DNA of 33,330 nt from Sphingomonas sp. (lineage in GTDB: Bacteria; Pseudomonadota; Alphaproteobacteria; Sphingomonadales; Sphingomonadaceae), in the NCBI RefSeq assembly GCF_025362505.1, contig NZ_JANYGG010000092.1, positions 1 to 33,330 on the forward strand, given 5' to 3'. The notes beneath the pieces are model-generated. The model ran no database searches. It was not told the DNA's origin and saw only the letters and a program-made list of their open reading frames with translations. Shown here in pieces: positions 1 through 33,330 of this stretch (positions within the stretch are counted from its first letter, which is position 1; each line of letters starts with the position of its first letter). The translations under genes were made by a program, and so were the position numbers.

Positions 1-140
1 TGCTTGCGCCTCCGGTCGGGCTACGCCCTCCCTACGCCGCAAGCAGGGCGAAAAGCGCACCACTCGATCGACCTACACCTTCCGCCACGGGGGTCCCTTT
101 TGGACGCCGATCGGGGGTCCCTTTTGGACGCCGTTTGACA
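1..140 (-). mobile_element. IS21-like insertion sequence terminus (partial)
   Basis: Read on the minus strand, the element would begin at position 140 with TGTCAAACGGCG and continue into two tandem copies of a 21-bp repeat. A 5'-TG end followed by repeated internal sites is the layout known for IS21-family ends. No istA or istB coding sequence is inside the window, so only the end is seen. Just outside it a membrane-protein gene resumes in mid-frame, which fits insertion into that gene. Positions 1-8 and 38-45 form a perfect 8-bp inverted repeat. The family assignment comes from the end structure only. Confidence 0.55.
89..133. repeat. Two tandem 21-bp direct repeats at the IS end
   Basis: Identical 21-bp copies lie at 89-109 and 113-133, separated by ATC, giving a 24-bp period. 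Each contains GGGTCCCTTTTGGACGCCG. Repeats of this kind near IS21-type ends are known transposase binding sites; that role is inferred here. Confidence 0.85.
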
Positions 141-406
141 CACTGATCACGCTTGGCTACTACGCCAAGATCCTCAATCCCGTATTTGCTTTCTGGGCGG
201 CGTATATCCTCACCAGACCACTCGGCGCTTCGATGGGCGACTACCTTACCCCGGCTCACGAGGATGGTGGCCTGGGCTTCGCGACCATGTCAGTGAGTGG
301 CTTCTTCCGGATTATCATCATTGGACTGGTTGCCTACCTCACGAATAGTGGCGTCGATCGGGGGTTCGGTCGTCTCGAGTCAAATTCGCAGGGGGAGCCC
401 CGCTGA
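141..406 (+). pseudogene. C-terminal remnant of a multi-pass membrane protein (COG4705-like)
   Basis: The frame is open from the IS end to a TGA at 404-406 but has no start codon. It encodes a hydrophobic segment with FWAAYILTRPLGASMGDYL near 188-244, then a GGLGFAT stretch and a second hydrophobic helix rich in Ile. This helix-RPLGAS-GGLG pattern is the repeat unit I associate with the COG4705 family of uncharacterised membrane-anchored proteins. The N-terminal part is missing and the break coincides with the IS21-like end at 140, so insertion or IS-mediated deletion is the likely cause. It is not expected to make a functional protein. Confidence 0.55.
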
Positions 407-772
407 CAGGGCGCAGGTGCCAAACGCATCGATTCTTCACGCAACATTTAAAGTGCGATGCCAAGTGCGGAGTAGGCGTGAAATCCTGATTGAGAGCGCG
501 TGAAGGTTGGTCCAGCGGACAGGAGGAGGAAATAAGGCCCGTGGATTTGAACGATCGATCCGAGACCAAGGGGAGTGATGGGCTAGGCATCGTCTGCATC
601 GGGCCCCTGATGAGTTAGTTCGCCGCCGACAGTGACACCGCGCCCTAATAGCGCGTGACCGCCGGGCCTTCCTGCCAGAAGTTGCGCTGGTCCTGCCGGG
701 ATTTAACACATTGCCTCCCCCTCCGAAAATCGACCATTTGCCGATATCCTGCTGACCTCAGACAGGGAGTAG
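407..772. other. Non-coding or fully decayed stretch
   Basis: No frame here shows a recognisable protein, RNA gene or clear promoter. The short open frames are mutually overlapping and of unlikely composition. It lies between two broken genes and is probably eroded DNA at the edge of the cluster. Confidence 0.5.
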
Positions 773-990
773 CTACCGGGTTCGTCCGGTGGTCATGCTC
801 TTGCGGCCGGTTGGCAGAATTACGCGAGGAAATATAGCAACCGATCGGTGCTGCTTTTCATCCTTGTAGAAACGATATTTGGCATCGGCCAGGTCGCAGC
901 GGCTCGATCCGCTTGCCCGCTCGAAGCCGAAAGGCAGGGTGACGGTCAACTCCAAATCTTCGACCGGCCCATAATTGAGGTCGAAGCCTG
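773..990 (-). pseudogene. Remnant of an outer-membrane transporter-like protein (phenol MetA-pathway family type)
   Basis: Reading the minus strand from about 990 gives FDLNYGPVEDLELTVTLPFG, then a KYRF segment and AIFPRVILPTG before a stop at 773-775. This order (NYG, LTV-LP, KYRF, FP-LPTG) resembles the N-terminal half of the periplasmic/outer-membrane beta-barrel family once named for the MetA pathway of phenol degradation. The C-terminal half and the usual start are absent, so it is a fragment. Assignment is by motif memory and moderate at best. Confidence 0.4.
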
Positions 991-992
991 TT

Positions 993-1293
993 CGGGCGGA
1001 TCGATTCCCACCTGCGCCGTCCGGTGCTGAAAACGCATAGACTTCCAGAGCTGAAAGGTCTTGCGGCTACCGCCATAGACCCCAACTTCGCATGCGTTGG
1101 CGAAATCGCCTGAGTGGGTCTTCAAGTTGATGTCACCCGTCTCCGGATTACGCCACGACGCCAGTTCAACCAGCGCAAAGGTGAAGTGCGCACCCGCGTG
1201 GCCGCCACTGCGTCGAACAGGATCGCATAGACGACGGCCCTGTTATGGAAGGCAATCTATGCGGCTTCCGCCGGCACCGTGAACACGACGTAG
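993..1293 (-). pseudogene. Frameshifted remnant of an unrecognised small protein
   Basis: The minus strand shows protein-like stretches in more than one frame. One runs from about 1293 with YVVFTVPAEAA, hits an in-frame TAG, then continues with AVVYAILFDAVA. A second frame from about 1191 reads AHFTFALVELASWRNPETGD and goes on to a conserved-looking GDFANACEVGVYGG segment ending near 993. Joining them needs one frameshift near 1191-1200 and readthrough of one stop. I do not recognise the family. It lies directly upstream of the transporter-like remnant and was probably its operon partner. Confidence 0.35.
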
Positions 1294-1411
1294 AACGCGA
1301 TTCAGCCCGTCGCTCGGGCCATGCGCCCACACCGCGGATCGTCCTCATAAGGCGCGACGGCGTCGCGCTTGGGGACCTCCATCCGCGCGCGATCGTGTCC
1401 TCGCGAAGCGG

Positions 1412-2413
1412 TCACGCGACTGCAAGTATCTGTTTGCCCCGGTTGCTCCCGCTGAACAGGCGCTGGAGCGTCGCGGGCGCGTTCTCGAAGCCGTGCTGCA
1501 CGTCCTCGCGATAGACAAGCCGCCCGGCGTGGACGAGGTCGGCCATGCGTTTCCTGATCGAAGGGAATTCGGCGGCCCAGTCGAGCACGATGAACCCGGT
1601 CATCGACGCGCGGCGAAAGACGAGGTTGAAGTAATTCTGCGGTCCCGCGGGCAACGTCCCCGTCTCATAGCGCGAAATCCCGCCGCAGATGACGACCCGC
1701 GCTCCGGTCGCGATTTGGCCAAGCATGTCGTTCAGGATCTTGCCGCCAACATTGTCGAAAATTACGTCGGCCCCCTTGGGCACAAATTCCTTGAGCCGTG
1801 TGCGAAGGTCGCCGGCCTTGTAATCGATCGCCGCGTTATAACCTGCTTCCTCAACCAGCCAGTCGCATTTCTCCTTGCCTCCAGCGATGCCAATTACTCG
1901 GCAACCGGCGAGCCGGGCAAGCTGGCCAACGATCGACCCCGTCGCTCCCGCCGCGCCCGATACCAGAACTGTATCGCCAACGATCGGCTGCCCGATCTTG
2001 AATAATCCGCACCATGCCGTCATCCCGGTCGTGCCAAGAATCGAGAGCATCGCGGTGGGGGACAGCGATGGCTCGACGGGCTCGAGTTCCGCCCCATCGT
2101 CGATGATATATTCGCTCCATCCGGTCGACCCGATAAGAAGTTGCCCGACCGGATATTTGCCGTCGTTTGACGCGACGACTTCAGTGACCCCCGAACCCCG
2201 CATGACATCGCCGATCACCATCGGCGCGACATAATCGGCAATATTCTCCATCCACCCCTTCTGCGCCGGGTCGAACCCTAGCCAGCGGGTTTTGAGCAGC
2301 ATCTGCCCGGGCGCGGGTTCGCCGATCTCGACGGTTTCGAGCAACAAGTCGCCATCGTCGATCGGGCGCGCGCGCGGGTGGGCGGCGAGGTGCCATTGGC
2401 GGGTTTTGGTCAT
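1412..2413 (-). CDS. NADP-dependent MDR oxidoreductase (PTGR/CurA-type, zinc-free)
   Basis: The product is 333 residues, the normal size for the zinc-independent medium-chain reductases related to prostaglandin/leukotriene reductase and CurA, which reduce the C=C bond of enones using NADPH. Visible marks are the dinucleotide-binding motif SGAAGATGSIVGQ, followed by GCRVIGIAGG, a KCDWL segment, AIDYKAGD and the FDNVGG motif. The N terminus TRQWHLAAHPRARP is typical of the family. The open frame extends 18 codons upstream, but I chose ATG at 2413 because family members begin at this point. This ATG overlaps (ATGA) the stop of the truncated thiolase frame upstream. Similar genes occur at 26955-27968 and 31315-32325. 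The substrate is unknown; an unsaturated ketone or CoA ester of the pathway is likely. Confidence 0.88.
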   Translation of the reverse strand: MTKTRQWHLAAHPRARPIDDGDLLLETVEIGEPAPGQMLLKTRWLGFDPAQKGWMENIADYVAPMVIGDVMRGSGVTEVVASNDGKYPVGQLLIGSTGWSEYIIDDGAELEPVEPSLSPTAMLSILGTTGMTAWCGLFKIGQPIVGDTVLVSGAAGATGSIVGQLARLAGCRVIGIAGGKEKCDWLVEEAGYNAAIDYKAGDLRTRLKEFVPKGADVIFDNVGGKILNDMLGQIATGARVVICGGISRYETGTLPAGPQNYFNLVFRRASMTGFIVLDWAAEFPSIRKRMADLVHAGRLVYREDVQHGFENAPATLQRLFSGSNRGKQILAVA

Positions 2414-2700
2414 GCTGCAAAGGCCTGTCGATGGAAAGAATGGTCGGCGGAAAGGCATCTCGAACAAGGCTGCCGGCCGCGATGGCGGGTGGGCATACTC
2501 ACCTTGCTCAAGATAAGTTCAATCGTCTCGAACAGCGCGATCGCATGCCCTCGACACTTCATACGGCGGTCAATTCCGCTACGCGTCATCAGCGCGTTCA
2601 ACACTGCTGCGCCTCGGTCGGCCGGATGCCAATTGCGCAGCGCCCCGCCGCGCCGCGCGCCAGCGGTGTGCGGTGCTTCGACGATGTAGGCCGTACACAT
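2410..2700 (-). pseudogene. N-terminal fragment of a thiolase (acetyl-CoA acetyltransferase type)
   Basis: The first ~46 residues read like the start of a degradative thiolase: MCTAYIVEAPHTAG, then RRGGALRNWHP and AAVLNALMTRSGID. A GGGAG ribosome site precedes ATG at 2700. After GID the similarity stops and the frame continues for ~50 residues (GHAIALFETIELILSKV and on) that I do not recognise, ending in a TGA overlapping the next gene's ATG. A thiolase is ~390 residues with an active-site Cys near residue 90, so nearly all of the enzyme is missing. A deletion that fused the thiolase start to other sequence is the simplest explanation. It may still be translated as a 96-residue peptide. Confidence 0.65.
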
Positions 2701-2769
2701 AGCAACTCCCTACGGTAGGTGGTTAGGATATGCGCTCGGAGTGTACCCGGCTGTCACTATCCGACCTCG

Positions 2770-3549
2770 TTACTTGTTAAAGCTCGGTGACCGCTTCGTT
2801 AGGAAAGCATCGACGCCCTCGCGGCCCTCATCGCTGTCCGCGGCGCGACCGATACTAACGGCTTCGGCGTCGAGTTGGAGAGCGAGACTGGTGGTGGCTG
2901 AGGCGGCGAGCAGCGCGCGGATCGTACCGAGGGCGCCGGTCGGCGCGGCCATTAGCATCGCAATCGTCCGGTCGATTTCGGCATCAAAGTTTGCCGCAGG
3001 GACAGCCCGCGTGACCAGCCCGATATCTGCCGCTTCGGCGGCGCCGACCCGCTGATTAGTGATTATAATCTCTTGCGCGCGGCGCAGCCCGGCAAGACGA
3101 GGTAGGCTCCAGCTCAGTCCGGCATCGGGAGTGAGGCCGATCGCACTATACCCGCTGGTGAAATGGGCGACGTCGCTGGCAATCACCAGATCGCCAAGCA
3201 GCGCTAGCCCGAACCCCGCCCCCGCCGCCGGGCCGTTAACCGCGACCAGCAGCGGTTTGGACATCGTCGCGAGCGTTATCACCGCGCGGTGGACCGCCTT
3301 GGCGAGATCCTTGACGAACACCCCGCGATCGGCGGCGGCGGCGAAACTTGCGACGTCGCCACCGGTGCAAAAGAACCGCCCGGTCCCGATCAGCAGGACA
3401 CAACGCACGGACTGGTCCTTTGCCACCCTCGCCGCCGCCGCGCCGAGCGCCACGGCGGCGGCGAGGTCCAGCGCATTACCCTGCGCTGGACGGTCCAGCC
3501 GGATGCGGGCGATGCCATCACGCATACGGAATTCGACGCCCTCACTCAC
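2770..3549 (-). CDS. Enoyl-CoA hydratase/isomerase (crotonase family), PaaG-like
   Basis: A 259-residue crotonase-fold protein, the usual length. The oxyanion-hole regions are GRFFCTGGDVASF (58-70) and NGPAAGAGFGLALLGD (105-120). The two catalytic Glu of classical hydratases (rat E144 and E164) are replaced by Gly114 and Tyr134 in my alignment, while GLTPDAG places an Asp at 142. An Asp here is the catalytic residue in PaaG-type isomerases. Double-bond isomerisation or ring rearrangement of a CoA thioester is therefore more likely than simple hydration; this is inference. The GTG at 3549 gives an 8-bp overlap with the upstream ACAD stop; a longer in-frame extension to 3636 runs inside that gene and is unlikely. 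It is the last intact gene of the operon starting at 10904. Confidence 0.88.
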   Translation of the reverse strand: MSEGVEFRMRDGIARIRLDRPAQGNALDLAAAVALGAAAARVAKDQSVRCVLLIGTGRFFCTGGDVASFAAAADRGVFVKDLAKAVHRAVITLATMSKPLLVAVNGPAAGAGFGLALLGDLVIASDVAHFTSGYSAIGLTPDAGLSWSLPRLAGLRRAQEIIITNQRVGAAEAADIGLVTRAVPAANFDAEIDRTIAMLMAAPTGALGTIRALLAASATTSLALQLDAEAVSIGRAADSDEGREGVDAFLTKRSPSFNK

Positions 3550-4705
3550 CCTGCGCCGCTTTCCAGTCGCGTCTGATCTTCTTGGCCAAGCTCCATTTGT
3601 GGACCTCGGTCGGGCCGTCATAGATGCGAAAGGCACGGATTTCGCGGAACATCTGTTCGACGATGGTGTCGCCGCTGACCCCGCTGCCCCCCATCACCTG
3701 GACCGCGCGGTCGGCGACCCGCATCAGCGCCTCCGACACCGCCACTTTGGTCATCGAGCTCTCGATCGTTCCGAGCGAGCCGCCATCGAGCACGTCGGCG
3801 CACCAGTCGATCATCAGCTCGGCCTGTTTCAGGTCGATCAAATTCTCGGCCAGCATGAAACCGACGCCTTCATGATCGACCAGTGGCTTGCCGAAGGCAT
3901 GACGGCGGTTGGCATAGTCGCTGGCGATGCCATTGGCTCGGATACAGCCGCCCAGCCAGCGCATGCAATGCGACAGCCGCGCCGGGCTCAATCGCACCTG
4001 CGCCAGCCGGAACCCGTCTCCGGCCGCGCCGAGCATCTGCTCGCCAGGGACTCGCAATCCCTCGATTGCCACTAGGGAATGCCCGCCCGGCATCGACGAA
4101 TCGATTGTGTCGAGCACCCGTTCGATACGGATTGCCGGCTCGGGCAGGTCGACCAGGAACAGGCACGCACCCTCGTCGGCCATGGCCATGACGATCCCGA
4201 CACTGGCTCCGTCGGCGCCGGTGATGAATGTCTTGCGTCCGTCGATCCGCCAGCCATTGCCGTCGCGCACCGCCCTTGTCTGCATCATCGACGGATCGGA
4301 CCCGGCGCCACCCTCGGCTGCGGGTTCGGTCATGAAGAAGGCCGAACGTGCCTCGCCGCTGACTAGCGGCGCGAGGAAGCGCGCTTTCTGCGCCTCGTTC
4401 GCGACCTTGCCGAGTAAGTACATATTCCCCTCATCGGGGGCCATGGTGTTGAGCGCGACTGGACCCAGTGGCGATAGGCCCGACGCGCGCAGCACCAGTG
4501 CAGTCTCGCGCTGGCTGAGGTGGCCGCCATTGTCGAGGATGTGCGGGGTCATCAGCCCGGCAGCACGGGCTTTATCACGCAGTTCGGCGACCAGCCCTGC
4601 CGACGGCCCGTGCGCCCCGCGTCGTGAATCGGCCTCGTAAGGGACGACAGTCTGACGGACGAAGGCTTCGACCCTGGCCGCCAGCGCTATGGCGCGCGCG
4701 CTCAC
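3542..4705 (-). CDS. Acyl-CoA dehydrogenase (ACAD10/11-like)
   Basis: A 387-residue FAD-dependent acyl-CoA dehydrogenase catalysing alpha,beta-desaturation of an acyl-CoA. Recognisable parts are FFMTEPAAEGGAGSDPSMMQ (124-143) for flavin binding, DGRKTFITGADGA, the helical C-terminal domain with NRRHAFGKPL, VMGGSGVSGD, and the tail RIYDGPTEVHKWSLAKKI. At the position of the usual catalytic Glu (YEG) this protein has Asp363 (YDG), as in the ADGPDEVH tail known from ACAD10/11-type enzymes. These often act on branched, hydroxylated or cyclic substrates. Start is GTG at 4705, overlapping the E2 stop by four bases (GTGA), so translation is probably coupled. The downstream crotonase overlaps by 8 bp. 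Confidence 0.92.
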   Translation of the reverse strand: MSARAIALAARVEAFVRQTVVPYEADSRRGAHGPSAGLVAELRDKARAAGLMTPHILDNGGHLSQRETALVLRASGLSPLGPVALNTMAPDEGNMYLLGKVANEAQKARFLAPLVSGEARSAFFMTEPAAEGGAGSDPSMMQTRAVRDGNGWRIDGRKTFITGADGASVGIVMAMADEGACLFLVDLPEPAIRIERVLDTIDSSMPGGHSLVAIEGLRVPGEQMLGAAGDGFRLAQVRLSPARLSHCMRWLGGCIRANGIASDYANRRHAFGKPLVDHEGVGFMLAENLIDLKQAELMIDWCADVLDGGSLGTIESSMTKVAVSEALMRVADRAVQVMGGSGVSGDTIVEQMFREIRAFRIYDGPTEVHKWSLAKKIRRDWKAAQGE

Positions 4706-6105
4706 GCAAACAACGCCTCAGGGCTTTCGATCAGTTCGCGCAGCGTCGCCATGAACCTCGCCGCCGCAGCCCCGTCGATGGCGCGATGATCGACCGACAA
4801 CGATAGTGCCAGTCGGGTGGCGAAGCCAAGCGAGTTGTCGGCGCGCTCCATCGGGGCACGCGCGGCGGCGCCGATCGCCAGGATCGCCCCTTGTGGAGCG
4901 TTGATGATCGCGTCGAACTGGTCGATCCCGAACATGCCGAGGTTGGAGATTGAGAAAGTGCCGCCGTCCATGTCTGCATAAGACAGCCGGCCGGTGCCAG
5001 CCTTGTCGATCAATGCGCGCGACGCCGCAGCGATCTGGTCGATCCGCATCAGGTCGGCCGACCTGATCACGGGCATCACCAGCCCCGATGGCGCGGCCAC
5101 CGCGATCGCCACATCGGCGCGGGCAAAGCGATGGATATTGTCGCCGTGGACCTGGATATTGACACCGGGGTGGCGCACCAGCGCCAGCGCCACCGCGCGA
5201 ACTAGATAATCGTTGAGCGAGGCCTTGGTCCCGAGCACGAGGTTGGCGGTCTTGCGCAGCGCCAGCAGCGCGTCGATGTCGACCGTCATGCGCAAATAGA
5301 AATGGGGAACGTCGCGTTTGGTTTCGGTGACTTTGCGCGCAACCAGCTTGCGGATCTTGTCCATTGGCTCGATCGTCGGGGGATTGTGGCCGGCGTCAAT
5401 CGACGCTTCTCTGGCATGCGCGATGATTCGGGCTCGGGCCAGCACGTCGGCCTTGGCAATCCGCCCGCGCGGGCCGGTTCCGGTCAGGCTCGACAAGTCG
5501 ATCCCGTGCATCGCCGCCAGCCGCCGCGCCAGCGGTGAGGCATAGATCGCGACTTCCCCGTCGGGCAGCACCGCCGGACCGCGCAGCGCCGGGCTGGCCG
5601 GCCCTCGCAGCGCGCGTACGACGTCCTGATGCGTGATCCGGCCATTGCGACCCGACCCGCTGATCGGGTCGATGTCGACGCCTTCGGCCTCGGCCAGCCT
5701 GAGCGCCTCGCGGCTGATCGCGCGATTGGTGTTGATCTTGGCAGGGGCGTCGGCGGGCACATCGGCAGGCGCGGGTTTGTCCGCCGGTTGCGCCGTGACC
5801 GCCGTATTCGCCGGGCGGAACGCTGCAATGAACGCATCAATCTCGGCATCGCTTGCTCCGGCGTCGCCAAATATGCCCAGCAACGTCCCGACCGGGTGCG
5901 CTTCGCTCCCCGCTTCGACCAGTCGTCGGCGCAGGACCAAGTCGAACTCGGCCTCGACCTCGTTGGTGATCTTGGCGGTTTCGATCAGGCACAAGGTCTG
6001 ACCGCGGGTGAACGCCTGGCCTTCATCGATCATCCATTCGGCGATCGTGCCTTCGGTCATTTCGATGCCCCACTTGGGCATGCAGAAGGGGCGAATGTCG
6101 GTCAT
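4702..6105 (-). CDS. Dihydrolipoamide acyltransferase (E2) of a 2-oxoacid/acetoin dehydrogenase-like complex
   Basis: A 467-residue E2 that would carry acyl groups on lipoamide and transfer them to CoA. Domains in order: lipoyl domain (~1-78) with the lipoylated Lys45 in IETAK; a linker rich in Ala and Pro (~100-124); one E3/E1-binding domain (~128-166) ending in GSGRNGRITHQDV; a second such domain (~189-226) with ASPLARRLAA and GTGPRGRIAKADV; and the catalytic domain (~245-467) with DHRAIDG, where His440 and Asp444 are the catalytic pair. Two binding domains in tandem are less usual. ATG at 6105 follows GAGGAG; the longer open frame upstream overlaps E1-beta and is rejected. The gene lies 10 bp after E1-beta and overlaps the next ACAD. 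No E3 gene is in the window. Confidence 0.93.
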   Translation of the reverse strand: MTDIRPFCMPKWGIEMTEGTIAEWMIDEGQAFTRGQTLCLIETAKITNEVEAEFDLVLRRRLVEAGSEAHPVGTLLGIFGDAGASDAEIDAFIAAFRPANTAVTAQPADKPAPADVPADAPAKINTNRAISREALRLAEAEGVDIDPISGSGRNGRITHQDVVRALRGPASPALRGPAVLPDGEVAIYASPLARRLAAMHGIDLSSLTGTGPRGRIAKADVLARARIIAHAREASIDAGHNPPTIEPMDKIRKLVARKVTETKRDVPHFYLRMTVDIDALLALRKTANLVLGTKASLNDYLVRAVALALVRHPGVNIQVHGDNIHRFARADVAIAVAAPSGLVMPVIRSADLMRIDQIAAASRALIDKAGTGRLSYADMDGGTFSISNLGMFGIDQFDAIINAPQGAILAIGAAARAPMERADNSLGFATRLALSLSVDHRAIDGAAAARFMATLRELIESPEALFA

Positions 6106-6115
6106 GCTCGCCTCC

Positions 6116-7126
6116 TCAGCGCCACGACAGCGACTTGCGCACCGCCGCCTCGATCTTATCGACCGAGGGGAGGTAGGCCGTTTCGAGTTCGCGCGCGAAC
6201 GGGATCGGGGTGTGCGGCGGTGTGACCGACATCGGCGGCGCCTTGAGGCTGGCAAACGCTTTCTCGGCGACCAGCGCACAAATGTCACCGGCGAGGCCGC
6301 AGCGCGGCGGGGTCTCGTCAACAACCACTAGCCGCCCCGTTACCTCGACCGAATCGAGGATTGCTTCCTCGTCAAGCGGGCTAGTTGTGCGCAGATCGAT
6401 CACGTCGCAGCCGATCCCCTCGGCGGCGAGCTTGTCGGCGACCATCTCACAGAAACCGAGCAGCAATCCCGACGACACGATCGTAACGTCGTCACCGGCG
6501 CGCGATAAGCGGGCGTGGCCGAACGGAATAGTGTAGTCGCCGTCGGGCACTTCGCCGCTCATTCCATAGAGTGCCTTGTGCTCAAGGAAAATGACCGGGT
6601 CGTCGTCGCGGATCGCAGTGCGCAGCAAGCCCTTCACGTCGGCCGGGGTCGACGGAATCACAACCTTCAGGCCGGGCATTCCAGTCAGGATCTGATGAAC
6701 CGACTGGCTGTGCTGCGCAGCGGCATTGTAACCCGCGCCATAGGCCATCCGAACGACCGCGGGGCAGGTCGTCTTGCCGCCGAACATGTAGCGGAACTTG
6801 CCCATCTGGTTCCACAGCTGGTCGAGCGAGACGCCGATGAAGTCGGCGAACATCAGCTCGGCGATCGGGCGCTTGCCGGCCAACGCGAGGCCTGAGGCGG
6901 CACCGATGATCGCGCTTTCCGAAATCGGCGTGTCGATCACCCGGTCCTTGCCGAATTTCTCGAACAGCCCGACCGACGTCGACCAGATCCCGCCGATCGC
7001 CTCCGGCCCTCCCGCCGTGCCCATCCCGCCGACGAGATCCTCGCCGAGCACGACGACATTGGGGTCGCGCGCCATTTCCTCGGCGATCGTCGACAGGACG
7101 GCGTCGCGGTACATCATGATGGGCAT
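6116..7126 (-). CDS. E1 component beta subunit, TPP-dependent 2-oxoacid/acetoin dehydrogenase type
   Basis: A 336-residue transketolase-like beta subunit that pairs with the E1-alpha encoded just upstream to form the thiamine-diphosphate active site. It starts MPIMMYRDAV and shows VVVLGEDLVGG with the Glu-Asp region at ~29, FADFIGVSLDQLWNQMGKF, then AAQHSQSVHQIL carrying the conserved His of the substrate channel, and the C-terminal domain with IDLRTTSPLD. The length and alpha/beta split match acetoin dehydrogenase (AcoB-type) and branched-chain 2-oxoacid dehydrogenases; sequence alone does not decide. ATG at 7126 has AGGAAA upstream and lies 16 bp after the alpha-subunit stop. The open frame extends further upstream but only inside the alpha gene. 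Confidence 0.92.
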   Translation of the reverse strand: MPIMMYRDAVLSTIAEEMARDPNVVVLGEDLVGGMGTAGGPEAIGGIWSTSVGLFEKFGKDRVIDTPISESAIIGAASGLALAGKRPIAELMFADFIGVSLDQLWNQMGKFRYMFGGKTTCPAVVRMAYGAGYNAAAQHSQSVHQILTGMPGLKVVIPSTPADVKGLLRTAIRDDDPVIFLEHKALYGMSGEVPDGDYTIPFGHARLSRAGDDVTIVSSGLLLGFCEMVADKLAAEGIGCDVIDLRTTSPLDEEAILDSVEVTGRLVVVDETPPRCGLAGDICALVAEKAFASLKAPPMSVTPPHTPIPFARELETAYLPSVDKIEAAVRKSLSWR

Positions 7127-7142
7127 AACTTTTTTCCTGCCG

Positions 7143-8114
7143 TCAGTAGCTGATGTAGACGTCGGTGAGGACATCTTCGGAGGTCGGGCGCGCGGCGGCG
7201 CGGGCGTCGGTGACGGCCTGCTCGATCGTTGCCATGACGGCATCGTCGATCGCGTCCAGGTCGCCTGCGTCGAGCAACTTCGACTGCGCGATATGGGCGC
7301 GGAAATTCTTGATGCAATCGCGCGTCGCGCGGATCCGGTCGAGCTCTCCTTCGCCGCGATAGCGTTGCGGGTCGCCCTCGAAATGGCCGAAGAAGCGCTC
7401 GGTATCGAATTCGACCGCCGCTGGTCCGCCGCCACCGCGGACATGATCGAGCACTTCGCGCATGGTGTCGGTGACGGCGAAGAAATCGGTCCCGTCGGCG
7501 CGCCACACCTTCATCCCGAAGGCTTCGGCCCGGCTGGCGATGTCCTTCGCCGTTCCAACGGCGTATTCGAACCCGGTATGTTCGGAATAATGGTTATTCT
7601 CGAACACGAATATGCACGGGGCGTGGGTGACGACGGCGAAGTTCATCGCTTCGAATGTCGTGCCCTGGTTGCAGGCACCGTCGCCCGAAAAGGCGATCGC
7701 GACCTTTCCCTTGCCGTCGATCTTGGCCGACAGCGCGGCGCCGACTGCAATCGGTGCGCCGGCGCCGACGATGCCATTGGCACCGAGCATGCCTTTATCG
7801 ACATCGGCAATGTGCATCGACCCGCCCTTGCCCTTGCACAGTCCTTCGCGGCTGCCCCAAATCTCCATCATCATGCCGGTCACGTCGCATCCCTTGGCAA
7901 GGCAATGGCCATGGCCGCGGTGGGTCGAAACGATCTTGTCCTCGGCGCCGAGCTGCTCGCAGACCCCTACCGCGACTGCTTCCTGACCGCAGTAGAGATG
8001 CGTAAAGCCGGCGATCTCGCCGGTCTGGATCTCGGTATGAAGCCGTTCCTCGAACTCGCGGATTGTCTTCATCTGGCGATAAGCGCGCGTCAGCGCGTCA
8101 CGGTCTAACTGCAT
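7143..8114 (-). CDS. E1 component alpha subunit, TPP-dependent 2-oxoacid/acetoin dehydrogenase type
   Basis: A 323-residue alpha subunit holding the pyrophosphate side of thiamine diphosphate. The hallmark motif is GDGACNQG (~144-151) closing with ENN near 172-174, the GDG-X(n)-NN pattern of TPP enzymes. RGHGH at 66-70 and the GKGGSMHIAD segment are also standard. The chosen start (ATG 8114) gives MQLDRDALTRAYR, where AcoA/PDH-alpha proteins usually begin. An in-frame ATG at 8147 directly after the ACAD stop (TGAATG) would add 11 residues and cannot be ruled out. Together with beta and E2 it would decarboxylate a 2-oxoacid or cleave an acyloin or diketone to an acyl group and pass it to lipoamide. 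Its place between two ACAD genes suggests a pathway-specific role rather than central metabolism. Confidence 0.92.
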   Translation of the reverse strand: MQLDRDALTRAYRQMKTIREFEERLHTEIQTGEIAGFTHLYCGQEAVAVGVCEQLGAEDKIVSTHRGHGHCLAKGCDVTGMMMEIWGSREGLCKGKGGSMHIADVDKGMLGANGIVGAGAPIAVGAALSAKIDGKGKVAIAFSGDGACNQGTTFEAMNFAVVTHAPCIFVFENNHYSEHTGFEYAVGTAKDIASRAEAFGMKVWRADGTDFFAVTDTMREVLDHVRGGGGPAAVEFDTERFFGHFEGDPQRYRGEGELDRIRATRDCIKNFRAHIAQSKLLDAGDLDAIDDAVMATIEQAVTDARAAARPTSEDVLTDVYISY

Positions 8115-8147
8115 CGCTCTACTGTCCCTTCGAGACCTGCCGGACAT

Positions 8148-9368
8148 TCACAGGCCCAGCACCGTCTTGGCAATGATGTTTGATTGAATTTCGTTCGTCC
8201 CGCCAAAAATCGTCCATGCGCGGCTGTTGAGATAACGCGGAGTGGCGACCTGGGCGGCGCGAGAATGTATTGGCAACGGGGCGTTTTCGCCATAAAGCGG
8301 CCGCGCTTCCTCAAGTTGGAGGCCAACCGCGCCGAACAGGTCGACCGCGGCCAGGTCGATGTCCTGCCGCAGATTCGATGCCAGCAGCTTGATAAGCGAC
8401 GTCTCCGGTCCGGCCGGGCGACCCTTGGCGATATCGGCCAGGATCTTCAGCTCAATCATTTCCAGCGCCTGCACGCGCAGGTGTATTGCGGCTATGCGAC
8501 GCCGCCACTGTGGCTGGTCGGCCAGTTTCCCGCCACGGCCATCGGGCTGGTCGGCGGCGTCGGCGATCACTTGGTCAAGGTCATAACCCAGCTTGGGTGC
8601 GTGGCATGACCCCCCGCGCTCGTTCTCGAGCAGGAACTTGGCGATTCGCCAGCCATCGCCCTCGGCCCCGACAAGGTCGCTTGCCGCCACTTCGACATCC
8701 GCGAGGAACACCTGGTTGACCTCATGGTCGCCGGCCAGCGTCAGGATCGGGCGGATGCTGATGCCCGGTTGTTTCAGGTCGATCAGCAGGAAGCTGATGC
8801 CCCGCTGCTTGCGCTCGCCATTGTCGGTGCGGACCAAGCAGAACATGCGGTTGGCGAGATGCGCGTGGGTGGTCCAGATCTTCGACCCGTTGACGATGTA
8901 TCGGTCGCCCGCGGAATCGCTGACCCGCACCGCACGGCATTGCAGCGAGGCGAGGTCCGAGCCGCTGCCGGGCTCTGAAAATCCCTGGCACCAGTAATCC
9001 TCGCCCGACAGGATTCGGGGCAGATAATATGCTTTCTGCGCGTCGCTGCCAAAGCTGTAGATTACCGGCGCGACCAGTTTCAGCCCGAGCACAGTCAGGT
9101 TAGGCGCGCCCGCCAGCGCGCATTCCTTTTCGAAAATGTAACGCTCGACCGGGGTCCACCCAGTGCCACCATGCGCCTGCGGCCACTGATAGGCGAGCCA
9201 GCCTTGGCGATTGAGAACCGCGTTCCAGCTTTCGCCAATGTCGGGTTCGACAAACACCGTCGGCGATGCCGCCGCGCCGGTGCGAATGCGTTCGGGCAGG
9301 TTATGCTCGAGAAAGGCGCGAACCTCGTCGCGGAACGCGGTCTCGGCCGGGGACAGGTCGATATCCAT
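8148..9368 (-). CDS. Acyl-CoA dehydrogenase (large-subunit type)
   Basis: A 406-residue ACAD. N-terminal domain with GESWNAVLNRQGWLAYQWP, the flavin motif QGFSEPGSGSDLASL (128-142), GSKIWTTHAHLAN, and the C-terminal IFGGTNEIQSNIIAKTVLGL. The FGGTNEIQ end is seen in ACADs of steroid and alicyclic degradation, where the base comes from a Glu elsewhere, and the LLENERGG helix is a candidate region. Such enzymes often need a second, shorter ACAD subunit; the 368-residue product of 13649-14755 would suit (inference). ATG at 9368 comes one base after the thiolase-like stop. It is the third gene of the operon that begins at 10904. Confidence 0.93.
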   Translation of the reverse strand: MDIDLSPAETAFRDEVRAFLEHNLPERIRTGAAASPTVFVEPDIGESWNAVLNRQGWLAYQWPQAHGGTGWTPVERYIFEKECALAGAPNLTVLGLKLVAPVIYSFGSDAQKAYYLPRILSGEDYWCQGFSEPGSGSDLASLQCRAVRVSDSAGDRYIVNGSKIWTTHAHLANRMFCLVRTDNGERKQRGISFLLIDLKQPGISIRPILTLAGDHEVNQVFLADVEVAASDLVGAEGDGWRIAKFLLENERGGSCHAPKLGYDLDQVIADAADQPDGRGGKLADQPQWRRRIAAIHLRVQALEMIELKILADIAKGRPAGPETSLIKLLASNLRQDIDLAAVDLFGAVGLQLEEARPLYGENAPLPIHSRAAQVATPRYLNSRAWTIFGGTNEIQSNIIAKTVLGL

Positions 9369-9369
9369 G

Positions 9370-10515
9370 TCAGCGCTCCATTATGGTGACGGCGGATACG
9401 CCGGGCGCGCCATAGACATGGCTGTAGGCGGTTTTCGGGGTGCCGGGGACCTGCCGCCCACCGCCGTCGCCGCGAAGCTGGACTACATTCTCATACACCT
9501 GCCGAAGCCCCGACGCGCCAATCGGCTCTCCGCAGGCAAGGCAGCCGCCATCGGTGTTGATCGGCAATGAGCCGTGAATTTCGGTTCGGCCTTCGGCCAG
9601 CCATTGTTCTTGCTCGCCATCGCGGCAGAACCCGTTTTCGGCAAGATGCATGATCTCCGCCCCGGCCTCGGTATCCTGCAACTGGGCGACGGCAATATCC
9701 TTGGGACTGATCCCGGCCGAGTCGAAGGCGGCCTTGCTGGCAAGGGTGGTCGCCGACCCGCCACGGATCACGTCGATCGACGGGGCGAACACCTCGAACG
9801 ATCCGGGCGGGCGGGTGCGCATCGTCACTGCCTTCAGCCGCACCAGCGGCCGCCCCAGTTCGCGCGCCTTTTTCTCGGACGCCAGCACCAGCGCGACACC
9901 GCCTTCGGCGGGTGAGCAAAACATATATTTGGTGTACGGATCGCTGACCAGCGGCGCGTCCATGATCGTTGCAAGCGGCACCGTCTCGCGCCGCCACGCG
10001 TGCGGTGCATGGACCGCATTACGAAACGCTTTTTCGGCAACCCGGCCCAGACTGGCCGGGCTGATGCCGTGTAGGTGCATGTAGCGCGTGATCTTGGCCG
10101 CAAAGAATTGCGTGGTGATCATGTAGCCGGCCTCGCCATACCAGTCGGGCAGGCCATAGTCGGCGGGCATAGCGTTAAACGCGCCACGAGGATGCTTGTC
10201 GAAGCCCACCGCCAGCCCGATGTCATACTCGCCGGACTTGATCGCCATCTGTGCCGAGAATAGGGCCGATCCACCCGCCGCACAGCCGTTGCGGACGTTG
10301 ATGAACTGGACTCCGGTCAGGCCCAGCCGGTCGATCATCGTGTCGGGGTTGCCGGCGGCGTCGGACGCGCCATAGGCGAATTGGACGTGCGGCCACTCGA
10401 TCCCGGCGTCGGCCAGCGCCGCCCGCACCGCGAACACGCCCTGGTCGATGCCCGATCGCCCTTCGGTGCGCCCGAACGGATGGATGCCGATGCCGATAAT
10501 GCAGACGTCGCTCAT
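9370..10515 (-). CDS. SCP2-type thiolase-like protein, probable Ltp2-type retro-aldolase
   Basis: A 381-residue thiolase-fold protein of the lipid-transfer-protein group. The nucleophile region is kept (NVRNGCAAGG, Cys78). The usual C-terminal catalytic His motif GHPxGATG is changed to GEPIGASG (Glu in place of His), within GGCLACGEPIGASG. The final glycine-rich Cys loop is replaced by SHVYGAPGVSA with Tyr368. These changes are typical of thiolase relatives that pair with DUF35 proteins and, in the known Ltp2 case, cleave a 3-hydroxyacyl-CoA side chain by retro-aldol reaction with catalytic Tyr residues. The start overlaps the DUF35 stop by four bases, so the two partners are translationally coupled. 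A classical thiolase is unlikely given the missing His. Confidence 0.88.
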   Translation of the reverse strand: MSDVCIIGIGIHPFGRTEGRSGIDQGVFAVRAALADAGIEWPHVQFAYGASDAAGNPDTMIDRLGLTGVQFINVRNGCAAGGSALFSAQMAIKSGEYDIGLAVGFDKHPRGAFNAMPADYGLPDWYGEAGYMITTQFFAAKITRYMHLHGISPASLGRVAEKAFRNAVHAPHAWRRETVPLATIMDAPLVSDPYTKYMFCSPAEGGVALVLASEKKARELGRPLVRLKAVTMRTRPPGSFEVFAPSIDVIRGGSATTLASKAAFDSAGISPKDIAVAQLQDTEAGAEIMHLAENGFCRDGEQEQWLAEGRTEIHGSLPINTDGGCLACGEPIGASGLRQVYENVVQLRGDGGGRQVPGTPKTAYSHVYGAPGVSAVTIMER

Positions 10516-10904
10516 GACCGCCTCGCAGGGCGGAATGCCGGGATCATCCGCTGGTCTGGGAAGGCCGGATCAAGCGGCACTGCGGTCAGCGTTAGCGGCA
10601 TGCCGATTGACAGCGATTCAGCCGATACGCCGTCGATCCGCGCCTCGACGATAGTTTCGCCGGGCAGTTCCACATAGCCGACGATCCACGGCACAAAGTC
10701 GTCAGGCCCGGCATAGGGCGGCGATTTGGGGCGATAGCGCTGCACCGTCCACGACCATAAGCTGCCATCGCGGCCCAGCGGCACGAGGTCGAAATCCTCG
10801 CTACCCGGAAACGGAAACACGATCCGGCCCGACTCGCGATGACGCCCGCCAACTAGGCGCGGCGGCGATTCATCGGTGAACAGGCCTTTGGAAATTGCCT
10901 TCAT
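10512..10904 (-). CDS. DUF35 OB-fold protein, partner of the thiolase-like enzyme
   Basis: A 130-residue protein with the DUF35/OB-fold layout: PPRLVGGRHRESGRIVFPFP at the N terminus, where a rubredoxin-like zinc ribbon normally sits, then LWSWTVQRYRPKSPPY and WIVGYVELPGETIVEARIDG of the OB fold. In zinc-binding members the first half has two CxxC pairs. Here the first pair is His-x-x-Ser and there is no Cys anywhere in the protein, so it cannot bind zinc in the usual way. In steroid degradation, DUF35 domains dock the Ltp2 aldolase; the adjacent coupled gene suggests the same here. It is the first gene of the eight-gene operon. ATG at 10904 is used; a GGAGG lies about 17 bases upstream, farther than normal. 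Confidence 0.85.
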   Translation of the reverse strand: MKAISKGLFTDESPPRLVGGRHRESGRIVFPFPGSEDFDLVPLGRDGSLWSWTVQRYRPKSPPYAGPDDFVPWIVGYVELPGETIVEARIDGVSAESLSIGMPLTLTAVPLDPAFPDQRMIPAFRPARRS

Positions 10905-11056
10905 CGCGGTGCTGCTGCATCCTCCATGCCGAACGGTGATCCGCCCCGACGCTGAGACCCTTAAGCCCTAGTCCGGCGACTTTGCGGACTCTGAAAAACG
11001 CTAGGGTAGGGGTGGGTCAGCCTTGTGCGATGCATATCGGCCGACGGGAGCGATCG
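10905..11056. promoter_or_regulatory. Divergent promoter region with imperfect inverted repeat
   Basis: This gap must contain the promoters of the DUF35 operon (minus) and the GMC gene (plus). It holds an imperfect inverted repeat: GACCC-5 nt-CCCTAG at 10956-10971 and CTAGGG-7 nt-GGGTC at 11001-11018. The left arm continues as CCTAGTC, which also occurs at 13588-13594 in front of the LuxR-type gene. An operator is possible. No clear -35/-10 pair stands out. Confidence 0.4.
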
Positions 11057-12676
11057 ATGGCGAAACGCTATGACTACATCATTATCGGCGCGGGCTCGGC
11101 CGGGTGCGTGTTGGCCGAGCGGCTGAGCGCCGACGGTCGTTCTCAGGTGCTGCTGCTCGAAGCGGGCGGCGACAATGACGGTTTCTGGGTGCGGCTGCCT
11201 AAGGGGGTGGCCAAGCTGGTCACCAACCCGGCCCACATCTGGGCCTATCCAGTGGCGCAGCCGCGCGAACCCGGCCAGCCGTCGAACGAAGTATGGATTC
11301 GCGGCAAGGGGCTGGGCGGGTCGTCAGCGGTCAACGGCATGATCTGGAGTCGCGGCGAACCGGCCGACTATGATGCGTGGGAGGCGGCCGGGGCGACCGG
11401 CTGGAACGGCGCCAGCATGACCGAGGCGTATCTCGCACTCGAAGACCATGCCGCCGGCGCCAGCGCGACGCGCGGCAGCGGTGGCCCGGTTCACATCGAT
11501 CCGGCGATCTACCGCTATCCGCTGGCCGACCGGATGATCGAGGCGGGCGAAGCGACCGGCCTCAAGCGGGTCGACGACCTCAACGGCTCGACCGGTCCGC
11601 GGGTTGGCTTCTACAGTCACAATATCCGACGCGGTGAACGGCAAAGCGCGGCCAGCACCTTCCTCCACCGCGCCCGTCGCCGGCCTAACCTGGCGATCGT
11701 CACCCACGCGCTGGCCGAGCGTATCCTGTTCGACAATCGCCGCGCGACCGGGGTCGAGGTGACGGTCGCGGGCGAGCGGCAGCGGTTCGACTGCGCTTGC
11801 GAGGTCATCGTCAGCGGCGGCGCCATCGAAAGCCCGTTTCTCCTCCAGCGATCGGGCATTGGCGATACCGACAAACTGTCGGCGGCGGGCATCGTGCCGC
11901 TGGTCCAATCGCCTGACGTGGGCGAGGGGATGATTGAGCATCTGTCGCTGTCGATGCCGTTCCGGCTGACCAGCGGGCAAGGGACCCAGCGCAGCTTCGC
12001 CGGGCTAGGGCTGATCGCGGCGATGGCCCGCTGGGCGTTGACCCGGGGCGGGATCATGGCGACCGGCCCATTTGAGGTAGGGGCGTTCCTCAATGTCGCC
12101 AATCCCGACCGACGCCCCGACGTCCAGCTTTACCTTGGCGGCTACACGTTCGCGGTCGGCGACGACAACAACCCGGTCCCGCTCGACAAGATCGATCCGC
12201 GCCCTGGGGTCACCATTTATGGATCGATGCTGCGCCCGACTAGCCGCGGTTCGGTGCACGTCACCGGGAGATCGATCAGTGATGCGCCTGACATCCGCCC
12301 AAACTGGCTGTCGACAGACCAAGATTGCGCGACGGCGGTGGCGATGGTGCGGGCAATGCGGCGCTACATGGCGGCGGCGCCACTAGGCAACCTCGTCGGC
12401 GAGGAAGTTCTGCCGGGAGCGAAGGTCGAAAGCGATGAGGATATCCTCGCCGCCTTCCGCCGCCTGTCGAGCAGCGGGCTGCACGCAGTCGGCACCTGCC
12501 GCATCGGCTATGACAATCGTGCGGTTGTCGACCCGCGTCTCCGCGTCAACGGCGTCGAAAGGCTGCGGGTGGCGGATTGTTCGGTCATGCCCGGCGCGGT
12601 CACCGGAAACACCAACGCCCCGGCGATGGCGCTCGGGCTGCGCGCGGCGGAATTGATCCTCACCGATCGACACTAG
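11057..12676 (+). CDS. GMC-family FAD-dependent alcohol oxidoreductase (choline dehydrogenase-like)
   Basis: A 539-residue glucose-methanol-choline family flavoprotein that would oxidise a primary or secondary alcohol. The N terminus has the FAD fold IIIGAGSAGCVLAERLS (G11, G13, G16), then the family signature RGKGLGGSSAVNGMIWSRG, and SGGAIESPFLLQRSGIG, the second GMC signature. The active-site pair is His476 in GLHAVGTCRIG and an Asn near 518 in GAVTGNTNAP. ATG at 11057 is preceded by GGGAG; an upstream in-frame extension to 10982 is not family-like. There is no signal peptide, so a cytoplasmic enzyme is expected. It is divergent from the large operon and convergent with the LuxR-type regulator. 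The substrate may be a hydroxylated pathway intermediate. Confidence 0.92.
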   Translation: MAKRYDYIIIGAGSAGCVLAERLSADGRSQVLLLEAGGDNDGFWVRLPKGVAKLVTNPAHIWAYPVAQPREPGQPSNEVWIRGKGLGGSSAVNGMIWSRGEPADYDAWEAAGATGWNGASMTEAYLALEDHAAGASATRGSGGPVHIDPAIYRYPLADRMIEAGEATGLKRVDDLNGSTGPRVGFYSHNIRRGERQSAASTFLHRARRRPNLAIVTHALAERILFDNRRATGVEVTVAGERQRFDCACEVIVSGGAIESPFLLQRSGIGDTDKLSAAGIVPLVQSPDVGEGMIEHLSLSMPFRLTSGQGTQRSFAGLGLIAAMARWALTRGGIMATGPFEVGAFLNVANPDRRPDVQLYLGGYTFAVGDDNNPVPLDKIDPRPGVTIYGSMLRPTSRGSVHVTGRSISDAPDIRPNWLSTDQDCATAVAMVRAMRRYMAAAPLGNLVGEEVLPGAKVESDEDILAAFRRLSSSGLHAVGTCRIGYDNRAVVDPRLRVNGVERLRVADCSVMPGAVTGNTNAPAMALGLRAAELILTDRH

Positions 12677-12747
12677 ATCCTGATCGCGGTCTTGCCCAGG
12701 GGCCGCGTTTTCCGAATCCCAGATGCGTTATCTGGCTTCCAAAACTG

Positions 12748-13575
12748 CTACTTATTGAGCGAGATGTAGCCCAATTGCGACGCTTTGAATACGGTCTGGC
12801 TGCGATTGACCGCGTTCAACTTTATCGAGGCATTGTGGAGGTGAAACCGCACTGTCGCCCGGCTGCGCGACATGATCATGCTGATTTCGAGGTCGGTCTT
12901 GCCGATCGCCGCCCAGCGCAGGCACTCGACCTCGCGCTTCGACAGCCGCGATCCCGGCGGCAACGCCTGGAACGAGCCCATTACATGGACATAGGAAGCG
13001 ATGAAGGTGCGCGCGTAGAGTCCCAATTCATCGCCGAGTTCGAGATAGGCTTGCTCCAAATCAGTGAGCGAGGGATCAAGCGGATTGAAACTGATCGCGC
13101 CGATCTGGCCGAATGGCAAATGCACCGGGACCACGATCGCAGCGATGGTCATCGCCCGTTTCTCAAAATTGGTCAGGTCGATTCCCGACAGATAGAGGTT
13201 CGGCAGGCGGGTATGGAAGCCTCCAGCATTCACCCAGAACGCATCGCTTTCGAACCGGCAGGCCGAGGTAAGTGGTGAATCAAGCGCGATGCGGCTGTTC
13301 TTCCACCACACCTTGTCCTCGCCGCCCCAGCCGAAAATCTCGCTCGCCAGCGGTTGGCCGTCGGCATCGACGGGGGTCCGCTTGCCGGCGATGTCATGGG
13401 CCGGCGCGGCGCGAAAGCCGTGGGCCAGCGACAAGTCGTTAAGCGCCCGCGCCGCGCGACGAACGTCGGCCGGATCAGCGATGCGCACCGCGTCAATCGT
13501 GGCTTGCGGAAACAGCGATCGATCCTCCCCGATCTTTGGACAGTTCCAAACTAATCCTAGGCCAGGCCCCGCCAA
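12748..13575 (-). CDS. LuxR-family transcriptional regulator
   Basis: A 275-residue regulator. The C-terminal ~65 residues are a LuxR-type helix-turn-helix: LSKREVECLRWAAIGKTDLE, then ISMIMSRSRATVRFHLHNAS and the dimer helix. The N-terminal ~200 residues look like the GAF-like autoinducer-binding class of sensor domain (WGGEDKVWWKNS is the region that often contacts ligand), but no AHL synthase is in the window, so a pathway metabolite is the likelier effector. No ATG precedes the conserved region; the best start is TTG at 13575, with AGGAAA upstream. It is divergent from the ACAD at 13649 and convergent with the GMC gene. It is the only regulator seen and so the likely controller of the cluster (inference). 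Confidence 0.85.
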   Translation of the reverse strand: MAGPGLGLVWNCPKIGEDRSLFPQATIDAVRIADPADVRRAARALNDLSLAHGFRAAPAHDIAGKRTPVDADGQPLASEIFGWGGEDKVWWKNSRIALDSPLTSACRFESDAFWVNAGGFHTRLPNLYLSGIDLTNFEKRAMTIAAIVVPVHLPFGQIGAISFNPLDPSLTDLEQAYLELGDELGLYARTFIASYVHVMGSFQALPPGSRLSKREVECLRWAAIGKTDLEISMIMSRSRATVRFHLHNASIKLNAVNRSQTVFKASQLGYISLNK

Positions 13576-13613
13576 TACACAACTTTTCCTAGTCTTTTGT
13601 GCAGCGGGCCTGG
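13556..13613. promoter_or_regulatory. Inverted repeat between luxR-type gene and ACAD: candidate operator
   Basis: CCAGGCCCCGC at 13562-13572 and GCGGGCCTGG at 13604-13613 form an inverted repeat with one extra C in the left arm. The centre carries CCTAGTC (13588-13594), also found in the divergent region at 10967-10973. The left arm overlaps the proposed TTG start of the regulator, so autoregulation is possible. Function is not shown. Confidence 0.35.
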
Positions 13614-13648
13614 GGTTGGACCAGTGCTAAATGTGATCAATCGGAGGA

Positions 13649-14755
13649 ATGACGTTGAATTTCGATCTCAGCGAAGACGAGCAGATGCTGAAGGCGCTGG
13701 CCGAGCGGTTCGTCGCCGATCGCTACGACATGGACCGACGCCGCGCCTACCAGGCTGGCGACAGAGGCTATTCAACCGACAATTGGACGCTGCTGGCCGA
13801 ACTGGGGCTAGTAGCCGCGCCGTTTGATCCCGAAGATGGCGGTGCCGGCCTCGACGCGACGGCAATCGCTGTGCTGTTTGAAGCGCTCGGAAAGGGACTG
13901 GTGGTCGAACCACTGATCGAAAATGTCCTGGTCGCGGGGCGATTGTTCGCAGCGACCGCGCCAGCCGCGTTGCGCGGGCAATGGCTCGAGGATGTGGTGG
14001 CGGGACGGCGGCGGATCGCGCTGGCTGAAGTCGAATTCGGTAGTCGCGACGGGAAGTCGTGGGTTGAAACGCGCGTGATCGATGACGACCACCTAACCGG
14101 CGAAAAAAGCGTCGTTCCTGCCGCCGGTGGCGTCGACGGCTTCATCGTCACCGCGCGCCGTTCGGGAGCGGCTGGTGACGCGGCTGGAATCGGCCTGTGG
14201 TTCGTAGCCGCCGGCACGCCGGGCCTGACCGTTCGCCACTGGCGGTTAGCCGATGGGTCGGTCGTCGCCTCGCTTTCGCTCGATGGAGTTTCGGCGGTCC
14301 CGCTCGACGGCGGGCCTGACGCGCTTGGCGCCAACTCTCCGCTGGCGTCGCTGGCGCGATCGGCTGAGGCGATCGGGATCATGCAACGATTGCTCGACGA
14401 GACGCTCGAATATCTGCGCACCCGCCAGCAGTTCGGCGTGGCGTTGGGCAGCTTTCAGGCGATCCAGCACCGCATGGCGACGCAATATGCGGTTCTCGAA
14501 CAGGCGCGGGCGCTGGTCGAGGTTGCGATCGTCTCGGCCGCCAGCACTCGCTTCGCGTCGGCGGTCGACGGTGCGCGCGCGTTCATCGCCGAGGCGTCGC
14601 TCACCCTCGGCCATGAAATGATCCAGTTCCACGGCGGCATGGGGGTCAGCGACGAACTGTCAATCGGCCACGCCCATAAAAGGTTGTTGGTGCTGTCGCG
14701 CTGGCCCGAATCGCCTGGCGCGACACTCGACCGAGTGGCGGGGATTGCTGCCTGA
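13649..14755 (+). CDS. Acyl-CoA dehydrogenase, short-subunit type
   Basis: A 368-residue ACAD-fold protein: FDLSEDEQMLKALAERFVAD at the N terminus, PFDPEDGGAGLDATAIAVLF, the middle beta domain with diverged flavin contacts (ALAEVEFGSRDG in place of the TEP-GSD motif), and the C-terminal TRQQFGVALGSFQAIQHRMA and IQFHGGMGVSDELSIGHAHK. The C terminus lacks both the YEG/FGGT-type loop and an obvious catalytic Glu. Short ACADs of this kind act as one half of alpha2beta2 enzymes in steroid degradation; the 8148-9368 product is a candidate partner. GGAGGA lies only two bases before ATG 13649, so the TTG at 13655 (product starting with FDL-type N terminus) may be the real start. Its stop abuts the ThuA-like stop in a palindrome. 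Confidence 0.9.
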   Translation: MTLNFDLSEDEQMLKALAERFVADRYDMDRRRAYQAGDRGYSTDNWTLLAELGLVAAPFDPEDGGAGLDATAIAVLFEALGKGLVVEPLIENVLVAGRLFAATAPAALRGQWLEDVVAGRRRIALAEVEFGSRDGKSWVETRVIDDDHLTGEKSVVPAAGGVDGFIVTARRSGAAGDAAGIGLWFVAAGTPGLTVRHWRLADGSVVASLSLDGVSAVPLDGGPDALGANSPLASLARSAEAIGIMQRLLDETLEYLRTRQQFGVALGSFQAIQHRMATQYAVLEQARALVEVAIVSAASTRFASAVDGARAFIAEASLTLGHEMIQFHGGMGVSDELSIGHAHKRLLVLSRWPESPGATLDRVAGIAA

Positions 14756-15538
14756 TCAGGCGCGCGCGCGCTGCTTGACCCAACCGATCCCGCGTCGCAG
14801 CAGATCGTAAAACACCGGCAGGTCCCACGCGCAGCGATCGACGGTCGGCCACCAGTCGAGCAGCGGCTGGAGGTCGTAATGGCCCCGGCAATGGCCGAGC
14901 GTCAGGTACAGCACCGCGCCCTCGCCATGCTGTTTAATGTAGAACACCGGGTGACTGCCCGGCGCCTCCGCGGCCTCGGCAAAACCGGCGCCAGGCTCGT
15001 TGCATACGGTTTCTAGCAGTACTTGCAGCTCGCCGTGGGTTTCGAGATGATACAGCTCGTCGCTGGTCTCGAACGGCTCGACTCCGGCAACCAGCGGATG
15101 TGCCGGATCGGCGACGGTCACCAAATAGGGCGCAATCGGCGGGTGGGAGATGAATTGCGAGCCCAACAAATCCATCATCAGCGGCGCCCAGCGCGGCGCG
15201 TCCCACAGCCCTTGGTTCGGACCGTCGGTGAGCAGGCGCAGCACCGAATTGGTGCCGTGCAGTGCATACCAGCGACCGCCGCTGGCCAACCAGTCGCGCA
15301 GCGCCTCCTGTGCCTTCAGCGAGGGGGTGACGTCGCAGGTGTAGGTGATGAGGATATCGGCCGCCGCGATCGCCGCGACATTCTCATAATCCTCGAACAC
15401 CCGGGTGCGGACTCGCTCGTCTTCGGCTAGCAGCTTGAGCAGCTCAAGCCGGGCGAAGTCCATGTCGTGCCATACCCCTCCGCACACCAGCACACAGTCG
15501 ATGCGGGGTGGGTGGGGTGTGCCTCCGTCCTCGCTCAC
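14756..15538 (-). CDS. ThuA-like domain protein
   Basis: A 260-residue protein of the ThuA family, a class-I glutamine-amidotransferase-like fold named from trehalose utilisation. Visible features are the opening strand CVLVCGGVWHDMDFARLELL, DILITYTCDVTPS, LRDWLASGGRWYALHGTNS (the flavodoxin-like core with the GG-x-ALH turn), HPLVAGVEPFETSDELYHLE and a late GEGAVLYLTLGHC. The ALHG/DELYHLE combination is characteristic. The biochemical role of these proteins is poorly known and no sugar genes are intact nearby. The start is GTG at 15538, overlapping the Rieske oxygenase stop by GTGA, so it is co-translated with that enzyme and probably serves the same step. Confidence 0.85.
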   Translation of the reverse strand: MSEDGGTPHPPRIDCVLVCGGVWHDMDFARLELLKLLAEDERVRTRVFEDYENVAAIAAADILITYTCDVTPSLKAQEALRDWLASGGRWYALHGTNSVLRLLTDGPNQGLWDAPRWAPLMMDLLGSQFISHPPIAPYLVTVADPAHPLVAGVEPFETSDELYHLETHGELQVLLETVCNEPGAGFAEAAEAPGSHPVFYIKQHGEGAVLYLTLGHCRGHYDLQPLLDWWPTVDRCAWDLPVFYDLLRRGIGWVKQRARA

Positions 15539-16986
15539 GCCTTTCGCCCAAGCTCGCCCGACAGATATTTGTCGAGCGTCTGCTCAAACTGGCGGACCCG
15601 GATTTCCTGGTAATCGCCGAGATTGATCAGGCCATTCTTCGAACATTTAAGCCCGTCCTGGACGAACGGCAGGTTCGACATGTCCTGTTCGAACACGTCG
15701 CCCAGAATGCCGATTTCGGCGGCAGCGGTCCACGGCTCGTCGGGGCCGAGCAATTTCATCGGCACCCCGCGCGGGATCGGCTCGCCCTTTTTCACGCGGA
15801 CCAGGATGCGCACTTCCATCAGGCAGGTATCGACGGTCTTGCCGGGCCGCCAGCGATAAACGATGTTGGGCATAAAACCGCCCCATGGCGCGAAATTGGG
15901 GAAAACGTTATAGACCAGCCCGTCGAGCAGTTCCGCGTCGGTGGCATCCTCATGATCATAGCCGGTCTGGGCGGTGTAGCCCGCACGCATCGCCGTCCCC
16001 AGAGCTTTGCGCGCGCTGACCCCGGCGGGCACCTTGACCGCATAGGGATCGGCTTCGCCAGCCGGCTTTGGATCCTCGTAATTATCCGCTGAGCGGCCGT
16101 TGTATTTGACGAATTCGTCGACGATCCATTGCTCGGTCTTGCCGGCAGGATCGACGTGCGGCGACATCACCCCGAACGGCACCAGGTTGACGCTCACATG
16201 GTCGCCCCACGTCCAATAGGCCGAATTGCTGTCGCCGGTGAACGGCAAGATCTGGGGGTGGGTGATGACGGTGTGCCACGCTTCCATGAAGGCTTCCATC
16301 GTCACCTTCCAGTTGGCCGGGACCTCCTTGGCGACCCAGATGACGGTTGTGCATTCCTCGTGCCGCCAGCGTTTGAAATGGTCGGGCAAAGGCGCGAGAA
16401 ATTCCTCAAGAGTGGGCCCGCCCGGTTCTTCACGCAGAAAAATATAGCCGCCCCAGCGCGCCACTTCGGCCTCGGGTAAAGCCATCCTGTCAGGGGATAG
16501 ATGGCCGAAGTCCCAGGCGCACGGCATCGACCGGAAGCTGCCGTCCTTATTCCAGGAAAAGCCGTGGAAAGGGCAGGTGAACTGATCGGCGGCGCCATCC
16601 TCTGTGCGCAATTTGCGCCCACGGTGGAGGCAGACATTGTGGTGCGCGCGGACCGATCCGTCGTCCTGGCGGCTGACCAGATAGGAGCGCCCGGCGTTTT
16701 CGAACACGATATAGTCGCCGGCATCGGGCAGATCTTCGTCGCGCGCCGCGAATTGCCAGACATAGGGCCACATATGGGTGCGCTCGGCCTCGGCGAATGC
16801 CTCGCTGGTATATCGATCAGTGGTGAGCGTGTCTGAGCCGCGATAGTGATAACTTTCCTCGGTCAAGCAGGCCGGAGCCGGCCGCGAATCCTGCGCCATC
16901 AGCTCGGTCCAACTGATTCCCTCGCAGCGTGCCTGTCCGCCGTGATAAGGTCCGCCGCCGTTGATTTGCGGTTCTCTATCGGCCAT
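15535..16986 (-). CDS. Rieske non-heme iron oxygenase alpha subunit (first of three)
   Basis: A 483-residue oxygenase alpha subunit. The Rieske [2Fe-2S] ligands are Cys119-x-His121 and Cys138-x-x-His141 (CLHRG and CPFHGFSW). The mononuclear iron site follows NWKVTMEAFMEAWHTVITHP with His238 and His243; Glu235 occupies the bridging position where naphthalene-type enzymes have Asp. It would hydroxylate or dihydroxylate a ring or alicyclic substrate with O2 and electrons from a ferredoxin. It is longer than the other two, with an extra ~35 residues at the N terminus. ATG at 16986 follows GAGGAG; the longer upstream frame crosses the promoter and is rejected. It forms an operon with the ThuA-like gene and is divergent from three SDR genes, which could oxidise its product. 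Confidence 0.92.
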   Translation of the reverse strand: MADREPQINGGGPYHGGQARCEGISWTELMAQDSRPAPACLTEESYHYRGSDTLTTDRYTSEAFAEAERTHMWPYVWQFAARDEDLPDAGDYIVFENAGRSYLVSRQDDGSVRAHHNVCLHRGRKLRTEDGAADQFTCPFHGFSWNKDGSFRSMPCAWDFGHLSPDRMALPEAEVARWGGYIFLREEPGGPTLEEFLAPLPDHFKRWRHEECTTVIWVAKEVPANWKVTMEAFMEAWHTVITHPQILPFTGDSNSAYWTWGDHVSVNLVPFGVMSPHVDPAGKTEQWIVDEFVKYNGRSADNYEDPKPAGEADPYAVKVPAGVSARKALGTAMRAGYTAQTGYDHEDATDAELLDGLVYNVFPNFAPWGGFMPNIVYRWRPGKTVDTCLMEVRILVRVKKGEPIPRGVPMKLLGPDEPWTAAAEIGILGDVFEQDMSNLPFVQDGLKCSKNGLINLGDYQEIRVRQFEQTLDKYLSGELGRKA

Positions 16987-17122
16987 CGCCTGCTCCTCTT
17001 CCGATACTATTTTATTTGGCCCGACGGTGACCGCCGGCCCGGCCTGCGTCACCTTGCCGAAAGCATAGGTTACGCCCCTAAGATTATTCGCCAAACCATT
17101 TTCTTGTGCGCAGGAGAGAGCA
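16987..17122. promoter_or_regulatory. Divergent promoter region between Rieske oxygenase and SDR operon
   Basis: A 136-bp gap with a locally AT-rich segment (ACTATTTTATTTGG near 17005-17019), unusual for this DNA and a likely promoter area. An inverted pair GGTGAC (17026-17031) and GTCACC (17048-17053) is spaced 22 bp start to start, about two helical turns, which could be a dimeric operator. No further support is available. Confidence 0.4.
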
Positions 17123-17905
17123 TTGACCAACAGGTTGACGGGCAAGGTGGCACTGGTCACCGGCGGCACTAGCGGGATCGGCGCGGGCACGGTGCGGCGG
17201 CTGGCGGCCGAAGGCGCGGCAGTGGTGTTCACCGGGTCGAACGAGGCGGCGGCTCAGTCGGTTGAAGCCGATACCGGCGCGGTGTTCGCCGCCCACCGGG
17301 TCGAGGATGCGGCCGCCTGGCCGGCGCTGATGAGCGACATCATCGCCCGCTTCGGCCGGCTCGACATAGCCTTCGCCAACGCCGGCACCGAACACGGCGA
17401 CAGCAGCGTCGAAGACATCGCCATCGACGGCTGGAACCACGTTGTCGCCGTCAACCAGACCGGGATGATGCTGACCGTCCAACACGCGATTCGCGCGATG
17501 AAGCAGAATCCGGGCGGCGAGACCGGGTCGATCATCGTCAATTCGTCGATGAACGCCAACCGGGCGATGGGCAATTTCGTCGCTTATTCGGTAACCAAGG
17601 CGGCGGTGGTGGCACTGGTCAAATCGGCGGCGGTACATTGCGGCAATCGTGGCTACAAGATTCGGGTCAACGCGATCCTGCCGGGCGTTGTAGAGACTGC
17701 GATGATCCGCGGATTGATCGACGGCGCGGGCGACCCGGCCGCGGCGCGCGCCGCTTATGAAGGCATGTCGCCGTTCAAACGCATGGCCCATGTCGACGAG
17801 ATCGCCGGGCTAGTCGCCTATCTCGGCTCGGACGAAGCGGCGTTCGTATCGGGCAGCGAGTTCGTCATCGATGGCGCCACCACCGCCGGGATGATGGGGG
17901 TATGA
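17123..17905 (+). CDS. SDR-family oxidoreductase (first of three overlapping SDR genes)
   Basis: A 260-residue classical short-chain dehydrogenase/reductase. The cofactor motif is TGGTSGIG (13-20), with NAG at 86-88, Asn111, Ser142, Tyr155 and Lys159 in the normal spacing (SSMN and YSVTK). PG at the end of the catalytic domain (NAILPGVVET) is also present. The start is a TTG at 17123, with AGGAGAG seven bases upstream; no better ATG exists before the conserved fold. The stop overlaps the next SDR start (ATGA). It probably oxidises an alcohol or a cis-diol formed by the neighbouring divergent Rieske oxygenase; the substrate is unknown. Confidence 0.9.
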   Translation: MTNRLTGKVALVTGGTSGIGAGTVRRLAAEGAAVVFTGSNEAAAQSVEADTGAVFAAHRVEDAAAWPALMSDIIARFGRLDIAFANAGTEHGDSSVEDIAIDGWNHVVAVNQTGMMLTVQHAIRAMKQNPGGETGSIIVNSSMNANRAMGNFVAYSVTKAAVVALVKSAAVHCGNRGYKIRVNAILPGVVETAMIRGLIDGAGDPAAARAAYEGMSPFKRMAHVDEIAGLVAYLGSDEAAFVSGSEFVIDGATTAGMMGV

Positions 17906-18720
17906 GCGGCCTCGGCGCCCAGCGGCTTAATGGCAAGGTGGCGTTCGTCTCGGGCGGCCTGCGCGGCATCGGCCTCGCCTGTGTCGAGCGGTTCCTCGCC
18001 GAAGGGGCAAAGGTGGTGCTGTCCGACCTCGACGCGTCCGATGGCGACCTAGCAAGCGAGACGATGGCACGATTAGGTCAGGCAGCGAGCTATATTCAGG
18101 CCAATGTAACGCAGGAGGCCGACTGGCAGCGCGCTCGCGACATGGTTGGGCAGCGCCACGGCAAGCTCCACATTCTGGTCAACAACGCCGGCATCGACCT
18201 CACCGGCCCGGTCGAGAGCCTGTCGCTGGAGGGCTGGCGGCGGATCATGGATATCAACGTCGACGGGGTATTTCTGGGCGTCAAGACGTTCGTGCCGATG
18301 CTGGCGGCGAGCGGGGTCGATTTCCCCGGCGGCTCGTCGATCATCAACGTCAGCTCGATCATGGGGCTTGTCGGCTACACCGATACCTCGGGCTATAACG
18401 CCAGCAAGGGCGCGGTGCGGCTGTTCACAAAGTCGATCGCAATCGAGTTTGCGACCAAGAAAATGCCGATCCGCGCCAATTCGCTGCACCCTGGTTTTGT
18501 CGTCACGCCGCTGCTCAACCAAGGCTTTCAGCGATGGGTCGACAAGGGGTTCGCCGCCAAGCCGCAGGATCTGGTCGACATGGTGGCCGCACAGACCCCG
18601 ATGGGCCGCTTGGCCGAGCCGCGCGAGTTGGCGAGCGGCGCCTTCTTTCTCGCCAGCGAGGACAGTGCGTACATGACCGGCGCCGAGCTGGTCATGGACG
18701 GGGGATGGACCGCGCAATGA
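17902..18720 (+). CDS. SDR-family oxidoreductase (second of three overlapping SDR genes)
   Basis: A 272-residue classical SDR. Cofactor motif SGGLRGIG (17-24), Asp at the end of the second strand (LSDLDAS) suggesting NAD(H) preference, NNAG at 94-97, and the catalytic set Asn119, Ser152, Tyr165, Lys169 (YNASK). The C terminus TGAELVMDGGWTAQ is typical of 3-alpha/3-beta/7-alpha-hydroxysteroid and related dehydrogenases, but the family alone does not give the substrate. It overlaps its neighbours on both sides by four bases (ATGA), so the three SDRs are made together. Confidence 0.92.
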   Translation: MSGLGAQRLNGKVAFVSGGLRGIGLACVERFLAEGAKVVLSDLDASDGDLASETMARLGQAASYIQANVTQEADWQRARDMVGQRHGKLHILVNNAGIDLTGPVESLSLEGWRRIMDINVDGVFLGVKTFVPMLAASGVDFPGGSSIINVSSIMGLVGYTDTSGYNASKGAVRLFTKSIAIEFATKKMPIRANSLHPGFVVTPLLNQGFQRWVDKGFAAKPQDLVDMVAAQTPMGRLAEPRELASGAFFLASEDSAYMTGAELVMDGGWTAQ

Positions 18721-19493
18721 TTGGGCTCGAAAATGTCGTGGCGGTGGTCACCGGTGCGGCGGGCGGGATCGGCCGCGCGGTCGTCACGGCGATGAAGGAA
18801 GCGGGGGCGATTATCATCGCGACCGACCAGGTCGATGAGCCGGGCGAGTTCGGCGCCGACCATTATCTGCGCCACGATGTCGTCAATCCCGACGATTGGA
18901 AGGCGGTCGAGGCATTTGTGCGGGAGCGGTACGGACGGCTTGACGCTCTGGTCAATGTCGCCGCGATCTCGATCGTCGGCAAGATCGAGGACACGCCTCT
19001 CGCCGATTGGCATCGCGTCAACGCTATCAACGTCGACAGCATGATCATCGGCGTGCAGGCGCTGCTGCCGCTGCTGAAGGAAGGCGGCAAGGCACGGCGT
19101 GGCGGCGCGTCGATCGTCAACTTCTCCAGCGTTGGGGGACTGCGGGGCGCGGCCTTTAACGCCGCCTACTGCACCAGCAAGGCAGCGGTGACGATGCTGT
19201 CCAAGTGCATGGGCGCCGAGTTCGCCGCGCTCGGCTACAATATTCGCTGCAACAGCGTTCACCCGGGCGGGATCGAGACACCGATGCTGACCGGGATCAT
19301 GGATCGATATGTCGAGCTGGGCGCGGCGCCGGCGCGCGAAGCGGCCGAGGCGGGGATCGTGGCTGCCCACCCGATCGGGCGGATGGGGCGGCCTGACGAA
19401 ATGGGCGGCGGCGTGGTTTATCTTTGCTCGGACGCGGCCAGTTTCGTGACCTGCTCTGAATTTCTGATGGACGGCGGTTTTTCCCAGGTTTGA
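18717..19493 (+). CDS. SDR-family oxidoreductase (third of three overlapping SDR genes)
   Basis: A 258-residue classical SDR. The cofactor motif is TGAAGGIG (12-19), with Asp37 in ATDQVDE suggesting NAD(H). The usual NNAG is NVAA (80-83). Catalytic residues are Asn105, Ser138, Tyr151 and Lys155 (YCTSK), spaced normally. The C-terminal CSEFLMDGGFSQV is standard. ATG at 18717 overlaps the previous stop (ATGA); the longer open frame beginning at 18534 lies inside the second SDR and is an artefact. The next gene, a broken FAD dehydrogenase, follows 17 bp later and was probably the fourth member of this operon. Confidence 0.92.
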   Translation: MIGLENVVAVVTGAAGGIGRAVVTAMKEAGAIIIATDQVDEPGEFGADHYLRHDVVNPDDWKAVEAFVRERYGRLDALVNVAAISIVGKIEDTPLADWHRVNAINVDSMIIGVQALLPLLKEGGKARRGGASIVNFSSVGGLRGAAFNAAYCTSKAAVTMLSKCMGAEFAALGYNIRCNSVHPGGIETPMLTGIMDRYVELGAAPAREAAEAGIVAAHPIGRMGRPDEMGGGVVYLCSDAASFVTCSEFLMDGGFSQV

Positions 19494-19510
19494 TGCCGCG
19501 GGGGACTGAT

Positions 19511-20172
19511 ATGGCCAATCGTGATTATGACGTCGTCGTGCTCGGGTCGGGCGCGGCCGGTCTGACTGCGGCGCTGATCGCTGCCGATCATGGCGCCAAG
19601 GTCATGGTGGTCGAGAAAGGCGAGAAAGTCGGCGGCACCTCGGCCTGGTCGGGGGGCCAGATCTGGATCCCGTGCAACCCGCACCAGCAGGCGTTCGGCA
19701 AGCACGACAGCCGCGACAACGCGCCGACCGACCTCGCGTCGATGTCGAACGGCATGATCGACCCGGCGATGGCCGAAACCTAAGTCGATACCGGCCCGGA
19801 AATGGTCGCCTGTCTTGAGGGCAACAGCCCGGTCCAGTTCATGGCGGTGCCCGATTTTCCCGACTACCACCCCAAAAAGCCCGGCGCGCCATTGCGCGGC
19901 GGGCGAACTCTGGAATGCCCGGTCTATCCCAATGGCGAGCTGGGCGAGTGGAAGGACAAGGTCGAGACCTCGCCTTACTACTGGCCTCACTTCTATTTCA
20001 CCGTCGGCGAGACCTCGCTGGCGCAGGCGGTGCCCGACCCGCTCGACCCCGCCGAAATGCAACGCCGGTCCCCTATGGCGGCGGCGGGGGCACGCTGGGG
20101 CCGGGAATGGTGTTCGGCTATCTCGCCGGCAAGCATGCCGCCCAGCGCAACGCGACCGCCACGGCGCAGTGA
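19511..20172 (+). pseudogene. Broken FAD-dependent dehydrogenase (3-ketosteroid-dehydrogenase/fumarate-reductase-like)
   Basis: The N terminus is a clear flavoprotein: YDVVVLGSGAAGLTAALIAA, then VVEKGEKVGGTSAWSGGQIW. After 90 residues an in-frame TAA at 19781-19783 interrupts it, and the same frame continues at once with VDTGPEMVACLEGNSPVQF and further conserved sequence to about 20060. There the frame shifts and jumps to the C-terminal signature PYGGGGGTLGPGMVFGYLAG, ending at TGA 20170-20172. The full-length family is about 550-580 residues; only ~220 remain, so a nonsense change and an internal deletion of roughly 350 residues with loss of frame are both present. Intact relatives desaturate ketosteroid-like rings or reduce enones. 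It no longer encodes an active enzyme. Confidence 0.85.
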
Positions 20173-20218
20173 GCCCGCACAGCAGCTCGCCTGAACGTGC
20201 ATTAATCGCGCTGGACGA

Positions 20219-21538
20219 TCAGATCCGCGCGTGGACCATGTCGTCGAGCAGTTCGTGGAACCGCTGGACGCGCTTTTCCTGGTTGGACAAGATGCAGCCC
20301 TTGAACCCGCGCGAGTTTAATCCCTGCTGCTGGCTAGTGCCGATCGACAGGTCCTGATCGGCGACATAGCCCAGCGAAACGCCGTCGCCATAGCGTGAAT
20401 GCGAATGTTCGGCATGGGCCAAAGGCACCATCCCGACCGGGGTCATCACCTCGGCCATACCCGCGACCGGGGGCACCAGCACCCAATGCTGGAAGACGCA
20501 TTTTTCGGGATCAGTCGGGTGCGGTTCAGTGCGCAAGATCTGGCATTGTTCGGGCGACATGGTCAGCGTCAGGTTGGGGAACAGGGTGCAGTGGAAATAA
20601 TCGACCAGTTGTTGGTCGGTCATCTGTTCGTAATTCTTGTAGCCGCGCTCGGCGCCCAGCTTGCGCTTGGCGGCGATCACCGCCTCGCGAATGACGTGAG
20701 TGCGGCCCCGGTAGGCGGCCGGGTCGATCCCCCAGGCGGCGGCAATCTCGTCGAGCGGGGCCGGGACCTCGCCGCTGACATGGTCGGCGCGGGTGGTCGC
20801 CTGGTGGCCCTTCATCCACATTGCATTGTGGCCGCTGTCGTACATTTCGAACAATGTGTCGGGCAGGCCGTCGTTGATGAAGGTCGATAATTCGGGGTGG
20901 ATCGTCGGCAAATGGTAGCTCTCGTTGAAATTGTCGCGGATGATCTTCCAATTGAAATCGCAGTCGGCCGAGACGTTGAGCACTCTCACCCAATTGTCGA
21001 GGCCATAGCCGACCAGCCGTTCGGGGAAGGGCGCGAGCCAGTCGAGCAGCGGCTTGGCATCGGGGTCCATGCTCCAGAACACGAACGGGCCGAACGTCTC
21101 GCAGCGCAGTTCGGAAAGATGGACCTTGCCGCACGGGTTGCCGCCTGGGAAATCGTCGGGGTCCTGGACGTGCACCAAAGTGCCGTCCGTCGAAAATTGC
21201 CAGCCGTGATAGCTGCAGGTGAGGCGCGGCGCGCTGCCGACATCTCCCAGCACCAGCCGGTTGCCGCGATGCGGGCAGGCGTTGAAGAACGCCTTGATCG
21301 CGCCGTCGGCCTGGCGGACCATGACGATCGATTCCTTGCCGAAATTGTGGCGGATAAAGTCGCCTTCTTCCTCCAGTTCGGCCAGCACCCCGCCCAAGTG
21401 CCACACCCGCGGCCACAAATTTTTGCGTTCAAGCTCCATCCATTCCTTGCTGATGTAGCGCTCGGCGGTAATCGCGTCGCCGCGCACCGCCTGGTCATAA
21501 CCGGCGGCATAGCGCGACGGGGGGGAAACGGCGTTCAT
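20219..21538 (-). CDS. Rieske non-heme iron oxygenase alpha subunit (second of three)
   Basis: A 439-residue oxygenase alpha subunit. Rieske ligands are Cys88-x-His90 (CPHRG) and Cys108-x-x-His111 (CSYHGW). The catalytic iron motif is NWKIIRDNFNESYHLPTIHP with His209 and His214, and Glu206 as the likely bridge to the neighbouring subunit's Rieske centre. ATG at 21538 has AGGAG upstream; the longer frame to 21694 is unlike the family. It is more like ring-hydroxylating dioxygenases of the SRPBCC/large alpha-subunit class than ketosteroid hydroxylase KshA, but I cannot assign a substrate. No beta subunit is nearby. It lies downstream of the third Rieske gene on the same strand, after a short ORF and a broken isomerase, and is convergent with the SDR operon. 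Confidence 0.92.
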   Translation of the reverse strand: MNAVSPPSRYAAGYDQAVRGDAITAERYISKEWMELERKNLWPRVWHLGGVLAELEEEGDFIRHNFGKESIVMVRQADGAIKAFFNACPHRGNRLVLGDVGSAPRLTCSYHGWQFSTDGTLVHVQDPDDFPGGNPCGKVHLSELRCETFGPFVFWSMDPDAKPLLDWLAPFPERLVGYGLDNWVRVLNVSADCDFNWKIIRDNFNESYHLPTIHPELSTFINDGLPDTLFEMYDSGHNAMWMKGHQATTRADHVSGEVPAPLDEIAAAWGIDPAAYRGRTHVIREAVIAAKRKLGAERGYKNYEQMTDQQLVDYFHCTLFPNLTLTMSPEQCQILRTEPHPTDPEKCVFQHWVLVPPVAGMAEVMTPVGMVPLAHAEHSHSRYGDGVSLGYVADQDLSIGTSQQQGLNSRGFKGCILSNQEKRVQRFHELLDDMVHARI

Positions 21539-21623
21539 TCGACTCTCCTGAACGGCTCTCGGCCTTGGCTTCGCGAGAATGGGCAAGGCGTGAGCGTTTG
21601 GCCACTCGCCATTTGCGCAGGAT

Positions 21624-21785
21624 TCACCTCCAAGGCGGCCAGCGCAGCAAATCTTTGCGCAAAGCGGCCAAGAATTCCGACCAGGAGCGGTCATGATCCG
21701 GGTAAAGGCCGGGTGACGAATAGACGTTGAGATCGACCGCCCTATTGAGCGGGACGTGGGAGGAGAGAGCGACGGTGGCCGTCAC
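21624..21785 (-). CDS. Small ORF, 53 residues, possibly an internally deleted gene
   Basis: It starts with GTG at 21785, overlapping the stop of the broken isomerase-like gene (GTGA), the same coupling used by intact genes in this cluster. The product contains VDLNVYSSPGLYPDHDRSW and ends KDLLRWPPWR, which looks like a genuine protein C terminus rather than random sequence. I do not recognise it. The likely explanation is a gene that lost its middle, leaving the start and the end, as seen in its neighbours. It is also possible that it is a real small protein. Confidence 0.4.
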   Translation of the reverse strand: MTATVALSSHVPLNRAVDLNVYSSPGLYPDHDRSWSEFLAALRKDLLRWPPWR

Positions 21786-22081
21786 TGCACGTTCGCCAGC
21801 CAGCGGCGGGTGACCTCGGCCACGACGATGGCGCGCGCTTTGGGGTCAGGATATTTATCGCACAGTGACTTCGATCGCAATTCGATGCTCAGTGGCAGGC
21901 CCGGCGGCAGCGCGGATAGAGGTCGGCCAGCGCGGTGCGGGTGTCGCGCGTCGTTGCCGCCGTCCACTCTTTCGGTTCGACCCACAGCCCGACCGCGTCG
22001 CCCCCCCGCCACCGCCGCCGCGACCATCTCGAGCGGGCCATGGTCGGGCATCACTCCCGAGGCCAGTGAGATCGGATTCAC
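21782..22081 (-). pseudogene. Broken sugar phosphate isomerase/epimerase-like gene (TIM-barrel type)
   Basis: The start is GTG at 22081, overlapping the Rieske stop (GTGA), and reads NPISLASGVMPDHGPLEMVA as in xylose-isomerase-like/AP-endonuclease-2 family proteins. At a run of seven C (22001-22007, G on the coding strand) the frame is lost; dropping one base restores GGDAVGLWVEPKEWTAATTR. After about 20 more residues the sequence jumps to GLPLSIELRSKSLCDKYPDP and a normal-looking C terminus back in the first frame. About 100 residues remain of the ~280 expected, so a frameshift and an internal deletion of roughly 180 residues are inferred. The gene once followed the third Rieske oxygenase as a coupled partner. 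Confidence 0.7.
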
Positions 22082-23256
22082 AAAACCGGCTGGGGCAGGT
22101 CGGTGTCATCCTCCAGATACCAGTTGAGCCATTCATGGAAATATTGGTTGCCGCGCTCGTTGCGGCCGAACAGCAATTCGTCGTGGGCGCCGCTTTCGAG
22201 CCCCTTCTGAATCTCCATGCCGATGACATAATCCTCATTGTAGGTGACATCGCGGAAGAAGTTGATCGAGGCGTCGACCAGCGCCTGTTCCTCATCGTCC
22301 TTAGGCGGATCGCGGCGCAGATAATTGAGCACGGTGCGGTTGGTGCCCGGTGTCGGACCGGGGAACAGCTGCGCGATCTGGGTGATTTCGGGGGCGATGA
22401 ACGCCGACACATTGGGGAACAGGATGCGGACGAAATCGAATCCCTTGTTCTCCTGCTCGCCCCAGCTGGCCCGCGGCAGCGCGCGCAGCTGGTCGCTGAT
22501 CGTGCGGCTTGGAAAGCCTATCCGCATATGCGGTCCGAACGCCTCGTAATGCATCCGATTAGACGCGGTGCGCGGGTGGATGGTGTCGGGGTGCAGCACG
22601 GCGAAATGATAGCCTTCGAGATAGCCGTCGAACGCGATCTTCCAATTGGCCCCATGGATTTCGCGGCTACCCAAAAACGTCCAGTCGGCCAGACCCAGTG
22701 CCTCGAAATCGTCGAGAAAACCTCGATAGTAGGCATCGAGGTCGATCGGCGCATTGGGGGTCAGCACGGCAAAGATCATCCCGGCACGTTCTTCGCACGG
22801 CAATTCCTTCAACCCGCGCGCGCTCTTGTCTATCTCGCCAAAGCTGCTGGCCTCGGCCACCGCCAGCAACCTGCCGTCCTGGCCGTAGCTCCAGCCGTGA
22901 TATTTGCAGGTGAAGCGCGGGCAATTGCCATGACCTTCGCTGGCCACCGGAGCGCCGCGATGCGAACAGACATTGAGGAAGGCGCGCACCTTGCCAGCCT
23001 TGTCGCGGTTAATCAGCACCGGAAGGCCGGCGGCGTCCATCGCCTTGTAATCGCCGGGCCTGGGCAATTCGGCGGTGAACGCCAACATCAGTGGCAGTCG
23101 CTTGAAGACGAGGTCGATCTCCGCCCGCCACTGGTCGGGGTCGAGATAGCCGCGCACTGGCACGATCATCGGCTTGTCGGCCATGAAGGTGTGCTGGTTC
23201 TCGACATAGTCGAGCATCTGCTCGGCGACCTCACCGATCGTCTCCACGCGGCCCAT
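22078..23256 (-). CDS. Rieske non-heme iron oxygenase alpha subunit (third of three)
   Basis: A 392-residue oxygenase alpha subunit. Rieske ligands are Cys97-x-His99 (CSHRG) and Cys117-x-x-His120 (CKYHGW). The catalytic iron motif is NWKIAFDGYLEGYHFAVLHP with His217 and His222; Glu214 takes the bridging place. ATG at 23256 follows GAGGAGAG. The N-terminal ~60 residues (RGYLDPDQWRAEIDLVFKRL) match the leader helix of this oxygenase group. The stop overlaps the GTG of the broken isomerase-like gene. It shares little obvious sequence with the other two Rieske proteins outside the motifs, so the three probably act on different substrates or positions. It is divergent from the acyl-CoA ligase. Confidence 0.92.
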   Translation of the reverse strand: MGRVETIGEVAEQMLDYVENQHTFMADKPMIVPVRGYLDPDQWRAEIDLVFKRLPLMLAFTAELPRPGDYKAMDAAGLPVLINRDKAGKVRAFLNVCSHRGAPVASEGHGNCPRFTCKYHGWSYGQDGRLLAVAEASSFGEIDKSARGLKELPCEERAGMIFAVLTPNAPIDLDAYYRGFLDDFEALGLADWTFLGSREIHGANWKIAFDGYLEGYHFAVLHPDTIHPRTASNRMHYEAFGPHMRIGFPSRTISDQLRALPRASWGEQENKGFDFVRILFPNVSAFIAPEITQIAQLFPGPTPGTNRTVLNYLRRDPPKDDEEQALVDASINFFRDVTYNEDYVIGMEIQKGLESGAHDELLFGRNERGNQYFHEWLNWYLEDDTDLPQPVL

Positions 23257-23385
23257 CAGTCTCTCCTCACGCGTTCGTCATGACCATAGGACCACCGCCG
23301 CCGCGCGCGAGCAAGCTGGGACTGGTGACAGGTAGCTGTGATTTTGATCAATTGGACCCGGCGCAAACCGGGTTATCAGGGGGGG
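23257..23385. promoter_or_regulatory. Divergent promoter region between Rieske oxygenase and ligase
   Basis: The gap contains a short perfect inverted repeat, ACCCGG (23356-23361) and CCGGGT (23368-23373), close to the ligase ribosome site. The octamer TGATCAAT at 23346-23353 also occurs just before the ACAD start at 13634-13641. Either could be a regulator site or chance. Confidence 0.3.
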
Positions 23386-25023
23386 ATGGACTCTCCGCTC
23401 ACCCCGCCGTGGTCGTGGCTCGACCTGCCTGCGCCGCACCAACGCGAATTCGACCGGTCCGGTGTTTGGACCGACCAGACGCTGGCCGATATCGCCATCG
23501 ACCGGGCGCTGCGCGAGCCCGATGCCGCGATGCTGGTCGAACCGCAGCGGACGTGGCGGCTGGGCGAATTGGTCGCCGACGCCACGTCGCTGGCCGCGTC
23601 GCTCGGCGCGCGGGGGCTGCGGCCGGGCGAGGTGATCGCTTTCCAGCTGCCCAACTGGGGCGAGGCGGCGGTGGTCAACCTCGCGGCGTCGATCGGTGGC
23701 TATGTGATCAACCCGATCGTGCCGATCTATCGCGACGCCGAAGTGGCGATGATGCTCGGCGATGCGCGCGTGCGTGCGCTGTTCGTTCCCACCACCTTTC
23801 GCCGCTTCGATTATGTCGCAATGGCCGAACGGCTGGCGCCGAGGCTGCCCGATCTGCAGCATATTATCACCGTTCGCGGGTCAGGCATCAATGATCTGTC
23901 GGAACTGATTGCCGAAGGCCGCACGCTTTCGTTCGACCGGCCCAAGGTCGATGCGCGATCGGTCAAATTATTGCTTTACACCTCGGGCACCACCGGCCGC
24001 CCCAAGGGGGTGCTGCACAGCGAGGCGACACTGCAGCGCGTAATCCGGACCAGCGCCGATCATTGGCGGATCATCAAGGGCGAAGCGATGTTGATGCCGT
24101 CGCCGGTGACCCATATTTCGGGCTATGGCAACGGGCTGCAGTTGCCGTTCGTGGTCGGAACGGTCAGCATCCTGATGGAAAGCTGGAACGCGGCCGATGC
24201 GCTGGCGCTTATCGACCAGCACCAGGTCGCCGGGACGGTCGCCGCGACTCCGTTCCTGGTCGAACTGGCCGCCGCCGCGCGAGCGGCCGGCAACCGTCTG
24301 CCGTCGTTGCGCTATTTCGCCTGTGGGGGGGCGGCGGTGCCCGACGATTTGATCCCCGCCGCTAATGCGGCGTTCAAACATTGCCAGGCGTTTCGCGTGT
24401 TCGGCAGTTCGGAAGTGCCCTTGGTCACCTATGGCTGGCCCGACGACCCGGCCCGCGCCGCGACCAGCGACGGCCAGGTGATCGATTATCAGGTACGCAT
24501 CATCGCCGACGATGGCGCCGAAGTGCCGGTCGGGCAGGAGGGCGAGATAGTGGCGCGCGGCCCGGCGATGATGCTGGGCTATGCCGACCAGGCGCAGACG
24601 ATCGAGGCGATCGACGCCGACGGTTTTTTCCACACCGGCGACCTTGGCGTGGTGGACGAAGCCGGGGGCCTCACCGTCACTGGGCGGAAGAAGGATCTGA
24701 TCATCCGCGGCGGCGAAAACATCAGCGCGCGCGAGATTGAGGAAGTGCTTCACGCCCACCCCGGGGTGCGCGAGGCGGCGGTAGTGGCGATGCCGCACGA
24801 CCGGCTGGGCGAGGGGGTGTGCGCGTTCGTGATCGTCGCCGACCCGGCGCCTGACTCGGCGGCGCTAGCCGCGCATGTCGCCGCCAGCGGCCTCGCCCGA
24901 CAGAAAATCCCCGAACGCTTCCTGTTCGTCGGCGAGTTCCCGCGCACCGCGTCGGGAAAAATCCGCAAGGACCAATTGCGCGCGACAGTTCGCGAAATCG
25001 TTTCTCGCGCGCAAGACCGCTGA
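23386..25023 (+). CDS. AMP-dependent acyl-CoA synthetase (cyclohexanecarboxylate/benzoate-CoA ligase-like)
   Basis: A 545-residue adenylate-forming enzyme that activates a carboxylic acid to its CoA thioester. The P-loop motif is LLYTSGTTGRPKG (196-208), followed by RVFGSSEVP (A5-like), HTGDLG, GRKKDLIIRGGENIS, and the catalytic Lys525 in TASGKIRKDQL. The general look (HQREFDRSGVWTDQTLADI, IVPIYRDAEVAMML) resembles AliA-type cyclohexanecarboxylate-CoA ligases, so an alicyclic or side-chain acid is a reasonable guess. ATG at 23386 directly follows a G-rich ribosome site; the upstream extension to 23338 is non-coding. It is divergent from the third Rieske gene and ends three bases before the stop of a convergent SDR. 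It is the only CoA ligase in the window. Confidence 0.93.
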   Translation: MDSPLTPPWSWLDLPAPHQREFDRSGVWTDQTLADIAIDRALREPDAAMLVEPQRTWRLGELVADATSLAASLGARGLRPGEVIAFQLPNWGEAAVVNLAASIGGYVINPIVPIYRDAEVAMMLGDARVRALFVPTTFRRFDYVAMAERLAPRLPDLQHIITVRGSGINDLSELIAEGRTLSFDRPKVDARSVKLLLYTSGTTGRPKGVLHSEATLQRVIRTSADHWRIIKGEAMLMPSPVTHISGYGNGLQLPFVVGTVSILMESWNAADALALIDQHQVAGTVAATPFLVELAAAARAAGNRLPSLRYFACGGAAVPDDLIPAANAAFKHCQAFRVFGSSEVPLVTYGWPDDPARAATSDGQVIDYQVRIIADDGAEVPVGQEGEIVARGPAMMLGYADQAQTIEAIDADGFFHTGDLGVVDEAGGLTVTGRKKDLIIRGGENISAREIEEVLHAHPGVREAAVVAMPHDRLGEGVCAFVIVADPAPDSAALAAHVAASGLARQKIPERFLFVGEFPRTASGKIRKDQLRATVREIVSRAQDR

Positions 25024-25026
25024 AGA

Positions 25027-25830
25027 TTAGCTCGCGCTGGCTTTCGCGATCGCCGCGCCCATTTCGGCGCTGGTCGGGTTGCGGCGCAGTGTCAGCCCGC
25101 CGTTGACCTGCAAATTGTCGCCGGTCATGAAACATTCGTCTTCGCTCAGCCACACCGCCGCGGCGGCGACGTCATCCGAGGTTCCCCACCGCCCAAGCGG
25201 GTAACTGGGCAGGAACGACTCGAACAGACCGGGAATTTTCTTCGCGGCGTCGTTCATCGGCGTGTCGGTCAGGCCGGGCGAGATCGAATTGGCGCGAATT
25301 CCTTCGGCTCCGAATTCGTTGGCGATGCAGCGGATGACATGGTCGGTGCCGGCCTTGGTGCCCATATATGCAGCGTGGTCGTTGAGCATGATCGTGGCGG
25401 TTGCTGAGCTGATCTGGATAAGTGAGCCGCCGTTGCCGCCTTTCGAGCGCGCCATCTTGCCGATCATCGCCTGAAAGAAATGAAACGGTCCAATGAACTG
25501 CAGGGCGGTCATCATTTCCAAGTCGTCGTGGCTGGTATCGAGAAACGGTTTCAACAAGCCCCAGCCGCTGGCATTGACGGCGATGTCGATACCTCCGAGT
25601 TTTTGGACGGCGCTATCGGCCAGCGCGGTGACACTATCGGGGTCAGTAATGTCGCAGGCGGTCCATTGGGCACCGGTGGCAGCGGCGAACGCTCGCAATT
25701 CCGCTTCCTTGCGTCCGGCGACCAGCGCCGTGGCACCCTCTTTCTGGAACCGGCGAGCGATATGCTGGCCCATATTGTCGGTGCTGCTGGCTCCCAGCAC
25801 CACTGCGCGCTTGCCTGATAGTCGCCCCAC
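25027..25830 (-). CDS. SDR-family oxidoreductase
   Basis: A 267-residue SDR. The cofactor loop is GASSTDNMGQHIA, longer and without the third classical Gly, more like enoyl-reductase-type SDRs. NAS replaces NAG at 86-88. The catalytic residues Ser142, Tyr155 and Lys159 (YMGTK) are in place. Arg40 in LVAGRKEAE suggests NADP(H). GTG at 25830 is preceded by AGGGAGAG. The C terminus has an extra ~20 residues (TLRRNPTSAEMGAAIAKA) beyond the common GG end. Its stop is three bases from the ligase stop, and it is divergent from another SDR. Substrate unknown. Confidence 0.9.
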   Translation of the reverse strand: MGRLSGKRAVVLGASSTDNMGQHIARRFQKEGATALVAGRKEAELRAFAAATGAQWTACDITDPDSVTALADSAVQKLGGIDIAVNASGWGLLKPFLDTSHDDLEMMTALQFIGPFHFFQAMIGKMARSKGGNGGSLIQISSATATIMLNDHAAYMGTKAGTDHVIRCIANEFGAEGIRANSISPGLTDTPMNDAAKKIPGLFESFLPSYPLGRWGTSDDVAAAAVWLSEDECFMTGDNLQVNGGLTLRRNPTSAEMGAAIAKASAS

Positions 25831-25957
25831 CGTTCGCTCTCCCTGAATTTGCTAGTGCTATCATGACCGTGCCTGCTCCCGTCCTGACCAAAAGACGAGT
25901 GGCTGGCCAGGACAGCGAGGCGCAAGCGACGGGGCAATAATAAAGCAGGAGCGGACC
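25831..25957. promoter_or_regulatory. Divergent promoter region between two SDR genes
   Basis: An inverted repeat GTCCTGACC (25881-25889) and GGCCAGGAC (25905-25913) matches at 8 of 9 positions with a 24-bp start-to-start spacing, a size suited to a dimeric regulator. No convincing -35/-10 boxes were found. Confidence 0.35.
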
Positions 25958-26716
25958 ATGGATCTGGAATTGAAGGGCAAGAAGGTTATTTTGACCGGCG
26001 GCAGCCGGGGCATCGGCAGGGCCGCGCTGGAGATTTTCGCGGCCGAAGGCTGCGACGTGGCCTTTTTTTCGCGCAACGCCGACCAGGTAGCCGAGACGGT
26101 CGCCGCGTTGTCGCGCCACGGCGGCAAGGTCGTCGGCGAGGTGTTCGACCTCAATCATCTCGATGATTATCCGACGTGGCTCGGTGCCGCCGCCGAAAAA
26201 CTGGGCGGTTGCGACATTTTCGTTCCCGGCGCCAGCGCGTCCGGGTCGGGCGCGACGGGCGACTGGGACATGTGTTTCAACAATGACGTCAAGGGCACGG
26301 TGATCGGCTGCGAAACGCTTCAGCCCCACCTTGAGGCATCGGGCGCGGGTTCGGTGGTGTTCATGTCGAGCAGCGCCGCGGTCGAGACATTTCTCGTGCC
26401 CCAGGCGTTCAACGCGATGAAGGCAGCGCTTCTGACCTATGCCAAGCAATTGGGCCAGGCTTGGGGATCCAGGAATATCCGCGTCAATTCGGTCTCGCCC
26501 GGGCCGATCGCCTTTCCCGGCGGCAATTGGGAGGCGATCAAGGGAGCAATGCCCGACCTCTACAACGCTACCGAAAGCCAGTTCGCGCTCTGCCGCTGGG
26601 GCAAGCCGGAGGAAGTAGCCAAGACTATTGTATTTCTCGCGAGCCCGGCTTCATCCTATACCACCGGCACCAATGTCGTCATCGACGGCGGCTACACGAA
26701 GCGGGTGCAGTTCTAG
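25958..26716 (+). CDS. SDR-family protein with Phe in place of the catalytic Tyr
   Basis: A 252-residue SDR fold. The cofactor motif TGGSRGIG (13-20) and Arg39 in FFSRNAD suggest NADP(H). Ser138 (SSSAA) and Lys155 are kept, but the active-site Tyr is Phe151: the codon TTC at 26408-26410 gives FNAMK where YNAMK is expected. The Ser-to-Phe spacing of 13 is exactly the normal Ser-to-Tyr spacing, so the alignment is firm. NAG is replaced by PGAS (90-93). Without the Tyr normal oxidoreduction should be very weak; a lyase, isomerase or binding role, or a recent inactivating change, are alternatives. ATG at 25958 has AGGAG upstream. Confidence 0.9.
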   Translation: MDLELKGKKVILTGGSRGIGRAALEIFAAEGCDVAFFSRNADQVAETVAALSRHGGKVVGEVFDLNHLDDYPTWLGAAAEKLGGCDIFVPGASASGSGATGDWDMCFNNDVKGTVIGCETLQPHLEASGAGSVVFMSSSAAVETFLVPQAFNAMKAALLTYAKQLGQAWGSRNIRVNSVSPGPIAFPGGNWEAIKGAMPDLYNATESQFALCRWGKPEEVAKTIVFLASPASSYTTGTNVVIDGGYTKRVQF

Positions 26717-26799
26717 CGTCATTGGAATCGGGGTTGAGGGCAGCGCGGCGCGGCGGCACTTCTCTTGCCTCGACTGCACCCAGATCGAGGTATTCGAAC

Positions 26800-26955
26800 T
26801 TAGCGCGGCGGTTGCCGTCGAGAGCACGAGCCGGCGTGCACCAATATGGCTCCACGCATCGCGCCGTCGCTTGCTAGCCGATGCGCGGTGGCCGCGCCGA
26901 TGCCCGGTCCCGCACCCATGACGAACGCGCACCGCCGTTCGAGCCGTCCGTTCAT
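26800..26955 (-). pseudogene. N-terminal fragment of an SDR gene
   Basis: It starts at ATG 26955, sharing one base with the stop of the upstream MDR reductase (TGATG), and reads MNGRLERRCAFVMGAGPGIG, then AATAHRLASDGA, a clear SDR cofactor-binding start. Similarity ends after about 32 residues and the frame stops at 26800-26802. The rest of an SDR (~220 residues) is missing; the sequence from there to 26717 is not recognised. It was probably once the coupled partner of the MDR gene. Confidence 0.7.
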
Positions 26956-27968
26956 CAAACGATTTTTAGGATGAGCTTGCCGGTGTTCTGGCCCGAGAAC
27001 AGCCGCATGAACGCGTCGTAGCTGTTCTCCAGCCCGTCTTGGATATCCTCGTCTATTTTGAGCTGCCCTGCCTCCATCCACTGCGCCATCTGCGCGCCGC
27101 CCTCAGCAAAGCGATCAACATAGGCGGCGATCAAGAAGCCGTGCAGCACCGCCTGCTTGACCAATATTTGCCACAGATTGCGCGCGCCGTGCTTCACCGG
27201 ACTGTTATACTCGCTGATCAGCCCGCACAGGACGATCCGGGCATTGAGCGCCAGGTTCATCAGTTCGGCATCGAACACGTCGCCGCCGACATTTTCGAAG
27301 ACGATGTTGGCCCCGCCCGGCGCGGCGCCGGCGATCTCCGCCGCCAACGCGTCGACCGACTTGCCCTTGTAGTCGATGGCGACGTCGAACCCGTAATCTT
27401 CGACCAGCCGCCGACACTTGTCCGCTCCCCCGGCGATGCCGATCACCCGGCAGCCATGGATCTTGCCGATCTGCCCTACCGCCGACCCGACCGCCCCCGC
27501 CGCGCCGGAGACGAGCAGGGTCTCACCGGGCTGCGGCTTGGCGACGTCCAGCATGCCGAAATAGGCGGTCAGCCCGACCGCGCCCACCGCCGAAAGATAG
27601 CGCGACGGGGTGTCGAAGAGACTGATGTCTATGGGACTAGTGAAGCCGCCCGGCATGACGGGGGAATAATCCTCAAGCGCGTTTAGCCCCATCACCCAAT
27701 CGCCCGGCACGAAGGCCGGATTGTCGGACGCGTGGACCACGCCGACGGTCGTCGCCCAGACGGCTTCGCCGAGCGGGATCGGCGGCATGTAGCTGGGCGC
27801 GTCATCCATCCACCCGCGCTGCGCCGGATCGAGCGAGGCGAAGTGATTGCGCACCACAAACCCGCCTGCGGGTGGCCCGGGAATCACTTCCTCTACAAGC
27901 TGGAAATCCTCTTCGACGGGATCGCCGTGGGGTCGGCGTATTAGCAAGAATCTGCGATTGACGGACAT
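26955..27968 (-). CDS. NADP-dependent MDR oxidoreductase (PTGR/CurA-type, zinc-free)
   Basis: A 337-residue zinc-independent medium-chain reductase. N-terminal RRFLLIRRPHGDPVEEDFQL, then HFASLDPAQRGWMDD, the cofactor motif SGAAGAVGSAVGQIGK, GCRVIGIAGGADKCR, DVAIDYKG and the FENVGGDVFD motif. These are the same landmarks as in the 1412-2413 product, and members reduce alpha,beta-unsaturated ketones with NADPH. ATG at 27968 is preceded by AGGAGAG. The open frame runs further upstream through the divergent promoter but is not coding there. It is divergent from the TonB-dependent receptor. Confidence 0.92.
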   Translation of the reverse strand: MSVNRRFLLIRRPHGDPVEEDFQLVEEVIPGPPAGGFVVRNHFASLDPAQRGWMDDAPSYMPPIPLGEAVWATTVGVVHASDNPAFVPGDWVMGLNALEDYSPVMPGGFTSPIDISLFDTPSRYLSAVGAVGLTAYFGMLDVAKPQPGETLLVSGAAGAVGSAVGQIGKIHGCRVIGIAGGADKCRRLVEDYGFDVAIDYKGKSVDALAAEIAGAAPGGANIVFENVGGDVFDAELMNLALNARIVLCGLISEYNSPVKHGARNLWQILVKQAVLHGFLIAAYVDRFAEGGAQMAQWMEAGQLKIDEDIQDGLENSYDAFMRLFSGQNTGKLILKIV

Positions 27969-28114
27969 GCTTTTCTCTCCTGTCGACCAATCCGTCGTCA
28001 CCAATGTCAGCTTGGAGCGCACCTGTAATAAATCCCAGTAGGCCCGCGCGCGCCGAATTCTACAACTCACATCATCACGGCCGACGAAAGAGCGGCTGAA
28101 TGGGGAGTACGACA
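27969..28114. promoter_or_regulatory. Divergent promoter region between MDR reductase and TonB-dependent receptor
   Basis: A 146-bp gap. A relatively AT-rich CACCTGTAATAAATCC segment near 28020-28035 is the most promoter-like stretch. No repeat or operator stands out, and no riboswitch or Fur-box pattern was seen, which argues against iron control of the receptor. Confidence 0.35.
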
Positions 28115-30433
28115 ATGCATATGTCCGTGTCGCGCCGGATTTTGATCGGGGCGCTAAGTTCGACGACGCTGGGCCTAGGAGCAGTTCCGGCAATGGCTCA
28201 GGGCGCGCCCGCGCCCGCCGCCGCAACCGATGCCACCGCAGTCAACCCCAACGAGATCATCGTCACTGCCCGGCGCCGCAACGAGACGCTGCAGTCGACC
28301 CCGGTTGCGATCACCGCGATCAACGCGGCGATGCTCGCCAACAAGGCAACGGTGAACATCGGCGACCTTCAGGGCGCCGCGCCGAACCTGCTCATCACCC
28401 AGCAGAATTCGGGCGGCCAGGCGGCCAATCTGTCCATTCGAGGACTGACCTATGCCGACATCGAAAAGTCGCAGGAGCCGACCGTTGGCGTGGTCGTCGA
28501 CGGTGTGTTCATCGGCACCAACACCGGCCAATTGCTAGATTTCTTCGATATCGAGCAAATCGAAGTGTTGCGTGGTCCGCAGGGCACACTGTTCGGCCGC
28601 AACACCATCGGCGGAGTCATCAACATCCGCCGCACCAAGCCAACGATGCGCACCGGCATCAAGGCCGAGGGCACTTATTCGAGCTTCAACAGCTGGGCGG
28701 CGCGTGGCGTCGTCAATGTGGGCGACGGCGAGAGCTTCGGCGTCAAGGGCTTTTATTTCCACAACCAGAGCGACGGCTTTTATCACAACGCGATTACCGG
28801 CAAGCGCTCCGGCGGATCGAACAATGAGAATTTCGGCGCATCGGCGATTTTCAAGCCCGCTGGCAGCGGCTTCGAAGCCCTGCTGACGCTCGAGAAGCAG
28901 GACCAGACGTTCGACGTCACCAATTCCAATATCGCCAATTCCAGCGAGTTGTTCTGCCTGTTTGAGCCGGCACGCGAGTGCAATCGCAACAACACGTCCG
29001 ACCTCTACACGGTGTTCACGTCACCGGGCACGTCGCGTTACAGCGCGCCGTCGGCGACGCTCGAGCTCAACTACCAGGCGGGCGGCGTGAAGCTCACCTC
29101 GATCACCGGTTATCGCAAGTCGAAAGAATTCCAGACGCAGGATTTCGATGCGTCGAGCACCGACCTCTACTACACGCTGCGTCAACAGAATTATCGTCAG
29201 TTCAGTCAGGAACTGCGAGCATCGGGTAATCTGTTCAGCGGCTTCGACTATGTCATCGGCGGCTATTATTTCAGCTCGCGATATCACCTTCAGCAATGGT
29301 CGCGGATTTTCGGCTTTAATACCGCGCTCGACCCGCGTGTTGCCGACAGCGACTCGCAGATCGTCGATGGGCGCAACAAATCCTATGCCGCGTTTGGTGA
29401 TTTCAACTGGGCCTTCGCCGACAAGTTTCGCCTGTCATTCGGTGGCCGTTACACCCACGATACGAAGGAACTGAGCAACGCCTTCGCCACGCGCGGCCTG
29501 ATCGGGTCGGGCAAGAAGAGTTTCAACAAATTCACACCCAAGGTCGGCGTCGATTTCCGGCCGGACTCAAACACCATGGTCTATGCCAGCTGGTCGCGCG
29601 GCTATCGCTCGGGCGGCTTCTCGCCGCGCGCTGGGGAAGCGCGGACGGCAAACTTGCCCTACAATCCGGAGACGGTCGACAGCTATGAGGTCGGCACCAA
29701 GCTCGACCTGCTCGACCACAAGCTTCAGTTCAATGTCGCCGCCTTCTACTCCAAATATCAGGGCCTGCAGCAGAACACGACCATTCCCTGCCTGTGCGGC
29801 ACCGGCAACCAGACGATTACCTCGAACGTCGGCTCGGCCAATATCAAGGGGCTGGAATTCGACGCCAGCGCCCGCCCGGTCGACGGGCTTCGGCTGACCG
29901 CGACGATGGGTTTGCTCCGTTCGAAGTTCAAGAAATTCATCGCCGGCAATACGCTGACGGTGTTCAACCCGCTGGCACCGACGGTGCCCGTGACCGTGAT
30001 CCGCAATTTCGACTATTCGGCCAATAACCCGATCTACAGTCCGAAATTCAGCGCGTCGGTCGGCGCGGAATATAAGGTGCCGACCAACTTCGGCAGCGTT
30101 GTCGCGAATGTTGGCTATCGCTATATCGGCCCGTACGACCAGCAGATCTCGCTCGGGCCGCTGACCGGCAACACCGGTTTCGTCAGCAACGGCGGCAACG
30201 TCATCGTCAACGGCAATGACGCGCGCGTCCGTTCGGACAAGCAGGGCCTGCTCGACGCCAGTTTGACCGGCAATTTCAAGCTGGCTGGCGCAAATGCCTA
30301 TTTGACCGTCTTCGGGCGCAACCTGGCCGATGATCGCGGGACCAGCGCGGCGTTCACCGTCGCTGGGCTGTGGTCGTTCGCCTCGGCGCGCGAACCGCGG
30401 ACGGTTGGCGTGACCTTGGGGTTCAAATATTGA
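28115..30433 (+). CDS. TonB-dependent outer-membrane receptor
   Basis: A 772-residue receptor for energy-dependent uptake across the outer membrane. A signal peptide (MSVSRRILIGALSSTTLGLG, cut after AMA near residue 28) is followed by a TonB box-like NEIIVTARRRNETLQ, the plug domain with LSIRGLTY and the conserved EVLRGPQGTLFGRNTIGG, and a large beta-barrel ending in the aromatic GVTLGFKY, as needed for outer-membrane insertion. GGGGAG at 28102-28107 sets the start at ATG 28115, though ATG 28100 and 28121 are in frame. No N-terminal signalling domain or sigma/anti-sigma genes are present. Its position in a catabolic cluster suggests it imports the growth substrate. A strong terminator follows. 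Confidence 0.95.
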   Translation: MHMSVSRRILIGALSSTTLGLGAVPAMAQGAPAPAAATDATAVNPNEIIVTARRRNETLQSTPVAITAINAAMLANKATVNIGDLQGAAPNLLITQQNSGGQAANLSIRGLTYADIEKSQEPTVGVVVDGVFIGTNTGQLLDFFDIEQIEVLRGPQGTLFGRNTIGGVINIRRTKPTMRTGIKAEGTYSSFNSWAARGVVNVGDGESFGVKGFYFHNQSDGFYHNAITGKRSGGSNNENFGASAIFKPAGSGFEALLTLEKQDQTFDVTNSNIANSSELFCLFEPARECNRNNTSDLYTVFTSPGTSRYSAPSATLELNYQAGGVKLTSITGYRKSKEFQTQDFDASSTDLYYTLRQQNYRQFSQELRASGNLFSGFDYVIGGYYFSSRYHLQQWSRIFGFNTALDPRVADSDSQIVDGRNKSYAAFGDFNWAFADKFRLSFGGRYTHDTKELSNAFATRGLIGSGKKSFNKFTPKVGVDFRPDSNTMVYASWSRGYRSGGFSPRAGEARTANLPYNPETVDSYEVGTKLDLLDHKLQFNVAAFYSKYQGLQQNTTIPCLCGTGNQTITSNVGSANIKGLEFDASARPVDGLRLTATMGLLRSKFKKFIAGNTLTVFNPLAPTVPVTVIRNFDYSANNPIYSPKFSASVGAEYKVPTNFGSVVANVGYRYIGPYDQQISLGPLTGNTGFVSNGGNVIVNGNDARVRSDKQGLLDASLTGNFKLAGANAYLTVFGRNLADDRGTSAAFTVAGLWSFASAREPRTVGVTLGFKY

Positions 30434-30461
30434 TCTACTCACAATAACTCGCTGGGAGTTA

Positions 30462-30496
30462 GGGGCGTCGCCGGTCACCCGGCGGCGCCCCATTTT
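30462..30496 (+). terminator. Rho-independent terminator after the TonB-dependent receptor gene
   Basis: GGGGCGTCGCCGG (30462-30474) pairs with CCGGCGGCGCCCC (30479-30491) around a TCAC loop: 12 G-C pairs and one G-T pair, followed by ATTTT. It lies 28 bases after the receptor stop and 24 bases before the next gene, which must have its own promoter or depend on readthrough. Confidence 0.8.
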
Positions 30497-30519
30497 CTGT
30501 TGTTGAAGGGAGTTAGGTT

Positions 30520-31284
30520 TTGGCTCGTTTGTCTGGCAAGGTCGCCCTCGTCACCGGTGCCGCCTCGGTTCCGGGCCTGGGCAGCGCGACCGCCAAGCGC
30601 TTCGCCGAGGAAGGCGCGATGGTCTATTGCACCGACCGCGATGAGGCCGGTGCCGAGCGTGTAGCGGCCGACATCCGCGCCGCCGGGGGCGAGGCCGAGG
30701 CGCTCGGCCACGACGTCACCAGCGAAGCCGACTGGGACCGGGTGATGGCCGCGATCGACGCCGCGCACGGCAGGCTAGACGTACTGGTCAATAACGCCGG
30801 CATCGCCGTGCTGCGACCGATCGGCGACCTGACTACCAATGATTGGAAGCTACAAAACGACGTCAATCTCAACAGCGTCTTCTACGGTACCAAGCGCGCG
30901 GTCCTGATGATGCGGCGTCATGGCAAAGGCGGATCGATTATCAACATCTCATCGGTTGTCGGCCAGGTCGGCGTCCCCGGTTGCGGTGCCTATGCCGCCG
31001 CGAAGGGTGGAGTGCGGCTGTTCTCCAAGTCGGTCGCGATCGAATGCGCCGTGGAGAATATCCGCGTTAACACCGTGCACCCCGGCATGATCCTGACCAA
31101 CATCATGGACGTGGCAATGACCGACAACGCCGAAAATTACGATGTACTGGTGGCGACGATCCCGATGGGCCGCCTCGGCGATCCCGACGACATCGCCAAC
31201 ATGAACCTGTTCCTGGCCAGCGACGAATCACGGTATTGCACCGGCGCAGAGTTCACCGTCGATGGCGGCATGACCGCGCAGTAA
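30520..31284 (+). CDS. SDR-family oxidoreductase
   Basis: A 254-residue classical SDR. The cofactor loop is VTGAASVPGLGSATA, two residues longer than usual between the glycines. Asp39 (CTDRDEA) suggests NAD(H). NNAG at 91-94, Ser145, Tyr158 and Lys162 (YAAAK) are normal, and VHPGMILTNI and GAEFTVDGGMTAQ complete the pattern of 3-beta/17-beta-hydroxysteroid-type dehydrogenases, without proving that substrate. The start is TTG at 30520, with AAGGGAG upstream; no ATG precedes the conserved fold. It follows the receptor's terminator and is convergent with an MDR reductase. Confidence 0.92.
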   Translation: MARLSGKVALVTGAASVPGLGSATAKRFAEEGAMVYCTDRDEAGAERVAADIRAAGGEAEALGHDVTSEADWDRVMAAIDAAHGRLDVLVNNAGIAVLRPIGDLTTNDWKLQNDVNLNSVFYGTKRAVLMMRRHGKGGSIINISSVVGQVGVPGCGAYAAAKGGVRLFSKSVAIECAVENIRVNTVHPGMILTNIMDVAMTDNAENYDVLVATIPMGRLGDPDDIANMNLFLASDESRYCTGAEFTVDGGMTAQ

Positions 31285-31285
31285 C

Positions 31286-31322
31286 CCGGCAGTGATCGCC
31301 GGCGGTAGTGACGATCAGCCGG
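31286..31322. terminator. Candidate bidirectional hairpin between convergent genes
   Basis: CCGGC-AG-TGATCG (31286-31298) pairs with CGATCA-GCCGG (31312-31322), 11 pairs with a two-base bulge and a 13-base loop, at the junction of two convergent genes and overlapping the stop of the MDR gene. There is no T tract on either side, so terminator function is uncertain. Confidence 0.3.
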
Positions 31323-32325
31323 CCAGCCTGACGATCACCTTGCCAATGTTGGCCCCGGTCAACAGGCGGCGATAGGCGACCAGGGCATTGTCCAGCCCGA
31401 CTGTCTCGTCGAACCGCATCGCCAACATGCCCGAGTCCAGCCACGAGCGGAGCACCGGCATGAATTCCGCACCGCGATGCAGGAAATCGGGGATGAAGAA
31501 CCCCTCGATCCGGAGCCGCCGCATCAATACCTGGTCGAACTGCATGGGGCCGGGCAGTGGGCAGTCGCGATCATAGGCCGCGATCATTCCGCACACCGCG
31601 ACCCGGCCATAATGCGCCATGTTGGGCAATATCGCGTCGAGCAACGGTCCGCCGACATTGTCAAAGCAGGCGTTGATCCCGCCGTCGATGGTGGCGAGCG
31701 CGGCCGCGACATCGTCATGCTTGTAATCGATCGCCCGCTCGACCCCCAGTTCATCGAGCAAATAGCGGCATTTGTCCGGCCCACCGGCAATGCCGATCAC
31801 GCGCGCCCCAAGGTTGCGCGCGACCTGGCAGGCAAGGCTGCCGGTGGCCCCGGCGGCGGCCGACACCGCGACCCAGTCGCCCGACTTGACCGCCGCGACT
31901 TCCTTGATCCCGACATAGGCAGTCCAGCCGTTCAGCCCGATCGCGCCGAGATGCTGGCGCGGGTCGGCGACGCTCTCGTCAAGCGCGACAAGCCCGGACT
32001 GATCTGGAACGACGGTCGACCAATCGGCCCATTGCCCGAACCCGCGCACCAGCGTGCCGATGGCAAAGCGCGGGTCACGACTACCGCTGACCCGGCCCAG
32101 CACCAACCCGACCATCGCCGATCCCAGCGGCAGCGGCGGCTGGTAACCGTCAGTGCGCGGTCCCATCCACATCCGCGTGCCGGCGTCCATCGACAGAAAT
32201 TCCGCGCGTACCCGCACCTCGCCTTCGCCAAGCGGCGCCAGCGGCGCCTCGGTCAGGCTCAGCGCGGCCTCAAAGTCGATGCCCTCGGGATGCCGGTCGA
32301 GCTGCCAAAGGCGGTTGACCGTCAC
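31315..32325 (-). CDS. NADP-dependent MDR oxidoreductase (PTGR/CurA-type, zinc-free)
   Basis: A 336-residue relative of the two other MDR genes. Landmarks are MDAGTRMWMGPRTDGYQPPL, the cofactor motif SAAAGATGSLACQVA, ARVIGIAGGPDKCR, RAIDYKHDD and CFDNVGGPLLD. Ala replaces the first Gly-side residue seen in the other two (SAAAG rather than SGAAG). The start is GTG at 32325, three bases after the SnoaL-like stop, so the two genes form an operon. No zinc ligands are seen. Probably an enone/enoyl reductase; the substrate is unknown. Confidence 0.92.
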   Translation of the reverse strand: MTVNRLWQLDRHPEGIDFEAALSLTEAPLAPLGEGEVRVRAEFLSMDAGTRMWMGPRTDGYQPPLPLGSAMVGLVLGRVSGSRDPRFAIGTLVRGFGQWADWSTVVPDQSGLVALDESVADPRQHLGAIGLNGWTAYVGIKEVAAVKSGDWVAVSAAAGATGSLACQVARNLGARVIGIAGGPDKCRYLLDELGVERAIDYKHDDVAAALATIDGGINACFDNVGGPLLDAILPNMAHYGRVAVCGMIAAYDRDCPLPGPMQFDQVLMRRLRIEGFFIPDFLHRGAEFMPVLRSWLDSGMLAMRFDETVGLDNALVAYRRLLTGANIGKVIVRLAG

Positions 32326-32328
32326 AAC

Positions 32329-32742
32329 TCAGCCCTGGCGATGAATGTTGGTGAACACGCGATGGCTAAACAGCCAGCGGCCGTCGATCTTGACGCATTG
32401 GTCGTCATAGCGGCCGCGGTCGCGCTTGGTCGCGCCACCTTGATCATAGACTTCGCTGGAGTAGCTAACCATTGCCGCGCGGTCGCCGTCGACTTCGATC
32501 GAGCCAGGCCATGCCTGGAACATGATTCCAGGATAATGTTGCATCGCCCCGACCCACATCGCCACGATCGCCGAGCGGCCGCTCGTGGTACCGATCTCGG
32601 GATAATCGGGTAGCGACCACAGCGAATCCTCGGCCCAGGTCGCGCCCCACGCTTCGGGATCGCAACGGGTGACCGCATCGGCATAGGCTTCGAGCAATTC
32701 TCGGATCGCGAGCCGATCCTCAACGGGTCCGGTGAAGGCCAT
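32329..32742 (-). CDS. SnoaL-like (NTF2-fold) protein
   Basis: A 137-residue protein with the NTF2/SnoaL pattern: VEDRLAIRELLEAYADAVTR, the Trp-rich CDPEAWGATWAEDSLWSLPD, a central AMWVGAMQHYPG and the end KIDGRWLFSHRVFTNIHRQG. Family members include polyketide cyclases, ketosteroid isomerases, limonene-epoxide hydrolase relatives and small (beta-type) partners of Rieske oxygenases. Its neighbours, an MDR reductase and a Rieske ferredoxin, fit an isomerase or hydratase-like step, but this is open. ATG at 32742 has GGAG at a good distance; an in-frame ATG at 32769 would add nine residues. Confidence 0.85.
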   Translation of the reverse strand: MAFTGPVEDRLAIRELLEAYADAVTRCDPEAWGATWAEDSLWSLPDYPEIGTTSGRSAIVAMWVGAMQHYPGIMFQAWPGSIEVDGDRAAMVSYSSEVYDQGGATKRDRGRYDDQCVKIDGRWLFSHRVFTNIHRQG

Positions 32743-32828
32743 GTCTGTTTCTCCAGTGGATGTTGCCATCAGCCTAGCGGGGCGCGCGCCGGTCCGAACC
32801 TAGAGGTTAGAAGAGGTCGGGCACCGCG

Positions 32829-33179
32829 TCAGATCGGGACCGGGATCTCGTCCATTCCCGGCAGCGCGGTCGGCACCGCCACCTCGATCATGTCACACTT
32901 GACCCGCAACGGAAACCGCCGGAGGTCACGATAGGTCCCGCCCAGGCATTCGCCGCTGGCCAAGTCAAACCGCGCGCCGTGGAGCGGGCACATGATCGCC
33001 CCGCGCCGGATGCGCCCGCCCGACAGCATCGACGCCTGATGCGTGCATCGATCGCTGAAAGCCACCCAACCGTCATCGGTGCGCACCACGAGCACGTGCC
33101 AGCCGCCGACTTTCACCGCGTATTTGCCGACGGCGGGAAACTCGCTGGTCGCGATCAGCTGCTGCCAATGCTCGCTCAC
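32829..33179 (-). CDS. Rieske-type [2Fe-2S] ferredoxin
   Basis: A 116-residue soluble Rieske protein. Cluster ligands are Cys45-x-His47 (CTHQASMLS) and Cys64-x-x-His67 (CPLHGARFD), and GGTYRDLRRFPLRV closes the domain. The length matches the ferredoxin components of ring-hydroxylating oxygenases, which pass electrons from a reductase to the alpha subunit, and here it could serve any of the three oxygenases. No ferredoxin reductase is in the window. The start is GTG at 33179, only ten bases after the stop of the IS630-type transposase, so its native upstream sequence has probably been lost. Confidence 0.9.
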   Translation of the reverse strand: MSEHWQQLIATSEFPAVGKYAVKVGGWHVLVVRTDDGWVAFSDRCTHQASMLSGGRIRRGAIMCPLHGARFDLASGECLGGTYRDLRRFPLRVKCDMIEVAVPTALPGMDEIPVPI

Positions 33180-33189
33180 AGTGTTCTAC

Positions 33190-33330
33190 CTAGTGGATTG
33201 ATTCCAACGTTTGGTGCCCCCGCCTGACGGCGGCGATGATTTTGTCGGGATCGGCCTTCCAGACGAACGGGCGTGGCTCCTCGTTATGCTCCTTGATGAA
33301 GCGGTTGATCGCGGCCTGAAGGTCGACGAT
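33190..33330 (-). mobile_element. IS630-family transposase, C-terminal part (continues past the window)
   Basis: The last 46 codons are seen: LQAAINRFIKEHNEEPRPFV, then WKADPDKIIAAVRRGHQTLE and SIH before TAG at 33190-33192. The NRFI-EHN-PFVW-ADP-KI-A-V-RG pattern is the characteristic C terminus of IS630-type DDE transposases common in Alphaproteobacteria. The rest lies outside the window. The terminal inverted repeat should be within the ten bases or so before the ferredoxin start, but I could not define it. Confidence 0.88.

Follow-up and report, generated by a model that had tools for sequence, protein, structure and literature searches.

The window, which is the entire 33,330-nucleotide stretch of Sphingomonas sp. 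DNA analyzed here (contig NZ_JANYGG010000092.1), carries intact genes for the E1-alpha, E1-beta, and E2 proteins of an acyl-transferring complex. These genes lie on the minus strand and are flanked by two acyl-CoA dehydrogenase (ACAD) genes, with a DUF35/thiolase-fold pair located upstream of the run ACAD-A, E1-alpha, E1-beta, E2, and ACAD-B. The features are listed below, where fractions of 61 give how often a counterpart is present among the loci of relatives that retain the full gene block.

10512–10904, minus strand: DUF35/ChsH2-like OB-fold protein, 130 aa (PF01796, 59.3 bits)
9370–10515, minus strand: thiolase-fold, Ltp2/SCP2-thiolase-like partner, 381 aa (PF22691 and lipid-transfer models)
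8148–9368, minus strand: ACAD-A, pimeloyl-CoA-dehydrogenase-large-subunit-like, 406 aa (TIGR03204, 344 bits, below cut-off)
7143–8114, minus strand: E1-alpha, acetoin-dehydrogenase (AcoA) type, 323 aa (PF00676, 255 bits; identity; trees)
6116–7126, minus strand: E1-beta, AcoB type, 336 aa (PF02779/PF02780; identity; trees)
4702–6105, minus strand: E2 acyltransferase, 467 aa (PF00364, PF02817 twice, PF00198)
3542–4705, minus strand: ACAD-B, ACAD10/11-LvaC type, 387 aa (R238, H246, R249, D363)
about 2770–3525, minus strand: crotonase/enoyl-CoA hydratase, 251 aa from the ATG at 3525 (PF00378, 162 bits)
11057–12676, plus strand: GMC oxidoreductase (PF00732/PF05199; 29/61)
12748–13575, minus strand: LuxR-type regulator (PF00196; 51/61)
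13649–14755, plus strand: ACAD-C, pimeloyl-CoA-dehydrogenase-small-subunit-like (TIGR03203, 211 bits, below cut-off; 48/61)
14756–15538, minus strand: ThuA-domain protein, adjoining Rieske1 (PF06283; 29/61)
15535–17232, minus strand: Rieske1 oxygenase alpha subunit (PF00355/PF00848; 21/61 within the flanks examined)
17123–19493, plus strand: SDR1 to SDR3, three short-chain dehydrogenases (SDR2 by PF13561, SDR1 and SDR3 by homologues in relatives)
20219–21694, minus strand: Rieske2 oxygenase alpha subunit
22078–23256, minus strand: Rieske3 oxygenase alpha subunit

The DUF35 and thiolase-fold genes overlap by 4 bases, as do the E2 and ACAD-B genes. Gaps of 1, 33, 16, and 10 bases separate the thiolase-fold gene from ACAD-A, ACAD-A from E1-alpha, E1-alpha from E1-beta, and E1-beta from E2, respectively. 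ACAD-B and the crotonase gene are 16 bases apart, or they overlap if a GTG at 3636 is the crotonase start. The 540-aa open reading frame listed for E2 is an upstream extension of the 467-aa gene, and the true start of Rieske1 lies inside its listed frame. When re-derived, the coordinates and the overlaps or gaps of at most 33 bases confirm the original prediction that E1-alpha, E1-beta, and E2 sit between two ACADs. ACAD-C is the likely partner of ACAD-A.

Residues D145, N149, and N174 of the E1-alpha TPP motif do not vary across all 81 of 81 sequences compared, and the same holds for the lipoyl K45 of E2 and for H440/D444 of its DHRAIDG motif in all 86 of 86; these counts include the sequences of the window. 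This invariance bears out the earlier description of an intact TPP motif, lipoyl Lys45, and HxxxDG motif. E2 comprises one lipoyl domain (K45), two peripheral-subunit-binding domains, and one catalytic domain (H440, D444), an architecture shared with the E2 of AcoABC systems, whose peripheral-subunit-binding-like domains were judged by eye from the alignment. Compared with the acetoin-type proteins of Klebsiella and Acinetobacter, E1-alpha and E1-beta are each 56 to 57% identical and E2 is 38 to 41% identical.

The family placement of E1 is based on two types of evidence. First, E1-alpha carries a GHFEGD loop, the H and F of which occur in 81 of 81 sequences. The complete loop is present in five of six acetoin-type references whereas PDH and BKD enzymes have (G/A)HSxSD instead, a distinction that is diagnostic within this sample rather than a published definition. 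Second, E1 groups with acetoin-operon enzymes and outside PDH and BKD in both a FastTree phylogeny of 55 sequences and an IQ-TREE phylogeny of a hand-picked subset of 48, in which we ourselves labeled the unannotated references as PDH or BKD. The latter tree places it in a separate clade of 33 beside the acetoin enzymes (UFBoot 100), and 29 of these members (UFBoot 96) make up the portion in which the Rieske-linked representatives fall. The acetoin-type references were identified from operon context, annotation, and general background rather than by assay, and for the Klebsiella reference (L103) the annotation shows no neighboring acetoin gene.

On the basis of the trees and the loop, we reject a housekeeping PDH or BKD identity. 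With the thresholds applied, the 29-member group is distinguished from eight acetoin-type E1s at just three positions (two in E1-alpha and one in E1-beta), which makes chemistry of the same type likely. Judging from these sequences, we would file the complex as acetoin-dehydrogenase-type, rather than as an acetoin dehydrogenase, because no acetoin/butanediol gene, acoX, or E3 of its own was recognized among the operon genes scanned.

The gene block is widely conserved. Of the 72 relatives whose upstream sequence spans 6 kb or more, 61 carry DUF35, thiolase, ACAD, E1-alpha, E1-beta, and E2 genes in one order and on one strand, and thus the arrangement is not due to chance. The other 13 of 85 loci, with less than 6 kb upstream, were excluded from this count, and four of the 85 lack an adjacent E1-alpha/E1-beta/E2 triplet because the locus sequence starts inside it; the 80 named loci were the best-ranking among 245 confirmed. 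Given the E1 tree and this linkage, we found neither a grouping of E1/E2 with housekeeping PDH or branched-chain complexes nor a lack of linkage to the ACAD and aldolase genes. The eight-gene order proposed originally holds for the six genes from DUF35 to E2 but not for the crotonase, as no crotonase follows ACAD-B on the same strand among the relatives in the gene maps compared.

Other neighbors vary. An APH kinase gene adjoins ACAD-B in 30 of 75 relatives, and a VOC-type match lies immediately 3′ of E2 in 66 of 75 (weak matches of 26 to 33% counted). A search of the window's genome for VOC proteins gave three matches at 33 to 39%. An orthologous operon resides on pNL2 of the laboratory strain Novosphingobium aromaticivorans DSM 12444 (SARO_RS18650–18680), and the LuxR regulator has an 80% identical counterpart in this species (locus L038; SARO_RS18620, Saro_3549). 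A literature search by locus tag for pNL2 genes, in which the block tags Saro_3556–3560 were extrapolated from the numbering, returned only a DAP-seq announcement listing this regulator. Five other genomes searched in the window's genus yielded E2 matches only at E values of 1e-61 to 1e-67, like other E2 types, and the window's genome has an estimated contamination of 5.89%. Thus, the contig is accessory or possibly foreign.

No E3 gene was found near the complex in the window or in any of 85 loci (stretches of 3 to 27 kb examined), as originally noted. However, this absence does not extend to every relative, because an E3 gene is located 2.4 to 6.2 kb downstream of E2 in 3 of 37 loci from the family (set A), directly after APH in two of them. 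An E3 gene adjoins another E2 gene in the window's genome, and its product shares 73 to 78% identity with the E3 that a close relative encodes in its operon, which makes it plausible that E3 is borrowed from elsewhere in the genome.

We also examined the association with Rieske oxygenases. Rieske matches occur near 30 of the 37 set A loci and near all eight clade loci from outside the family, one of them doubtful (L245), compared to none of 14 same-family control E2 loci and one of nine acetoin-type loci. The doubtful match is weak (26%) and lies about 14 kb from the clade E1-alpha, beside a second E1 pair of the acetoin group. The link is neither universal nor exclusive, given that none of four basal clade members and only 30 of the 37 loci (seven being without) have a Rieske match, that L245 is ambiguous, and that the acetoin-group locus L251 has one as well. 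These bacteria commonly carry Rieske and SDR genes, and the 14 controls, which we chose from a listing of E2 matches, guard only partly against this general abundance. Set A overlaps partly with the 80 named loci, includes a second copy from the window's own genome, and takes two loci from several genomes. From L043–L083, loci L054 and L066 (too short) and L073 and L074 (flanks of contig C14 of the window's genome) were left out before counting. The acetoin-type loci are also shorter (about 11 to 18 kb) than those of sets A to C (17 to 20 kb).

The enzymes encoded beside the complex offer hints about its products. Residues R238, R243, H246, R249, and D363 of ACAD-B are invariant in 31 of 31 sequences. 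Three of these (R238/H246/R249) are spaced as R626/H634/R637 of ACAD11, which also has counterparts of the other two (R631 and D753) and is the second-ranked solved-structure match. ACAD-B thus resembles enzymes of the LvaA-LvaC and ACAD10-ACAD11 pathway in its catalytic Asp and in the identical spacing of its phosphate-binding Arg/His/Arg, seemingly implying a 4-hydroxyacyl-CoA. Unlike in that pathway, there is no kinase adjacent to the window's ACAD-B, and no APH match was found in the window; a homologue on contig C30 of the same genome is 63% identical to the APH of a relative (L044).

The thiolase-fold protein has SCP2-thiolase (6hsj) and BbsB (7pxp) as its nearest solved structures, and its gene adjoins DUF35 as in Ltp2-ChsH2, SCP2-thiolase, and BbsAB systems. 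It keeps the thiolase residue C78 but differs from these in that GHP is changed to GEP (E330), with both residues invariant in 64 of 64 sequences. The DUF35 protein contains no cysteine and so lacks a zinc ribbon, which is another departure from the known pairs. The earlier name “Ltp2-like aldolase” therefore stands only as a family-level match, for the thiolase Cys is present and the GHP His is Glu throughout.

We consider it reasonably probable (roughly 60%) that this is a complex of the AcoABC type that has been re-tasked to act on another acyloin or vicinal diketone, one made by the Rieske and SDR enzymes. The proposal of a dedicated complex cleaving a diketone, an acyloin, or a 2-oxoacid is supported, and the tree and the GHFEGD loop favor the first two. 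In the proposed route, a Rieske oxygenase and an SDR would introduce oxygen functions at two neighboring positions of a natural product that is alicyclic or polycyclic. By analogy with its family, the ThDP-dependent E1 would then split the C–C bond between these functions and hand the acyl group, which may be a small acetyl unit or the large fragment, to the lipoyl domain of E2, from which E2 would release it as acyl-CoA. The remaining fragment would depart as an aldehyde or ketone, and the lipoamide would be reoxidized by an E3 encoded elsewhere in the genome. The E1/E2 product would presumably feed the adjacent ACADs, such that CoA-thioester products may be processed by ACAD-A with ACAD-C, by ACAD-B (with an APH kinase), and by the thiolase/DUF35 pair. 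If ACAD-B is a guide, then one of these products should be a 4-hydroxyacyl-CoA.

A special case of this explanation, whose odds lie within those given above, is that the complex excises acetyl-CoA from an alpha-hydroxyl methyl ketone, such as a methylacetoin-like compound or a 17-hydroxy-20-keto side chain. According to the available part of PMC12247030, the donor range of acetoin E1 is narrow (acetyl and propionyl preferred) and methylacetoin is accepted, which makes cleavage of a methyl ketone a better fit than opening of a large ring. The difference of just three positions from acetoin-type E1s points the same way, and the thiolase/DUF35 pair and ACADs would suit stepwise shortening of a side chain. 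However, the Rieske/SDR pair could equally produce a cyclic dione, and we regard acetyl excision specifically as rather unlikely.

Less likely still is that the complex acts as a 2-oxoacid dehydrogenase, converting a 2-oxoacid from ring or side-chain cleavage into a CoA thioester by oxidative decarboxylation, as proposed for the unrelated EdcC. The overall enzyme class is the same, and the best NCBIfam matches of E1-alpha and E1-beta are PDH models, although all fall below cut-off. Some VOC proteins are ring-cleaving dioxygenases, and the frequent VOC-type match after E2 in relatives is in keeping with this possibility. Moreover, the accessible text of PMC7793797 proposes this role for EdcC in a pathway of a sphingomonad, where a ChsH2-like/lipid-transfer pair is present too. 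Against this interpretation, E1 groups with acetoin-operon enzymes and carries GHFEGD rather than (G/A)HSxSD, no VOC gene follows E2 in the window, and the VOC protein of L038 matches Glyoxalase_4. Finally, it is very improbable that ordinary acetoin/2,3-butanediol catabolism genes are located here by chance: the closest role-named relatives are acetoin operons, but the window lacks E3, its E1 belongs to a separate clade, linkage to DUF35/thiolase/ACAD is kept instead, and BDH/acoX/AcoC-type matches occur near 6 of 37 clade loci vs. 7 of 9 acetoin-type loci. No acetoin reductase, butanediol dehydrogenase, or acoX gene was recognized among the window genes scanned, and with the other linkage conserved, we reject acetoin catabolism as the main role.

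The re-tasked complex we favor differs from the AcoABC systems in its separate clade, its CoA-thioester/Rieske gene cluster, and its usual lack of E3. A cyclic 1,2-dione is the substrate of cyclohexane-1,2-dione hydrolase from Azoarcus, which is not known to carry out a transfer to CoA. In the portion of PMC12247030 available, that ThDP-dependent enzyme is placed among decarboxylases, and it is not an E1/E2 complex. The estrogen-degrading edc cluster of Caenibius/Novosphingobium tardaugens shares a ChsH2-like/lipid-transfer pair, ACADs, a TonB receptor, and a step proposed to form a CoA thioester after oxidation, as far as the accessible text of PMC7793797 goes. That cluster differs in having an indolepyruvate:ferredoxin oxidoreductase-type EdcC, a P450, and an extradiol dioxygenase, with no E1/E2 described in the same text. 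Judged by domain matches, no EdcC-type oxidoreductase, EdcA-type P450, or EdcB-type extradiol enzyme was found among the window genes scanned.

Steroids may be substrates of the complex, and the available portions of papers on estrogen, bile acid, and saponin pathways describe no E1/E2 complex. Thiamine, thiolase, and acyl-CoA dehydrogenase terms had no match in the Novosphingobium lignan and lignin-dimer papers PMC12607616 and PMC12997858, and no description of such a complex or operon was found in the open-access literature searched.

These observations indicate that a complex of the kind that splits a four-carbon fermentation product shares a conserved neighborhood with ACADs, an ACAD11-type enzyme, a thiolase/DUF35 pair and, in most of the loci examined, Rieske oxygenases. 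We can only tentatively suggest, at odds somewhat short of even, a general strategy of aerobic catabolism wherein Rieske and SDR enzymes equip an alicyclic natural product with an acyloin or 1,2-dione group, which E1/E2 then cleaves thiolytically to acyl-CoA. If true, this strategy would bypass Baeyer–Villiger or aromatizing ring opening, and would extend across many sphingomonads and further Alphaproteobacteria, among them a family whose genomes are about 1.4 Mb in size. If larger natural-product acyloins or diones are indeed cleaved, then these complexes would represent a new C–C cleavage step in catabolism and would supply ThDP enzymes that use new donors.

The window is one entire contig (G000:C34, 33,330 bases), and coordinates and family scans agree that E1-alpha, E1-beta and E2 lie between two acyl-CoA dehydrogenases (ACADs), after a DUF35/thiolase pair and before a crotonase, as the original prediction had it. 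Its description of tight packing (gaps of at most 33 bp, or overlaps) also matches our measurements, since genes from DUF35 to the crotonase are either separated by 1 to 33 bases or overlap by 4 bases.

Genes of the operon, assigned by family scan
10904-10512, minus strand, DUF35 protein
10515-9370, minus strand, thiolase-fold protein
9368-8148, minus strand, ACAD-A
8114-7143, minus strand, E1-alpha
7126-6116, minus strand, E1-beta
6105-4702, minus strand, E2
4705-3542, minus strand, ACAD-B
about 3525-2770, minus strand, crotonase

Elsewhere on the contig are genes for a LuxR regulator, a GMC oxidoreductase, ACAD-C, a ThuA protein, three Rieske oxygenase alpha subunits (15535-23256), several short-chain dehydrogenases (SDRs), an acyl-CoA ligase, a TonB receptor, a SnoaL-like protein and one Rieske ferredoxin (32829-33179), together with three curcumin-reductase-like genes, two of which were scanned. 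The ThuA gene overlaps the Rieske1 gene (14756-17232), and this pair is kept together in many relatives. Among the window genes scanned there is no Rieske reductase and, the SnoaL-like gene at 32329 aside, no clear beta subunit. The left end of the window (1-1400) looks eroded, in that its ORFs are all short and GGGGGTCCCTTTTGGACGCC occurs twice in tandem near 88-134; we take it to be, perhaps, an insertion-sequence remnant.

The complex is of the acetoin-dehydrogenase type, in a conserved setting. Over the full length of E1-alpha and E1-beta, identity to proteins of Klebsiella michiganensis (locus L103) and Acinetobacter variabilis (L104) is 56-57%. The Acinetobacter locus includes acetoin reductase, butanediol dehydrogenase and E3, the partner that re-oxidizes lipoamide; the Klebsiella locus includes E3 and carries no annotation of an acetoin role, which its proteins presumably have. 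Identities to pyruvate or branched-chain 2-oxoacid dehydrogenase (PDH/BKD) proteins from the same genome, a relative and Rhizobium leguminosarum are 25-36% for E1-alpha and about 39-43% for E1-beta. E2 is 38-41% identical to the Klebsiella and Acinetobacter E2s and shares their layout of one lipoyl, two subunit-binding and a catalytic domain; these two species differ from each other as well (73%, 80% and 55% identity for E1-alpha, E1-beta and E2). In the window and in five of six acetoin-type references, a loop of E1-alpha has the sequence GHFEGD (GHYSGD in the sixth reference), compared to (G/A)HSxSD in PDH/BKD. In a FastTree phylogeny of 55 sequences, the 44 sphingomonad sequences form one clade (support 0.874) that joins the Klebsiella/Acinetobacter pair (support 1.0), leaving PDH/BKD outside. 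With out-of-family members included (IQ-TREE, 48 sequences), a clade of 33 stands apart from every acetoin-type reference (UFBoot 100). The predicted likeness to acetoin dehydrogenase is thus borne out by identity, tree, loop and E2 layout.

Relatives of the E2 with at least 50% identity occur in 35 of 298 genomes of the family scan (counted from the listing, own genome included), and in the five other genomes of the genus searched, E2 scores are no better than those of other E2 types. Named genomes were scanned as well, and of the 245 loci this gave, the best 80 were retained, mainly from Novosphingobium, with Croceicoccus, Sphingomonas and others; five plasmid loci bring the set to 85. E1-alpha, E1-beta and E2 are adjacent in 81 of these, and the other four start inside the operon. 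The predicted linkage to ACAD and thiolase genes is conserved, in that the full block from DUF35 to E2 is kept in 61 of the 72 loci whose upstream sequence covers at least 6 kb, the remaining 11 carrying the triplet in different surroundings. Among the 75 loci with at least 3 kb downstream, 66 have a VOC-type match after E2 (weak matches counted) and 30 have an ACAD-B/kinase (APH) pair nearby. One genome from another family (L248) combines the full block with Rieske1, ThuA and SDR1-3.

A second acetoin-type set exists in the window's genome (contig C14, L072:8472-11889), where E1-alpha, E1-beta and E2 are 73%, 73% and 49% identical to those of the window. It lies in surroundings other than the full block, beside ThuA, SDR, Rieske, acyl-CoA ligase, TonB receptor and another thiolase-like gene. 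The E1/E2 set is also present in small genomes of about 1.3-1.4 Mb (L245, L246 and L247, family f49); in the latter two it is accompanied by Rieske, ThuA, SDR, ferredoxin and TonB receptor matches, and an extra protein of 281-294 aa immediately precedes E1-alpha.

The predicted lack of E3 holds for the window and for the examined stretches of all 85 loci, as judged with a query that detects E3 in the loci L103, L104, L108 and L110, but fails for three of 37 family loci (L044-L046), which carry E3 on the strand of E2, 2.4-6.2 kb downstream of it. The order in L044 and L045 is DUF35-thiolase-ACAD-A-E1-alpha-E1-beta-E2-ACAD-B-APH-E3, and in L238, a basal clade member, E3 directly follows E2. Because the window's genome encodes an E3 that is 73-78% identical to that of L044, it is plausible that the complex shares an E3 encoded elsewhere in the genome. 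This gene is apparently split over contigs C54 and C59, and the C54 part adjoins another E2.

The link to Rieske oxygenases is strong, yet neither universal nor exclusive. A Rieske match lies within the examined stretch in 30 of 37 family loci and in all eight clade members that lie outside the family but within the class, compared to none of four basal clade members, one of nine acetoin-type loci and none of 14 same-family control loci built around a different E2 type. The match in L245 is weak (26% identity, about 14 kb from the clade's E1-alpha and beside a second E1 pair that belongs to the acetoin group), and without this locus the out-of-family count is seven of seven. L251, an acetoin-group locus, has a Rieske match as well. 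E3 is present in all 14 control loci (L084-L094, L100-L102); their E2 is about 35-40% identical to that of the window, and only one has an E1-beta-like match at the threshold used.

According to one report (PMC12247030, in excerpt), acetoin E1 splits acetoin, and the acyl group moves on to the lipoamide carried by the second enzyme; the donor range is narrow and includes methylacetoin and diketones. In the proposed pathway, the Rieske and SDR enzymes make an acyloin or dione that E1/E2 would cleave to give an acyl-CoA, the thioester product being either a small acetyl unit or the large fragment. The main rival reading takes the substrate to be a 2-oxoacid, in the way suggested for EdcC in estrogen degradation (PMC7793797, in excerpt).

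Among solved structures, ACAD-B matches 4hr3, a putative ACAD, first (174.7 bits) and ACAD11 second (174.5 bits). Its residues R238, R243, H246 and R249 are spaced as R626, R631, H634 and R637 of ACAD11, and D363 is the counterpart of D753 (PMC12440821, in excerpt); all 31 sequences compared have all five. Because ACAD-B has these ACAD11-type residues and ACAD10/11 phosphorylate 4-hydroxyacyl-CoAs en route to beta-oxidation (PMC12440821, PMC11342911, in excerpt), a 4-hydroxyacyl-CoA would be the expected intermediate. The kinase (APH) homologue of this genome is on contig C30. The thiolase-fold protein retains its Cys but has GEP instead of GHP in 64 of 64 sequences, which makes aldolase and thiolase candidate alternative activities.

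No description of this gene set was found in the open literature searched, most subscription papers being outside that search. Of the genes in the pNL2 cluster, the orthologous operon of Novosphingobium aromaticivorans DSM 12444, a single mention was found, in a DAP-seq table that includes the LuxR regulator (PMC12352068, in excerpt). The acetoin-dehydrogenase type itself is already known; what is new is the conserved setting of the complex.
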